From positions 124,001 through 188,000 of the forward strand of contig JALHQW010000005.1 of assembly GCA_022841745.1 (NCBI GenBank): DNA of 64,000 bases, read 5' to 3'. Source of the stretch: Saprospiraceae bacterium (GTDB lineage: Bacteria; Bacteroidota; Bacteroidia; Chitinophagales; Saprospiraceae). The position numbers were made by a program, and so were the translations under genes. Each line of letters opens with the position of its first letter. The first letter of the stretch is position 1. Under the pieces are notes generated by a model. The model ran no database searches, was not told the origin of the DNA, and was given only the letters and a program-made list of their open reading frames with translations. This document shows positions 1 through 64,000 of the stretch, piece after piece.

Positions 1-278
1 GCCTCTCAGAATACATACTTCTGATACGTAACAGTACGCAACCAAAAAATGATAACAGGTAGTATGTCATTCAACAATCGCTGTTTCAAATTTTGAGTAA
101 AACCAGTTTGTAAAATGAGAGGAAAAACTACTGGTTGGCTGATTTTAAAATAACGAATAAGAGCCAACGAAAACAAGGGAAGAACTTAACAAACCCAACA
201 ACCATGCCAAGGTTCATTGGGGCAGTGTTAGGGAATTTGGACAATCACGGTATGCAGCAACCTCAACCTGAAAAAGTG
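1..278. other. Intergenic region at left edge, no supported gene
   Basis: I see no credible coding region here. A 72-codon open frame (135-353) has no recognisable domain, runs through the terminator hairpin and overlaps the end of the opposite-strand gene, so I do not call it. The sequence may be the far end of an intergenic spacer whose other gene lies off the window. Confidence 0.5.
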
Positions 279-315
279 AAAGCCCCGCCTGTGTTTGCAA
301 CACAAGCAGGGCTTT
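279..315 (-). terminator. Rho-independent-like terminator of the HYR-domain gene
   Basis: A 17-nt arm (279-295) pairs with 299-315 with only two imperfect positions around a 3-nt loop. Read on the minus strand it is followed by CACTTTTT. It begins about 25 bp past the stop codon of the minus-strand gene at 340, as expected for its terminator. Confidence 0.7.
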
Positions 316-339
316 CGCTTTCGTCAAGCATGATTTTAA

Positions 340-3300
340 TCACTCTCCATTGACCACCACAAACCGAACGGAACGCTCCCGCAAGCCATCCACTTTTAGC
401 CATAGCCAGTACATGCCTTCGGGTAAGTTGCCCAGTTCCAATCGCCAGGGCTCATCGGGTAGCGAGTCGTGTTGGCTTTCCAGCACTTGGTAACCAAAGC
501 TGTTGTGAATAGTAACCGTTGCGGCCTTGCCCACCATTTTTTCAAAATACACAGAGACATTGCGGTAGGCTGGGTTCGGGAACAAGGTAACTGCACTCCG
601 GTCAAGTTGAAGCGCTACTGCCCTTACCTCGCTAATGGCCTCTGTACCATCGGCAAAGGCTGTCCTCACCCGGTAGAAATTGGCACCAAGGTTCGGAAGC
701 GGGTCTTTATTAGAATACAGGCTTACCTGTTCTTCGTCCGTTTCAGGCATGATTTCCAAAAGTGGCTCAAAATCAGTTCCGTTGGTGGAACGCTCCACGA
801 TATAGCGGTCACTCTTGTGGTCGGTATTTGTAATCCAGGTCAGTTGAACCTGCTCCTTGTCCAAGGAGACGGCAAAGTCGGAATTGTCATTATTGATAAT
901 GATGGGGTTAATGGACGGTATGCCACTGCATTCGTAAGGCGACCATGACCAGTCCACCCATTTCTTTGCATCCACTTTTTTGGCAATGAACTGCCCGATG
1001 AGCAGGGTGTGGCTTTGCTCGGTGGCATCGTCCACGTGGAGGTCCTTGAAACGGACGTCCACGCTGGCATTTATCTTACTGCTTTCTTTGATGGTCATAT
1101 TGTCCTCTTCAGCGTAAATTTTCACCCGGTGCGAACTGTTCCAGTTCAGTTCCGTTCGTTTGCCCAATTCGACTTTCTTTTTCACCACCAGTTCCGTATT
1201 ACCGGTAAACTGGATGCTCGATTTTTTGCCGTTGTCGGAGTCCTTGGAAATAAACTCCTTGACGTAGATAATGCCTGTCGCCGTGAACTTGGCGGTCGAG
1301 TTTTTACCTATTTCAATATTCTTGAAATTCGTTCCATTCAGTAAAAACACCCCGTTGTAATTGTCCGGCACTTTCACGTCGGAAGGTGGGTCGGGCATGG
1401 TATTGTACTTGAAGGAAGCTAGTGCTGGCTCAATCGCTTGCGCCAAAGTTTGCACGCCAGCAATGGTGCTGCCACCCGACAAGTCAATCTTGGGTGAACG
1501 AACAAAGCCATTAACAGTAGTTTCATCGTGGATTTTTGCTTCCTTGTCTTCCTTCCAAATGCCAAGATTGCCGGCAACGGTGTTCTTGTGCATGTGGATT
1601 TCTTCCTGTGCGAGGATGGTATAGCTGAGCAACGAATTCGGGTTCAGGCTGATGTTCACAGTGGCAGTACAAGTATTTGTATTGCCCTTACCATCGTTGG
1701 CAGTCAGCGTCACGGTGTTTGCCCCCAAGTTGTTGCAACTAAAATTATTGGGCAGCACCGATACAAGATTGACCGAACCACAGTTGTCCGAACCACTCTG
1801 ATAAACGTTGGCTGGCAAAACGCCCACCTGTCCGTTGGCATCAAGCACCGTATCGTAATTTTTGCAAGCCAGCGTCGGTGGCGTAAGGTCTTGTACGGTG
1901 ATGGTTGCCGAGCAGCTTGACGAGCGGCCTGCGGCGTCCGTAACAAGAAGTGTCAGCGCATTAGGCCCGAGGTTGCTGCAATTGAAGCTAAGGCTGCTTT
2001 GGTTGTTTATCTTGAAAGAAAGCGGGGCGCAACCGCCAGTGCTGCCATTGTTGATTTCACTCGCCAATACGTTGATGGTATTGTTGTTGGCAGGCGTGAC
2101 TTGCCGGGAAATGTTTTTACAGGTAGCAACCGGCGAACTTGGCAGGGCATTGATGGTGAACGTGGACGACTTGTCGCAGCCGTTCGAGCCGATGGTGATG
2201 GTGTGTGGGCCAGGTGCTATGTTGGAATAGGTTGACTGGTTGAGGGTCTGCGGGCCATTGTCGAGCTTGCTATAAAAGCCAGTGGGCAGGTTCGTGATGG
2301 CAATGCCACCAGACAAAGCATTGCACGAAGGTTGCGTCAAGTTGAACTGCGGAGTAGGCGTCGTTATTACCGTCACTTTCACCGCTTCCGTGTAGAGAAA
2401 AACGGAGCAATTGCTACGGCTGGCCCCCCGGCGGTACCAGGTGCTTTGCGTCAGCACTGGTGGGTCGTAAGTCGGGGCAACAGCGCTTGCAATTGTTGAC
2501 CATGCATTAGGATTGGCAGCCGGGTCAAGCGTGGTCTGCTGCCAAATATAGCTTAATGTGCCAGTGCCGCCGGTCGGCAGCGTTATATTGGAGAAAGCCA
2601 CAGGGTCACCCCCGCTGCAAATCGTTTGGCTGGCCGAGATGGCACCCGCATTTGTCACGTTCACACAAGGCACCAGCGTGGTGAAACTCGTTACGCTGCT
2701 GCTGCAGCCAGTGGCACTTCCCCCCATATTTTTCGGAACGACATACCAATAGAAAATGGTGCCTGTGGCCAAATTGGTGACGGTGGTAGCGGTACCTGCC
2801 ACGTTCGTAGCCACTGTTGTAGTGGGTGGGTTAACCGTGCCCAGGTAAACATCATAGGAAGTGGCAGTAGCCGCAGCACCCCAAGTCAGGGTCACCGAGG
2901 CAGGGTTTACGCCAGTTGTGCCATTGCTTGGCGATGAATTGCTGGCGCAACCAGGGCGGGCTATCACGTTGATGTTGAAGCTGCAATTACTCGCATTTCC
3001 CCTCAAATCTATTGCCGTATAAACCACGGTTGTGGTGCCAACCGGGAAATTCGAACCCGGCTGAAAAGAAGCGCCAAACGAGGACAGGCCGCAGTTGTCG
3101 GTAGCGGTCGGTGGGGTCCAAGTGGCGGTTGCGCCATTAGCACCAGTCGCTGCGACGGTGATATTGGATGGGCAGCCGGTGATGACGGGCGGCACCGTTT
3201 CAATTGCGCAACTGTTTTGAACCGTCACATTGAAATTGCAAGTGCTCTTGTTGCCTTTTTTATCTGAAAACTGATAGGAAACCGTCGTTGTGCCGAGGGG

Positions 3301-5166
3301 GAAAGTACTGCCCGGAGCGTAGTTATTGTTCACGGACACGGGTGCGCAAGCGTCGGTAGCAGTTGGTGCGGACCAGGTGGCGTTGGCCGAAGCGCCCGGT
3401 ACTACCAAGTTGATGTTATTGGGGCAACCGCTGATGACCGGGCCAGTATTATCGCCAGGGCATGGGTCTGTGCCAACGGTTATGGTAAAGCTGCAAGTGG
3501 CTGAATTATTGGCGGCGTCGGTGGCCGTGTAGGTTACGGTCGTGATGCCAACCGGAAAAACGGTGCCTGGTGCATGTGAAGCTGTGAGGCTGGCCACGCC
3601 GCAATTGTCGCCAGCGTTGGGAGCGTTCCAGATGGCCACCGCACCATTTATGCTGGTATTCGTTGGCAAGAGGATATTGGCGGGGCAACCAAAAATGATG
3701 GGCTTTTGGGTGTCGTTTGCGCAAGCGTTAACGGTGGTTATCGTCACCGTAAATGAGCAGGTTCTGCTGTTGTTGTTGCCATCTTTGGCGGTGTAGGTCA
3801 CGGTAGTGGTGCCAACTGGGAAGACTTGCCCTGGCACATGTGTACTGGTCAGGTTGATGGGCTTGCAGTTGTCAGCAGGGGTTGGTGGCGTCCAGGTGAC
3901 CACCGTCAATGCGGCCAATTGAGGGGTGCTGATATTGCTGGGGCAGCCCGTGAAGGTTGGTCCGGCTGCATCGCCCTCGCAGTTGCTGCCCGGGGGCGTC
4001 TGCCGCACATCTACTTGGAACTGGCACTGGTTCTGGTTATTGTAAACGTCCTTGGCGGTGTAAGTCACAGTCGTTACTCCGACCGGAAAGCTGCTACCTG
4101 GGGCATGCGTTGTGGTCAGTGTTACCGTTGAGCAATTGTCGGTGGCTGTTGGGGCAGTCCAGGTGCCAATGGTCGTAGTGTTCGGCGTAAAGATGATTTG
4201 GCTTTTTGGGCAATTGTTGAACACGGGCGCCAACTGGTCCACTGGGGTGACTTGTGCAACGCAGGTAAGGACATCGCCGAGGCGGGTGCGCACCTCAAGG
4301 TTTACGTTTTGGATGGTCGGGATGTCCGAGCAGTGGAAGACTGGACGGGCCACGCCATTTGCGAAGTAAACGATGTTTGCGCAGCTGTCAAAATTGGCGA
4401 AAGCCACCAGCGAGCTTGCATAAACTTTGATGTCGCCGTTGATGTCAGCGCCGTAAGTCCCATTTTGGCATAAAGAAGGAGCAGCCGAGGTGGAGGCCGT
4501 ATGGATATAGCCGCCCTGGTTGTTAACGGCGTTGCCAGTTAAGCTGCCCCTCTGAATCAAAATGCCATGCATCTCAAAATTGCCGCCCGTGTTGTTGATA
4601 CTGCCCGTATTTTTCACGGAGGAGCATTCGTCCACCCGTGTTTTGTCGGTATTGACCAAAGTTCCAGCGTTGAGCAGGTTGCCCGCTTGCAGGTTGAAAA
4701 GCTCGTTGTTGGTCAAGGTCGCACCAGCGGCGTTGGTGAAATCGCCCATATTGCAGAGGTAGGCGTTGTTGGTGAAGCTGCCCTCGTTGCTGGTTCGAAT
4801 ATTGTTGAAGAAACTGCCATTGTTGGTCAGCACCCCTGTCGGCTTGTTGTTGAAATCCTGTACCACGTTCACCGTGCCTCCTGTGGCATTGGTGAAATTG
4901 CTATAGTTCGACCAAACGGACCCGGCATTAACATTGACCGTACCGATATTTGAGAATGTCCCATCGTTCCTCACCACATCGTTGGTGCTGAGCGTGTTGT
5001 TGTTTGCAAACGTGGCGTTGTTGTCAATCAGCGAGCCGCCAAAGCTCAACAGCGTACCACTGTTGGTGAAGCTGCCGTTGTTTTCAATCGTTCCAAAACT
5101 GTTGATTGCGTTCTGGTTGGTAAACGAGCCTCCATTGAGGATTTTCGAGCCAAAGCCCATGCCCAA
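340..5166 (-). CDS. HYR-domain T9SS-sorted surface protein, C-terminal part (frameshifted)
   Basis: This is the large C-terminal part of a secreted multidomain protein. In order it has about 230 residues of Asn/Gly-rich short repeats of the type NNGSFTN (probably a beta-helix-like stalk). Five HYR domains follow at about 310-735, each with the signatures CPxNI, PTATDNC and FPVGTTTVTYTA. A fibronectin-III-like domain lies at about 740-830, then Cys-containing Ig-like segments and an unassigned region rich in K/D/N. A typical T9SS type A sorting domain occupies about 1520-1608 (VTLFPNPA near its start). The listed start is a TTG inside the repeat region and is not believable: the frame stays open to 5310 and the same repeats continue upstream in another frame. 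I infer that this and the ORF at 5247-6086 are one gene of about 1,910 codons broken by a single-base change. The likely role is an adhesin or matrix protein; the ligand is unknown. Confidence 0.85.
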   Translation of the reverse strand: MGMGFGSKILNGGSFTNQNAINSFGTIENNGSFTNSGTLLSFGGSLIDNNATFANNNTLSTNDVVRNDGTFSNIGTVNVNAGSVWSNYSNFTNATGGTVNVVQDFNNKPTGVLTNNGSFFNNIRTSNEGSFTNNAYLCNMGDFTNAAGATLTNNELFNLQAGNLLNAGTLVNTDKTRVDECSSVKNTGSINNTGGNFEMHGILIQRGSLTGNAVNNQGGYIHTASTSAAPSLCQNGTYGADINGDIKVYASSLVAFANFDSCANIVYFANGVARPVFHCSDIPTIQNVNLEVRTRLGDVLTCVAQVTPVDQLAPVFNNCPKSQIIFTPNTTTIGTWTAPTATDNCSTVTLTTTHAPGSSFPVGVTTVTYTAKDVYNNQNQCQFQVDVRQTPPGSNCEGDAAGPTFTGCPSNISTPQLAALTVVTWTPPTPADNCKPINLTSTHVPGQVFPVGTTTVTYTAKDGNNNSRTCSFTVTITTVNACANDTQKPIIFGCPANILLPTNTSINGAVAIWNAPNAGDNCGVASLTASHAPGTVFPVGITTVTYTATDAANNSATCSFTITVGTDPCPGDNTGPVISGCPNNINLVVPGASANATWSAPTATDACAPVSVNNNYAPGSTFPLGTTTVSYQFSDKKGNKSTCNFNVTVQNSCAIETVPPVITGCPSNITVAATGANGATATWTPPTATDNCGLSSFGASFQPGSNFPVGTTTVVYTAIDLRGNASNCSFNINVIARPGCASNSSPSNGTTGVNPASVTLTWGAAATATSYDVYLGTVNPPTTTVATNVAGTATTVTNLATGTIFYWYVVPKNMGGSATGCSSSVTSFTTLVPCVNVTNAGAISASQTICSGGDPVAFSNITLPTGGTGTLSYIWQQTTLDPAANPNAWSTIASAVAPTYDPPVLTQSTWYRRGASRSNCSVFLYTEAVKVTVITTPTPQFNLTQPSCNALSGGIAITNLPTGFYSKLDNGPQTLNQSTYSNIAPGPHTITIGSNGCDKSSTFTINALPSSPVATCKNISRQVTPANNNTINVLASEINNGSTGGCAPLSFKINNQSSLSFNCSNLGPNALTLLVTDAAGRSSSCSATITVQDLTPPTLACKNYDTVLDANGQVGVLPANVYQSGSDNCGSVNLVSVLPNNFSCNNLGANTVTLTANDGKGNTNTCTATVNISLNPNSLLSYTILAQEEIHMHKNTVAGNLGIWKEDKEAKIHDETTVNGFVRSPKIDLSGGSTIAGVQTLAQAIEPALASFKYNTMPDPPSDVKVPDNYNGVFLLNGTNFKNIEIGKNSTAKFTATGIIYVKEFISKDSDNGKKSSIQFTGNTELVVKKKVELGKRTELNWNSSHRVKIYAEEDNMTIKESSKINASVDVRFKDLHVDDATEQSHTLLIGQFIAKKVDAKKWVDWSWSPYECSGIPSINPIIINNDNSDFAVSLDKEQVQLTWITNTDHKSDRYIVERSTNGTDFEPLLEIMPETDEEQVSLYSNKDPLPNLGANFYRVRTAFADGTEAISEVRAVALQLDRSAVTLFPNPAYRNVSVYFEKMVGKAATVTIHNSFGYQVLESQHDSLPDEPWRLELGNLPEGMYWLWLKVDGLRERSVRFVVVNGE

Positions 5167-5246
5167 TGTACCTGCTGGCCGGTTGACGAACGAAGCACCT
5201 GTGCGGTTGTCAACGAGATTGTTGTTGTTGAAGGTGGCGAAGTTGT

Positions 5247-6086
5247 TTACCTCTCCCTTGTTGACGAGCGTCTGGCTGTGGTGAGCGTGCCGTTGATTTG
5301 CATCGAGCCGCTATTGTCCAATGTGCCGCCGTTGTTCAATTGGGCGCCAGTGCTGATGGTCAGCATGGTCGCCGTCGCTATGTTCAGGGTCACGTTGTTG
5401 TTGAAGGTTCCATTGACGGTCATTGTGCCGGCAGCATTTACGATTCCGTTGTTGGTGAGGCTGCCATCCACTTTCAGCAGGCCATTCGCCCCAGTGATAT
5501 TGAGCACAGCTCCGAAGTTATTGGTAAACGAGCCGCCCGTGCCAATGGTCAGCGACTTGGCAGTCAGTACCTGGTTGTTGTTGAAGCTACCACCCGATTG
5601 GAGCATTCCATTGGTGGCGTCAATCGTGCCGTTGTTGGTGAGGGTGCCTTGGTTGACCATCGTTGCCTGTAGGCTTAGGCTGCCACCGTTGGTGAAATTG
5701 GCCCCGGTGCCGTTGGTGAAGCCAGCATTTCCGGCAAAGGTCATCGTACCGAAGTTCTGCACCGTGGCGTTGTTGGTGAGGTTTCCCGTTGTAGCAATGG
5801 CGAAGGTGCCAGAGTTGGCAAGAATGCCACCCCCAACCACCGTCACAGCCGCCGATGCAGTGATGTCGCCGAAGGCCGTGACTTCAAAGTTGATGGTAAG
5901 CGGGCTTCCCACCATCACCGTGACACCGCCGCCGATAAGGGCATTGTTGCCAACGGCTGGCAGGCCAGCGTTCCAGTTGGCAGCGGTGAACCAGTCCCCA
6001 TTGTTGGGGCCGATGTACTGCGTCTGAGCAAATGAACTGGCCCAAAAGACCAGACAAAGTAAGGTCAAGTAAGTTTGGTTGCGCAT
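5247..6086 (-). CDS. N-terminal part of the HYR-domain surface protein (signal peptide plus repeats)
   Basis: The start at 6086 gives a clean signal peptide (MRNQTYLTLLCLVFWASSFA, then Q); an ATG 19 codons further upstream would put a charged extension before it. The mature part opens with a GDWFTAANW segment, common at the front of surface proteins with tandem short repeats, and continues with NNGTF/TNNGT repeats. These are the same repeats found at the start of the neighbouring ORF 340-5166. The last residues (ARRSSTRER) break the repeat pattern and then hit a stop. The other frame resumes the pattern (QTLVNKGEVNNF) from about 5275. A promoter of Bacteroidota type sits at 6283-6313. It could be a real truncated protein, a sequencing error or a recent mutation; I favour one broken gene. 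Confidence 0.75.
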   Translation of the reverse strand: MRNQTYLTLLCLVFWASSFAQTQYIGPNNGDWFTAANWNAGLPAVGNNALIGGGVTVMVGSPLTINFEVTAFGDITASAAVTVVGGGILANSGTFAIATTGNLTNNATVQNFGTMTFAGNAGFTNGTGANFTNGGSLSLQATMVNQGTLTNNGTIDATNGMLQSGGSFNNNQVLTAKSLTIGTGGSFTNNFGAVLNITGANGLLKVDGSLTNNGIVNAAGTMTVNGTFNNNVTLNIATATMLTISTGAQLNNGGTLDNSGSMQINGTLTTARRSSTRER

Positions 6087-6282
6087 TGTGTTTGTCGTTA
6101 AGAATGTCAATATTTCGAGGGGGGAGAATTGGTATCTCGGCAAGGCTTTGGCCTTGTGTTCATGCTATCAATTGTGGAGGGAAAGAACTATAAAGGTAAC
6201 CGCTGGTTAAGAGCACCAGCCATGTTCGGATAAAATAGACTTTAGTAGTTCTAATGTGAGACCCAATGAGTGCAAAGAAGGG

Positions 6283-6313
6283 CAAAGGTAAGGGCAGAAA
6301 AAACTATTTGCAA
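6283..6313 (-). promoter_or_regulatory. Bacteroidota-type promoter for the HYR-domain gene
   Basis: On the minus strand TTG (6313-6311) is followed after 20 nt by TACCTTTG (6290-6283), matching the TTG-N17..23-TAnnTTTG consensus described for Bacteroides/Flavobacterium housekeeping promoters. Transcription would start near 6276, about 190 nt before the chosen start codon at 6086. Confidence 0.6.
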
Positions 6314-6593
6314 AAAATGGCAGGAAAAAAAGCGATTTCAAATCCTCAAAGCATGACGGAATATAAAACTATGAGATAGTTTATTTTAAATTCTTTGAAT
6401 TTAATTAAATAATCAATTAAATTCAAACTACTGATTTTCAATATTTTACAATTCTCTTTAAATGCTGCTTTGTGAATTAGCTACTTAAAAGATTATTTTT
6501 AAAAAATAAGGCAGGAAGTCAAAAAAAAAGTTGAAGATGATTTCTATTGGGATTAAATTACAAAAACCATTCCATTTATTTTCACTTGCTATC

Positions 6594-6625
6594 TTGGAAA
6601 TGACCATGATAGTCACTTATCTTTG
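6594..6625 (+). promoter_or_regulatory. Bacteroidota-type promoter, plus strand
   Basis: TTG (6594-6596) and TATCTTTG (6618-6625) are spaced by 21 nt, an exact match to the Bacteroidota consensus. The next CDS starts at 7153, so it would imply a leader of about 520 nt or drive a non-coding RNA. Confidence 0.5.
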
Positions 6626-7152
6626 CCCCATCAATTCCCTCCATTACAGCATTACTTGACAATAACTTTGATTAAGAGAATAATAAACCCATCTCTTTAT
6701 TAAAGAAAAGGCAATTTCAAAAATTGCCGCTTCATCAAGTACGAAGTGCTTCCTTCTCATAGAAAATATTCCCTAATAACAGGTCGCAATTCTATTAAAC
6801 AATCATTTGTCTGGCCGACATATTGGTCATTCAACCATTTTAAAGGTCTCCTTACTTAAAAATATTATCTCAGAAAAAGCTAGCCAATCAGCTATTGCAG
6901 CTATTAAGGCTTGTTTTTCAAAATATAAACCCTTTTTATTTCATCCTGACATGATGGAATGGCCATTTTTATGTCAATTCAGTTTAAATGTATTTTGAAA
7001 TTGACAAAAGCCAATGACTAAGCGCCAAAAGCCAATGGCATCTATGCAACACTAATTAGTATATGCTATTTACCCTTACAATCTTGTCATTGAGCTAACT
7101 AGTTACTTACAATTACTTACTTTTTTTATACAACCAAAAATTTACTAAAACT

Positions 7153-10100
7153 ATGATCAAGCATTCTTTTACAAGAATCAACACCATTAAGTCCAAAGCC
7201 AAAGCATCTTTCGAAAAAACAAGGATTATTGGCTTACTCTTAATGAGCCTCTTCACTCTTCTGTGCGTGTCAAGCTATTCACAAACCACTATCGGTGGTG
7301 TGAACATGGGTAACTTGACCAATTACCTGTTCTTTTTTGCAGACGGTAGCACCGATGCCAATTGGCAGGGAGCAACCAAGGGCTTTGCTGGGGATGTCGC
7401 AGTTGATGGCCTTCAAGCGAAAGAAAGAACCTCCGGGGGGGTTCCTTTTTCCGGTACCATTTACACCAACGACAACAACTTGAGCGCCTGGGCTTCCATC
7501 GTTGACCAAAACGACCCAGGGCAGGTAAATCCCGCCCAAGCATTTGGTGTCACCAACCAAATCTCCCGGATTTCAAACCTTGAGGCAGATTTGAGTACCG
7601 CTTTTTCTCAAATCAACGCCCGGCCCACATCCGCTGGCTTTTCAAGCGTTTCTTCCACTTCGTTGAATGGGCTGAACAAGCAAAATGGGGTTGCTGAAAC
7701 TTTTGTCATCAACATTACATCTGGCCTTCAGGTATCCAGCAAGATAAATATCACTGGCGATGCTGGCGATGTCTTTATTCTACGCTGGGACTCAGATGGC
7801 AATCCCAACAACGGCTATCAGGGACAGACCAAGTTCCAGAGCGGTGGCGCAGTTGTGCCACTCGGCGGGTTGAAGCCTTCCAATTTTATCAACGTTGCAG
7901 GTGACATCAACAGCAGTGGCGGCGGCTCAGCTCCAGCTGCACCCTACCCGCAAGGGCCTCGCTTCAATAATGGTACTGGCAACCTTGTAACCAACGCCGC
8001 TAATTTTAGCGGTGGTGGCTATTTTACTGGCTATTGGCTCACAACTGGTAACCCTACCAATGGGGAGTCATCGTCCATGAGCAACGGTATTTTCGTGGGC
8101 GGGTGGTACACCACCGCCAAAAAATTCAGCTTGACCTCTGGTACAAGTGGCGTCTATGTTGCACCCAACCTGCCTCCTCCTCCAAACAATAGTTGCCTCG
8201 GCGAAGCAGCTAATTATGTACTACTTGGCTTGCAAGGCGGTAGCGTCTCCATCAATAGCGGCACGAACCTCATTGGCGACATTGGCTATTCGGCTGGTGT
8301 GACGAGTTCAACCAATCAAAAACTGGGTGATGACGGTCAATTTAATGGCACAGTGTACGTACACGGCAGTGTTAACCAGTTCTCCTTCGCCTCCCAGAAC
8401 TTCCTGCCAAGCGGTGGCATCGTTCAGAACAATGCGGCACAAAATACCCGTTTGAACCAGGCGAATGCCAGTGCAGTCTCGGCGTCCGCCAGCTTTGCAG
8501 CATTGCCACCGAACGTGGTTTTCGGCGCATTGAATGACAACGACAGCAAGACAATTAACCGCACCGGCAACGTGACCGTAGTGAGGATTGCATCGCTCAA
8601 CTACAAGGAAGACCAGTTAACGCTGGTTGGACAACCTGGCCAAAATGACGCATTCGTCATCAATGTTCTTGGCAATTTCGAGTTCTCGGGGTCGAAAATA
8701 GTGTTGCAAAATGTCAGCCCGAACATGGTTGTGTTCAATTTCCCAAATGCTTCCACAATTTACCTCAACAAGGCATCCAATATTTTCAACGGCACCATTC
8801 TGGCCCCAACTGGCTCCGTGGAATACCATAATCCAGCAGTTTTCAACGGTGGAATTGTCGCAAAGAATATTACCCTACATTCTGATTTCAACATCACCAA
8901 AAAACCACTGCAAATCCCTTGCACGTCTTGTTTAGACAACGATGCAGACGGCGTTTGCAACGACCAGGACTGCAAGCCGGATAACCCAGCTTTTCCAGCC
9001 GCACCAGGTTCGCCCTGCAACGATGGTAACCCGAACACGGTGAACGATGTAGTACAGTTTGATGGATGTAGTTGTGCAGGTAACACTGTCGTCGATTGTA
9101 CGGTTACAGGTGGAGTTTGCGCTGGATGTGATGCCCTGATGTCGGTTACTTTCCCAACAGGTAATGGTTGTGTAAATGTCACTTCGTGTAAAGCCCTTTC
9201 CAATGTAGTCGTTAGGACACAGAACGGGGCAGAAGTGAAGTTTGACAACCTTTCTGCGTTTTCTCAATCATTTTGCTCACCAGACGGTTCGCCGATTATT
9301 AGGGTCTGGGTTAAGTCAGGATGTTTTGAGAGTGGAGACGGTTCCGGCTATGGCAGAAGGTTTGATAAACCAGCTAGTTGTGTTCCAGTTGTTATTTGTG
9401 ACAATGTAACCCTCGGCGGCACGATTGGCTTCGGTACAGACTGCAGCTCCGCCGTTCAATATTGCCCAGCTAACGGCCCTGCACCCATCATCGGGAACTG
9501 CATTTCACCCACAGGAGGCACTGGTAACCTTGAAATCATTTGGTTGAAAAGTACCTCTTCTTGCACCTTCCCTACCACAACAGCAGCCCAAATCATGGCT
9601 GGCTTAGACCCTCATTGGTCAATAATCCCTGGCGTAACCGGTCTTACGCTTAACCCCGGCAACGTGACCCAGAAGACTTGCTACCTGCGCTGCACCCGCA
9701 GGGCTGGCTGTTCGACTTATATTGAATCAAATATTATCTCTTTGGAATTGGCCCCAAACTGTGGCGGCGGCAATACGCCTGACTGCAACAATATCATCAT
9801 CACCACAGGAATTGGTGTTGTCAACGTCAGCGGAATCGCCGGGTCGCCGGTTACGTCCGTGCAAATCTCCAATGCCAATTTGCAGGAAGTGGTGAACTGC
9901 CTTGGCACTTGTGCCAGCCCAACCGCCTCATTCCCCTTACCTGCCGGCACCTATTTTGTAAAGGTGAAGTACCATAATGCAGCTTACGAGGTGATTTGCG
10001 AGAAAAACCAGACCGTGAACGTAGCGAGCGCATTGGCTGGTAGCCAGGCCGAAGGACTGGATTTCGGTGCAGCCAAAGCTGACGAACTGACTACCCTCTT

Positions 10101-10593
10101 CTGGAACCACAACAATGGCTACTTGGTCGAAAAATACGTCGTGGAACGTTCAACCGATGGCATTGAATTCAGGGACATAAGTGAACAGGTTTCTAAGGGC
10201 GGCCAAAGCAAGGAAGTTTACGAAGACTTTGACCTTGAACCTGCTACTGGTGACAACTTCTATAGGTTAAGGATTGTAAACTCAGACGGCAGTTTCTCTT
10301 ATTCAGCAGTACAAAAAGTCAATTTCTTGGACGTGGTGGATTACACCATTTTCCCAAACCCTGCAAGCAGTTTTGCAAAGCTAAACCTCGAAACGATGGT
10401 GGGCAATAAGGATATCACCATTACCATTTTCAACAACCTCGGGTTACAGGTTAAGCAAATCGAGCTGGACGAAATTTGGAGTAAGCACTATCAAATGGAC
10501 ATCCGGGACCTGCAAGAAGGCCACTACACTGTTTGGTTGAATGTGCCGGGCAAGCGGCCAATCGCCAAAAAGTTGATGGTGGGAAAATTGTAG
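7153..10593 (+). CDS. Mosaic T9SS-sorted surface protein with two choice-of-anchor-A-like domains (paralogue 1)
   Basis: A secreted protein of 1,146 residues. After a signal peptide with a long basic front (ends SSYSQ, about residue 45) come two related domains, about 48-345 and 350-590. Each begins with an NYLFF/NYVLL strand, then GD-V and FSGTIY/FNGTVY, then FVIN segments. The second ends with GTILAPTGSVEY and GGIVAKNI, as in choice-of-anchor A family domains. Next are an Asp-rich, thrombospondin-3-like CNDGNPNTVND module (about 595-650), a Cys-rich module with SVTFPTGNGCVNVTSC, a module with CYLRCTRRAGC, and a short beta-module before ENxTVNV. The T9SS type A sorting domain occupies about 1065-1146 (YTIFPNPA). 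The C-terminal half is shared with the genes at 13532 and 17948. It ends at a clear hairpin. Role: probably adhesin or matrix protein; not demonstrated. Confidence 0.9.
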   Translation: MIKHSFTRINTIKSKAKASFEKTRIIGLLLMSLFTLLCVSSYSQTTIGGVNMGNLTNYLFFFADGSTDANWQGATKGFAGDVAVDGLQAKERTSGGVPFSGTIYTNDNNLSAWASIVDQNDPGQVNPAQAFGVTNQISRISNLEADLSTAFSQINARPTSAGFSSVSSTSLNGLNKQNGVAETFVINITSGLQVSSKINITGDAGDVFILRWDSDGNPNNGYQGQTKFQSGGAVVPLGGLKPSNFINVAGDINSSGGGSAPAAPYPQGPRFNNGTGNLVTNAANFSGGGYFTGYWLTTGNPTNGESSSMSNGIFVGGWYTTAKKFSLTSGTSGVYVAPNLPPPPNNSCLGEAANYVLLGLQGGSVSINSGTNLIGDIGYSAGVTSSTNQKLGDDGQFNGTVYVHGSVNQFSFASQNFLPSGGIVQNNAAQNTRLNQANASAVSASASFAALPPNVVFGALNDNDSKTINRTGNVTVVRIASLNYKEDQLTLVGQPGQNDAFVINVLGNFEFSGSKIVLQNVSPNMVVFNFPNASTIYLNKASNIFNGTILAPTGSVEYHNPAVFNGGIVAKNITLHSDFNITKKPLQIPCTSCLDNDADGVCNDQDCKPDNPAFPAAPGSPCNDGNPNTVNDVVQFDGCSCAGNTVVDCTVTGGVCAGCDALMSVTFPTGNGCVNVTSCKALSNVVVRTQNGAEVKFDNLSAFSQSFCSPDGSPIIRVWVKSGCFESGDGSGYGRRFDKPASCVPVVICDNVTLGGTIGFGTDCSSAVQYCPANGPAPIIGNCISPTGGTGNLEIIWLKSTSSCTFPTTTAAQIMAGLDPHWSIIPGVTGLTLNPGNVTQKTCYLRCTRRAGCSTYIESNIISLELAPNCGGGNTPDCNNIIITTGIGVVNVSGIAGSPVTSVQISNANLQEVVNCLGTCASPTASFPLPAGTYFVKVKYHNAAYEVICEKNQTVNVASALAGSQAEGLDFGAAKADELTTLFWNHNNGYLVEKYVVERSTDGIEFRDISEQVSKGGQSKEVYEDFDLEPATGDNFYRLRIVNSDGSFSYSAVQKVNFLDVVDYTIFPNPASSFAKLNLETMVGNKDITITIFNNLGLQVKQIELDEIWSKHYQMDIRDLQEGHYTVWLNVPGKRPIAKKLMVGKL
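9097..9382 (+). repeat. Near-identical Cys-rich module DNA, copy 1
   Basis: By eye this segment differs from 15059-15344 at only a handful of positions; the first ~155 bp show about seven differences, and there are identical runs of roughly 40 and 60 bp. The rest of the two genes is much more diverged. It encodes the SVTFPTGNGCVNVTSC module. Confidence 0.8.
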
Positions 10594-10673
10594 AATGCCT
10601 TGAGCAAATTCTCTTCGGGGTAATACTATTCCCTATGTGAGCAATTGCATAACAAGGCATAATTCAAATTTTG

Positions 10674-10704
10674 GAAGCCGATACTGTAAAATAGTATCGG
10701 CTTC
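10674..10704 (+). terminator. Terminator hairpin after paralogue 1
   Basis: A perfect 12-bp stem (10674-10685 with 10693-10704) and a 7-nt loop lie 80 bp past the stop codon. The following TTCAATAAAA is only weakly U-rich, so termination may be imperfect. Confidence 0.6.
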
Positions 10705-10729
10705 TTCAATAAAAATGTCTGTTAAATTT

Positions 10730-10757
10730 TTGTTTTTTACCGGAATAATTACCTTTG
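10730..10757 (+). promoter_or_regulatory. Bacteroidota-type promoter for the cotH-like gene
   Basis: TTG (10730-10732), 17 nt, then TACCTTTG (10750-10757). Predicted start near 10764, about 140 nt before the ATG at 10907. It follows directly on the upstream terminator, so it opens a new transcription unit. Confidence 0.6.
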
Positions 10758-10906
10758 TTTAAATTTCATCTCACTTCATCTTTTTTTGAATGCTTGACAG
10801 GCGCATTTAATAAGCATTCCACTAGCTGGTCTTACCATTAAATATTACTGGTCTCATCACGTTGCAGCTACCCCTGCTTACTGTTTAACCAAACTTGCAT
10901 TACGTG

Positions 10907-13360
10907 ATGCACACTGCAAAAACCATTTTTTTGGGTATTTTCTTGACCGTTTCTTGCCGCCTCATCGGCCAGAACGGCACTAGTTTGTTCGACAACTCCG
11001 TCGTGCACGAGCTGCGTTTTTATTTTACGGAAGAAAACTTCTGGGATAGCCTTTCGCACAACTGGGAGGAGTACCATGATGACAGCGGGGTGGACATACC
11101 TTACCTCCATGCTACCTTGCTGCTGGACGGCGTCCAGCTCGACTCAGTGGGCTTCCGGCAAAAAGGATTGTCGTCGCACTGGGCATCCTCAAAGCTCAAA
11201 AAACCGTTCAAAGTGGACCTAAACGAGTTCGTGACTGGTCAAAACTTTGAAGGCATCAAGAAATTCAGCCTCCACAATGGTGCCTGCGACCCAGGCATGA
11301 TGAGGGATTTTGTTGGCTATAACGTCCTGCGCACGGCAGGGGTACGCGCACCAAGGGTCTCTTTTTGTAGGCTCTACCTCAATGACGAATACTGGGGGCT
11401 TTACGGAATCATCGAACAGATTGACAAGACTTTCACTGATGCCAACTTCGACAATGACGGCACTTTAATCAAAAATATTGGGTGGACAGAGCTTGACTGG
11501 GTAGGTGATTCCATTGAAATCTATCAGAAAGATTTTCAGTTGAAAACCAATGAAGATACTTATGATTGGGGCAGTTTTCTCAATTTCATGGACGTGGTCA
11601 ACAACAGTTCTGACGACGAATTCCCGGCTGCCATCCAAAAAGTTTTCGACGTGGATTTGTACCTGCACGTACTTGCTGCTGATATCATGACCAATAATTG
11701 GGACAGCTATATTGACAACGAGCGCAATTTTTACCTCTACGATGAGCCATCCGGCAAGCAGTTCCATTGGATTCCCTGGGATTATAACCTAAGTATGGGC
11801 GGAGATTTCCCGACTGGCGGCAATCCTTTCCCACCCTTCGACAGCAGTTGCTATATTCAGGCTAATTTCTCCCACCTGCAGTTCGATAGTACCTTCATGC
11901 TGACGAACCATACCTTGCCCGCCGCCGATTATGTGGAGTGGGATTTTGGATTTGGGCAGACTTCCAATCTTTTCAATCCAACCGCAACCTTCGAAGCCCA
12001 AGGCGAAAGGACAATCTGTCTCACCGCCTACCGAAACGAAGGCAATCAAGTCTGCCAGAACAGGCGGTGCCAAAAATTCGATTTGTCCTTCAACCCGGGC
12101 CAATGCGAAACCATCCTGAATGGTTCTTGCCCCTACCCTGCTACCGACCCGATTTTCCAGAAAGTGGCCCAACAGGACAGCTATTGTTGCGAGGACGAAT
12201 GGGATGCAGTTTGTGCTTTGCAGTATTACGAAATCCTGCAAAACCCGCCCAATTATGGGAGCATTGGCAGCCCAGGAGTGGAATATGACCTGAACTTCCC
12301 GCTCCTGCTCGACGATACTTCTAAAATCTTGGTTCACAGGCTGTTGCAAGTGTCGGCTTTTCGCAAGCGATACCTTGACATCTGCTGCTTGATGATGGCA
12401 AAGAACTTCAACAAAGACCGGCTTTTCCCTATGATTGATGGCCAGCGGGACTTGATACGGCCGCATATTTATGAAGACCCCAATTATGTGTTTACCAAGG
12501 ATTATTTTGAGTATGACCTTGGGAATGGAACAGGTGGCGGCGGTGGTGCCCAAATACCTTCCCTTAAATGGATACTCGACCAGCGTTTCGACCAGGTGGC
12601 GGAAAACCTCGCAAGCACTGGCCACGACTGCTCCAAAGCATTTTCGCCCATTGGCTGGCAGGGTGTGGTCATCAATGAAATCATGGCCAGCAATAGCGAT
12701 GAAAGCGGAATAGCCGACCCTGATGGGGAATATGACGATTGGATTGAGCTTTTCAACAACACCAATCAGGCTATAGACCTCAAGAATTTTTACCTGACCG
12801 ATACCACAGGATTCCGACTTAAATGGACTTTCCCCTTTGGATCTGTCATTGCACCCAATGGCTACCTTATCGTCTGGGCGGATAAAGACGAGGACCAGCA
12901 GGGCATACATGCCAATTTCAAATTATCGGCTCAAGGCGAAGAACTCATGCTGAGTCATGAGGATGGGACGGTCATAGATGTGGTCAGCTATTTTCAACAG
13001 GAAGAAAACACCTCTTACGCCCGTGTGCCAAATGGCACTGGCAATTTGATCCCTCAATACCCAACATTTAATGGGAACAACAACATAACCGATGTTGCTG
13101 AATTGAACGACAACAAAGGTTCATTCCATGTTTACCCGAACCCAGCTCGTGATTTTATAATTGTTGAGTTATTTAATGAAGCAACTGAACCAGCTACCAT
13201 TACGCTATGCAATTTGCTTGGCGAAGTGATTGAACTCGGAACGAAAATTTCCTCAACTAAGCAGCGATTTTCGACAGCTGGATTAACAAGTGGCGTATAT
13301 TTTATTGAATCAAGGCAGGAGAAATCCATGACCGTAAAACGAGTATTAATTCAGCATTGA
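10907..13360 (+). CDS. Secreted CotH-family kinase with lamin-tail domain and T9SS sorting domain
   Basis: CotH proteins are atypical protein kinases. Here the fold carries a signal peptide (ends RLIGQ) and a T9SS type A sorting domain (about 735-817, FHVYPNPA), so it should act outside the cell. The kinase core spans about 30-300, with VGFRQKGLSS, then NWDSY (D266) and RNFYLY. The metal-binding motif IPWDYN (D292) follows 26 residues after D266, close to the spacing in Bacillus CotH. A PKD-like segment (VEWDFGFG) and a Cys-rich CCEDEWDAVC motif are inserted after D292. Core-like helices then resume (RKRYLDICCLMM). A lamin-tail domain follows at about 583-700 (VVINEIMASN, DDWIELFN). I chose ATG 10907 over an upstream TTG at 10895. 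The next gene starts 171 bp downstream with no terminator between, so they may be co-transcribed. The substrate is unknown. Confidence 0.88.
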   Translation: MHTAKTIFLGIFLTVSCRLIGQNGTSLFDNSVVHELRFYFTEENFWDSLSHNWEEYHDDSGVDIPYLHATLLLDGVQLDSVGFRQKGLSSHWASSKLKKPFKVDLNEFVTGQNFEGIKKFSLHNGACDPGMMRDFVGYNVLRTAGVRAPRVSFCRLYLNDEYWGLYGIIEQIDKTFTDANFDNDGTLIKNIGWTELDWVGDSIEIYQKDFQLKTNEDTYDWGSFLNFMDVVNNSSDDEFPAAIQKVFDVDLYLHVLAADIMTNNWDSYIDNERNFYLYDEPSGKQFHWIPWDYNLSMGGDFPTGGNPFPPFDSSCYIQANFSHLQFDSTFMLTNHTLPAADYVEWDFGFGQTSNLFNPTATFEAQGERTICLTAYRNEGNQVCQNRRCQKFDLSFNPGQCETILNGSCPYPATDPIFQKVAQQDSYCCEDEWDAVCALQYYEILQNPPNYGSIGSPGVEYDLNFPLLLDDTSKILVHRLLQVSAFRKRYLDICCLMMAKNFNKDRLFPMIDGQRDLIRPHIYEDPNYVFTKDYFEYDLGNGTGGGGGAQIPSLKWILDQRFDQVAENLASTGHDCSKAFSPIGWQGVVINEIMASNSDESGIADPDGEYDDWIELFNNTNQAIDLKNFYLTDTTGFRLKWTFPFGSVIAPNGYLIVWADKDEDQQGIHANFKLSAQGEELMLSHEDGTVIDVVSYFQQEENTSYARVPNGTGNLIPQYPTFNGNNNITDVAELNDNKGSFHVYPNPARDFIIVELFNEATEPATITLCNLLGEVIELGTKISSTKQRFSTAGLTSGVYFIESRQEKSMTVKRVLIQH

Positions 13361-13531
13361 GTATAAAGAAGTATTATAAAACATCAATTTCTTTTAAAGG
13401 TCTCACTTAAAAAAACATTAAGTATTTAGATTTTAACTGGTCTCCAACATAAGGAATCATTGAACTTTCAAAGGCAAGGTGCAACACCTTCCAATGGGGG
13501 ACTTATTTTTATTAACCAAATTCTTATTGAC

Positions 13532-16500
13532 ATGAATTGCAATTTTAAACCTACCATTCGGGGATTGATAGTCCTCGTACTTGCCCTTGGTATGGGATTT
13601 CCATTATCGGCACTAAATGTATGGCCGGATGGGAATAACCAAGAGGCGGGATGCCTTTACGAGTTATCGAAAATCACTCGAAATGCAGCCGATTTGGACT
13701 TGAACATCGAGCTTATGATGACCGAGGATTGTTGTGAAGACAGCAAGCCAGTGAAATCCACTTTTAAGTACACTGGCCAAGGATGCAGTGCTTCCAACAA
13801 CAACCAGGGTAGCGATAAGTGGTATTGTCAAAGTTCTGGCGGAGGCCTTAACGGGAACGCTACTGTTTACATTAAAGCAGGCGAAGAGGAGAATGGTTCA
13901 GGCGATGCCTTCTTTGCAGGTACTGTCGCATTGAATGGAACATTCACCATTGATGCAGGAACCGCAGGTGAGGATAAACTCCCTTCCAACACCTATTTCA
14001 ACATTTACGCAAGCCAAGGAGGTGCCCTACTTCAGCGGTTAAAAATCCATACCTCCTGTTCTACTCCAATCGTTATGGGCGACCAATTTGGTAGCTTGAT
14101 TTGGGAGGCTATCGAATTTGAAGATGGTTCTACCTGTGCACCTCCAGTGCCAGACGAAGTTTGCCCTACACCCATCATCAATGTACCAGGTGGCCAGAAA
14201 TGTGCTGGTGCGCCATTGGTGTTCTCGGCCCCTGATTTGGGCTATCCTTGCTTGACCTATGTATGGGATTTCGGCCCAACTGCCAACCCACCCGTTGCTG
14301 TCGGCTTAGGCCCACACACGGTCGTGTTTAGCACAACAGGTGCTAAGACCGTCAAATTGAGCATTGACAACGGCTGTACCAACGATAACGGCTCTGGCTC
14401 CGGTAGCTCTGGCTCTGGTTCCAACGGCTCCGGCTCTGGCGGAACTGGCACTAATGGATCTGGCTCTGGTGGCTCTGGCTCCAATGGGTCAGGTTCTGGT
14501 AGCTCTGGTTCGGGTTCAGGCTCTAACTCCGGCGGTCAGGGTGTTATTTGCTCTGGCAACAATGGTAGCAGCGGCTCTGGTAGTTCTGGTTCTGGCTCAG
14601 GCGGTTCAGGTGGCTCTGGCTCCACTGGTTCAGGCGGCTCTACTGGTTCAGGCGGCTCTGGTTCAGGCGGCTCTGGTTCAGGTAGCTCTGGCAGCACTGG
14701 TTCAAGCAACGACAGCCCATGCGGTGGCGTGAATGGTAGTGGTTCCACTGGTTCAGGCGGCTCAGGTTCCACTGGTTCAGGCGGCTCAGGTTCCACTGGT
14801 TCAGGCGGCTCAGGCTCCACTGGTTCTGGTGGTTCTGGTTCAGGTTCCACAGGCTCCGGCTCAGGTAGCTCTGGCACTGGTGACTGCTTCTGCATCGAGT
14901 GCCGTGAAACCACAACCGTGACAATTACAGTTGAAAATTGCAGCCCATGCGCCAACCCTGTTGCGCCAGGTACGGCATGCAACGACGGCAACCCGAACAC
15001 GGTGAACGATGTAATACAGGCTGATGGCTGCAATTGTGCAGGTAACACTCCCGTCGTTTGTACGGTTACTGGTGGAGTTTGCGATGGATGTGACGCCTTG
15101 ATGTCGGTTACTTTCCCAACAGGTAATGGTTGTGTAAATGTTACTTCCTGTAAAGCCCTTTCCAATGTAGTCGTTAGGACACAGAACGGGGCAGAAGTGA
15201 AGTTTGATAACCTTTCAGCCAATTCTCAATCATTTTGCTCGCCTGACGGTTCGCCGATTATTAGGGTCTGGGTCAAGTCAGGATGTTTTCAGAGTGGAGA
15301 CGGCCCTGGCTATGGCAGAAGATTTGATAAACCAGCTACTTGTGGCCCAGTTGACCCCTGCGCCAACCAAGGCGGTGACACTGATGGCGATGGCGTATGC
15401 AACAACCAGGACTGCCAACCCAACAACCCGGCGTTCCCGGCAACACCAGGCTCACCTTGCAACGACGGCAACCCGAACACCACCAATGATGTGGTTACGG
15501 CCAATGGATGTGGATGCGTAGGCACGCCTCCGAACCCATGCGCCAACCAAGGCGGCGATACTGATGGAGATGGCGTTTGCAACAACCAGGATTGCCAACC
15601 CAACAACCCGGCGTTCCCGGCCACGCCTGGCACACCTTGCAACGATGGCAATCCGAATACCCAAAACGATGTGGTAACCGCCAATGGCTGCGGTTGTGCC
15701 GGCACACCTGTGTCCACCTGTAACGTGACCGTAAATGGTTGCGTGATTAAAATCACTGGCCTTAACGCCTCCAGCAGTGCCAAGATCTTCAACAGCAACT
15801 GGCAAATCATCTTTGACTGCAATCCTTGGACTGGCAATGCATGCGGAAGTAATATAAGCTTTACTGTTCCAGCCAATGGTACTTACTGGGTACAGGCCTG
15901 CGGCAGCACTACTGCTTACACCGTTTCTGGCTGCACGCCTAACCCTTGCGCCAACCAAGGCGGTGACTCCGACGGCGACGGCGTTTGCAACAACCAAGAT
16001 TGCCAGCCCAACAACCCGGCGTTCCCGGCCACACCTGGCACTCCTTGCAACGACGGCAACCCGAACACCATCAACGATGTGGTTACAGCCAATGGATGCG
16101 GTTGTGCAGGTACGCCACCGAACCCCTGCGCCAACCAAGGCGGTGACTCAGATGGCGACGGCGTCTGCAACAACCAGGACTGCCAGCCAAACAACCCGGC
16201 TTTCCCGGCGACACCTGGCACTTCCTGCAACGACGGCAACCCGAACACCATCAACGATGTAGTGCAGCCGGGTGGTTGTAGCTGCGCTGGAACACCCGTT
16301 TCGGCTTGCGACAATATCACCAATGGTGGCACTATCGGTTTTGGGGCTAACTGTGCTAACGCTTTTCAACATTGCCCGACTAATGGCCCGGCACCTGCTA
16401 TCAGCAACTGCACTTCCCCATCGGGTGGTTCTGGCATGATGGAGACGGTTTGGCTCAAGAGCACAACGTCTTGCAATTATCCTACGACAAACATCACCCA

Positions 16501-17506
16501 GATTACAGCTGGACTGGACCCACATTGGGTGATCATCCCAGGTGCGACCGGCCTGACCTACAACCCAGGCAACGTGACGCAGAACACCTGCTACCTGCGC
16601 TGCACACGCCGGGCTGGATGCCCAGTGTACATTGAGTCCAATATCATTTCACTGACCATCGCACCAAACTGCGGCGGCAACAGCGGAACGCCCAACTGTG
16701 CGAATATTGGCATAGCTACCCAACCGGGCAAAATTGTGGTCTCTGGCCTTGGTGGCGTCCCCGTCACTTCTATCCAGGTGTTCAATTCAGCTTGGCAGAC
16801 CTTGGTCAACTGCTTTGGCAACTGTCCTTCCCCTACTGCCACTTATAATGTTCCTGCGGGCACTTATTACGTGAAAGTGAAGTTCTACACTGCCAACTAC
16901 CAGTTCGTATGCGAGGTGAACCAAACTGTCAGTGTAGCCAATGCGCTCATTGGGGACTTGAACGAGCAGTTCGACTTCATGGCCAAAAAGCAGGAATCGT
17001 TCACCAACCTGGTATGGATGCACAATGGTGGCTACCATGTGGAGCGGTACATCTTGGAGCGTTCGGCCAACGGTGTTGACTTTGAGGTCATTGGAGGCTC
17101 AGATTCGAAGGGTAGCGACGTGAAAGAGCTTTACGAGGACTTTGACCTTGAGCCCCTCACCGGCGACAATTACTACCGGGTGAAGCTGTTGGACATCAAT
17201 GGCATCACTTATTACTCGGATGTACAAAAAGTCCATTTTGCGGAGGTGATTGACTTCACCATCTTCCCGAACCCAGCGAGTGATTTTGCGAAACTCAATT
17301 TGGAGAAGTTGATTGGGCAAGAAAATGCAAGTATCACCATCTTCAACAACTTGGGCCTTCAGGTCAAGCGCATCGAGCTGGACGAAGTCTGGAGCAAATA
17401 CTACCAAGTGGACATCCGTGACATGCACGAAGGCCACTACACTGTTTGGTTGAATGTGCCGGGCAAGCGGCCTATCGCCAAGAAAATGGTAGTCGGCAAG
17501 ATTTAA
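13532..17506 (+). CDS. Mosaic T9SS-sorted surface protein with long Ser/Gly tract (paralogue 2)
   Basis: A secreted protein of 1,324 residues. The start at 13532 puts the signal peptide (MNCNFKPTIRGLIVLVLALG) at the N-terminus; an in-frame ATG 24 codons upstream would hide it. Order: a Cys-containing module beginning KPVKSTFKYTGQGC (about 67-202); a PKD-like domain (about 211-283, YVWDFG); a Ser/Gly-rich tract (about 285-450); a short CFCIEC segment. Then come the Cys-rich module also found in paralogue 1 and four D-x-DGDGVCNNQDC / CNDGNPNT repeats, interrupted by a CNVTVNGCVI module. Next are the CYLRCTRRAGC module, a short beta-module and a T9SS type A sorting domain (about 1241-1324). No promoter or terminator is visible in the 171 bp before it, so it probably shares a transcript with the CotH-like kinase. 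The Ser/Gly tract is a plausible kinase target (inference). Confidence 0.88.
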   Translation: MNCNFKPTIRGLIVLVLALGMGFPLSALNVWPDGNNQEAGCLYELSKITRNAADLDLNIELMMTEDCCEDSKPVKSTFKYTGQGCSASNNNQGSDKWYCQSSGGGLNGNATVYIKAGEEENGSGDAFFAGTVALNGTFTIDAGTAGEDKLPSNTYFNIYASQGGALLQRLKIHTSCSTPIVMGDQFGSLIWEAIEFEDGSTCAPPVPDEVCPTPIINVPGGQKCAGAPLVFSAPDLGYPCLTYVWDFGPTANPPVAVGLGPHTVVFSTTGAKTVKLSIDNGCTNDNGSGSGSSGSGSNGSGSGGTGTNGSGSGGSGSNGSGSGSSGSGSGSNSGGQGVICSGNNGSSGSGSSGSGSGGSGGSGSTGSGGSTGSGGSGSGGSGSGSSGSTGSSNDSPCGGVNGSGSTGSGGSGSTGSGGSGSTGSGGSGSTGSGGSGSGSTGSGSGSSGTGDCFCIECRETTTVTITVENCSPCANPVAPGTACNDGNPNTVNDVIQADGCNCAGNTPVVCTVTGGVCDGCDALMSVTFPTGNGCVNVTSCKALSNVVVRTQNGAEVKFDNLSANSQSFCSPDGSPIIRVWVKSGCFQSGDGPGYGRRFDKPATCGPVDPCANQGGDTDGDGVCNNQDCQPNNPAFPATPGSPCNDGNPNTTNDVVTANGCGCVGTPPNPCANQGGDTDGDGVCNNQDCQPNNPAFPATPGTPCNDGNPNTQNDVVTANGCGCAGTPVSTCNVTVNGCVIKITGLNASSSAKIFNSNWQIIFDCNPWTGNACGSNISFTVPANGTYWVQACGSTTAYTVSGCTPNPCANQGGDSDGDGVCNNQDCQPNNPAFPATPGTPCNDGNPNTINDVVTANGCGCAGTPPNPCANQGGDSDGDGVCNNQDCQPNNPAFPATPGTSCNDGNPNTINDVVQPGGCSCAGTPVSACDNITNGGTIGFGANCANAFQHCPTNGPAPAISNCTSPSGGSGMMETVWLKSTTSCNYPTTNITQITAGLDPHWVIIPGATGLTYNPGNVTQNTCYLRCTRRAGCPVYIESNIISLTIAPNCGGNSGTPNCANIGIATQPGKIVVSGLGGVPVTSIQVFNSAWQTLVNCFGNCPSPTATYNVPAGTYYVKVKFYTANYQFVCEVNQTVSVANALIGDLNEQFDFMAKKQESFTNLVWMHNGGYHVERYILERSANGVDFEVIGGSDSKGSDVKELYEDFDLEPLTGDNYYRVKLLDINGITYYSDVQKVHFAEVIDFTIFPNPASDFAKLNLEKLIGQENASITIFNNLGLQVKRIELDEVWSKYYQVDIRDMHEGHYTVWLNVPGKRPIAKKMVVGKI
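14386..14880 (+). repeat. Ser/Gly-coding low-complexity tract
   Basis: About 165 codons made almost entirely of Ser and Gly with occasional Thr and Asn, interrupted by two short Cys-containing islands (VICSGNN and SPCGGVN). Within it 14741-14836 is a 24-bp tandem repeat of about four units (GGTTCCACTGGTTCAGGCGG plus CTCA), encoding GSTGSGGS. The tract is prone to length change and assembly collapse. Confidence 0.9.
15059..15344 (+). repeat. Near-identical Cys-rich module DNA, copy 2
   Basis: Partner of 9097-9382. High nucleotide identity, including at third codon positions, suggests recent duplication or gene conversion rather than only protein-level conservation. Confidence 0.8.
15358..16300 (+). 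repeat. Four ~180-bp Asp-rich repeats in paralogue 2
   Basis: Two tandem pairs (about 15358-15718 and 15947-16300) encode CANQGGDxDGDGVCNNQDC followed by PGTPCNDGNPNT and NGCGCAG. The DxDGDG loop resembles thrombospondin-3/EF-hand-like calcium-binding loops, and six cysteines per unit suggest a disulfide-locked small fold. The same unit occurs six times in the gene at 17948. Confidence 0.85.
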
Positions 17507-17548
17507 AAAAGCCTATTTCAGGTAAGTTAATTTTCAAGCCTGATGTCA

Positions 17549-17590
17549 AGAGAGCCTGGGTCGTAAAAACCTCAGGCTCTCTTTTTTTTT
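17549..17590 (+). terminator. Rho-independent terminator of paralogue 2
   Basis: A perfect 10-bp stem AGAGAGCCTG / CAGGCTCTCT (17549-17558 with 17573-17582) is followed by an unbroken run of T. It lies about 40 bp past the stop codon at 17506. Confidence 0.9.
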
Positions 17591-17666
17591 GCCCATGCTC
17601 CTATGCACAGGCAAGTCCCAATTGTTAACCAATACATGCCAAATGAAAATAAATGATTTTTTAATT

Positions 17667-17695
17667 TTGGAATCTCGTTTGAAAAACTAATTTTG
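17667..17695 (+). promoter_or_regulatory. Bacteroidota-type promoter for paralogue 3
   Basis: TTG (17667-17669), 18 nt, then TAATTTTG (17688-17695), fitting TTG-N17..23-TAnnTTTG. Predicted start near 17702, giving a leader of about 245 nt before ATG 17948. The rest of the 17507-17947 spacer is AT-rich and without genes. Confidence 0.55.
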
Positions 17696-17947
17696 CCCTT
17701 AATCTACATAGCACTCAGAAAAATTAGTTCTTGCCACCTGTCTTAACTATTGCCAGCTGATTTATCCTCTGTTGATATAAGTATATAGCAGAGCCGCCTT
17801 TAAGCCCATTCTTATTTCAAATTAATTGTATGCTAAATCCAATTAATGCATTGCATTGAAATGACTTGCTATGCCCCTTATTTAAGGTAGCAAGTAAATG
17901 TAAATGCGTTAAAAATACCATACGTTTATTAACCAAAATTTCTAATT

Positions 17948-20900
17948 ATGAACAACTCACTTGTTACATTTAACAGAATCCTATTAAGTCAGATTGGGAT
18001 ACCAAAAGGTATTTTCCGTGCGGCTTTAGTAGGTTTATTTGCGCTTTTTTATGCGAATGCAGAGGTCAGCGCCCAGTGCCAGACCTGTTGTAACGGCAGC
18101 AAACCAAAATCATTGGTTTTGCTCTACAACGGCAAATCTTGCGCAGAATCAGTCACCTGCCAAGCGGCAGATAAATGGTCTTGCTCAGGTTCCGGCCCTG
18201 GCAATGCTGCCACCGTTTACATCACCGCCAGCAAGAATGATGATGGTACTGGCGGCACTTATTTCGCTGGCACCGTCAACCTGAACGCTGAATTTACTGC
18301 AATTGCAGCATCAGGAGGAAGTACAACCTTCCCATCCAACACCTATTTCAGGGTTTTAAGCAGCCAGGGTGGCACCTTGCTACAGACTGTCAAAATCCAC
18401 ACCTCCTGTTCAACCCCGCTCGTGGCGGGCGACCAGTTAGGTAGCTTCAAGCTCAATAAAATCACGCTTGAGGACAATACGGTGTGCAATGCACCAGCAC
18501 CGCCACCGCCACCGCCGACCTGCCCTACACCGGTCTTTACCATCAACAACAATTCCAGCACCAATGCTGGGCCGGTTTGCAAAAACACCCAGATTATTTA
18601 CAAAGCGACGGACCTTGGATTCCCCTGCTTCGTTTATAGCTGGAACTTTGGCGCCAATGCCACCCCTTCCACGGCTACAGGCATCGGGCCTCACACGGTG
18701 ACCTATTCTTCGACGGGAACTGCTACCGTTACCCTGAGCACCACCAACAACTGTGCAGGTGGCGTCGGCTCGACCCTCTGCCCTCCCCCGCCGCCCCCAC
18801 CAGTTGGCTCGGACTGTTGCGACAGCAACAGCGGCAAGCCCAAGACCCTGGCAATCAGGTACACAGGCCAGAGTTGCTCTACGACGAACACCACACAGGG
18901 CACAGACAAATACTCTTGTGCTGACGTTGGCAGCGGGCCAAACGGTGCTTCGTCCGTTTATATCATCGCCAACGAAAAGGCCGATGGTTCTGGCATCACT
19001 TATTTTGCTGGCACCGTCAATTTGAACAGCACCTTCAATGCCACATCGCCCAGCAGCACGTTGCCAACCAATACCTTCTTCATCGTAAAGGCAAGCCAAA
19101 GCGGCGCTGTATTGCAAAACATCAAAATCCATACTTCCTGCTCTGCGCCAATCGTGCCGGGCGAAAGCTTTGGTGCCCTCCTGCTTGAAAGCGCCACTTG
19201 GTCAACAGGTGTCACCTGCGACGTGAACAGCGGAAGTGGAGGCGGAAGTGGGAGCGGCGGCCCGGATTGCTGCGACAGCAACAGTGGCAAGCCAAAGTCC
19301 CTTACCATACAGTACAACGGCGAAAGCTGTTCAGAAACCAGCACTTCGCAAGGGCCAGACAAATATTCCTGCGCCAATGTTGGCAATGGGCCAAACGGTG
19401 CTACTTCCGTCTATATCCTTGCCAATGAGAAGGCAGATGGCACAGGCATTTCCTATTTTGCAGGCACCGTCAGCTTGGGCAGCAGCTTTACTGCCACCTC
19501 CCCAAGCAGTTCCCTGCCTACCAACACTTATTTTATTGTCAAGGCCAGCCAAAGTGGCGCTGTCCTGCAAAATGTGAAAATCCACACATCCTGCTCGGCG
19601 CCCATCGTATCAGGCGACCAGTTCGGAAGCCTTGTTTTGCAAGCTGCTACTTGGGCTTCAGGTGTCACTTGCGGTCAAGTAACGCCTCCTGGACCTGATT
19701 GCATTGATTGCCAGAAAACGACGACGGTTACCATTACTGTACAGGACTGCACCTGTATCAACCAAGGTGGCGACTCGGACGGTGATGGTGTTTGCAACAA
19801 CCAAGATTGCGCACCTTTCGACCCGAATTTTCCCAAGCCTGCTGGCACAACTTGCAACGACAACAATCCGAACACCACCAACGATGTGATACAATCCGAT
19901 GGTTGCTCGTGCGCAGGAACACCTGCTTGTAACCTTTCGGCTACGTTCACTGTACCAAACGGCTGTTTGACAAACACTTTCTTCCTTTTTGCGGATGCGA
20001 ACGACCCCTACTCCCCACCCAATAATCCAAACTACACCTATTCTTACGTCATACAACCTGCCAATACGGTTGCCTCTGCGTTTACGATTGACCCACGGTC
20101 GTTGTCTGTTACATTCAATGCAACGGGCCTTAAAACCGTGACTGCTACTATTACAAATCCGGCAATTCCTAACTGTCAAATCGTGAAAACGGCCACCTTC
20201 ACGGTTTCGGACTGTAGCCCTTGCGTGAACCAAGGTGGCGACTCAGACGGCGACGGCGTTTGCAACAACGTGGACTGCCAGCCCAACAACCCGGCTTTCC
20301 CGGCTACGCCTGGCACACCTTGCAACGACGGCAACCCGAACACCAACAACGATGTGGTAACCGCCAATGGCTGTGGCTGCGCTGGTACACCCACATCCAC
20401 CTGCAACGTGACCGTCAATGGGTGTGTGATTACTATCACTGGCTTGAATGCTACCAGCAGTGCCAAGATTTTTAACAGCACTTGGAATATCCTCTTCGAC
20501 TGCAATCCTTGGGGCGGCACCCCTTGTGGTAGCAACATCACCTACACCGTTCCTTCTAATGGCACTTACTGGGTGCAGGCCTGTGGTAGCACCACTTCCT
20601 ACACCGTGTCCAACTGTACCACCAACCCATGCGCCAACCTAGGTGGCGACTCCGACGGGGATGGCGTCTGCAACAACAACGACTGCCAGCCCAACAACCC
20701 GGCGTTCCCTGCAACACCTGGCTCGCCCTGCAACGACGGCAACCCGAACACCACCAACGACGTGGTGACGGCCAACGGCTGTGGATGCGCCGGAACGCCA
20801 GTTTCGGTTTGCGACAACATCACCAATGGTGGCACCATCGGTTTTGGCAATAGCTGTGCTTCCACTGCTTCCATAGCTTGCAACACGGCGGCGCCGAACA

Positions 20901-23221
20901 TCATCAATTGCCTCAGTCCGTCCGGAGGCAGCGGAACTATTGATATTATTTGGTTGAAGAGCACGACGAGCTGCTCACCACCCACCACCACAGCCGCACA
21001 GGTTATCGCTGGTCTGGACCCTCATTGGGTACTCATCCCTGGCCAAACAGGCCTGACCCTCAATCCTGGAGTCGTATCTGCCAACACCTGTTACCTGCGT
21101 TGTACCCGTCGGGTAGGTTGTGCCAACTACATTGAGTCCAATATTATCAGCCTCACTACTGATTGCAACACTGGCACACCAAATTGCGCCAACATCACAA
21201 TTTCTGCTGGAAATGGTACCATTACAGTAGGGAACCTTGGAGCAGCACCATTCGCTTCAGTGAAGATTTTCAATACCAGCTGGGGCACGGTATTTAGTTG
21301 CTTCGCTAATTGCAATGGCTCCACTGTGACCGTAAACGTTGGGGCTGGCACTTACTATGTCTATGCTGGCTATGTTGCAAGCAACTACAGCCTCATCTGC
21401 GAGCGGAACCAGACGGTAACGGTGACCACCACCACCAACCCCTGCGCCACCCAGGGTGGGGACACCGATGGCGACGGCGTTTGCAACAACCAGGACTGCG
21501 CTCCGTCTGACCCTGCTTTCCCGAAACCTGCCGGGACACCCTGCAACGACGGCAACCCGAACACGACAAACGACGTGATTCAGGCCAATGGCTGCACCTG
21601 TGCAGGAACCACTGTCAGCCCATGTTCTACCCAAGGTGGGGACAGCGACGGCGATGGCGTTTGCAACAACCAAGACTGCGCTCCTTTTGATGCGAACTTC
21701 CCGAAACCGGCAGGCACTGCATGCAACGACGGAAACCCGAACACGACAAACGACGTGATCCAGGCCAATGGCTGCACCTGTGCAGGAACCACTGTCAGCC
21801 CATGTTCTACCCAGGGCGGCGACAGCGATGGCGACGGCGTTTGCAACAACCAGGACTGCGCTCCTTTTGATGCGAACTTCCCGAAACCGGCAGGCACTAC
21901 CTGCAACGACGGCAACGCCAATACCGTCTCGGATGTAATCCAAGCTGATGGATGCACCTGTGCCGGCACCGTTCTGCCTCCAGCAAACTGCAATGTTCAA
22001 ACGAATGGATGCGTTACCGTGGTTTTGAAAGGCATCACCACGAATGCCAATGGCAGCAAAACTTATGAGTTCAAAATAACTCACAACTGTAGTCATGCCC
22101 TTTCCTACGCAGCCTTCCAATTGCCCAGTGGTTACACCGCAACGGATCGTCAAAATGGTGGCACTTATAATGGATGGTCAGTGAATTATTTGGTTGAAAA
22201 CCCAACCAATAATCCATTTTACTCCATTAAGTTTGAAACCATTGGCCAAGGCATCAGCAACGGTCAAATGGAGACGTTCACCTATACCCTTCCTGCTGGG
22301 GCACCCGTGCTAAACCCCCTGAAGGTACAGGTAAAAGCATCCACGACCACCTATCTGGTAAGCATGAACACGACAAACTGCAGTAGCGGCGGAGGCGGCG
22401 GCACACCCAACTGTGCCAACATCAACATATCAACCAGCCCGGGCAAAATAAATGTAACAGGCCTGGACGGTGCTCCTATCAGCTCACTGCAAGTATTCAA
22501 CTCAAGCTGGACGACCACGATTTTCTCTTGCTTCAACAATTGCGGTGCTTCGCAACAAATAACTGTTCCGGCGGGCAGTTACCAGGTACTGGCCAAGTAT
22601 TACAATTCAAGCTGGACCCCAGTTTGCGAGAAATCACAATCGGTTAACGTCAGCAGTGCCTTGCAGGGCGACCAACAGGAAAACCTGCACTTCGTTGCGA
22701 ACAAGCACGAGGAGCACACTACCCTTTTCTGGTTGCACAATAGGGGCAATATTGTTGCTGACTACAACCTTGAGCGTTCTTCGGATGGCGTTCAGTTTGA
22801 GCGGATTGCCAACTTGGTATCTCTTGGCGGAGAACGCAGCGAATACTACGAAACTTACGATTTCGAACCATTAAGTGGGGACAATTATTACCGCCTGCAA
22901 TTGGTGAATATTGATGGTAGCATTACTTACTCCGACATCCAGAAAGTCAATTTCCCCGACCTCGTGGATTTTGTCCTGTTCCCGAACCCAGCCAATGGGT
23001 TTGTAAAAGCCAACCTTGAAACGGTGATTGGTGCTGAGGGAGTGAGCATCACCATCTTCAACAACCTCGGATTGCAGGTCAAGCACATCGAGCTGGACGA
23101 AGTCTGGAGCAAATACTATCAGATGGACATCCGTGACATGCACGAAGGCCACTATACTGTTTGGTTGAATGTGCCGAGCAAGCGGCCAATCGCCAAGAAG
23201 CTGGTTGTTGGTAAACTGTAG
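17948..23221 (+). CDS. Mosaic T9SS-sorted surface protein with three KPK-type and six Asp-rich modules (paralogue 3)
   Basis: A secreted protein of 1,757 residues; the signal peptide ends SAQ at about residue 42. Three copies of a ~135-residue module with KPKxLxxxYxGxSC and VKIHTSCS lie at about 46-180, 289-424 and 440-575. The first is followed by a PKD-like domain and a proline run. Six D-x-DGDGVCNN / CNDGNPNT repeats follow, the last three in direct tandem. Mixed among them are a CNVTVNGCVI module, a CYLRCTRRVGC module, and a ~120-residue segment (NCNVQTNGCVTVVLKG) not seen in the paralogues. The T9SS type A sorting domain is at about 1675-1757, with almost the same sequence as in the other two paralogues (IFNNLGLQVK, HYTVWLNVP). 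Its own promoter precedes it and a strong hairpin follows. Probable adhesin or matrix component, possibly calcium-stabilised (inference). Confidence 0.9.
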   Translation: MNNSLVTFNRILLSQIGIPKGIFRAALVGLFALFYANAEVSAQCQTCCNGSKPKSLVLLYNGKSCAESVTCQAADKWSCSGSGPGNAATVYITASKNDDGTGGTYFAGTVNLNAEFTAIAASGGSTTFPSNTYFRVLSSQGGTLLQTVKIHTSCSTPLVAGDQLGSFKLNKITLEDNTVCNAPAPPPPPPTCPTPVFTINNNSSTNAGPVCKNTQIIYKATDLGFPCFVYSWNFGANATPSTATGIGPHTVTYSSTGTATVTLSTTNNCAGGVGSTLCPPPPPPPVGSDCCDSNSGKPKTLAIRYTGQSCSTTNTTQGTDKYSCADVGSGPNGASSVYIIANEKADGSGITYFAGTVNLNSTFNATSPSSTLPTNTFFIVKASQSGAVLQNIKIHTSCSAPIVPGESFGALLLESATWSTGVTCDVNSGSGGGSGSGGPDCCDSNSGKPKSLTIQYNGESCSETSTSQGPDKYSCANVGNGPNGATSVYILANEKADGTGISYFAGTVSLGSSFTATSPSSSLPTNTYFIVKASQSGAVLQNVKIHTSCSAPIVSGDQFGSLVLQAATWASGVTCGQVTPPGPDCIDCQKTTTVTITVQDCTCINQGGDSDGDGVCNNQDCAPFDPNFPKPAGTTCNDNNPNTTNDVIQSDGCSCAGTPACNLSATFTVPNGCLTNTFFLFADANDPYSPPNNPNYTYSYVIQPANTVASAFTIDPRSLSVTFNATGLKTVTATITNPAIPNCQIVKTATFTVSDCSPCVNQGGDSDGDGVCNNVDCQPNNPAFPATPGTPCNDGNPNTNNDVVTANGCGCAGTPTSTCNVTVNGCVITITGLNATSSAKIFNSTWNILFDCNPWGGTPCGSNITYTVPSNGTYWVQACGSTTSYTVSNCTTNPCANLGGDSDGDGVCNNNDCQPNNPAFPATPGSPCNDGNPNTTNDVVTANGCGCAGTPVSVCDNITNGGTIGFGNSCASTASIACNTAAPNIINCLSPSGGSGTIDIIWLKSTTSCSPPTTTAAQVIAGLDPHWVLIPGQTGLTLNPGVVSANTCYLRCTRRVGCANYIESNIISLTTDCNTGTPNCANITISAGNGTITVGNLGAAPFASVKIFNTSWGTVFSCFANCNGSTVTVNVGAGTYYVYAGYVASNYSLICERNQTVTVTTTTNPCATQGGDTDGDGVCNNQDCAPSDPAFPKPAGTPCNDGNPNTTNDVIQANGCTCAGTTVSPCSTQGGDSDGDGVCNNQDCAPFDANFPKPAGTACNDGNPNTTNDVIQANGCTCAGTTVSPCSTQGGDSDGDGVCNNQDCAPFDANFPKPAGTTCNDGNANTVSDVIQADGCTCAGTVLPPANCNVQTNGCVTVVLKGITTNANGSKTYEFKITHNCSHALSYAAFQLPSGYTATDRQNGGTYNGWSVNYLVENPTNNPFYSIKFETIGQGISNGQMETFTYTLPAGAPVLNPLKVQVKASTTTYLVSMNTTNCSSGGGGGTPNCANINISTSPGKINVTGLDGAPISSLQVFNSSWTTTIFSCFNNCGASQQITVPAGSYQVLAKYYNSSWTPVCEKSQSVNVSSALQGDQQENLHFVANKHEEHTTLFWLHNRGNIVADYNLERSSDGVQFERIANLVSLGGERSEYYETYDFEPLSGDNYYRLQLVNIDGSITYSDIQKVNFPDLVDFVLFPNPANGFVKANLETVIGAEGVSITIFNNLGLQVKHIELDEVWSKYYQMDIRDMHEGHYTVWLNVPSKRPIAKKLVVGKL
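21436..21985 (+). repeat. Three tandem 183-bp Asp-rich repeat units
   Basis: Units begin near 21436, 21619 and 21802; the second and third are nearly identical over most of their length. They are in frame (61 codons) and encode GGDSDGDGVCNNQDC, CNDGNPNT and GCTCAGT segments. Confidence 0.9.
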
Positions 23222-23269
23222 GAAACGGTTTTCAAGCAATTACTTCGAGACAGAAAGGTAGCTAAAAGA

Positions 23270-23309
23270 AAAGCCAGCCCCATTTACAGGGGCTGGCTTT
23301 CGCTTTTTT
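23270..23309. terminator. Bidirectional terminator between convergent surface-protein genes
   Basis: A perfect 12-bp stem AAAGCCAGCCCC / GGGGCTGGCTTT (23270-23281 with 23289-23300) has T6 just after it on the plus strand and a TTTTCTTTTA stretch on the minus strand. It lies between the convergent stops at 23221 and 23405 and can serve both genes. Confidence 0.85.
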
Positions 23310-23404
23310 ATCCAAAACGTGGGAGTAGAAAAAAAAATCATTTTTTCTTTTAACTCTCACGCCCTTCTAAGAATTTACATGCTCGATTATATAGTACCTG
23401 TCTT

Positions 23405-26400
23405 CTACGGTATCAATGAATAAGCAATATAATTGCTCAATTTCAGTGTATTGGTAGGAATGGCCAAAATAGTATGTTGCAATAACATGGCCCTATCGTT
23501 TGTAGGCCCTTGGTAAATGGCATTGCCGTCAAGGTTGAGATCTGATTCCTCGTACCCACTCCTGATGAAATTGGAAAGGTTGGAGTAGTTGTCGGGGTGT
23601 GTCATAATATCGAAGAACAACTTGAAAGCATCGTTGTTCGGGCCTTGGTAAATGACCTTGCCATCACCGTTCAGGTCGCCAGGCCACAGCCTTCTGGTCC
23701 CTTCGACTAACCTTTGGGCATGTTCGCTTTCGTATAGCGGCTCGTTAGGTGAAGTAAAATCCACTAATGGGGGGTTCAGAATGTCCAATAACTTGGGGTT
23801 TGCCGTCATAATCCCAAGGTGGTTTCTATGCTTCAACGAAACATAGTAATCTCCCGCCTCGGTAGTATCAAACATTAGAATATCAGACCCATTGGTGCCG
23901 ATTACAGTGCCATTTCTTAACAGCAAAGCTGATTTGGTACCCAATACAATCGTTGGTTCAACTGGGTCTCTCAATTCAACGAGCACCCAGTCCACCATGG
24001 CAGTTGGACCGGTTATATCAAAGTAGGAAGCAGGTATTGTTTCCAAATTGGCACCACCTGGGTTATTATCAGGATCCGGCTGCCAGTAAGGGCTAGCGGA
24101 AGGCAAATACTGCTTCTCACGTAGCTTGTCCCGCATCAGCGTACTATTTGCGACACTAACAAGACCACCACCAAGCAGGACATTCACTCTAACTGCTGCC
24201 ATATTGCAGGTATCGGTCCTGATAAGGGTATAGGCATTGCCGCAGTCATCCGCTGCTACCCAATTATTCGTGCGGACCGTGCCAGCGGGTGTTAGTGTCG
24301 AGGACTCAGTAAAATTAACAGTTACCTGGTTATCGCAATCGTCCACAGCAAATAGATTAATGCCGGGCAAAAAACTGGTTTCCACCTGCGTACAAGGGTT
24401 GTCAATTTCAGCAGGCAAGCTACCTTCCACAACCATGTAGGAAATTGGCCTTGCCGTGAACAAATTGTTCAAGTATGGCCACTCCTCAATCCTGACTTCG
24501 AAACTATTGGCGGTCACATTTCGCACCCGAATGGAAGCAGGGTCGTTCCCAATGGGCTGCCCACCAAATAGTACAACAGGTTTTGAGAACCTTTTCGGCA
24601 ATGGAACAGTCGTCCATGTATTTCCAATAGTTACGCTTCCTGCATGGCCGATGAAATCCCCTTCGATGTCGTTCAGGCTGCCTGCGTTCAATGCCAACCA
24701 AGCCACACTCTCTGCACCATGGTTCTTCTCTGCGTCCAGTGATTGCTCCTCGTCCAAAAACAGCCTGAAATTGTTGATTGTCTGAGTCTGGAACCGGATG
24801 GTGAACGGGTCGGCCTCGTTATGGGTAGTGGCAAATGCCAGCAAAACGGGGGCAGCAGTATATGGGTTTGTATAATTGATAGTGGTTGGGGCACTGGATA
24901 TACCCGTAGCCAAACCAGACTGCAACTTAGCAGCATCTGAAGTTTTACCAACCTCCATTGCCATCCAGGCAATTTGCTCAATGACGTGAATCCCGTCTGC
25001 CTGTTCCTGTTCTTGTACCTTGGCAAAGAATCCTTCCTCGTCCACGTCTTTCACACGGATGGTGATTGGCTCTGAACCATTGGCTGTTATAACTTGGGCA
25101 AACACCAATGGTGGAGCATCAAACGCAATTGGGAATTTCACCCTTGTCCAGGTAGTCCTTACTTTCTCCGCAATGCCCGCCAATAGTTTTTTCCCATTGC
25201 TCAATGTATAAACCCGGAATAGCTCTGGCTCTACCTCATCTGCAACAGTAATGGTCTGGGTGCCAACAGTCGAGTTGCCACATAAGTCATAAGCTGTCCA
25301 GGTTCGTATGACGTGATAATTCTGGCAAGCAGCGGGAGAACCTTGGTTATTGTTTTCGTCAAAACTCATGTAAATGCCAGGACAAACATCCAAACCTATT
25401 ACGGTCGGGGCAACGGGAATAGGGTCACCGCAACCGATGGTCACATCGGCTGGTAGATTCATGAGCGTGGGCGGCAGATTGTCCCCAGCTTGAAGCAGGA
25501 CCGTTGCTTGGTCACAACAGCCTGTTACCGCATTGCATACCTGGTACCTGAAGCTGTCCACCCCACATGCCGAATTATAAGGCGAGTAAGTGAACACGCC
25601 CATCGAATTGATAGTGACAGACCCTTTTGTTGCCGGTGTGGTTATACTGTAAACCGGGTATTGAATATTGACGTCGTTGTAAATGGGTTGCTCTACAAAC
25701 ACCTCTCCGGGGCAGGTTTCGAAGACATCGTTGGCAAGTTGAGGTGCGCCTACAAATAGACACTCTGGATCAGCACAATCTACAAGGCCATCGCCATCAT
25801 TGTCAATGCCGTCCGTGCAATTTTCCGGGCAGTTGACGACAGTTATCGTCACTGAATTTGTGGCAATACACCCTGTGGCAGAAGTTACGGTAACCTGATA
25901 GGTTGTTGTGACCAAAGGGTACACGGTATGGGTTTGGCCGGCGCCAAGCCCATTGTCCCAATTGAAAGTATAAGGAGCAGTGCCTCCGGTTGCTGTTGCG
26001 TTAAGCACATAGCTGCTCCCAATACAAATATTGACATTTGTGCCTACGTCTATCGTAGGCACGCAGTCATTGTCGAGGCAATCAATAAGGCCGTCAGTAT
26101 CGTCGTCGAGGCCGTTGTCGCAGATTTCTTGACAAACAGTAACAGTGACCACCACCTCGTCAGTGCTATTACAGCCACTTGCATCGGTGACTGTTACGGT
26201 GTAGGCCGTCGTGGTAAGAGGGGTTACCGTTTTTGATGCCCCAGTACCAAGTCCGTTGTTCCATACGTAACTTGAACCGCCCGAAGCTGTCAAGGTTGTA
26301 GTATGACCCGTACAAATGCTCACGTCTGGTCCAGCGTTGGCGCCAGTAAAAGCTGTTACGGTTACGGTTGCACTGGCAGAGGTTGTGCTCCCACAGCCAT

Positions 26401-29400
26401 TTCCAGCTGAACCAACTATTACCCTGTAATAATTCGTACCAGGTGTTCCGTCCGGTGGGATATAAGTGGAGGCGGTTGCGCCAGCAATATTATTGAACAC
26501 CGAATTGTTGGTGCTGCTTTGCCATTGATAGGTCAAGGGTGGGACACCCCCAGTGGCAGTAACACCCAATTGAAGGCCTGCAGCGACACATTCAGTTATA
26601 TTGCTTGGCTGTACAGTAATGGCAGGGTCGGCTACAATCACCACCGGAGCTGTAGCTGAAGTCAAAGGGCTACACCCACCAGGGCCAGGCGTTACAATTG
26701 CCCTGAAATAGGTAGTACCAGCCGTCGTGCTGGGGGGGGTGTAGGTCGTCGAGGTGGCCCCGGAAATATTGGCAAAAGTCACGTTGTCGGCGCTGCTCTG
26801 CCACTGGTAGGTCAGGGGCGGTATGCCGCCGGTTGCAATCACGCTTACTGCCTGAGTTCCACCAACGCATTCCGTAAAGCCAGCCGCTTGAACGGTAAAT
26901 GCGGGGTCTGCATAAACTGTGACAGTAGCAATATCGCTGACTCCATTGTTGGTCCACAAGAAAGAATAAGTGCCTGGCGCACTAAAGCCGGTAATGGTAG
27001 TAGTCGGTGAGGTGGGGGTCGTAATCACCGCGGTTCCGGGGTTGCCCACTTGGGCGCTCCAGGTACCTGGCGTAGTAGTGGCTGCCATCGTCACCGAACC
27101 TGAAATGCAGGCGAGCCGGTCAGGCCCTGCGTTTACTTGCTGGATACCGATGTTTGCCCCAGTAACGGCCAAGGTATTTGTGGTAACGGTGATAGCCGAG
27201 TTGGGCACACCAACTTCAATGCCAGTGCCCGCTCCATTGTTGGTGCCAAAAGCCTCACCTGTGCTCGCCCACCCTGTCGGAAGATTAGCCGAAGTAGGCG
27301 CAGGTGTAAAAAGCGCCACATTCGTCGTGGAAATCATCAAGGTAAAACTGCTGTTGACATCCGCCTGGGGGAAAGTATAAGCACCGGTAGCACTGTTGAC
27401 AGTTGTTTTGAAACGCACTTCGCCCGCCGCATCTATCAGGTAGGCATAAACCGTGGCGCCCGATGGTGAGCCGAAAGCTGTTCCGTTCACCAGCCCATCG
27501 GACAGCCCATTGGAGTCGTTGTACAGCGTACCGCTGATGGTGGTGTTGTTTTTGGCAACACCAAAATCCAAAGGCGCCAGACAGGTGCCCGCATTGGACG
27601 CAGTCTGTGCATACTGCGCCGGGGTGGTCAGGTTCATATCTGCGGGGATGCTAGCAGGAGCTATCCTTGTGATATAGCACTGTGGGTATCTCAAGTATCG
27701 GATAGAGATATCATCAATGAATACATGGTCGCCTTCGTCCACGTTTCCATCCGTCAAAAACCTGATTCGGGTACTTGAAGATGCATAGTTTATGATGTTC
27801 TGGTTGTATATAGGTACATAACCGGCATCCGTGGTGCCATTCCCGGGGATGGTGAAAATGGTCGTCCAAGTGCTTCCATTGGGTGAGGCTTGCACCCGGA
27901 TATTTTCCCCGGAAGCCAATGTATTCGATGCTTTTCTGTAAGAAAAACTCAGGAAAGCATAAGTAGCACCGCTCAGGTTGACTGTCCTGGTTGCCGACTT
28001 GTTGAGGTCGTCCAGCCTGAGCGCATTGCCGAAGGCGCCATCCGCCACGATTTCCACATCCGTATTGGCGGCCGACTGCGCCGGGGAGACACAGTAGCCA
28101 ACCGAAGCATCGCCGGCATCCACCCAATTGGTGGCCCAAGCAGCTGTGCCATCCGTGCCCGTAGCACAGGTATTAGTGCCGCCAGCGCCATCAAAATTGT
28201 CCGAAACGATTTTTTCAGGATAAACCAGAAATTGGTAGGAACCCGAATTGTCAACTATGACGGAATCCACCAGTTCATTGGTATTTATAGCGGAGTTGCA
28301 GTTTCCGTCCACGTACAAATAGACTTTGGCAGGCGAGAAGCCCGTACCGCCGTCGTTTTTCACCCCGTCCTTGTTTTTGTCCAAAAATACCTGCCCGGAG
28401 ATGATGTTCCGTTGGGCGGGAGCGGGACAGGCATTGATTCTTATGATGACTAATGCCCTATCGCAAACCACATTTGGAGGTGAACCGGGCGTTGAGCAAA
28501 TGCCGTACTCTAAGGTATCCGAGCCAACGAAACCGTTGTTGGGGATATACAGCATCGTTCCATTGCTGTTCACCGAGACCGTGCCGTTTTTGGGTGGCAG
28601 GTAGCCGGTAGTGGTCAGGGTAGCCGGGTCAATCACCGCCAAAAATCCTCTGTCATTTTTCAATACTGAAATAGTGACGGGCTGGTTTGTTAGTGTGTAT
28701 GCAAAGTCATTATTGGCAAGGATTAATTTCTCCCCACAGAAAGGCTGAATTGTTGACCCCACATCCCAGTAGGGGCTTGCCGGGGTTGACAAAGAAGGGT
28801 CCTCGCCGTAGGCAGCAGCAATCTTGGTCCCGTCGCAAGTATAGACTGCCAAACCACTTTGGTCATTATCACTGTCCAATAGCTTTTTGTAATTGAGTTC
28901 GTTTAAAGCATAAGACACATCATAATGTAACCCACATGGACTTACGCTACCACCGTTTATCACATCGCCATCGTACTTGACATAAATCGTTGTATTTGCA
29001 GCTGGTGTAACCCAAATCGGATTGCCATTGGCGGTCCCATTAATAGAACCAGGGGCCCAGGCAATTGCTGCAAAACTAGTCAAGCGGTCTTCGGAAATCA
29101 GGTTAAATGCCCAATCATAAGTGGAACCCGAATTACCTCCACCGCCCGGGGTATAAGAATCGACAATTTGAATTGCCGTGAACGACTCCCCAGTCGGGTT
29201 AATAAACTTATAAGTTTGGGTGGATGAAATTGCCAAAGGAAAGCGCTTGACGGTTTTAGCTGGCAAGGTTATCGTCCCGCTGCTCGATGTGCCGAAGTAC
29301 CAATTGATATCTATCGCCCTGTTTAAGCTGTTGTACAACATCACAACAGCCGAATCGGGCGATAGGGTCGAAGGTACCGGGGTATAATAAACATCTGAAT

Positions 29401-32400
29401 ACCAGGTGGCAGGGAAAATGGGTGCTTCACGGGAAGAATAACCATCTACACCACCAAAATGCAGGTCAACGCCAATGGGTGCCGAACTGGTAACAACGGC
29501 GCCTGAAAGCACCCCTCCATTTACAAAATAGGATTGCCCTTCATTCAAGGTTGTCGTTGTTTCAAACGTACCATTGTTATCCTTATCAATGTTTATAGTC
29601 GTGTTGTCTTCTGATGCCCTGATAAACAGGGCCGTATATCTGAAATCCTGACTATTGAAATTCTCTCCAACGGGAATCGTGAAGGATTCGCCATAATTCG
29701 CTGTAGAAGTTACATTGGTTTTCATGCACTGGACAAAAATAATAGATGGCTCTCCCAGAACTTGGGTTACGGTTATAGCCCCGGAAGACACAATTTTATC
29801 TTTCCCATCATAAAAAATATTAGCTGCCACCCGTGGGTTCGCAGGCATGGTATTATCGAGCACAATAGCTGCCCCTGCCGGTAAATCATCGTTCAGATAA
29901 CCCGGTGCAATTCCATTGTAAGGATTACCATCACCCCAAACTTGCGTCGTACTTTGTATTGGATTGTTTGGGTCGGCTTCAAAACCGTCCTCCCAATGGT
30001 CATAGACAAGGGTCATACCAGGGTATGGTATTTTGATACTAATGATGGTGCGAATATTATTGCTCGGAATTGGCAACCAAGCTGCACCAGTTGAAGCTAT
30101 TAACGCCAATCGGGCATCCTGCTCCGGATAGGGCAAATAATAGACCTGACCCTTTACCGCATCCGAACATGCATCCACGGTGATGGGGTCAATGGTCACC
30201 ACAACCGTAGCCGTATCGCAGAGCGGGGTAGGCGCAGTGGCGTCGCAAATCCGGTAGGTAAATTGGTCAACGCCAAGGAAAGTGCCGTTGGGCAGATAGA
30301 CCACCTGCCCACCTGAAATCACGGCGGAGCCGTTCTGCGGTTGGGTGACGATGGCAACCGAACTTGGGTTGATGTTATTGTTGATGTCCGTGTCGTTGGC
30401 TGCCACGTTGATGGGGAGGGGCGCCCCACCTGCACCATTTGCCGCATCGTCATTCGCTATTGGAGGACATGCGCTGGAAATGGAAACGGTATGCGTTGCA
30501 ATGGCAGGTCCGTTACAGCCGGTAGCAGTGGCAGTCACGACCGAATTGCTCAACCATGTAGGCACAAAAGTGACCGCCCCAGTGGAAGCATCTATCGAAT
30601 TGCCGCTAACCAAACTTGCCGCATCGAGGCTGTAGGTGATGCCCGTCGAATTGGCAGCAGTGGCTGTGTAAACAAAATAGCCCCCACCGCATCGGCCCGA
30701 ACTGGCGCCCAAAGCAAAAACGGGCGTACTAACCGAAAGCGTGATGGTAACGGTATGCGTGGCAACAGCCGGCCCGTTGCATCCGGCAGCGCTGGCGGTG
30801 ATGATGGTCGAGCCGGTCCATCCGGCGGAATAAGTTACTGCTCCAGTAGCAGCATTGATAGTATTGCCCCCGGCAAGGGCGGCAGCATTTAAGCTGTAAA
30901 TAATCCCTGTGGAATAGGTTGCGGAAGCCGTGTAGGTCACCGTGCCAGCTCCCTGGCAGCGGATGGAGGTTGCGCCCAAAGCAAAAACAGGCGTTCCCAC
31001 GAAAGGCGTCATCGTCACGGTATGTGTCGAAGTTTTCGGTCCGCCGCAGCCCGTAGCTGTGGCTGTAATGACCGATGTGCCTGTCCATCCTACCAAATAC
31101 GTGACCGCACCCGTGGCTGTATTGATGGTATTGCCTGCGGCAATGCTCGCCGCATCGAGGCTATAGCTCATGCCCGTCGAACTCGTCGAAGTGGCGGTAT
31201 AAGTCACCAAACCTGCCCCTTGGCAGCGGGTCGAGGTCGCTCCCAATGCAAATACAGGCGTTCCGATGGTCGGCGAGCAAATGTCGAAATTGAGCGCCTG
31301 CAAGTCGGCTACGGTATTTTCAAACCCTTCTTTAGCAGTAGCGGGCAAGGAGTATGTGCCGCCCAAAGCAGCCGTGTTCCAGGTGTATTGGTACAAGCGG
31401 GTACAACCTGCAGTGGCTACCGAAGTAGCTGACACGGTGGTGCCCGGCGGTGTGATGGTGATATTCATTCCCGTAATATCACTAAAACCAAATGGGTCAC
31501 TTACCACCGCACGGGGATAGACCGTTGCCCCAGTGACTGCAGTATTAATAATGCTCCCAGCTGGGTAAGCAGCGTTATACACTGCATAAGAGGTAATGTC
31601 AATGAAGGTGGAAACCGGCAGGTTGATTTTCGAGGGCTTTGTTTGGCTATCGTAATCAATCTTGAAGGTGACGCCTGCCTGTGCGGTTGTGATTTGCAAA
31701 GCAATCGCCTGCCCCGCCGGAACGGTCACGTCGCTGCCAAGGGTGCCCGTCCATGTCAATAAGCCCGAACCGCTGTTGTAGGTTGGGCTGCCCAGGCTAA
31801 TGATATTCGTAGTGCCGTATTTCAGCAATGCCGTGATATTGGGGTTGGCAGGCATCGTGCCACTGGTAATGCTTACATAATTGGTGATAGCAATTGGCTG
31901 ACCTGCTTTGATGGTGAGGGGACTGCACAATGCAGGGCTTTGGGTAAATGTCGTGTTCGTAATGGCCGAGGCAGGCTTGATGGAGACCGCCCCGATTGCC
32001 CAGTCAGTTTCATCATCCGAACTTGACCAACTCATGGTTGTTGATGCCGCTCCTGTTTCCGTGCCGCCGCCGCCGTACATTTCACCGCCTGAGTCAATTT
32101 TCCAGCGCTGCGTTTGTCCTGCTCCGATTATAAGGCTGGCATTTCTGATTGATACCACATCGTAAACTAGTTCACCAACTGCTGAAGACACATTTACAGA
32201 AGGATTGCCTCCGCCACTTTGGGTTCCTGCAAAATTGCCAAGCGGTGTAGCCTGGTCAACTCCTGAAAAAGTCGTCACACCAACGATGATGCCTTTGTCG
32301 GGGTTAGCGCTCAGGTTCACCACCACATTGGCGGTACCAGATGGCGGGTTTATAAGGCTGTAAAGGTGCATCCTGGCATTGCCATTGTCAATCTCCTCGC

Positions 32401-35400
32401 CCACCAGCGTGAGTGGTGTTCCGCCGTAGGTCACTGAACTTACCAACTTGTTTTTCTGTGAAATGCCGACGAGCATCAGCCTATTGGCTCCCGTGCCAGT
32501 GGTATGGGAGACCGAGAAGGTGGTCGAGCCGGGGTTAGCGGAGAAATTGGTAGTTGTAGCATCTAACACTACAGCTGGCGGTGTGGAGCTGAGGATGCCC
32601 GTCTGCGCTGTCGTCGCATCCGCCGTCGCCACCGGGTCCACCCGGTCGAGCGCCTGAGTTGGGTCAGACAGATAGAGCTGTTTATAGACGTTGTTGGTCG
32701 AGGCTGCGTGCGTGGCAGTCTGCGTGCCCGCACAACCATTGACGCTGGCGGTGATGGTGGAAGTACCGACCCAGAATGCCGTGTAAGTCACCAAGCCGGT
32801 CGAGGCGTTGATGGTATTGCCCGCCGCCAAACTGTTGGCATCCAAGCTGTAGGTCACCACTCCCCCGTTGTTGGCGGTGGCGGTGTATGTGACCGTACCT
32901 GCGCCAAATGCACGGGTGGAAGTAGCGCCGAGCGCAAAAGTCAGGGTTCCCTGTGGCGTGACCGTGACCGTGTGCGTGGCAGTTTTAGGTCCCGTGCAAC
33001 CCGTCGCACTGGTGGTAATGACGGTGGTTCCGCTCCACCCGGCTGCGTAGGTGACTGCACCAGTGGTCGCATTGATGGTGTTGCCTGCGGCTAAACTGGC
33101 GGCATCGAGGCTATATGTGATACCCGTCGTGTTGGATGCCGAAGCCGTGTAGGTCACGGTGCCACTGCCTTGGCAGCGGGTGGAAGTAGCACCCAGCGCA
33201 AATACAGGGGTAGTTACCGCCAAGGTGGTAGAAACCACATGTGTGGCGGTTTTAGGACCATTGCACCCTGCTGCGCTCGCCGTGATAGTGGAGTTTGTCG
33301 TCCAGCCCGCCACGAAGGTAACCGCCCCTGTTCCAGCAACGATGGTGTTGCCCGCCGCCAAACTGGCAGCATCGAGGCTGTAAGTCATGCCTGTCGAGTT
33401 CGTTGCCGTTGCTGAAAAGGTTGACGTAGTTGCGCCCTGGCATCTGGTAGATGTTGCCCCCAAAGCAAAAACGGGCGTGCCAACCGTCGGCGTGACCGTG
33501 ACGGTGTGGGTAGCAGTTTTGGGACCGCCGCAACCTGTCGCAGTTGCCGTGACGGTCGTAGTTCCGCTCCAACCTGCTGCGTAAGTCACCGCACCCGTTA
33601 CGGAACTGATTGTATTTCCGGCTGATAAGCTCGCCGCATCGAGGCTGTAGGTGATGCCGGTCGAGCTGGTTGAAGTTGCCGTGTAGGTTACGCTGCCAGC
33701 ACCCTGGCAACGGGTGGAAGTCGCTCCCAGTGCAAAAACGGGCGTGGCTATCGTTGGCGAGCAAAGGTCGAAGCTAAGTGCCTGTACATCCGTCACGGCA
33801 TTTTCAAAACCTTCTTTGGCGGTGGCTGGAATGGAAAATGAGCCGCTGGAGAATGGGGTAGTCCAGCTATATTCATACGACCGGGTGCATCCGGCAGTGG
33901 CGACCGAAGTGGCAGCCACCGTAGTGCCCGGCGGGGTGATGGTGATGTTCATCCCCGTAATGTCGCTGAAGCCGAAGGGGTCGGATACGACGGCACGAGG
34001 ATACACGGTGGTGCCGCCAATGGCATTCGAGATGATGCTGCCGCCCGGGTAGGCGGCATTGTAAACCGAGTAGGAAGTGATATCAATATAAGTGGAAACG
34101 GGCAGGTTGACCTTCGAGGGCTTCGTCTGGGAATCGTATTGAATGCTGAACGGCGTTGTTTCACCATTGGTGACCGTCAGGGAAATGGCAGCGCCTGCAG
34201 GAGCAGTAACGACAGTGCCGAGTGTGCCCGTCCAGGTGAGCAGCCCGGTGCCACTGTTATAGGTCGGATTGGTCAGGGTGGCAAAGGTCGTGGTGCCGTG
34301 CTTGAGCGTTGCCGTGACATTGGGATTGGCTGGAAATGAAGTTCCCGGAAGGCTGTATTCAACGGTCAGCTTGGGTGCATTGGCGGAGTTTCCATCGAAT
34401 GCATCCGCCGAGCGGGAGCCTGTGCCAGTGATGATAAAAGCCATGCTGTTGCCATTCGCCCACCCGGGGCGGTTGACGAGTTCCTGTACCACCGATGAAA
34501 TATTGGGCGAATTGTAAGCCGTGCCACTTGTCCACGAACCGGGCGACCATGCAACGGAAGCCGTGGTGGTCGTGCGGCTGGAGATGTTGTTGGTAGTGGT
34601 TGTGAAGGTAGTAGGGTTGTCGGCTGCCTGTGCTTTGATGGTCAGGCTGGTTGCGCCCGTGTTAGTGTTGGGCGAGTCGGCCCCAATTGCCCCGAAAGTC
34701 AAATAGGCGTTGGTGATGGTAGCACCGGGCGGGATGTTCAATCCCGTAAAGCGCAATCCGATTTTTTGCGTTCCCCCTGTATACCCGCCCCCGGCATCTG
34801 TATCCGTAGTAAGTTCAATATCCGTGCTGGTCATGTCAATATAACCGGGCGGGTGGCTGCCCGTCGCATTGGGGCCTGCCTCCTCGGCATCGTCGCTGCC
34901 AGCAGCAATGGTCTTCGTCACTGTTCCACTCAATCCGATGGGTGAAATATAATTTGTCACGGTGACCGTCCCTCCGGCAGGCATTTGAAGCGGGGTACAG
35001 AGTGCAGGGGCTTGGGTGAACGTAGCAGAATTGGCTGCTGCGCAATTCGCCTGCAATTTTACATTGTCTATATACACGGTGCCTGTTGTTGTACCCAATC
35101 TAAAAAGAATCCCTGCAAGCGGCTGTGTGACCGAAGCCGTAAATGTAAAAGGCCCGAAGGTAGTCGGCGTGGTTGTGAGGTTCACGGTAACATTGAAATA
35201 CGGTGTCCATGGGGATTGCCTTTCCTGAATCACCATACCTATGGTTCTGGGCGCTAAAGCCTTTGCATCAAAATAGATGGTATATTGCTGACCTGCATAA
35301 ATTGTAAAAGGCTCCTGGTCAAATTCTACGTGCCAATCTGTTCCAGTTGCAGCTGTGACCACCACCTTGGCAGAATTGGCGCCGGAAAGTTGACCCGTAT

Positions 35401-38400
35401 TGTCAACAGACCATGTGGAGGTATTTCCAGATTGATTGAAGAGCGACCAATCCGCTGTTCCACTATTGAATTCCCCGTTGATAATCAGTTCCGAGCAGGA
35501 TTGACTGCCAACATTCACAGATGCCATCGTCGCATCGGCGGTCGCCACCGGGTCCATCCTGTCGAGCGCCTGAGAAGGGTCGGAGAGGTAAAGTTGCTTG
35601 AATACGCTGGATTGCGAGGTATGCGTGGCAGTCTGTGTACCCGCACAACCATTGACGCTGGCGGTGATGGTGGCAATGCCTGACCATCCTGCCGTGTATG
35701 TCACCGCTCCCGTTGAGCTGTTGATGGTATTGCCTGCGGCTAAACTGGCAGCATCCAAGCTGTAAGTCACCGCTCCCCCATTGGTGGCAGTAGCAGTGTA
35801 GCTAACAGTTCCTGCGCCGGATGCACGGTTGGAAGCAGATCCCAAGGCAAAAGTGAGCGCCCCATTTGGTGTGACCGTGACCGTATGCGTGGCAGTTTTT
35901 GGCCCCGTGCAACCAGCCGCACTTGCTGTAACAATGGAGGTTCCACTCCACCCGGCTGCGTAGGTAACTGCGCCAGTGGCCGCATTGATGGTGTTGCCTG
36001 CGGCCAAACTGGTGGCATCGAGCGTGTAGGTGATGCCCGTCGTGTTGGCAGCCGTCGCCGTGTAGGTCACGGTGCTTGCGCCTTGGCAGCGGGTGGAAGT
36101 TGCCCCCAGTGTAAATACGGGCGTTGCGACCGCTAAAGTGGTGGAAACCATGTGCGTAGCGGTGCTCGGGCCATTGCACCCGGCTGCACTTGCCGTGATG
36201 ATGGAGCTGTTCGTCCAGCCTGTCGTGAATGTTACCGCCCCAGTGGCACCAACGATGGTGTTGCCCGCCGCCAAACTGGCGGCATCGAGGCTGTAGGTGA
36301 TGCCCGTAGCATTCGTCGCTGTTGCCGAAAAGGTTGTCGTGGTTGCGCCCTGGCATCGGGTGGAAGTTGCCCCCAGGGTAAAAACGGGCGTGCCCACTGT
36401 CGGCGTGACCGTGACCACGTGGGCAGCAGTTTTTGGACCGCCGCAACCTGTCGCAGTTGCCGTGATGGTGGTCGTTCCGCTCCAACCTGCTGCATAAGTT
36501 ACCGCACCTGTAATTGAACTAATGGTATTTCCAGCTGCCAGGCTCGCCGCATCGAGGCTGTAGGTGATGCCCGTCGAGCTGGTTGCAGTTGCCGTGTAGG
36601 TCACGCTGCCAGCGCCCTGACAACGGGTGGAACTCGCCCCCAGCGTAAAAACAGGGGTGCCTATCGTTGGTGAGCAAAGGTCGAAGTTAAGGGCATGCCC
36701 ATCCGTCACGGTATCTTCAAAACCCTCTTTTGCTGTGGCTGGAATGGCGAACGTGCCACTTGAGGAAGGGGTAGTCCAGGTGTATTGGTACGTCCGGGTG
36801 CATCCGGCAGTGGCGACCGAAGTAGCAGCTACGGTAGTGCCCGGCGGGTTGATGGTGATGTCCATCCCGGTGATGTCGCTAAAGCCGAAGGGGTCGGTCA
36901 CGACGGCACGGGGATACACGGTGGTGCCGCCCACGGCATTCGTGATGATACTGCCACCCGGGTAAGCGGCACTGTACACCGAATAAGATGAGATGTCTAT
37001 AAAAGTGGAAACAGGAAGTTCGATTTTCGAAGGCTTCGTCTGGCTGTCGTAGTCTATGGTAAAGGTAACGCCCGATTGCTTCGTTGCGATTTCCAAGGCA
37101 ATGGCTTGCCCCGCTGGAACGGTCACGTCGCTGGGGAGGGTGCCCGTCCAGGTCAGCAAGCCCGTTCCGATGTTGTAGCTGGGGTTGGTCAGGGAAATTA
37201 TTTCGGTAGCACCGTATTTCAGCAAAGCTGTGATATTGGGGTTGGCGGGCATGGAGCCGCTGGAAATGGTTACATAATTGGTTACGTTAATTGGTTGATT
37301 CGCTTTGATGGTAAGGGGGCTGCAAAGCGCTGGGGATTGGGTGAACGTTGTCGAGGTGACAACGCCACTGCAGCTATATTGTATTCCATCCACATTGAAA
37401 TTCCACTCCACCACATTCCCTGCAGTGTGGAAAGCTTCCAATTTCACGTACCTGACGCCTGTGCTCTGGGTAACGGTATAAGTTCGATTCGTTGATGTTG
37501 GGCAGTCTGTCAAGCCGATTTCGTTGTTGGTTGGGTCATTGCTAAAATCCAGGTCACTGGATGCCGTAACTTTTAGCCCTCCCCCATTTGAATTACCAGA
37601 CCCGAAAATCCTGCACATGGCAATGGTCAGGTTGTTTCCTTGCGGAACGACAGCCCCAAGGTCGAGGACGATGTATTCACTCCCACTGGCATTCAAAGTT
37701 GCATAAGCACCATCAGGAGCGCCTAAAGAATAGCTTGGGTTGCTAACGCCATCTCCTCCGCCAGAAGAATTAACCGAAGTTGCTATGCCCGGACAACTTA
37801 CAATCGCAACCGAAGCAGTAGATGCGTCTCCCATCGCCACCGGGTCCACCCGGTCGAGCGCCTGAGATGGGTCGGAGAGATAAAGCTGTTTGTTGACAAA
37901 TACCAGTGTTTCCACGGTAGCCGAAGTGCTCACGGTACAGCCGTTTGCATCGGACACCGTTACCGAATAGGTGCCCGCAGACAGTCCGCTCCGGTCTTCC
38001 GGTTCGCCTGACCCTGAAAGGTCAGCCCAATCAAAAGTGAAGGGGCTTGTCCCTCCCGTCACGGTGAGGTTGATTGCCCCGTTGGCGAAGCCGGCCGGGT
38101 ATTCCCCTGTTACCGCCGTGGAAGTCGCCAATTGTGAAGGCTGCGTAATGGTATAGCTGACTGCTACTGCACAACCTGCATTGTCGTAAACTGCTACAAT
38201 ATAAGTGCCTGCCGCCAACCCTGTGCGGTCTTCCACATTGCTTGTGCCTGCAATGTCATCCCAATCGTAGGTGTAAGGTGCTGTACCACCAGATGCCGTG
38301 ATATTGATGGAGCCGTTCGTACCTCCGAAACAGGTGGTGACATTGGTCTGCGAACCGGCAAGCGAAAAGGTACAGCCGTTCGCAAATGTGAAAAACTGCC

Positions 38401-40663
38401 CATTCGTCAGGTCCACATTGGCTTCCCAGTTGGTGCCATTCAGGGTCATGGGGATGGTGGTTGCGCCCGAAGTAAAATTCCCATCGGCGTCAACCAGCAT
38501 GAGGATGGTACCGGATTCTATGGGCAAGCCGTTGGTACCGCTGTTGTCGGCCACTTGTACCTTGACTGAACCCACGGTGCCTGTTTCCTGCACCTTCCAG
38601 GTGCGGGCAATGATTTGCTTTCCTGTCGGAGCGCCGGTACTTGTCCAGGCAGCTACCGAACCTGCATTGTCGCTCCAGACAAGGGCGGATTTATCCGTAG
38701 CGAAATTATTAGAATTGGCGGCATTGGTCGCAGCAATGGTGTTGCCGTTGCCGATGACCACTTGAAACCCGAAATTGCTTGATTTGGATTGTTTCTGATT
38801 TAGCCCGGAAGCATCGTCCCGGGCGATACCGGCGATGTTTTTCTTGTTTCCACTGTTGGTCGTTCCGTTCCAGAAAATGGTCGTCCCATCGGATGCCAAA
38901 TAGTTTTGGGCAGTCGTCTGGTCGAGGGTGATGCCATATTTAATGGCTAAATAAGAATTGACCCTTAGGACGTTGGCAGCGGTAAGGTTGGTGGGGAACA
39001 AGATGATTTCAGGGATGTTGCCATTCCAGTGCGTTGAACTATTAAGCCCGGGGTCAACCCCCACGTAACCGACGGAAGTACCCCTGTTTTGGGCAGATGT
39101 AAACGTTGCCCGTTCGACACCAAAAGAAGAAATGACCAATTCTGTACCATTGTATTTGCCATCCAAAAGCGCGGGCGCTCCGTTGGTAAACTCCAAACCA
39201 GAACTGATTGCATCCTGCCCGTAGCCATTTCCAACCGCATTTGCATTGGCATTATTTTTTGACAAGCCAAAAGCCTGGAGGTTGCTATTGTTGCCATAAT
39301 TGAGGATATGTTGCCAGTATCCCGAAGTATTCAAGTTATTGGCAACCGCAAATTCTTCCACCTGGCTCGCCCCGGTCGGCAAGCCAGGCAGGTTCTGCAG
39401 GCTCAAATAATCGTTCGCTCCATCAAAAGTCAAAGCTGGGTTGAAATTAACTGAACTAGCCGTCAGTACAGGTTTGTTGTTGACGCTTGACTGCACACCA
39501 TTTCTATTGTTGCCAGTCTGGTCAGCCCATGTCAGCGTTGTTCCGGTTGTGACACCCGCATCGGCTTTGAGCCAGATGGCAGCCCCTGTTACGCCGCCGG
39601 GTGAAGCCGTAACAGTACAAGGGAGGGCCAAGTTGATTGCTTTGGTAGCAGAACATCCGATACTGTTCGTTACCGTAACAGTGTAGGTACCTGCAGTCAG
39701 GTTGAGCCTGTCGCCATCGTTCCGGGCGATGTCGGCAACCTGCTGGGCAGTCAAAGCACTGTAAAAAAGCCGCACGTCATCCATTTTGCCTGCATAATTA
39801 TTGGCAGCAACAGAACCGAAGGCATCCGTTCCGTTTCGGGCGCCAAGGGCGTCATTATTTGCGTCAGCGGCAATGCTCGTGGCGGCAGAGGTGGCCGTGG
39901 TACTCGCAACCCCATCGAGGTAGCAGGTCATGGTACCGCTGTTGAAAACGACGGCTACATGGTGCCAAGCGCCGTCGGCGGGGAAGGTCAGCGTTCCGGT
40001 AGTATATTGCGTACCTGCCGCACGGTAAGCTGCCGAGAGCAGGTTGCCGTTCAGCCGGGCTGCAATGCCCGCCGTAGAGCTGCCCTGTTCAAACAGTATT
40101 TTGATGCCTGTGAGGTTGGCTGGTTTTACCCATATCGAGTAACTGCGATTGGAGTAGGCGGTTTCCAAAAAGCCCCCGTCAATGCCGTAACGGAGGTAGG
40201 TTGCGCCGTCAAAATTGAAGGCGTGGCTGCCTTCCACCTTGTCAGCGGCGTCGTAGGTGATAGTGCCCACCGAGCCAGACCCTAAATTATGGGCATTGCC
40301 CGATGCGTCGTTGGTGGTGTTGTTGCCTGACCAAATCGCCTCTGCAACCATGTCGCTCCATCGGTACCCAATGGGGGTGTTGGGACTTGCAACGGTTAGG
40401 TTGATGTCGGCATTGGTGGGTTGACAGTCAATAATGCTGTGTGTAACTACCGGGATGCAATCGTTGTCCGCACAGTCAATCAAGCCGTCGGCATCGTCAT
40501 CAATGCCGTTGTTGCAGATTTCCGGGGCAAAAAATGTTGCTTTCTTAACACTAATGGGCATGAAAACTGGAAAAGCAGCAAAGCAGACAGAGGCGATGAC
40601 AGTGGTCATCACAAAAAGCAACGATATCTTGAGTGTAGTGTTCATCTTATACATATTCATCAA
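23405..40663 (-). CDS. Giant (5,752 aa) secreted multidomain protein with LamG, SprB-like, PKD-like, SdrD-B-like and lectin-like domains
   Basis: Signal peptide, then an NGIDDDADGLIDC motif (seen again near 4850 and 4950). A LamG domain lies at about 143-312 and a second LamG-like unit at about 355-570, before a YLAIKYGITLD segment. Two SprB-like repeats occupy about 770-920. Three super-repeats fill about 922-3395, each opening YLSDPSQALDRVDPV and holding three or four ~80-residue repeats (STRCQGA, YSLDAASLAAGNTI). Then come a cadherin-like domain with PIANDDAA, a ~490-residue region resembling IgGFc-binding-type domains, and another cadherin-like unit. SdrD-B-like domains (ISGQVFLDKNKDG) surround a jelly-roll-like insert. 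Two Ig-like domains with PPLTYQWQSS, an HYR-like unit and three H-type-lectin-like repeats (about 5155-5412) follow. The C-terminus has a VDWVLVELRD domain and two dockerin-like loops (GDLNGDGK, SDLNLDGN). I see no canonical type A or type B sorting domain. Probable giant adhesin or polysaccharide-binding protein. Confidence 0.9.
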   Translation of the reverse strand: MMNMYKMNTTLKISLLFVMTTVIASVCFAAFPVFMPISVKKATFFAPEICNNGIDDDADGLIDCADNDCIPVVTHSIIDCQPTNADINLTVASPNTPIGYRWSDMVAEAIWSGNNTTNDASGNAHNLGSGSVGTITYDAADKVEGSHAFNFDGATYLRYGIDGGFLETAYSNRSYSIWVKPANLTGIKILFEQGSSTAGIAARLNGNLLSAAYRAAGTQYTTGTLTFPADGAWHHVAVVFNSGTMTCYLDGVASTTATSAATSIAADANNDALGARNGTDAFGSVAANNYAGKMDDVRLFYSALTAQQVADIARNDGDRLNLTAGTYTVTVTNSIGCSATKAINLALPCTVTASPGGVTGAAIWLKADAGVTTGTTLTWADQTGNNRNGVQSSVNNKPVLTASSVNFNPALTFDGANDYLSLQNLPGLPTGASQVEEFAVANNLNTSGYWQHILNYGNNSNLQAFGLSKNNANANAVGNGYGQDAISSGLEFTNGAPALLDGKYNGTELVISSFGVERATFTSAQNRGTSVGYVGVDPGLNSSTHWNGNIPEIILFPTNLTAANVLRVNSYLAIKYGITLDQTTAQNYLASDGTTIFWNGTTNSGNKKNIAGIARDDASGLNQKQSKSSNFGFQVVIGNGNTIAATNAANSNNFATDKSALVWSDNAGSVAAWTSTGAPTGKQIIARTWKVQETGTVGSVKVQVADNSGTNGLPIESGTILMLVDADGNFTSGATTIPMTLNGTNWEANVDLTNGQFFTFANGCTFSLAGSQTNVTTCFGGTNGSINITASGGTAPYTYDWDDIAGTSNVEDRTGLAAGTYIVAVYDNAGCAVAVSYTITQPSQLATSTAVTGEYPAGFANGAINLTVTGGTSPFTFDWADLSGSGEPEDRSGLSAGTYSVTVSDANGCTVSTSATVETLVFVNKQLYLSDPSQALDRVDPVAMGDASTASVAIVSCPGIATSVNSSGGGDGVSNPSYSLGAPDGAYATLNASGSEYIVLDLGAVVPQGNNLTIAMCRIFGSGNSNGGGLKVTASSDLDFSNDPTNNEIGLTDCPTSTNRTYTVTQSTGVRYVKLEAFHTAGNVVEWNFNVDGIQYSCSGVVTSTTFTQSPALCSPLTIKANQPINVTNYVTISSGSMPANPNITALLKYGATEIISLTNPSYNIGTGLLTWTGTLPSDVTVPAGQAIALEIATKQSGVTFTIDYDSQTKPSKIELPVSTFIDISSYSVYSAAYPGGSIITNAVGGTTVYPRAVVTDPFGFSDITGMDITINPPGTTVAATSVATAGCTRTYQYTWTTPSSSGTFAIPATAKEGFEDTVTDGHALNFDLCSPTIGTPVFTLGASSTRCQGAGSVTYTATATSSTGITYSLDAASLAAGNTISSITGAVTYAAGWSGTTTITATATGCGGPKTAAHVVTVTPTVGTPVFTLGATSTRCQGATTTTFSATATNATGITYSLDAASLAAGNTIVGATGAVTFTTGWTNSSIITASAAGCNGPSTATHMVSTTLAVATPVFTLGATSTRCQGASTVTYTATAANTTGITYTLDATSLAAGNTINAATGAVTYAAGWSGTSIVTASAAGCTGPKTATHTVTVTPNGALTFALGSASNRASGAGTVSYTATATNGGAVTYSLDAASLAAGNTINSSTGAVTYTAGWSGIATITASVNGCAGTQTATHTSQSSVFKQLYLSDPSQALDRMDPVATADATMASVNVGSQSCSELIINGEFNSGTADWSLFNQSGNTSTWSVDNTGQLSGANSAKVVVTAATGTDWHVEFDQEPFTIYAGQQYTIYFDAKALAPRTIGMVIQERQSPWTPYFNVTVNLTTTPTTFGPFTFTASVTQPLAGILFRLGTTTGTVYIDNVKLQANCAAANSATFTQAPALCTPLQMPAGGTVTVTNYISPIGLSGTVTKTIAAGSDDAEEAGPNATGSHPPGYIDMTSTDIELTTDTDAGGGYTGGTQKIGLRFTGLNIPPGATITNAYLTFGAIGADSPNTNTGATSLTIKAQAADNPTTFTTTTNNISSRTTTTASVAWSPGSWTSGTAYNSPNISSVVQELVNRPGWANGNSMAFIITGTGSRSADAFDGNSANAPKLTVEYSLPGTSFPANPNVTATLKHGTTTFATLTNPTYNSGTGLLTWTGTLGTVVTAPAGAAISLTVTNGETTPFSIQYDSQTKPSKVNLPVSTYIDITSYSVYNAAYPGGSIISNAIGGTTVYPRAVVSDPFGFSDITGMNITITPPGTTVAATSVATAGCTRSYEYSWTTPFSSGSFSIPATAKEGFENAVTDVQALSFDLCSPTIATPVFALGATSTRCQGAGSVTYTATSTSSTGITYSLDAASLSAGNTISSVTGAVTYAAGWSGTTTVTATATGCGGPKTATHTVTVTPTVGTPVFALGATSTRCQGATTSTFSATATNSTGMTYSLDAASLAAGNTIVAGTGAVTFVAGWTTNSTITASAAGCNGPKTATHVVSTTLAVTTPVFALGATSTRCQGSGTVTYTASASNTTGITYSLDAASLAAGNTINATTGAVTYAAGWSGTTVITTSATGCTGPKTATHTVTVTPQGTLTFALGATSTRAFGAGTVTYTATANNGGVVTYSLDANSLAAGNTINASTGLVTYTAFWVGTSTITASVNGCAGTQTATHAASTNNVYKQLYLSDPTQALDRVDPVATADATTAQTGILSSTPPAVVLDATTTNFSANPGSTTFSVSHTTGTGANRLMLVGISQKNKLVSSVTYGGTPLTLVGEEIDNGNARMHLYSLINPPSGTANVVVNLSANPDKGIIVGVTTFSGVDQATPLGNFAGTQSGGGNPSVNVSSAVGELVYDVVSIRNASLIIGAGQTQRWKIDSGGEMYGGGGTETGAASTTMSWSSSDDETDWAIGAVSIKPASAITNTTFTQSPALCSPLTIKAGQPIAITNYVSITSGTMPANPNITALLKYGTTNIISLGSPTYNSGSGLLTWTGTLGSDVTVPAGQAIALQITTAQAGVTFKIDYDSQTKPSKINLPVSTFIDITSYAVYNAAYPAGSIINTAVTGATVYPRAVVSDPFGFSDITGMNITITPPGTTVSATSVATAGCTRLYQYTWNTAALGGTYSLPATAKEGFENTVADLQALNFDICSPTIGTPVFALGATSTRCQGAGLVTYTATSTSSTGMSYSLDAASIAAGNTINTATGAVTYLVGWTGTSVITATATGCGGPKTSTHTVTMTPFVGTPVFALGATSIRCQGAGTVTYTASATYSTGIIYSLNAAALAGGNTINAATGAVTYSAGWTGSTIITASAAGCNGPAVATHTVTITLSVSTPVFALGASSGRCGGGYFVYTATAANSTGITYSLDAASLVSGNSIDASTGAVTFVPTWLSNSVVTATATGCNGPAIATHTVSISSACPPIANDDAANGAGGAPLPINVAANDTDINNNINPSSVAIVTQPQNGSAVISGGQVVYLPNGTFLGVDQFTYRICDATAPTPLCDTATVVVTIDPITVDACSDAVKGQVYYLPYPEQDARLALIASTGAAWLPIPSNNIRTIISIKIPYPGMTLVYDHWEDGFEADPNNPIQSTTQVWGDGNPYNGIAPGYLNDDLPAGAAIVLDNTMPANPRVAANIFYDGKDKIVSSGAITVTQVLGEPSIIFVQCMKTNVTSTANYGESFTIPVGENFNSQDFRYTALFIRASEDNTTINIDKDNNGTFETTTTLNEGQSYFVNGGVLSGAVVTSSAPIGVDLHFGGVDGYSSREAPIFPATWYSDVYYTPVPSTLSPDSAVVMLYNSLNRAIDINWYFGTSSSGTITLPAKTVKRFPLAISSTQTYKFINPTGESFTAIQIVDSYTPGGGGNSGSTYDWAFNLISEDRLTSFAAIAWAPGSINGTANGNPIWVTPAANTTIYVKYDGDVINGGSVSPCGLHYDVSYALNELNYKKLLDSDNDQSGLAVYTCDGTKIAAAYGEDPSLSTPASPYWDVGSTIQPFCGEKLILANNDFAYTLTNQPVTISVLKNDRGFLAVIDPATLTTTGYLPPKNGTVSVNSNGTMLYIPNNGFVGSDTLEYGICSTPGSPPNVVCDRALVIIRINACPAPAQRNIISGQVFLDKNKDGVKNDGGTGFSPAKVYLYVDGNCNSAINTNELVDSVIVDNSGSYQFLVYPEKIVSDNFDGAGGTNTCATGTDGTAAWATNWVDAGDASVGYCVSPAQSAANTDVEIVADGAFGNALRLDDLNKSATRTVNLSGATYAFLSFSYRKASNTLASGENIRVQASPNGSTWTTIFTIPGNGTTDAGYVPIYNQNIINYASSSTRIRFLTDGNVDEGDHVFIDDISIRYLRYPQCYITRIAPASIPADMNLTTPAQYAQTASNAGTCLAPLDFGVAKNNTTISGTLYNDSNGLSDGLVNGTAFGSPSGATVYAYLIDAAGEVRFKTTVNSATGAYTFPQADVNSSFTLMISTTNVALFTPAPTSANLPTGWASTGEAFGTNNGAGTGIEVGVPNSAITVTTNTLAVTGANIGIQQVNAGPDRLACISGSVTMAATTTPGTWSAQVGNPGTAVITTPTSPTTTITGFSAPGTYSFLWTNNGVSDIATVTVYADPAFTVQAAGFTECVGGTQAVSVIATGGIPPLTYQWQSSADNVTFANISGATSTTYTPPSTTAGTTYFRAIVTPGPGGCSPLTSATAPVVIVADPAITVQPSNITECVAAGLQLGVTATGGVPPLTYQWQSSTNNSVFNNIAGATASTYIPPDGTPGTNYYRVIVGSAGNGCGSTTSASATVTVTAFTGANAGPDVSICTGHTTTLTASGGSSYVWNNGLGTGASKTVTPLTTTAYTVTVTDASGCNSTDEVVVTVTVCQEICDNGLDDDTDGLIDCLDNDCVPTIDVGTNVNICIGSSYVLNATATGGTAPYTFNWDNGLGAGQTHTVYPLVTTTYQVTVTSATGCIATNSVTITVVNCPENCTDGIDNDGDGLVDCADPECLFVGAPQLANDVFETCPGEVFVEQPIYNDVNIQYPVYSITTPATKGSVTINSMGVFTYSPYNSACGVDSFRYQVCNAVTGCCDQATVLLQAGDNLPPTLMNLPADVTIGCGDPIPVAPTVIGLDVCPGIYMSFDENNNQGSPAACQNYHVIRTWTAYDLCGNSTVGTQTITVADEVEPELFRVYTLSNGKKLLAGIAEKVRTTWTRVKFPIAFDAPPLVFAQVITANGSEPITIRVKDVDEEGFFAKVQEQEQADGIHVIEQIAWMAMEVGKTSDAAKLQSGLATGISSAPTTINYTNPYTAAPVLLAFATTHNEADPFTIRFQTQTINNFRLFLDEEQSLDAEKNHGAESVAWLALNAGSLNDIEGDFIGHAGSVTIGNTWTTVPLPKRFSKPVVLFGGQPIGNDPASIRVRNVTANSFEVRIEEWPYLNNLFTARPISYMVVEGSLPAEIDNPCTQVETSFLPGINLFAVDDCDNQVTVNFTESSTLTPAGTVRTNNWVAADDCGNAYTLIRTDTCNMAAVRVNVLLGGGLVSVANSTLMRDKLREKQYLPSASPYWQPDPDNNPGGANLETIPASYFDITGPTAMVDWVLVELRDPVEPTIVLGTKSALLLRNGTVIGTNGSDILMFDTTEAGDYYVSLKHRNHLGIMTANPKLLDILNPPLVDFTSPNEPLYESEHAQRLVEGTRRLWPGDLNGDGKVIYQGPNNDAFKLFFDIMTHPDNYSNLSNFIRSGYEESDLNLDGNAIYQGPTNDRAMLLQHTILAIPTNTLKLSNYIAYSLIP
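30480..37900 (-). repeat. Three 2.2-2.9 kb super-repeats inside the giant gene
   Basis: Units run about 37900-35609, 35608-32691 and 32690-30480. Each starts with YLSDPSQALDRVDPVA and passes through a variable insert. A conserved YDSQTKPSKI / PRAVVxDPFGFSDITGM block follows, and each unit ends in four, four and three ~80-residue repeats, eleven in all. Variable inserts between conserved blocks are the main difference between units. Confidence 0.85.
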
Positions 40664-40810
40664 AAATGGTCAATCTCAAAGGGGGAGGAATTGAAACTTC
40701 GACCGATGTAGAAATAGGGTCATTGCCTAGGAAAACAGCAAAAAGGGAGGGTTAAAGCAATACAAAAGAGGGAAACTCAACACCAAAGGCAAAGATTAAG
40801 CCAGATAAAA

Positions 40811-40847
40811 CAAGAGAGGCAACCGCTGGTGACGGTTGCCTCTCTTG
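40811..40847 (-). terminator. Terminator of the type B sorting-domain gene
   Basis: A perfect 15-bp inverted repeat (40811-40825 with 40833-40847) has a 7-nt loop; read on the minus strand it is followed by TTTTATC. It lies about 115 bp past the stop at 40962 and before the giant gene's start at 40663, so the two genes are probably separate transcripts. Confidence 0.75.
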
Positions 40848-40961
40848 TTCTTTTGTTCAGCTAATATTTAGAAGTGGGTGGAGGGGTGTTTTTTGAAGGG
40901 AAATTTTTTCAATTTTTCCCAAAAAATATCCCTTGCAACGACAATTTCAACCTCATAAAAC

Positions 40962-43900
40962 CTACCGCAAAATGAGCACATAGCCCGAAAGTGGCTTATC
41001 CCCATTGCCTTTGTCGAGCACATAGAAATAGGTGCCGTCCGGCAGCAGCTTGTCCCCGTAAGTGCCTTCCCAATCACTCAAATAATTAGTGGCTTCGTAC
41101 ACCAAATTGCCCCAGCGGTTGTAAACATACAAATGGTGGTCGGGATAGTCGTTCAAGCCCGTTATCTTAAAGGTTTCATTGCTACCATCGTCGTTTGGCG
41201 AAAAACCTTGTACAATGCTCAGGCCTTCGCAAAGCACGGTGACAAAAACCGTGGCCGTATCGCAGCCAACTGGGTTGCAAATGGAATAGGTAAAGCTGTC
41301 GGGGACAGCCTCGTCGCAATAGCCAGGATTCGGCACATAGTTGATGGTTCCATCTGGAAATGGTTGTGCAGAACCGTTCAAGGGCGGTGTGATGATGGTC
41401 ACGTCAAGCAAGAACTGAACAGTGTCGTTGGTTAGCACGGGAATGGTTAGCACATCGTCTTGTTCTGTGGTGAAGTAGTCGTCCACGGCAATGGGCAGCG
41501 AATCCACAATGACATCCACCGTTATATAGAAATAGGTAGTGTCGCAAATGCCCGCATCATCACAGACTACAATGCAAGCGGTGTCCTGTCCCAAGGCGAT
41601 GCCTTCATAAATTACACAGGTGCTGTCAATGGTAAAGCCGACGATTTGGCCATTGCCGGGGCAGGCGTTGGTCACGCTGACCACATTGCCGATAAGCTCG
41701 GATAAGTCTAAGCAGAAGGTATCTGAGGTTCCAAGCAGGATTGTTTCATCCACCACGTCGGAGGTTACGCAGACGAGTTCCAACAGGGCTGTTTCCGTAC
41801 ACTGCGAACTGGCATCTTCAATGGTCAAAATGTGTTGGGTACCAACGCTAAGCTTGATGGCCACTCCTGTTGGGATGGTGATTTGAGCCAAGCCGATATT
41901 GACCACCGAGCCACTGACTTGCTGAACGATGGAAAAGTCGCCATAGACATTTGCAAAATTACCGCCGATGATAGAAGTGGAACCCGAAACCGGGTCAAAG
42001 GCCAACTGCCAGTCACCATTAGGGTCCCAGGTGTTCATTGAATCCAGCAATTCGGCTGCTGTGTTGAAGGTACCACTGAAGACGGTACCGTTGACCGTCC
42101 AGGCATTCACCGTGTATGGCCCGATAAGGCCAAGGCTGGGCAAAGCATCATAATTGAAACGGAGCAAGCTGTCCAAGCCACAGCTTTGCAATTGGCCGAA
42201 AGGATAGGGCTGGCCATCCAATTCGAGGGTTTTGCCTTGCAAATCCGCAAAATTGAACGGAAGGCAAAGCAGTCCGGTATCCAAGGCACAATTGGCATTT
42301 GCGGCGAGTTGGCCGTTTGGAATCAGTTCCAAGCATGGCTCCGTAACCGTTACCTGTACAGTAAAAGTACCGTTCCCACCTCCGGCGTACACCTCGAAGC
42401 AGAGGGTGTCGAAGCCAATTATTTCACCATAAAAAGTGATGCACCAAGTCTGGTCATCAATACTGTAAGTGGTATTGCCGTTGCCAGGGCAGGCGATGGC
42501 AACGCTGTCAATCGTTGACACATCAAAACCAAAATCTTCCAAGCATAACAGGATGGAATCGCCTTGCTCCACGGTGGTGTCAATCGCTACATCCTCTACG
42601 AGGTCGCAGGTGACGTTGACCTCGAAGGTGTCGGCACAAGCCTTGACAGTATCCTTTAGGATGAGCACATGGAGACCTGTATCAATTTCCAATGCGATAT
42701 AGCTGGAATTAATGTCGCAGAGGCCAATATTGCCCGAAAAAGCCGCCCCGTTGTCGGTCACGACGGTGTTCACCAAATTGGTCAGTGACAGGGTTACGCA
42801 GAATTGTACCTCATCCCCACAATTGTCCACGGTCAGGTCAAGTGAAGATGCGGCGGTGATGCCACAGCCATTGTCGTCAATACAGGAAACATTGGCCAGC
42901 AAGGTATCCTGACAGCCTGACCCGTTGTTGATGAATACCATGACGTGCAGCCCAGTGTCAAGCGCAATCTGGGCAAACTGACCATTGCAGGGCACAAAGC
43001 CTGCAGTATAAGGGAACCCATTGTCCGTGACCGTATAGTTTCCAATTGAATCAAGATGAATTGCTGTGCAATGCCCTGCAATATCGGCACAGCTTTGCAC
43101 CTGGAACAGGACAGTTGTATCAGGGAAAATATCGAAAAGGCTGCAAAGCGGGTCAACCGTGATGTTGAGCAAGGTGGTGTCGCAGTTGCCGAGGTTGTCA
43201 CAGACGGTCAGGCAGCCATTGTCCGTGCCCACATAGCCGGGGTCGGGGGAATAGCTGAAACAGTTGCCGCTGATATTGAGCGTACCGTTGGCGGGTTGCT
43301 GGCAAATGTTCATTTGAACGAAATTGCCTGGCAGCCCAGTCGTGTCAATGCAAATGACGCCCGTCGGCGTATCCTCAAAAGTGTGGATGTCAAGTTCCTG
43401 GACGCCGTTGAGGGCATTGATGTTCAGGGTGTCCTGACAACCGTCCGCAATGGTTTCCACAAGGATTGTATGCTGCCCCGCTCCGTTGATTTGGATTGCC
43501 ATGCCAGCAGGTATGCTGTTCGGGTCGGGCGTCAATGTGCTGAGTATGCCCGTGGCGATATGTGTGATAATGAGGTTTCCGTACACGCCGGCTTCATTGG
43601 TACTTGTAATGCTGAACGTAGCTGGCTGTAGTAACCAGTTCCCAGCGTTGTCCCAGACGTTCATCTGGTTGACCAAAGCTTGCACATTCTGTGCCACACT
43701 TGAAAAATTTTGACCATTTAAAGTCCAGGTGACAGAATAGGGGCCGCTCGCTCCTTGGCCGAACACTTGGCCATAAGAATAGATGAACACTTGGTCAATA
43801 TCGCAGGGAACGATTGTGCCGGTATAGGGTTGCCCATCCACCATGATTTCATAATTGGCTATATCAATGGGTGCAATAGGCAGACAAACCTCCCCTACCC

Positions 43901-46900
43901 CATTTTGCAAGGGCACCAATTCAAAATCCGGGTTGAACAGTTCGGGGCAGGTGGGTGGGCCAGCGGGCAAGGTAATGACCAAAATGGTCGTATCACAAAC
44001 AGGAGGTGTGGAGTCGTCGCAATGGACGACGCAAGCGGTCGTGGTACCAGTGAAGCCGTTGGCGAGGTCAATCGTCACGCAGTTGCTCGACAAAGTGAGT
44101 GTCACTTCGTTGGCATTTGCTCCGCAAACGGCACTGCTAACAATGACGCCAGGAAGGTTCAGGACATCGCTCATCAAGCAGGTATCGAATGGAGAAGTAC
44201 CTGGGGCAGTGATGAAAAGGGTATCTATTATTGGCTGCACATTGATGACAAACAAAAACGTATCACAAACGGGAGGCTGGTTGTCATCGCACACGACTAC
44301 ACATGCCGTATCGGCACCAATAAAACCGAGGTTGGGGGCATAAATGAAGCAGGTAGTGGAAGTTTGAACGAATGCCCCATTGGCCGGAAGGCCACAAAGA
44401 TTGGTACTTGCCAGGTTGCCAAGCAATTCACTTGTATTTGCACAGATTTGGCCCACACTGGTGTTCGGCGTTGTATTGAATACAAGGACATCGGTCGTTA
44501 CCGTGTGTTGAACGAAGTTCAAATTAATGGCATCCTCACAGCCGTTGTTGGCTGTCACTTCCACTAAGTAGCTTCCAAATCCTTGAATGTTCACTTGCGA
44601 GCCAAGCGGGGACTGAACAAGGCTAAGCACCAAAGATTGCGGAGCACCGCCAACAGGGGTAATACTGATATTCCCATAGTTGCCACCTACCCCGCCTTGA
44701 ATGGTTTGGGTGGCGGTGTTGAGCACCCAATCCCCATTGATATCCCACGTATTCATTTGGTCAACCAAGGTCGAAATATTGGCCACCACCCCGCTGAAGA
44801 TTGTACCATTGGCATTCCAACTGTTGATGGTATATGGCCCTGCGGGCAAACCAGCGTAGCTATAAACTGCAACATCCGCAAAGCCGCATGGGGTAAAGGA
44901 TTGGGTATAGGTTTGGCCATCAATCGTTACTTCGTAGTTCACGATTTCGCCCGGCGGTATTGGGATGCAAAAAGTATTGCTTGCTGTAGGTGTATTGAAA
45001 GTTAGTGATGCCTGGTCGAAAACCTCGTCGCAAATAATCGGGGGCACAATGGTCACTATCACGATTGTTTCATCGCAAATGCCACCGCTGCAAAAGTTCA
45101 CGCAGGCCGTGCTGGTGCCAAAGAAAAAGCCATTGGTGTTGAAAACCACACAATTGCCACTGACCGAGCCTAGCATTTCGTTGGTGTTCAAGGCACAGAA
45201 ATTGGCCGTGGTGATAGGCCCAGGCAGTTCAATCACAAAATTGGACAAGCAGGTATCTATGGCCGTAACCCCAGCAGGTATGGTCAAGTAAACGGTATCG
45301 AGTTGCGGCAGCACATTTACGATGAAATAAGTGGTATCGCATACTTGAGGGAACCCACCATCGCAGGCCACCATACAAAACTCGTCCTGCCCAGCGAAAT
45401 TAAGGTTGGGAATGTAGAAAACGCAGCTCGGCGAACTCAGCGGGGCAACCCCATTGTTTGGGCCATCACAGTAACCCACGTTGACAATGGTGCCGCCGGG
45501 CAGTTCTGTCGCATCGAGGCAAGTGGCTTGTGTGGGCGTATTGGCATTGGTAGTCAAGTAAACCGTATCCGTCGAGGTGGGGTCGAAAGTCGCATTGATA
45601 TATAAGGTGTCTGAACAGTTGGTAGCCGGGTTCTCCACCACCAGCAGCGAAAGGCCAGGGCTGGTAAGGCCGACCGTGAAGCCAGTAGGCAACATGGCTA
45701 TATTGGTGTTCAGGATAGTTTGGGCATTGGATGGGGTGTGTATGATTTGCATATTGCCATAGTTAAGGTTGCTGTTACCTCCATAGACAAGCCCCAATGT
45801 GGTATTGATGTTCCAATCGCTGTTCGGGTCGAAAGCCCTCATGAGTGCCAGTAGGCCATTTGCATCGGTGAAAAAGCCGGAATAGCTGTTGCCATTCACC
45901 ATCCACGAGTTTAAAAAATAAGGCCCTGAAAACCCTGCGCCCGGCAACAGGGTATAAGAGTAGGCCGTTGTTGGCTCAAAATCACAATTGAACGGATTGC
46001 TGAGTTGGTTACCGTTCAAGTAAAGGTTGTACCCAATCAATTCGGCCAGCGGCACGGGCACACAATAGTTGGTGGGATTTGAGATATAGGGCAATGAGAC
46101 CGAGTCCACAGCGAAAACTGGATTGCATGGAACAGTGCCCGTAACAGTCACCCGCAGGTAGGTCGTATCGCAGAGGGCCGTGCTATTGTTGAAGCAATGG
46201 ACGGTGCATATCAAATCCGGTGAAACACCTGTGAAGCCTGGCGTTGGTGCAAGGGTCACACAGTTCTGGTTGATGCTCGTTGCTGCGACCGTTAAAACGC
46301 TGCCCTGGCCACAGAAGCCGGCACTCGTGACCGTGCCAAGGTTGTTGAAAACGGAAGGGTCTAGGCAGTAATTGGTATTGCCATTTGATGGAATGGTTAC
46401 CTCAAGCGTATCCGTGCAGTTGGGGTAAACCAAGGAAGCCGAAGCCGTGGCCGTGCAGTTCCCCCCTGTTATGGTCACCACGATTGGGTAGGTGCCTGTT
46501 CCGAGGTTGTTGAAAATATTGTTCTGCTGGAAGCTCGCCCCACCATTTATACTATAGGAGAGCGTACCATTGCCGCTTGCCAAAAGGACGATAGAGCCAT
46601 TTTGCTCACCACAGATGGATGGCTGGGTAATGTTGACGGCGGTGATGGTTGGTACTACACCGGGGGAAGTCAATATCACTGGGTTTGCACCAAAAAAAAC
46701 TGGGCAGCCACCACCTGCATACCGCACCCGAACGGTATAGCTGCCGGGAGCAAGGGCATTGAAGGTAGAGGCGTTTTGCCATGCATTACCACCATCTATG
46801 CTGTACTGCAATTGCCCGAACCCTGTTGCGGCAATGGTGATGGTTCCATCGTTCAATCCACATACCGTTGGGTTTGTGGGCAAAACGGAACTTATCACAG

Positions 46901-48209
46901 GAGGGGCGGGATCAACCAAGGCGATGGCGCTCCCGTTGGTAAGGCATGAGCCATCAGCATTGCGCACCGCTATCTGGTAGTTGGCTGCCGGCAAATTGGG
47001 GAAAATATTGGATGCATGCCAAGTAGTGCCGCCGTCAATGCTGAACTGTAAGGTGCTCGGCCCAAAGGCCAGGATGGTGATATTGCCGGATTGAACTCCA
47101 CAGCCTTGTGGGTTCACAGCGGACACTCCAAATATTACAGGACGGTTGGGGCTTCTTAGCTGGAAAATGCCACCGCTCACCGAACAGGTGCCGTCCTGCC
47201 TCCTCACCACTACTTCGTAGACTCCTTCGCCGAGGTTGAGAAATGAATTGCTGGGTTGGTAAGATTGTCCTCCGTCAATGCTGAATTCAAACTGGCCACC
47301 GTTATTCGGGACAATGACTGTTATCAAACCATCTGACTCAGCGCAATTGGTGGGGTTCGCAAAAAAAACATCGGCAATAATTGGCTCGTCGGGCGAGGCT
47401 GAAAGGCTGACTATTGGGCCACTTATGGTACAGGTACCATTTGCGTTCCGCACCCTTAATTGGTAATTACCGGAACCCAACAACTGAAAGGTGTTCTGTA
47501 CCTGCCATGTCTGGCCAGCATCAATGCTGTACTGCAAAGGCGCTATGCCGCCGTTCGCCGAGATAGTGATGGAACCGTTCGGCACATCGCAGAAGGTGGG
47601 GTCAAAGTCCAGCACGTTCAAAATCTGGGGAGCGGGCGGAGCAGTCAGCACGAAGTTGCCACCATCTATTTCGCAAGTACCATTGCCCCTTCTGACCCGC
47701 ACCGAGTAATTGCCGGGAGGCAGCGCTGCGAACACCCCGTTGTTCTGCCAACTATTGCCACCGTCAATGCTGAACTCATAAGGGTCAGTACCCAATGTGG
47801 TTATCACGATGGAGCCGTTTGGCAAGTTGCAGTCGGTAGGCTGGTTGACGGCCAAATCAAGGATGGTAGGAGGGGCATTTACTTTTACTTGTACGTCATC
47901 GAAAGTACCATCATCACCTGTAACCACGTAAGTGGTGGTCACCGTTGGGCTTGCCACTGGGTTGGGGCAATTGGTGCAGCTAAGGCCAGTCGAAGGTGAC
48001 CAGGTATAGCTATTGGCACCGGTAGCCTGCAATTGGGTGCTGCCGCCAGTGCAAATGGTCACATCCGCTCCGGCGCTAACTGCCCAAGGGGTTAGCCAAT
48101 TTGCCGGGGAATGGGATAAGTTGCTGCCGTACAAGGACATCTGGCCTAGCAGGAAAGCAAGAACTGGCAAGGTGGCCAAGGATTTTGAAATGGAAATTTT
48201 AGGCTTCAT
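40962..48209 (-). CDS. 2,415-aa secreted repeat protein with gliding-motility-type (type B) C-terminal domain
   Basis: Signal peptide MKPKISISKSLATLPVLAFL, then a PKD-like segment (ADVTICTGGS, about 47-110). Six ~80-residue repeats lie at about 112-594, each with NGSI near the start and FSIDGG in the middle. The central 600-2230 region alternates two repeat kinds. One is a short unit ending in CDTT with CVVCDD-like cysteines. The other is a ~125-residue module seen four times (about 748, 1113, 1473, 2015), marked by GPYTxNxW, NGxxFSG, MNxWDxNGDW and YG. A cadherin-like unit follows, then a C-terminal domain of the gliding-motility/CHU_C type (about 2330-2415: FSPNDDGSNETFKI, YNRWGNLVYE). In other Bacteroidota type B domains are secreted by T9SS, often with a SprF/PorP-like partner; none is in this window. 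Probable adhesin of SprB style, possibly motility- or biofilm-related. Confidence 0.9.
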   Translation of the reverse strand: MKPKISISKSLATLPVLAFLLGQMSLYGSNLSHSPANWLTPWAVSAGADVTICTGGSTQLQATGANSYTWSPSTGLSCTNCPNPVASPTVTTTYVVTGDDGTFDDVQVKVNAPPTILDLAVNQPTDCNLPNGSIVITTLGTDPYEFSIDGGNSWQNNGVFAALPPGNYSVRVRRGNGTCEIDGGNFVLTAPPAPQILNVLDFDPTFCDVPNGSITISANGGIAPLQYSIDAGQTWQVQNTFQLLGSGNYQLRVRNANGTCTISGPIVSLSASPDEPIIADVFFANPTNCAESDGLITVIVPNNGGQFEFSIDGGQSYQPSNSFLNLGEGVYEVVVRRQDGTCSVSGGIFQLRSPNRPVIFGVSAVNPQGCGVQSGNITILAFGPSTLQFSIDGGTTWHASNIFPNLPAANYQIAVRNADGSCLTNGSAIALVDPAPPVISSVLPTNPTVCGLNDGTITIAATGFGQLQYSIDGGNAWQNASTFNALAPGSYTVRVRYAGGGCPVFFGANPVILTSPGVVPTITAVNITQPSICGEQNGSIVLLASGNGTLSYSINGGASFQQNNIFNNLGTGTYPIVVTITGGNCTATASASLVYPNCTDTLEVTIPSNGNTNYCLDPSVFNNLGTVTSAGFCGQGSVLTVAATSINQNCVTLAPTPGFTGVSPDLICTVHCFNNSTALCDTTYLRVTVTGTVPCNPVFAVDSVSLPYISNPTNYCVPVPLAELIGYNLYLNGNQLSNPFNCDFEPTTAYSYTLLPGAGFSGPYFLNSWMVNGNSYSGFFTDANGLLALMRAFDPNSDWNINTTLGLVYGGNSNLNYGNMQIIHTPSNAQTILNTNIAMLPTGFTVGLTSPGLSLLVVENPATNCSDTLYINATFDPTSTDTVYLTTNANTPTQATCLDATELPGGTIVNVGYCDGPNNGVAPLSSPSCVFYIPNLNFAGQDEFCMVACDGGFPQVCDTTYFIVNVLPQLDTVYLTIPAGVTAIDTCLSNFVIELPGPITTANFCALNTNEMLGSVSGNCVVFNTNGFFFGTSTACVNFCSGGICDETIVIVTIVPPIICDEVFDQASLTFNTPTASNTFCIPIPPGEIVNYEVTIDGQTYTQSFTPCGFADVAVYSYAGLPAGPYTINSWNANGTIFSGVVANISTLVDQMNTWDINGDWVLNTATQTIQGGVGGNYGNISITPVGGAPQSLVLSLVQSPLGSQVNIQGFGSYLVEVTANNGCEDAINLNFVQHTVTTDVLVFNTTPNTSVGQICANTSELLGNLASTNLCGLPANGAFVQTSTTCFIYAPNLGFIGADTACVVVCDDNQPPVCDTFLFVINVQPIIDTLFITAPGTSPFDTCLMSDVLNLPGVIVSSAVCGANANEVTLTLSSNCVTIDLANGFTGTTTACVVHCDDSTPPVCDTTILVITLPAGPPTCPELFNPDFELVPLQNGVGEVCLPIAPIDIANYEIMVDGQPYTGTIVPCDIDQVFIYSYGQVFGQGASGPYSVTWTLNGQNFSSVAQNVQALVNQMNVWDNAGNWLLQPATFSITSTNEAGVYGNLIITHIATGILSTLTPDPNSIPAGMAIQINGAGQHTILVETIADGCQDTLNINALNGVQELDIHTFEDTPTGVICIDTTGLPGNFVQMNICQQPANGTLNISGNCFSYSPDPGYVGTDNGCLTVCDNLGNCDTTLLNITVDPLCSLFDIFPDTTVLFQVQSCADIAGHCTAIHLDSIGNYTVTDNGFPYTAGFVPCNGQFAQIALDTGLHVMVFINNGSGCQDTLLANVSCIDDNGCGITAASSLDLTVDNCGDEVQFCVTLSLTNLVNTVVTDNGAAFSGNIGLCDINSSYIALEIDTGLHVLILKDTVKACADTFEVNVTCDLVEDVAIDTTVEQGDSILLCLEDFGFDVSTIDSVAIACPGNGNTTYSIDDQTWCITFYGEIIGFDTLCFEVYAGGGNGTFTVQVTVTEPCLELIPNGQLAANANCALDTGLLCLPFNFADLQGKTLELDGQPYPFGQLQSCGLDSLLRFNYDALPSLGLIGPYTVNAWTVNGTVFSGTFNTAAELLDSMNTWDPNGDWQLAFDPVSGSTSIIGGNFANVYGDFSIVQQVSGSVVNIGLAQITIPTGVAIKLSVGTQHILTIEDASSQCTETALLELVCVTSDVVDETILLGTSDTFCLDLSELIGNVVSVTNACPGNGQIVGFTIDSTCVIYEGIALGQDTACIVVCDDAGICDTTYFYITVDVIVDSLPIAVDDYFTTEQDDVLTIPVLTNDTVQFLLDVTIITPPLNGSAQPFPDGTINYVPNPGYCDEAVPDSFTYSICNPVGCDTATVFVTVLCEGLSIVQGFSPNDDGSNETFKITGLNDYPDHHLYVYNRWGNLVYEATNYLSDWEGTYGDKLLPDGTYFYVLDKGNGDKPLSGYVLILR
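46430..47875 (-). repeat. Six ~80-codon repeats near the N-terminus of the type B protein
   Basis: Each unit has an (N/D)PTxC start, NGSI or similar, a central FSIDGGxxW(Q/H) and a closing RxxNGTC. They diverge clearly at the protein level and look older than the repeats in the plus-strand paralogues. Confidence 0.8.
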
Positions 48210-48764
48210 GCGATTTTTACGTGTTTGCTCAAAGTATCATATTTAGAAGTAGCGAGTTGCCAGTTTCGAGTTGTCAGTTGCAAGAAGGCCAACATAAACT
48301 TGCAGCTCATCGCTAACAACTAGTAGCTAACAGCTAAGGGTTCATAGCAAGCCTCCGGTAAAATGTTGTGCAGATTCTCCAATTGCCTTCAATCAACCAG
48401 CAATGTAGTTGGTGAGTTTTCTCAAGACCAGTGACTCAATTAGGTGTCTTTTCGATGGAATTTCGACCAAAGCCCGATAAATTGATAGGCATGGTTGAAA
48501 GCCATTTATAGTGGTGATTGATTACGCAAAGCCTTAGAATTCAAGGCCGAAATTGGATGAGCAAGACAAACGTACTTACGTCAAAACGTGTGCAGGTGGG
48601 GGATATGCGTCGCAAATATATTGTCTTTGGCGTTATTTTTTCAATTTGCGCCGGATTTGTGGCGAAAAACTGCAACACCCAATCATCGGTTTTTGAATCA
48701 GGTGCAATAATATCAAAAAAACTGCACCCAAAATCCATTCATTGTCAACAATTTAAGCAAAAGC
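48210..48764. other. Intergenic region between divergent type B gene and tatD
   Basis: No convincing gene. A 92-codon frame at 48518-48796 contains one hydrophobic stretch but overlaps the tatD start and has no other support. The region holds a promoter-like site for the minus strand (48613-48644) and a 14-nt imperfect direct repeat at 48252-48279 (GCGAGTTGCCAGTT / TCGAGTTGTCAGTT). Confidence 0.5.
48613..48644 (-). promoter_or_regulatory. Bacteroidota-type promoter, minus strand, upstream of type B gene
   Basis: On the minus strand TTG (48644-48642), 21 nt, then TATATTTG (48620-48613). Predicted start near 48606, about 400 nt before the start codon at 48209, so the leader would be long. Confidence 0.4.
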
Positions 48765-49577
48765 ATGACCGAAAATCTGAAATTGTCACTGACTGACACC
48801 CATGCACACCTTTATTTGAAGGAATTCAGCGAAGACCGAGCCGAGGTCATTGAAAGGGCGATAGCAGCAGGCGTGGATTCGTTTTACCTGCCCAATATTG
48901 ACAGTAGCTCCATCAATGACATGCTGGAATTGGAGGCCGCCTATCCTGGTAGGTGCCATGCGATGATGGGGCTGCACCCATGTTCGGTGCAAGCCAATTA
49001 TGAAGAGGAACTGGCCATTGTAAAAGATTGGCTGACCAAACGGCCATTTTGCGCCATCGGTGAGATAGGGATTGACCTTTATTGGGATAAAAGTACCTTG
49101 GATATTCAGGTGGATGCCTTCAAGCGGCAAATTGGCTGGGCAAAGGATTTGGGCCTGCCCATCGTCCTTCACTCCCGTGAATCCACCGAATTGATTCTCG
49201 ACGTACTGAAGGATGAAAAGGACGAGCGCCTACGTGGCATTTTGCACTGCTTTACAGGCACAATTTCTCAGGCCGAAATGGCATGGTCACTTGGCTTTTA
49301 TTTGGGAATAGGTGGTGTGGTCACCTTCAAAAACGCTGGGCTTGACAAAATTGTGGAAGCATTGCCCTTAGATTGGTTAGTCTTGGAAACGGACTCACCC
49401 TACCTCGCCCCGCTGCCACACCGGGGAAAAAGAAACGAATCTGCTTTTGTCAAGCTGGTTGCAGAAAAGGTTTCCCAAGTCAAATGCATTGATATTCAAC
49501 AAGTTGCGAGCATAACCACCAGAAATGTAAAAAATATTTTTGAAAAAAAAACATTGGCTTACACAACTCTTTCTTAA
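48765..49577 (+). CDS. TatD family metal-dependent hydrolase (DNase)
   Basis: A cytoplasmic TIM-barrel metallohydrolase of the TatD family, whose members act as 3'-5' exonucleases in DNA repair or turnover. The 270-residue length is standard. The metal ligands are all in place: DTHAH near the N-terminus, GEIGIDLYW (Glu), VLHSRE (His), LHCFTG (His) and ETDSPYLAP (Asp). The C-terminal TTRNVKNIF matches the family's usual TTxNxxxLF. It stands alone on the plus strand; tRNA-Ser follows 170 bp downstream. The start at 48765 gives MTENLKLSLTDTHAHL, the normal distance to the first metal motif. Which TatD subfamily it belongs to cannot be decided from this. Confidence 0.93.
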   Translation: MTENLKLSLTDTHAHLYLKEFSEDRAEVIERAIAAGVDSFYLPNIDSSSINDMLELEAAYPGRCHAMMGLHPCSVQANYEEELAIVKDWLTKRPFCAIGEIGIDLYWDKSTLDIQVDAFKRQIGWAKDLGLPIVLHSRESTELILDVLKDEKDERLRGILHCFTGTISQAEMAWSLGFYLGIGGVVTFKNAGLDKIVEALPLDWLVLETDSPYLAPLPHRGKRNESAFVKLVAEKVSQVKCIDIQQVASITTRNVKNIFEKKTLAYTTLS

Positions 49578-49668
49578 ACTTGCCCCATCTTTTATACTAT
49601 GAGTTAAAACTTGCGTAGCTCTATCCAGTCCCAAATTTATTTTGATATTAAAGCCGCAATTAAAAATT

Positions 49669-49699
49669 TTTGAATTGTAAAATCTTTTCACAATTTTTG
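49669..49699 (+). promoter_or_regulatory. Possible promoter for tRNA-Ser
   Basis: TTTG (49669-49672), 19 nt, then AATTTTTG (49692-49699), which differs from TAnnTTTG at one position. Predicted start near 49706, about 40 nt before the tRNA. Confidence 0.35.
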
Positions 49700-49746
49700 C
49701 GGCGGCTTAGAAAAAAGCAGGAATACCTGTTGTCACATTAACACAC

Positions 49747-49834
49747 GGAGAGATGGCCGAGTGGTCGAAGGCGCACGCCTGGAAAGTGTGTATACTCCAA
49801 AAGGGTATCCAGGGTTCGAATCCCTGTCTCTCCG
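49747..49834 (+). tRNA. tRNA-Ser (anticodon GGA)
   Basis: An 88-nt cloverleaf. The acceptor stem GGAGAGA / TCTCTCC ends with discriminator G (49834); the anticodon loop is CTGGAAA on a CACGC/GTGTG stem. A long variable arm typical of serine tRNA is present, and the T loop is GGTTCGAATCC. CCA is not encoded. It lies 118 bp before the ExbB-like gene and could be processed from a shared transcript. Confidence 0.95.
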
Positions 49835-49952
49835 CTGATTTTAGATTCTGGAGGGACTTAAGACAACAGCGTTTGGAATCAATTAACCGGGAGTATTCCC
49901 ACAATCATTTCAGCTAACGATTAACTAATTTTAAACGTAAAATCTTACGACT

Positions 49953-50765
49953 ATGCGCAAATTATTAGCTCTTTTGCTCGTCTTTGGCATGATGTCCTTT
50001 GCCACCAACTTGGTTACCGCACAGGACACTACCGGCACACAGCCAACGCCGACCGATACCACCGCACCAGCCACTACAACTGAGGCTCCTCCAACAGAGG
50101 AAGCACCTGCAGCACCAGTGGAGGCTGCATCCGGCATTCAAATGTTCAAGGAAAAGTTCATCCAAGGTGGTTGGGAGTTCATGCTTCCTATCCTTTTCTG
50201 TATGATTCTTGGATTGGGTCTTGCCATTGAAAGGGTAATCACCCTCAATTTAGCATCTGTTAACACAGAGAAATTGCTCACCAAGATTGACAACAACTTG
50301 AAAAACGGTGATTTGAAAGGCGCTATGGAAGTTTGCCGCTCGACTCAAGGGCCCACTGCCAGCGTACTTTACGAGGGCCTTCGCAATGCCCCTCATGGCC
50401 CAGACGCCGTTGAAAAAGCCATTGTCTCCTATGGTAGTGTCCAAATGGGCTTGCTGGAAAAAGGCCTTATCTGGATTTCACTGGTAATCGCCCTTGCCCC
50501 GATGCTTGGCTTCTTTGGTACGGTAATCGGGATGGTGGAAGCCTTCGATCGTATCGAACAGGTAGGTGACATCTCTCCGACCATCGTAGCAGGTGGTATT
50601 AAAGTGGCCCTTTTGACCACAGTATTCGGTCTTGTTGTGGCAATGATCATGCAGGTTTTCTACAACTACATTGTTTCCAAAATTGATGGCATCACCAACA
50701 AAATGGAGGAAGCATCTGTAACTGTAGTTGATATGCTGTTTGCTAACAATATTTTCAAAAGATAA
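49953..50765 (+). CDS. MotA/TolQ/ExbB proton channel family protein
   Basis: Inner-membrane channel subunit that couples proton flow to an envelope machine together with ExbD/TolR partners. The 270 residues contain an N-terminal hydrophobic segment ending VTAQ (signal-peptide-like) and a Pro/Thr/Glu-rich linker (about 25-60). Three membrane segments follow at about 75-93, 170-195 and 213-240. The core motif is LAPMLGFFGTVIGMVEAF followed by GIKVALLTTVFGLVVA, diagnostic of the family. The front part, a cleavable-looking signal and disordered periplasmic linker, is longer than in E. coli ExbB but is familiar from Bacteroidota. It heads a tight cluster with a small membrane protein and two ExbD proteins (gaps of 12, 5 and 43 bp), so one operon is likely. 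Confidence 0.92.
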   Translation: MRKLLALLLVFGMMSFATNLVTAQDTTGTQPTPTDTTAPATTTEAPPTEEAPAAPVEAASGIQMFKEKFIQGGWEFMLPILFCMILGLGLAIERVITLNLASVNTEKLLTKIDNNLKNGDLKGAMEVCRSTQGPTASVLYEGLRNAPHGPDAVEKAIVSYGSVQMGLLEKGLIWISLVIALAPMLGFFGTVIGMVEAFDRIEQVGDISPTIVAGGIKVALLTTVFGLVVAMIMQVFYNYIVSKIDGITNKMEEASVTVVDMLFANNIFKR

Positions 50766-50777
50766 AACGTAGCAACT

Positions 50778-51266
50778 ATGTCCTATAAATTTTTAGCAAA
50801 ATACGGCCCTACGTTGGCTTTTGCGCTATTCGTAGTTTGCGTCGTTATCGCAATGATTCCAATTATCGGAGGCGTCTCTGAATTTTCTAATGTGCCAGTT
50901 GAAAGACAGTCGTATGCCCCAGAGGGGGGAATATTCCTTGCAGGAATCTACATCTCTGTGGCATTGTTGATTGTTGCAATTATCGTTGCAATCGTATTCT
51001 CAGTGTTCCAAGTATTATCTAATCCAAAAGCTTCTACAAAAGCACTTATTAGTTTCGGCTTGGTAGCTGTTGCCTTTTTCCTTCTCTACTTTATGGCGGA
51101 TGCAAAAGGTACTGGCTCGTTGGCAAAAACAATTGAGTCTTTCAATATAAGCGAAGGTATAAGCAAATTAATTGGAGGTGGCATCCAGCTTTCTGTTTTC
51201 ATGCTGATCGGCTCTTTCATAGTTGCCATTGTCATGGAGATTTGGAACTACTTTAAAAATCAATAA
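50778..51266 (+). CDS. Small membrane protein of unknown function in the exbB-exbD operon
   Basis: A protein of 162 residues with about four hydrophobic segments: LAFALFVVCVVIAMIPIIGG; GIYISVALLIVAIIVAIVFS; ALISFGLVAVAFFLLYFMAD; LSVFMLIGSFIVAIVMEIW. I recognise no named domain. It begins 12 bp after the ExbB-like gene and ends 5 bp before the first ExbD-like gene, so it is very likely co-translated with them and may be an accessory subunit of the same proton-driven complex. That role is inferred from position only. Base composition and style look like its neighbours, with no sign of transfer. Confidence 0.8.
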   Translation: MSYKFLAKYGPTLAFALFVVCVVIAMIPIIGGVSEFSNVPVERQSYAPEGGIFLAGIYISVALLIVAIIVAIVFSVFQVLSNPKASTKALISFGLVAVAFFLLYFMADAKGTGSLAKTIESFNISEGISKLIGGGIQLSVFMLIGSFIVAIVMEIWNYFKNQ

Positions 51267-51271
51267 CTGCC

Positions 51272-51823
51272 ATGGCAAACAAAAAAAGACCGGCGACTGA
51301 AATCAATGCCAGTTCGATGGCGGATATTGCGTTCCTCCTGCTGGTGTTTTTCCTCGTGACCACCACTATTGACGTTGAGCGTGGCATCACAGTGCGCTTG
51401 CCAGAGTGGTCGGAAGAGCCACCGGAGAATATTAAGATCAACAGCCGGAACATCTTCAGCGTTCTTGTCAACGCCAACAACCAGCTTCTGGTGAGGGGTG
51501 AGCCGGCAAAGATTGAAGAGCTTCGGGAGCGTGCAAAAGAGTTCATCATGAACCCCGCCAAAAAGGCAGACCTTGCCGAAGTACCTGGTGCAGCTATCGT
51601 TTCATTGAAAAATGACCGTGGCACCAAGTATGGTGTCTATCTTGAAGTTTACAACGAGTTGAAAGCTGCGTACAATGAACTTTGGGACGAAGAATCAATG
51701 GCACAGTTTGGTGAACACTACTCTGAAGATTTGCCAAAGGCGAAAAAGGACAAGATAAAGGCGAAAATTCCCTTTGTACTGTCCGAGGCCGAGGCAACTA
51801 CTTATGGGGACGAAGCCAAATAG
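51272..51823 (+). CDS. ExbD/TolR family biopolymer transport protein (first copy)
   Basis: Partner of the ExbB-like channel: one membrane helix near the N-terminus and a periplasmic domain. The helix SMADIAFLLLVFFLVTTTID carries the conserved Asp (D18) that handles protons, preceded by a short basic cytoplasmic tail. The 183-residue length exceeds the ~140 usual for ExbD, with extra C-terminal residues rich in K/E (about 130-175). Located between the small membrane protein and a second ExbD. Confidence 0.9.
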   Translation: MANKKRPATEINASSMADIAFLLLVFFLVTTTIDVERGITVRLPEWSEEPPENIKINSRNIFSVLVNANNQLLVRGEPAKIEELRERAKEFIMNPAKKADLAEVPGAAIVSLKNDRGTKYGVYLEVYNELKAAYNELWDEESMAQFGEHYSEDLPKAKKDKIKAKIPFVLSEAEATTYGDEAK

Positions 51824-51866
51824 TACCTGTAACCACTAATTCAAAGCCTTTTAAACTTAAAAAGTT

Positions 51867-52346
51867 ATGGGTCATTTCAAGAAAAAACGTGGGGACTCTA
51901 CGCCAGCCATTTCTACTGCGTCGCTCCCTGATATCGTGTTCATCTTGCTGTTCTTCTTCATGGTTATCACCAAGATGCGGGAAACAGACCTCAAGGTGAA
52001 AGTACAAGTACCTCAGGCCACTGAGCTTGAAAAATTAGAGCAAAAGTCGCTGGTACACTTTATCTACATTGGTAGGCCGATGGAACGCTACCAGCCTATT
52101 TACGGTACTGCTCCTCGTATCCAACTGGACGATTCCTTCAAAACAGTGGAAGACATTCCCCTGTTTGTCGAGAACCACAAGCAGGGCGTTCAGCCAAATC
52201 TACGCCCTCGGATTGCTACATCCCTTAGGGTGGATGGTGAAATCACGATGGGTATTGTGCAAGACGTAAAGGTCAAGCTAAGGAGGATTGGGCAATTGAA
52301 ACTCAACTACGCAGCACGTCGGAGGGCTGAAAAAGCCGCTGAGTAG
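51867..52346 (+). CDS. ExbD/TolR family biopolymer transport protein (second copy)
   Basis: A second ExbD-like subunit of 159 residues. The N-terminal helix SLPDIVFILLFFFMVITKMR contains the conserved Asp (D22); the rest is a periplasmic domain. It differs strongly from the first copy (TDLKVKVQVPQATELEKL versus ERGITVRLPEW), so the pair is not a recent duplication and may form a heteromeric ExbD assembly. It closes the operon: a strong hairpin follows within 25 bp. Confidence 0.9.
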   Translation: MGHFKKKRGDSTPAISTASLPDIVFILLFFFMVITKMRETDLKVKVQVPQATELEKLEQKSLVHFIYIGRPMERYQPIYGTAPRIQLDDSFKTVEDIPLFVENHKQGVQPNLRPRIATSLRVDGEITMGIVQDVKVKLRRIGQLKLNYAARRRAEKAAE

Positions 52347-52365
52347 GCTCAGTTGAGGTATAAAT

Positions 52366-52405
52366 AAAAAGGTCGTTACGGCATTGCCAGTAACGACCTT
52401 TTTTG
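52366..52405. terminator. Bidirectional terminator between exbD and the DUF4293 gene
   Basis: The stem GGTCGTTAC / GTAACGACC (52371-52379 with 52390-52398) is flanked by A-run and T-run on opposite sides, so it fits both the plus-strand exbD operon and the minus-strand gene ending at 52426. Confidence 0.88.
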
Positions 52406-52425
52406 TTTGCCTTAAATCCAACCGT

Positions 52426-52872
52426 TCATCGAAGCCTGTCCGCTGATTTGACGATGGCCTCATCTTTTTTTACACCTTTGATGGCAAGCATGGCAAAAAC
52501 AATAAAAGCAAATGGCAATGCTGTGCCAAAGCCAACGCCAATTGAAGCATCCCCTACCCTGCTCATTTCCTGGCCAAAAAGGAATCCCGCAAACGCCACT
52601 CCTACAAAATTTGCAATAAGAGCTGCCCATCCAATTTTTAACTGCAACGGGCGATTTCTGAAAAGGAAGATGCTGGCAATGGCCATTGCCCCCGCAACCG
52701 CAAACAGCACCAACAAGGCTGTATTGTCACCGGAAGTAAAGCTGGCATCGCCAGCGAACAGCACCGAGCCTTGAACATTGCTTGAGCTAACAGTTACAAA
52801 AGGTGCAGCGATTGCACCAAATCCTGCGGCAGCTGCCAACAAGAAGTAAATGGTCTGAATTCGTTGTATCAT
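52426..52872 (-). CDS. DUF4293 family membrane protein
   Basis: A protein of 148 residues beginning MIQRIQTIYFLLAAAAGFGA, the hallmark start of the Bacteroidota DUF4293 family, with four membrane segments and a charged C-terminus. I use the start at 52872 because the family begins MIQRIQT; an upstream in-frame start would add nine residues. A TATCTTTG element (minus strand, 52904-52897) lies about 25 bp before the start, but its TTG partner is only 14 nt away, so the promoter call is weak. Function unknown. It stands convergent to the exbD operon and divergent from the gene at 53153. Confidence 0.88.
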   Translation of the reverse strand: MIQRIQTIYFLLAAAAGFGAIAAPFVTVSSSNVQGSVLFAGDASFTSGDNTALLVLFAVAGAMAIASIFLFRNRPLQLKIGWAALIANFVGVAFAGFLFGQEMSRVGDASIGVGFGTALPFAFIVFAMLAIKGVKKDEAIVKSADRLR

Positions 52873-53152
52873 TATCTTGGAAAGGTTTGTTTTCGGCAAA
52901 GATAGTGTGTACCGTGTTCAAAATTTATTGCGCATTTTTTGCATTGCCGCTATCACAAAAACAGTCAATTTTTTAAGTCATAAATGCAACAAATACAGTA
53001 TTTTTTTTCAAGCTACATCACTATAACAGCTTATTTGTAACAGTTTTTGGCGTCACAGTTTTTAAAATCAGCTCAAAAAATCGAAGGCTTCTCGGCTCAT
53101 TTTTGTAGCATCGAACGAAAATAAACTGTTCTCACACAAAAAAAGTAAAATT

Positions 53153-53821
53153 ATGAACACTCTTAAGTACATCTTCGCCAGCCTTATCATCTTCCTTAGC
53201 TTCCAGCTAAACGCCCAAACGGAGAACACCGTTGCGGACATGAATTTTGTACTTAAGCAATTGAATGACAATAGCACATGGGGTGTGTTTGTGATTCCCG
53301 GCCCATCCATCCAGCCTTCCAAGCGTTCCAATACAGGTACTGGCCAAGTGACCATCGTTGCACCTGCTGGCTTCGTATATGCTGGCCTTGAAAACTACGG
53401 CGGTACTTGGATCGAAAATGCGAGGGTTGACAGCCCAATGGAAGCACCTGAATCCTCCTATATTTCCTTCGGGTTTGTAACGGACGAGCCTCGCATCAAA
53501 TACCTACCAGGCAAAGAAACCCTGCTTTTCACTTTCATTCCAGAGGATTCCAACAATGAAATCAGCCTGTTCAACAACGAAGTTGACCCATTCGCTACGC
53601 CTAACACTTATGGCTCTAACCCCGGTAACGACCTCGGCGTGATTGATTTCGACCACAATGGTTATGTAATTGCCTATAACTATGGTGGCAACGTTGAAAT
53701 GAACATCAATTCGTCTCCAAAGGCTGTTTTTGCAAGTGACAAAGCAATGGGAAATGAGAAAGAAACCACGGAATTCAAAACAGTTTTTGCTTCCGACAAA
53801 ATCGGAACACCCAGCAATTAA
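53153..53821 (+). CDS. Small secreted protein of unknown function
   Basis: A protein of 222 residues with a good signal peptide (MNTLKYIFASLIIFLSFQLN, then AQ). The mature part is predicted beta-rich: VFVIPGPSI, GQVTIVAPAGFVYAGLENYG, SYISFGFVTDEPRIKYLPGK, LLFTFIPED. It resembles generic Bacteroidota exported beta-sandwich proteins but I recognise no named family, and it has no T9SS sorting domain. Near the C-terminus VFASDK occurs twice, 23 residues apart. It is flanked by the DUF4293 gene (divergent) and the helicase gene (convergent), separated from the latter by a hairpin. Confidence 0.8.
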   Translation: MNTLKYIFASLIIFLSFQLNAQTENTVADMNFVLKQLNDNSTWGVFVIPGPSIQPSKRSNTGTGQVTIVAPAGFVYAGLENYGGTWIENARVDSPMEAPESSYISFGFVTDEPRIKYLPGKETLLFTFIPEDSNNEISLFNNEVDPFATPNTYGSNPGNDLGVIDFDHNGYVIAYNYGGNVEMNINSSPKAVFASDKAMGNEKETTEFKTVFASDKIGTPSN

Positions 53822-53864
53822 TCAATCATCACATCATATTGTTAATCTCAACGATTATCTAAAT

Positions 53865-53900
53865 GGGCGGTACGCTAAAGTATCGCCCTGTTTTAGTTTT
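53865..53900. terminator. Terminator between secreted-protein gene and helicase gene
   Basis: The stem GGGCGGTAC / GTATCGCCC (53865-53873 with 53880-53888, one G-T pair) is followed on the plus strand by TGTTTTAGTTTT. It follows the stop at 53821 and just touches the helicase stop. Confidence 0.75.
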
Positions 53901-56900
53901 AACCTACCTCTATCATTTCTCCGTACAGCGCATACAATAATGCAAGCCTTGTCCCTTTGGCACCAACCGCCGTTTCATAGGCCGATTTTGCAAGCAATAG
54001 CGATGAAGCCATGCTCCGCAGTTTGCGATGCCTGTTCTTGTTATCCCCAATGAATGGGCTAATGAAAAGCAGCATTTCCCCTTTTTCCGATTTTAGCAAA
54101 AGGTCTATGTGCTGTTCAAACAACTTTCCAGCCTTTAGTGTCCGTACCGGATAATTGCTCAACATTTGGGTCGCTCCCCACCCTGCCTCCAGCCAGTCAA
54201 TGAGTTTGGTTGCTTTTTCGTGGAAAGCTCCTACCTCCACTAAGCCGTCAACCGCATGGCGTCGAAGAAGTGCTTCGGCGTTAATGGAAATACGATCATT
54301 TACCTCCAGTTGAACTTGAGATTGAACAAACGCTTTAAAAGCCATTGCCACTTGTCTCCGCTCAGGCAGTTCTGGCAACTCGAAGGGGGCATAGCAGTTC
54401 GATTGGGACAACATAGACAAGGATTGGGGCATTTCTTCCTGATCGTTCCCAGCCTCAGCTGCAAACAACGGGTGATGCGCCCTCCCTTTCCTTGCAGAAA
54501 GCTGCTTCCCCGGTGTTTCCGCTATGCTGTTATGGGTGAAATCATTGGGAAAATAACTGACTATTTTTTGCATTAACAAGGGTTTGCTTTGCCATTCCCA
54601 ATAGCTTTCTTCCGAGTTGGCGTCCAAGGCAGGTTGTTGTTCCTGACCATTGTTGCAGACCCTATTTAGCCAAATTGGTGGTTTTTCACGGGTTGGGAAA
54701 ACAAGGTAGTCCCTCGCTCGTGTCAGGCCAACGTACAGCAGTCGGATTTCTTCGGCCAACGCCAACCTCCTTTTTTCCACTTTCTCATCGGATTCGTCAA
54801 TTCTGCTATCGAGCACCGTCCCCTTGAATTGGTCAGCATAGGGATTGACCCAAAGCCTGACCCACCTGTTTCCCAACAAATTGGTCAAGTCAACGGTCTC
54901 CGTCTCTGGTACCAATGAGATGCCCCAAACATCTTCCTTGAGCGGCTGCTCCAAGCTGCTGCAAACCACGACGGGGTACTCCAATCCTTTGCTCTTGTGG
55001 TAGGTTATCACATTCACAGCCAAGGGGGTTTCGCCGGATCCTTGCAGGTCAGTCTCATTCTGCGCCAGGTCATTGGCCCAAAGCAGGAACCCACCTAAAG
55101 AGGCAGCACTGTTGAGGCGGTTGCATGCCTGTTCGTATTGCAAAGCGTATTTGACCAGCATATCAATATTGGAGAGGCGTTGCTCCACATTCCCCCAAGA
55201 AAGAATGATACGGCGAAGGTCAAGTTCCTCCAATAGCAAAGTCAGGATTTCTGAGCCGGATAGCTCCGCAACCTGGCTCCGTAACTGGTTGAGTTGTTGG
55301 ATGAAGGGGAACTGCTCGCCCCATTTTTGATCCGGTTTGTCCGTTTCGGCAGCTTCAAGGTAAGCCAATCGGTCTTCCACGATTTCCCCCAATTCCAAGC
55401 GGGCAGCCAACAAAAGGATTTCAGCGATGGACAGCGAATCGTATTTATTGAGGATAAACTTCAAGCAGGCCAGGATCAGTTTGGCCTCGGCAGTATCCAT
55501 CAGGCCAGCCCTTGAAATGGCCGCCCTGAGTCCAGCCCGGTGCAGTGCTGCTGCCATATCACGGCACTCGTGGTTGGAACGGCAAAGAATGGCCACGTCG
55601 CCCGGTTTTGCCAGGCGGTATGCTGTTTCGCCTTTCGGCAAAATGGTCATCCCAGTTTCCAATTGGCGGCTCAATGTTTCAGCTATGCAACCCATCAGCC
55701 ATTCCTTGCCCGGTTTTCGGCCCTCGCCATCATAGTTGAAATGCCAGTGAACAAGCGCCTTGCCCATTTCAGTCGGCTCATCCAATTTATTGGCAGCCTT
55801 GGCAGTAGTCTTTTTCAACCGCTTGGGTTCAAGTGCGACTTGTTCGGGTGGCAGGTCGGCAAATGCCTTGGTGAAAATGGCATTGGTCGCATAGACCACG
55901 TCTTCACGGGAGCGCCAGGAATAGGCAAGAATGTTCTCTGCCTTTAGCCCGCCTTGGCTTTGGATAATGGCCTGCATGAGCACGGGGTCGGCTCCCCTAA
56001 ACCCATAAATACTCTGCTTTGGATCGCCAACCCAAATGGAATGCTTCGCAAACTGGGAGAGTTTTACAAAGATTTCCAACTGCAAGGGGTTCGTGTCCTG
56101 AAATTCATCCACTAGCAACAGGTCAAGTTCCTCGGCCAGTACTTCCTTCACGGTGGGGTCGTCGAGAAGGCGTTTCACGTAGCTTTCCATGTCATTGTAA
56201 TCAATGAGGCCACGGCTTTTCTTGAACCGCTCGAACTCGTCCATGGCGGCTTGCGCCAGTTCGAATATGCTGAAAATGAACGATTTAAGGTCGTTGCGAA
56301 GCGATGGATGGCCTAAATGCGAATTGGCGAAGTCCATCAATTCCTGCATATCGTCCTTGCTCTTCGCCCCAACCTTCGTCTTGGCGGCTTTCGCCCAATG
56401 GTACCAGTTCAAGTTGCCACGCAACCTAAGCTCCCCTTTGATTTCCTTCAAGGACTTCACCCCATCGGCTGTTACTTTGGTTGCATCCCCATTGTTTTCG
56501 AGCTTAGAAATAGCAGCGTCCAACTGGTCGTTGAAAAGGTCGTTCCATTCCTTTTCCGACCGCTCCATCAAGGGGTCAAGGAACCGAACGAACTGCTCAT
56601 ATGACCTTTGTTTGCTCACTTCCAGAACCTGTTCGCCAAAGTCGTTGGCCCTGACCACCTCCGCAAGGTCTTTTAATAGCTTCCGCCAATCCGTTTTGCC
56701 AAATTCTGATTTCGTGAGGCCGAGCCTGTCCGAGAGCTGTTCCATCAACTCCACCCGCTCATTGGTCAGCACCATCGAAAGGGATTGGTTGAACAGCATC
56801 TGCTGGTCTTCGTCGGCGATGATGTCCACCTGTGGTGAAACGCCGGCTTCGTAGGCAAACCGTTTGAGCAGCTTCACACCAAGCCCATGCACTGTGCCGA

Positions 56901-57120
56901 TAAGGGAATTGGCGAGGTCATTAGCGGCTTGGCTCAGCCCCTCTTCCAACAAGCGCACCCTGACCCTTTCTTGCAACTCGGCAGCGGCCTTGTTCGTGAA
57001 GGTGGTGGCAACCACACCGCTTGCACGGACCTTGCCGGATGCCAAAAGTCCCACCAGTTCTTGCGTCAAACGGTAGGTTTTGCCGGAACCGGCGCCAGCC
57101 GAAATTATCTTGAGGTCCAT
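53899..57120 (-). CDS. UvrD/AddA-like superfamily 1 helicase with degenerate nuclease domain
   Basis: A protein of 1,073 residues with the full SF1A helicase set: AGAGSGKT (Walker A, K14), LLLVDEFQDTNP (motif II, about 335), WVGDPKQSIYGFRGADP (motif III, about 365), YSWRSREDVV (motif IV), TYHKSKGLEYPVV (motif V, about 710) and LLYVGLTRARDYLVFP (motif VI, about 800). These place it with RecB/AddA-type repair helicases. The C-terminal end lines up with the RecB-like nuclease: EQHIDLLL fits the usual GxIDLL, but the position of the catalytic DYK reads ISP. The nuclease therefore looks inactive, and a partner would have to cut DNA. In related bacteria an AddB-like nuclease is often nearby; none is in this window. 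Divergent from the SPOR gene, 179 bp apart. Confidence 0.92.
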   Translation of the reverse strand: MDLKIISAGAGSGKTYRLTQELVGLLASGKVRASGVVATTFTNKAAAELQERVRVRLLEEGLSQAANDLANSLIGTVHGLGVKLLKRFAYEAGVSPQVDIIADEDQQMLFNQSLSMVLTNERVELMEQLSDRLGLTKSEFGKTDWRKLLKDLAEVVRANDFGEQVLEVSKQRSYEQFVRFLDPLMERSEKEWNDLFNDQLDAAISKLENNGDATKVTADGVKSLKEIKGELRLRGNLNWYHWAKAAKTKVGAKSKDDMQELMDFANSHLGHPSLRNDLKSFIFSIFELAQAAMDEFERFKKSRGLIDYNDMESYVKRLLDDPTVKEVLAEELDLLLVDEFQDTNPLQLEIFVKLSQFAKHSIWVGDPKQSIYGFRGADPVLMQAIIQSQGGLKAENILAYSWRSREDVVYATNAIFTKAFADLPPEQVALEPKRLKKTTAKAANKLDEPTEMGKALVHWHFNYDGEGRKPGKEWLMGCIAETLSRQLETGMTILPKGETAYRLAKPGDVAILCRSNHECRDMAAALHRAGLRAAISRAGLMDTAEAKLILACLKFILNKYDSLSIAEILLLAARLELGEIVEDRLAYLEAAETDKPDQKWGEQFPFIQQLNQLRSQVAELSGSEILTLLLEELDLRRIILSWGNVEQRLSNIDMLVKYALQYEQACNRLNSAASLGGFLLWANDLAQNETDLQGSGETPLAVNVITYHKSKGLEYPVVVCSSLEQPLKEDVWGISLVPETETVDLTNLLGNRWVRLWVNPYADQFKGTVLDSRIDESDEKVEKRRLALAEEIRLLYVGLTRARDYLVFPTREKPPIWLNRVCNNGQEQQPALDANSEESYWEWQSKPLLMQKIVSYFPNDFTHNSIAETPGKQLSARKGRAHHPLFAAEAGNDQEEMPQSLSMLSQSNCYAPFELPELPERRQVAMAFKAFVQSQVQLEVNDRISINAEALLRRHAVDGLVEVGAFHEKATKLIDWLEAGWGATQMLSNYPVRTLKAGKLFEQHIDLLLKSEKGEMLLFISPFIGDNKNRHRKLRSMASSLLLAKSAYETAVGAKGTRLALLYALYGEMIEVG

Positions 57121-57299
57121 GTACTCGGTGATTTTTGAAGTGAAAATATGAAGCAGCGAAGGTAAGCCACATCATAGTTTTGCGGTTTCCAACAATTAAA
57201 ACTATTTTTACCGCCCAAGCAGCCTTCCTTCTCCAAATCAATTGCGAAAAGCTTGACTGCACACAACCGCTTGATTATCAATAAACAACTTCTGATACC

Positions 57300-57932
57300 A
57301 TGTCCAAACTTGACTACGTTACCATTGCCATTGTTGGCATTTGCATCATGGCCATCCTCTTCTTGGTCTATAAAATGACCAATGTGTTCAAGGATGGAAA
57401 ACAACCCGACAAGACAGAAATCGCTGCCGATAGCGTCGAGTCGGAAGATACCTATGACTATGAAATAGACGAAAACGTGGATTCCACTGGAGCCACAGGC
57501 AGCAAAGGAAATGCTGTTTCTGACCAATCCACCGCCACCAAGCCTGCCACCACTTCCGTACCTGCCGATAAGGCCGAAACTTCCGTTACGGATACCAAGG
57601 GCGAAGATGAAATCCAAGAAGCAGTGGAGGAAGCCACTGGTGCCAAATCGAACAAGCCATCAAAAAGCAGTTCTGATGAAACGGCAACTGCCACTTCCGC
57701 TGGTGGTAAATACATGGTGATTGCCGGGTCCTTTAAAATCAAGGAGTCGGCTGATAAGACCGTCGCAAAGTTGAAAAAAATGGGCTACGAAAATGCCAAT
57801 GTCGAACTGTTCGACCGTGGTAAATATGCGGTTGTAATGGTTGACCGTTTTGGCAACATGGCCGAAGCTGAGCGGCTTGTCAAGAAACTGAGTGCCGACG
57901 GTATCAAGAGCTATGTGAAGGCAAAGTCTTGA
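57300..57932 (+). CDS. SPOR-domain membrane protein
   Basis: A protein of 210 residues with one N-terminal membrane helix (VTIAIVGICIMAILFLVY), so it is anchored in the inner membrane facing the periplasm. A long acidic Ser/Thr/Ala linker (about 30-130) follows, then a SPOR domain (about 135-208: YMVIAGSFKIKESADKTVAK, then VVMVDRFGNMAEAERLVKKL). SPOR domains bind glycan strands stripped of stem peptides at division or turnover sites. A division or wall-remodelling role is likely; the exact partner is unknown. A 25-bp perfect hairpin follows the stop. Confidence 0.88.
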   Translation: MSKLDYVTIAIVGICIMAILFLVYKMTNVFKDGKQPDKTEIAADSVESEDTYDYEIDENVDSTGATGSKGNAVSDQSTATKPATTSVPADKAETSVTDTKGEDEIQEAVEEATGAKSNKPSKSSSDETATATSAGGKYMVIAGSFKIKESADKTVAKLKKMGYENANVELFDRGKYAVVMVDRFGNMAEAERLVKKLSADGIKSYVKAKS

Positions 57933-57963
57933 TTTTAAGTCTTGGTTGGCTAACTAGGCGAAA

Positions 57964-58020
57964 ACCCAATAAAATAACGGCAGCGGCAACTTGGATGCCG
58001 CTGCCGTTATTTTATTGGGT
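57964..58020. terminator. Long perfect bidirectional terminator
   Basis: 25 bp of perfect inverted repeat (57964-57988 with 57996-58020) with a 7-nt loop and AT-rich outer arms, between convergent genes ending at 57932 and 58066. It can serve both strands. Confidence 0.92.
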
Positions 58021-58065
58021 TCAATCGGATTGTTTTTTCGTTAAAATCATTTCGATTATCAGCAT

Positions 58066-58560
58066 TTAAAGCGTCTCTTTCGGAAAATACTTCGCCGTCA
58101 CCCTCGAATTCAGCCTTGAAACATCAGGCCAAGCGGCAGCACTGGACTCAATGCACACCACCCCGCAAGTTGGGATATTGTCAATATAATTGTCCGTAAA
58201 AAGGTTGGCCACGCTGGTAAAGGTTGGGTTGTGGCCAAACAGCATGACCGTCTTGGCTGACTCAGGCAGGGTTTCGATGACCTGTTGAATGGTAGCTGAA
58301 ATAGCTTCATATATTTCATCACGAACCAAGAAATCCTCGCCCTCTACGCCGAGTGCAATCTTAAAATAGGCAGCAGTGGAAAGCGCACGAATGGCAGGAC
58401 TGGAAACAATCAGGTCTGGTTGAACACCTTTGCTTTTCAACAGTTTTCCCATTCGTGGGGCATCATCCAGCCCCCTTTCATTGAGCGGGCGTTCGATATC
58501 GCTAAGCAGGTGGCTATCCCAACTCGACTTCGCATGACGCACCAAATACAGGGTCTTCAT
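58066..58560 (-). CDS. SixA-like histidine phosphatase family protein
   Basis: A protein of 164 residues beginning MKTLYLVRHAKSSW; R8-H9 form the catalytic RHx motif. The second His is in LFGHNPTF and a conserved Glu lies in RDEIYEA. Length and motifs fit the SixA branch of the histidine phosphatase superfamily, whose E. coli member acts on phosphohistidine in phosphorelays. The substrate here is unknown. A TACCTTTG element (58685-58678, minus strand) lies 118 bp upstream without a good TTG partner. Confidence 0.9.
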   Translation of the reverse strand: MKTLYLVRHAKSSWDSHLLSDIERPLNERGLDDAPRMGKLLKSKGVQPDLIVSSPAIRALSTAAYFKIALGVEGEDFLVRDEIYEAISATIQQVIETLPESAKTVMLFGHNPTFTSVANLFTDNYIDNIPTCGVVCIESSAAAWPDVSRLNSRVTAKYFPKETL

Positions 58561-58710
58561 AAAATAAAAAGGTTTGGCTAAGGATTGAAAAATGAATTTA
58601 TTTTGTTGATAATCAAAGGCTTAATTCAAAAATTCATCGAATCAACTCCTTCGAAAATAGGTGGTTTTTTGAAAACCCAAAGGTAGTTTTTTTCGTTTGA
58701 GTGCGAAGGC

Positions 58711-60444
58711 TTGGCTACCAAACTTTGCTATTTTGCTTCATCCAAACTGCTCCATTTGAATTTTCTGCTAAAAAATCTGGAACTTGAACTCGACGACCGC
58801 TACCTGTTGGTTGGAGAAAAGCTCATGGATGATGGCAAAATGACCCGCTTGTTTGAAAATGAGCCGCATTTATGGATTGCCCAAGTTGATGGCTATGAAG
58901 TTGAAATACAGATTTCGCCTTCAAGGGTACGAGCTTTTTCTTGTGAATGCGACCAATTTATTCGAGAAAAAATGTGCGGCCATGTGGCGGCTGGCTTGAT
59001 TGGGTTACGGCGAAAACGCTTCGAGGAAGCCAAAGAACCGAGGCAGAACAACAAAACAAAGCCGCTCACCTATCAAAAACTGACCGTCAATGCCATACTT
59101 GATAGCGTAACGCAGGACGAACTGGCTGCTTTTGTCAGGAGTTTCGCTCGGGGCAACAAGCAGTTTTCTTTGGCGCTTCGGGCCAAATTCGCTGCTAAAG
59201 TGCCCTTGTTCGACAATCACGAAAAGTTCAGTCAACTGCTCGAAGCTGCCATCCAATCTTACCGAAAAGCCAATGACCGCATCAGTGCTTCTGGGGTCAT
59301 CCAACTGCAAAAACTTTTGGAAGAGCTTCATGGGCAAGCCGACGATGCCCTTGCATTGGAGCATTACGCCGAGTGTTGGGCCATGCTATCGGCCATCGTA
59401 GGACGGTTTTCACCTATCCTTAAAAAATTGGACGGGGATGAAGAAGCATTGAAGAAACATATCCAACAGACCTTCTCAAAAATTGGCCAACTGACGGCCC
59501 AACCCCTTCCGCCAGCGCTCCAATCAGAAATCCGTGATTTCTGTGCGGCGGAATTCAACCGACCAGCCTATCGGCTCAATGGCTTTTCAGGCTATTTGCT
59601 GCGTACCTGGATTTCGTTGTCAAAAGATTTGGAATCCTTGCAGGAAGTATTGGCCTCGTTAGATGCCGAATTGGCAAAGCCAAAAACAGACACTGCTTAC
59701 CAGGCAACCTTGCTACTCCTAAAATACGAACTGATTAGCCGCTCAGCATTGGGGGAGGCAATGGAGGCCTTCACCCTTGAATGCCTTGCAGAACCTGTCA
59801 AATTGCTTCAATTGGTGGATGCCATTTCGCCAACCGGAGATTTCCGACCAATCAAAGATCTGGTTGAGAAGGGGTTTCGCCTAATTTCGGATGAAAGCAT
59901 AAAGACACAATTGGAGCCTATCTTACTCCACATTGCCCAAATGGACGGCAAAAAAGACGTAATTGCCACCATTGCCCGCCAAAAATTCCTCGAAACACGG
60001 GACTTTTCCTATTATGATCAATGCAAGGCCCATCACGAAGGCAATTGGGGAACATTCGTAAAACGTTTGCTGGCCGACTTGGTGCGGCGCTACGATTTTC
60101 GGCAGAATATCGGGACGATAGCAACCATACTCGGCATTGAGGCTCGCCACGACGACCTGTTGAAGCTGCTGCACGAACAGCAATCCTTGGATTTACTGGT
60201 AAAGTTTGACCAGTATTTGCTTAAAACCAAGCCCATAGAAGTGGCCCAACTATATGAACTGCTCCTAAAAAACTACCTTGCCGACCACCTTGGCCTTAAG
60301 GCTTCGCAAAAAATGAGAAACGTATTTGAGCATTTGGACAACCAGGGGGCAATGGCAATTTCTATACGACTGTTAAATGCCATGAAGACGGCCTTCCCAA
60401 ACCGTATTTTTTACTTGGATGAAATGGAGGCCGTGCAGCTCTGA
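58711..60444 (+). CDS. SWIM zinc-finger domain protein
   Basis: A protein of 577 residues. The N-terminal region carries LMDDGKMTRLF and then a SWIM zinc motif: C78, C80, C89 and H91 (FSCECDQF, then KMCGHVAAGL). SWIM motifs bind zinc and are found in proteins that meet nucleic acids or other proteins. The rest is alpha-helical with Leu-rich pairs and no domain I recognise. The start is a TTG; the frame is open back to 58687 with no ATG or in-frame GTG, and the first ATG would cut into the SWIM front region, so TTG is likely. A near-consensus promoter (TTG 58669-58671, then TTCGTTTG 58692-58699) would give a very short leader. No terminator is visible before the next gene. Confidence 0.82.
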   Translation: MATKLCYFASSKLLHLNFLLKNLELELDDRYLLVGEKLMDDGKMTRLFENEPHLWIAQVDGYEVEIQISPSRVRAFSCECDQFIREKMCGHVAAGLIGLRRKRFEEAKEPRQNNKTKPLTYQKLTVNAILDSVTQDELAAFVRSFARGNKQFSLALRAKFAAKVPLFDNHEKFSQLLEAAIQSYRKANDRISASGVIQLQKLLEELHGQADDALALEHYAECWAMLSAIVGRFSPILKKLDGDEEALKKHIQQTFSKIGQLTAQPLPPALQSEIRDFCAAEFNRPAYRLNGFSGYLLRTWISLSKDLESLQEVLASLDAELAKPKTDTAYQATLLLLKYELISRSALGEAMEAFTLECLAEPVKLLQLVDAISPTGDFRPIKDLVEKGFRLISDESIKTQLEPILLHIAQMDGKKDVIATIARQKFLETRDFSYYDQCKAHHEGNWGTFVKRLLADLVRRYDFRQNIGTIATILGIEARHDDLLKLLHEQQSLDLLVKFDQYLLKTKPIEVAQLYELLLKNYLADHLGLKASQKMRNVFEHLDNQGAMAISIRLLNAMKTAFPNRIFYLDEMEAVQL

Positions 60445-60717
60445 AACCGAGCAATCTATTTCACTCCTCACTTTATTTTCATCCACTACTTTCAATAGTT
60501 ACAGTATTTCTTTTCACCAATGGGTTTAATGGCAACAAATTTGGTATTGGCTACATTAGCCCTGTGTAGTTCCCTTGCTTTTTTTTATGTACTGCTGACT
60601 TATAGCGACGAAGCACACCTATCCCTCCGCTAGGCACATATCCCCTCCCCCAAAACCATCTATAGGTAGCTAGTATTACCGCCCATTCATTTCGAGAACT
60701 TTTGACACATCACACTC

Positions 60718-63700
60718 ATGAATTTAAGACTCACAGTTTTGATTGCTGTATGTATTGGAGCAGTAGCCAGTTCCTTTTCTCAAATCAGCATTTCTGTACA
60801 GGTTCAGCCCTCCACTTGCTCCTCCAATGGCAGCATCCAGGTCACCGCTGCCGGCGGCACAGGTACACTGAATTATGAACTTACCAGCGCTTGCCTTTCC
60901 AGTCCTATTATCCAACAGCTTTCCAGTTTCAACAATCTACCGCCATGCCAATACACGGTGGTGGTTACGGACGGCGGCACTGGCGCTTCTGACTCAGAAA
61001 CGGTAACCGTAGGGGGCAATTATCAAAGCCCTGATATTTCGCTGTTTTGCGGTAGCTGTCAATTGGAAGCCTCCACCAGCGGAGGCTTGGCACCGTTCAC
61101 TTATGCCATTTCAAATCAGGGTCTTGGCGGCCCTTTCACCAATAATACACCTGCCAACAACCCGGTTTTTGACAATATTATCAGTGAAACAAACTACTGG
61201 GTTAAGGTGACAGATGCCTGCGGCAACGTATCGGTCGAGACCTGCCAAAGCGGGGAAGGCAGCATCACTGACTTTACTTGGGAGGTTGGCCAGGACAGCA
61301 AAATCCATGTATTGTCAGTATCAGGAGGCACAGGCCCATTAGTCTATGAATTGAACTCCACTGCCGGGATGTTTTCTAATACTTCCGGGGTCTTCCCTCC
61401 AAACCAATGGGGATGCAACATGACATTGACCGTGCGGGATGGTTGTGCCATATTTACCAAAGACATCAGACCCAAGCCCGTCATCAAATCAGTTTGCACC
61501 GATTTTGCCGAAGGCAGCGCAACGCTTGAGGAAGTCATTGGGGGTGTGCCTCCCTATGACTTCAGGTATATTTCGCCTGGTGGTGTGGTGACACCTGCCA
61601 CTGGCAACGTGGTCACTGGTCTTCCTATTAATGCAAGTAATTACCTACTTCAAGTAGTTGATGCCTGCGGTAATGCAAGTGATGGGATTTACAAACAGAA
61701 GAAATACCCTGTGTTCCAACAAGAGCCACTGGCTGATTGTAATGGGAATGCTATCACCCTCTTCACCCCAGATGGCGGTTGCAATGGTGGCTTCGATGCT
61801 GATAGCTGGCCTTTCGATGTCACTTGCCTTAGCTGCTCGCCGGTTATTACCAAAAGCATTGACAGCTCGGATGTTGCTATGGTCTTTACTGGAAACCAGC
61901 CGGGCAACTGGATTTTTGACATTGAAGATGGTTGTGAAGATGAGATGCTCTGCAAGGATTCAGTCGTGCTTCACTTGGAAAAATATTGCAATTCCTTGGA
62001 AGCTAAATTAGTTGATCGGTTCATATGCGATAACGGCGCAATTTCCGACCGCTTTTTGAGCATGGAAAACGGCCTGTTCACCCTCTTTGACGAAAACGAC
62101 AATATCCTAAGCACCAACAACACGGGCATTTTTCAAATTCCTGATTCTGGTTATTACAAAGTCACGTTGTTCATGCCCAACTGTGGCACCTTTGAAGCCG
62201 CAGAAAACATCGGATTTTGGGATCTAGTTGACCCTGTCATGTTTACCTATATATCCAATTCAGTTGTAAACGGAGTTTGCAGGACTACTTACCAATTGGT
62301 TATTGACCCGGAATCAGGCCCTTTTATCCTGACTGGTGGCCCAAATAATATTTCCATGGAGATAGGCAGTGAAAGCCTCACAAACAACTGCCTGCACTTA
62401 AGCATCTCTATGTTGTTACCAGGGGAATACCAGCTTGCGGAAATAGACCATTGTGGGGTAAAACACCTTCACCTCCCAGAGCCTGTCTATGACTTTCAAG
62501 CACTTCCCTTCGGAAACTGCCCCGGTAGCGGTACCATTACCGTCTCTGGCGCTCAAACCCTCACCGAATGGAAAGACTGGGCACTTGCAAACAATGCCCA
62601 CATTGATTGGCCGGGTACCTTGATTGACAATTACAGCCTTGACGAAGATTCCAAGGGAGCCTTGACGCTACAGACGGGGTCTCCTTTCACCTTCGTAAAC
62701 GTGGAAGCAGGAGCGCACACGGTTTACCTCTACACATTGAATTCCCAATGTCCCGTGGACACGGTGACCGTCATCGTGCCTGAAGCCGATGTTTTGGCCA
62801 TGGCAACTTCCAGTGGCATTCTTTGCGATGGCGCTGGTACTACTTCCCTCGAATTTGAAATGCTAAGCGGCAAACCTCCTTACACCATTGAGCAGGTCAG
62901 CTGCAATGACCCAAACCAAGTTCTTGCGACCTTCAATGTCACTGACAATTTTCTTTCCTTGCCCGGTTATGGCACAGGCGACTACTGTTTCCGTTTGGTG
63001 GATAGCTGCATCACGAGCCTTGACCGCCAATTCTCCGTTCAGTATTTCCAAGATGATATCGAACTGGCGTTCAACTGCGACAACTCATTTACCTTTAGCG
63101 TTGACAGCCTCAATGCAAGTTATGAATGGGTTGATGATCAAGGCAATGTTCTAGGGAACTCCCAAAAGCTCAATGTTCCAAACCCCAATATAGAGACCAA
63201 CTTCACCGTAAAGGTGGACATCGGCGAGTGCATCATTGAGCGAAGCATCACCGTGCCTGCAACCGAAATCATTCCTATTGTTCAAATTGATGGAGCGCAA
63301 TATTTCTGCGAAGGCGATAGCGTATTACTTAACTTGGCCACTAATGCCAATATCTATTCTTGGAGCAATGGCGCTTCGAGTCAATCCATCACCGTTTACC
63401 AGTCGGGCATTTATTCGGCAACAGTGACCAACGGTTTTGGTTGCTCCGCAACTGCTGAGTTTGAAACTACAATGGATTTGCCAGACCTCAATTTACAGAT
63501 TTTGAGCGGGGGTAACGGATTTGGCCTGAACTGCTTTCAGGACAGCAACGGCATCATCACCGCCAATCCAACTTTCGGCGTCGGGCCATTCTCCTTCCAA
63601 TGGTCAACCATGGAAACATCGCAAACCATCACCGACCTAAAAACCGGCAATTTCAGCGTCACCATGACCGACGCCATCGGCTGTGTGGACTCAGCAAGCA

Positions 63701-64000
63701 TTCTGCTTACCGAACCTGACCTCTTCGTCCCTTCCCTGGACTTCACCGACCCAAAATGCTTTGGCATGGACGATGCCATTATTGAAGTGCTATCATGGAC
63801 GGGCGGTGCAGGTAGCGTGGAAGTCAGCTTGGATGGCTCTTTACCCCAGTTCGCACCTGTAACGATTGACTACCTGCCTCCGGGTGAATACAATATCAAT
63901 ATCAGCGATGCCAATGGCTGCACAGTAAATTCCATTATAAACATCGTGGCACCGCAGCAGCACTTCATGGAACTTGGCGACGACCTCGCCCTGCAACTTG
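60718..64000 (+). CDS. Large secreted SprB-repeat protein, 3' end outside the window
   Basis: The frame opens at ATG 60718 and stays open for 1,094 codons to the window edge, with one base left over. The signal peptide is LTVLIAVCIGAVASSFSQ. The first mature segment (VQPSTCSSNGSIQVTAAGGT) and later units such as SWSNGASSQSITVYQSG and QWSTMETSQTITDLKTG fit SprB-type repeats. These end in the usual (S/T)VTxTDxxGC and are common in T9SS-exported adhesins. Between them are Cys-rich beta units with D(A/G)CGN motifs. The end in the window reads IVAPQQHFMELGDD, often seen before a type B C-terminal region in this group, so such a domain may follow. I see no clear promoter in the 273 bp before it. 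Confidence 0.88.
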   Translation, partial: MNLRLTVLIAVCIGAVASSFSQISISVQVQPSTCSSNGSIQVTAAGGTGTLNYELTSACLSSPIIQQLSSFNNLPPCQYTVVVTDGGTGASDSETVTVGGNYQSPDISLFCGSCQLEASTSGGLAPFTYAISNQGLGGPFTNNTPANNPVFDNIISETNYWVKVTDACGNVSVETCQSGEGSITDFTWEVGQDSKIHVLSVSGGTGPLVYELNSTAGMFSNTSGVFPPNQWGCNMTLTVRDGCAIFTKDIRPKPVIKSVCTDFAEGSATLEEVIGGVPPYDFRYISPGGVVTPATGNVVTGLPINASNYLLQVVDACGNASDGIYKQKKYPVFQQEPLADCNGNAITLFTPDGGCNGGFDADSWPFDVTCLSCSPVITKSIDSSDVAMVFTGNQPGNWIFDIEDGCEDEMLCKDSVVLHLEKYCNSLEAKLVDRFICDNGAISDRFLSMENGLFTLFDENDNILSTNNTGIFQIPDSGYYKVTLFMPNCGTFEAAENIGFWDLVDPVMFTYISNSVVNGVCRTTYQLVIDPESGPFILTGGPNNISMEIGSESLTNNCLHLSISMLLPGEYQLAEIDHCGVKHLHLPEPVYDFQALPFGNCPGSGTITVSGAQTLTEWKDWALANNAHIDWPGTLIDNYSLDEDSKGALTLQTGSPFTFVNVEAGAHTVYLYTLNSQCPVDTVTVIVPEADVLAMATSSGILCDGAGTTSLEFEMLSGKPPYTIEQVSCNDPNQVLATFNVTDNFLSLPGYGTGDYCFRLVDSCITSLDRQFSVQYFQDDIELAFNCDNSFTFSVDSLNASYEWVDDQGNVLGNSQKLNVPNPNIETNFTVKVDIGECIIERSITVPATEIIPIVQIDGAQYFCEGDSVLLNLATNANIYSWSNGASSQSITVYQSGIYSATVTNGFGCSATAEFETTMDLPDLNLQILSGGNGFGLNCFQDSNGIITANPTFGVGPFSFQWSTMETSQTITDLKTGNFSVTMTDAIGCVDSASILLTEPDLFVPSLDFTDPKCFGMDDAIIEVLSWTGGAGSVEVSLDGSLPQFAPVTIDYLPPGEYNINISDANGCTVNSIINIVAPQQHFMELGDDLALQL

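Follow-up and report, generated by a model that had tools for sequence, protein, structure and literature searches.

In a 64,000-nucleotide stretch of a Saprospiraceae genome (the window), a gene for a secreted CotH-family enzyme is followed on the same strand by one that encodes a surface protein bearing a long Ser-Gly tract, and the two very probably form a functional unit. The unit is recognised by its domains, by the catalytic residues and predicted fold of the enzyme, and by the recurrence of the pair in other genomes. The best reading, by analogy, is that of an enzyme genetically linked to its substrate, an arrangement of the cotB-cotG-cotH type transferred to the outer surface, with phosphorylation as the presumed reaction. 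The features of the first gene are as follows.

10907-13360, + strand: CotH-family kinase, T9SS cargo, 817 aa (profile match, structure alignment, predicted model)
11156..11806, + strand: first part of the CotH kinase domain, aa 84-300 (profile match and alignment)
11702-11704, + strand: codon of kinase D266 (alignment)
11780-11782, + strand: codon of kinase D292 (alignment)
11804..12328, + strand: insert, aa 300-474, PKD-like domain plus Cys-rich helical module (5jd9 alignment, model)
12326..12487, + strand: second part of the CotH domain, aa 474-527 (second stretch aligned to 5jd9)
12662..12991, + strand: Lamin Tail Domain (LTD profile, 4.7e-19)
13130..13351, + strand: T9SS type A sorting domain (Por_Secre_tail, 1.6e-12)

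An earlier note had proposed here a CotH-family kinase with both Asp residues in place and a T9SS sorting domain. The coordinates of both genes proved correct on recomputation, and the identification of the kinase held. PF08757 matches its product at 7.6e-55 (187.1 bits against a curated Pfam cut-off of 23.8), and alignment with 5jd9 places D266 and D292 on the Asp residues of 'NFD' and 'PWD'. The spacing of this catalytic pair in 5jd9 is 23 residues (counted by eye), the same as for D228 and D251 of Bacillus subtilis CotH; a change of either of the latter is described as inactivating (PMC7821199). All 27 aligned CotH sequences, the window's included, carry K86, E170, D266, N274 and D292. An AlphaFold2 model (27 sequences, mean pLDDT 82, pTM 0.69) has as its best PDB match the Mg/AMP-bound CotH of B. 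cereus, 5jda (Foldseek E 1e-18, TM 0.87 by target length). By profile, fold and catalytic residues, the product is thus assigned to the CotH family, with a predicted kinase activity. Its sorting domain scores above both the Pfam (PF18962) and the NCBIfam (TIGR04183) cut-offs, and the N-termini of both gene products are hydrophobic, as judged by eye only.

The insert did not figure in the earlier note. About 175 residues long, it splits the kinase domain in two and starts just after D292, the metal-binding Asp; at this position about 16 residues separate the two aligned stretches of 5jd9. Its PKD_4 match is below the Pfam cut-off in the window (19.5 versus 27 bits) and above it in loci L116 and L117. 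The region just after the metal-binding Asp is the activation-segment region of kinase-like folds, hence our guess that the insert docks the substrate. It is also found in CotH proteins of related genomes that have no tract partner (22 of the 28 insert-bearing ORFs).

The second gene and its paralog comprise the following features.

13532-17506, + strand: Ser-Gly-tract surface protein, 1324 aa (ORF and Pfam)
13745..14098, + strand: DUF7467 domain (profile match, 4.1e-32)
14381..14878, + strand: Ser-Gly tract, aa 284-449, 166 aa, mixed synonymous codons (composition count)
15354..16300, + strand: Cys/Asp-rich repeats, DxDGDGxC... (180-bp array at 15354-15687, further copies by eye)
17261..17494, + strand: T9SS sorting domain (Pfam, 2e-8)
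17948..23221, + strand: tract-free paralog with 3 DUF7467 domains, an internal control (Pfam and alignment)

The figure of ~165 Ser/Gly residues given earlier was wrong: the 166-residue tract holds 136 (63 Ser and 73 Gly). Only 3 residues in 171 are acidic, and Lys and Arg are absent from all eight Ser-Gly tracts found in this study. The best 60-residue segment of the protein reaches 85% Ser/Gly, a share that never exceeded 53% when its sequence was shuffled 1000 times. Each tract uses a mixture of codons, with 7 to 17 distinct GS hexamers; it is therefore the protein sequence that is conserved, rather than a DNA microsatellite. The T9SS domain claimed for this protein is upheld by Pfam (PF18962, 34.8 bits versus a cut-off of 27) and falls below the NCBIfam cut-off (TIGR04183, 19.5 versus 23). 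Among the partner proteins, the DUF7467 head and the tract are constant and the C-terminal part is variable. SdrD_B repeats are present in three of the five relatives' partners scanned (G007, G126 and G372); Pfam finds none in the window's own, which has instead the Cys/Asp repeats, without a Pfam match and similar, by eye, to thrombospondin type-3 calcium repeats, as well as a region resembling the PKD domains of its relatives. For the DUF7467 fold, the PDB gave no match at E <= 0.001.

Two further genes of the window deserve mention. An Ice-binding-like adhesin (pAdhesive_15) with a T9SS domain, at 7153-10593, has a stretch of about 400-570 residues in common with the G009 and G001 tract proteins, which points to module shuffling within the cluster. 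On the minus strand, 23405-40663 is a 5752-residue ORF with 267-bp tandem repeats at 35909-36661.

The paralog, which the earlier note did not mention, lacks a long tract: at the point where the tract would start it has a Pro-rich linker, followed at some distance by a short Ser-Gly linker. The tract could be a flexible spacer, and CotH an anchored binding partner whose catalysis is not used on it. This purely structural cooperation would fit the position of the paralog's Pro-rich linker and the existence, at L150 (6881-9718), of a reprolysin-like T9SS metalloprotease that carries a Ser/Thr-Gly tract without a CotH in view. Ser-Gly tracts can indeed be plain linkers, since they occur in that protease and in the paralog, and since short runs are common. 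The invariance of the catalytic residues (27/27) argues against it, as does a linker composition that tracks CotH adjacency (6/8 versus 0/40, see below), and we regard it as quite unlikely.

Two features concern transcription.

10730..10757, + strand: promoter-like site of the Bacteroidota type (TTG ... TACCTTTG), upstream of the kinase gene (consensus match, not proof)
13361..13531, + strand: intergenic gap, 171 bp, without TAnnTTTG box (motif and hairpin scan)

The 171-bp spacing given in the earlier note was exact; its 'no terminator or promoter' was close to correct. Scanned with the Bacteroidota promoter consensus, the gap contains no TAnnTTTG, but it does contain a looser promoter-like box, TATTTTTA, and one weak terminator-like stem at 13487-13500 (2 such stems in 10560-13600 versus 3.5 expected by chance). 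Among five paired loci, TAnnTTTG lies upstream of CotH in three (only the window's site matches -33/-7 in full) and in none of the gaps; the looser TAnnTTTA is found in two of the five gaps. Co-transcription of the two genes is plausible. An attenuator hairpin preceding the second gene was considered and rejected: of five regions folded, only that of G007 stands out (z -2.65; window -0.82).

The window's genome (8.43 Mb) carries 16 CotH genes (17 rows, one gene being split in two), only one of which has a tract neighbour; another (G000:C57:10780-11709) has one in-frame TAG and is possibly a pseudogene or an assembly error. At least one CotH gene is present in each of the 14 genomes of the genus. 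An insert-split kinase match together with a match to the window's CotH at E <= 1e-180 was found in four of them only (G000, which is the window's, G001, G007 and G009), and in each of these the gene that follows on the same strand encodes a DUF7467 protein with a Ser-Gly tract. The other ten, four of which are under 90% complete, lack both this CotH and the tract gene; CotH fragments at contig ends in the genus (e.g. G013:C428, G006:C124) can be judged only partly, and that of G013 has a different N-terminal layout. Family searches added G126 and G372, which represent two further genera and show the same gene order and orientation, so that the pair is known from six genomes in three genera, the paired CotH being 48-58% identical. 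Among 398 family genomes, a full-length CotH match (E <= 1e-180) was obtained in 13 and a DUF7467 gene with tract in six, all within those 13.

A scan for the Ser-Gly codon pattern gave, in the genus, mixed-codon clusters at the four paired loci only. In the family the pattern occurs in at least 107 of 150 genomes, short Ser-Gly codon runs being common; seven of eight clusters examined contained no Ser-Gly ORF as judged by a simple longest-ORF caller, which supplied the gene calls in all scripted counts. The pattern missed G126, where the tract mixes TCN and AGY codons.

A tree of 27 CotH rows united the five pairs then identified in a single clade (99/97). After the addition of G372, the six paired CotH share a clade of eight members (100/99) with the second G372 copy and G299, whose CotH lies inside the paired clade and is not accompanied by a DUF7467 protein; on this tree the pairing label needs two changes. 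It could be argued that descent alone keeps the genes adjacent, after a single event that joined two unrelated T9SS genes. In favour of such a history, T9SS surface genes are abundant here, CotH genes number 16 in the window's genome, and all paired CotH belong to one clade. Against it, the pair was kept over CotH distances exceeding 1 change per site, and CotH and the tract gene are jointly missing from 10 of the 14 genus genomes. The pair also persists in G001, G009 and G126 (three of the four relatives compared), while no other gene in view there matches the window flanks at E 1e-10, the view being under 14 kb each for G009 and G126. Mere descent is, we think, improbable.

The association was quantified on 48 DUF7467 genes recognised by our own profile in 35 genomes, 45 of the genes being in the family; G272 and four of the six out-of-family places, being the weakest matches, fell short of that profile and were left out. 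Genes with a tract directly follow CotH on the same strand in six of eight cases and genes without one in none of 40 (Fisher 2.3e-6; 7.3e-6 when only the 40 genes whose upstream neighbour is in view are counted), p-values that are inflated by the shared descent of the genomes. Eight of the 48 genes lack an upstream neighbour in view and several are truncated at contig ends, where tracts could be missed. The two classes are well separated, with Ser/Gly scores of 0.72-1.00 for tract genes and at most 0.47 for the others. Both tract genes located away from CotH are in G372, which has, besides its adjacent pair, a second CotH located where a contig ends. DUF7467 is seldom found outside the family (in 6 of 395 class genomes), and neither of the two out-of-family places that passed our profile has a tract or an adjoining CotH. 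The pairing put forward earlier gains comparative support from the DUF7467 contrast, for one CotH clade of one family and not Bacteroidota-wide.

Seen from the CotH side, and with duplicate loci removed, 6 of 28 insert-bearing ORFs (kinase match spanning over 380 residues) have a tract neighbour, against none of 49 insert-free ones. Because the other 22 insert-bearing loci have none, the enzyme family does not need such a neighbour; together with the 1/16 of the window's own genome, these counts rule out the tract partner as a general trait of all CotH. A tract was found in 6 of 121 genes beside CotH versus 5 of 1015 other genes of the stretches analysed, a comparison biased by the choice of some stretches for CotH, DUF7467 or tract patterns. 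A p-value of 1e-12 obtained for a CotH clade of seven genomes was discarded, as the clade had been drawn after the pairs were seen.

How the pair might work, i.e. which substrate, which group, where, and with what role for the insert, we infer as follows. Both products would be exported via Sec and T9SS to the cell surface, where the CotH product would act as a catalytically competent protein-kinase-like enzyme, its PKD/Cys insert probably docking or positioning the substrate. The tract encoded by the next gene would be the cognate substrate and receive many phosphates, so that a neutral linker would become a strongly acidic, cation-binding stalk joining the DUF7467 head to the C-terminal repeats. 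The proposition that the enzyme phosphorylates this tract has, by analogy, an even chance of being right. Weighing against it are the dependence on ATP outside the cell, tracts free of Lys and Arg (unlike CotB and CotG), the 22 insert-bearing CotH loci with no tract neighbour, the Ser-Gly tracts and runs elsewhere that can be plain linkers, the two G372 tract genes apart from CotH, the G299 CotH with no DUF7467 and a spacing between CotH and tract gene that is long for an operon (171-334 bp in five loci, measured in relatives up to the first ORF start). The full picture, in which a T9SS-delivered CotH polyphosphorylates a Ser-Gly stalk at the cell surface, with the PKD/Cys module in the activation-segment position as docking site, and thereby provides bacteria with an extracellular equivalent of secreted mineral-binding phosphoproteins, is offered tentatively, as less likely than not.

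The genes could also be linked with the enzyme acting elsewhere, on a glycan carried by the tract serines, on another region of the partner or on a third surface molecule, the tract perhaps being glycosylated like Ser-Asp repeats or the Ser-Gly cores of proteoglycans. Ser-Gly dipeptides serve as glycosaminoglycan attachment sites in animals, and SdrD_B repeats, present in three of five relatives' partners, are named after a Ser-Asp-repeat adhesin. No glycosyltransferase, adjacent as in the Sdg systems discussed below, was detected in a Pfam scan of 15 of the window's 20 called proteins, and the window's own partner is without SdrD_B match. Such an alternative target seems to us unlikely. A genetically linked candidate substrate reduces the question of secreted CotH targets to one assay. 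Our literature searches returned few papers on CotH as a secreted kinase, cellulosome and fungal ones among them (by title), none on CotH in Saprospiraceae, on CotH and type IX secretion in Bacteroidetes or on DUF7467, and no title, among the matches listed, on a CotH substrate in this bacterial group.

Three known systems can be compared with the pair. Like the window's enzyme, the secretory-pathway kinase Fam20C is secreted and has a kinase-like fold; it is eukaryotic and recognises S-x-E sites, whereas the window's tract has few acidic residues. Fam20C is said to be distantly related to CotH (PMC7821199). In staphylococci, sdgA and sdgB adjoin the genes of SDR adhesins, and their products glycosylate the Ser-Asp tracts of these adhesins (PMC3794999). 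There too the gene of a modifying enzyme neighbours that of a surface protein bearing a Ser dipeptide tract, and SdrD_B repeats link the two systems through the relatives' partners, though not the window's; the differences are a kinase fold instead of a glycosyltransferase, Ser-Gly instead of Ser-Asp, and T9SS instead of sortase. The closest parallel is with Bacillus, where cotH clusters with cotB and cotG, and CotH phosphorylates the Ser-rich repeats of both CotB and CotG (PMC7821199). Unlike that CotH, the window's kinase is a T9SS cargo with a PKD/Cys insert, an LTD and a sorting domain, and its candidate substrate is a neutral Ser-Gly tract, not Ser/Lys/Arg repeats. What both share is the kinase fold with its catalytic Asp pair (PF08757; 5jd9/5jda) and a kinase gene that adjoins the gene for an outer-layer protein with Ser-rich repeats, as is the case here for six of the eight tract genes.
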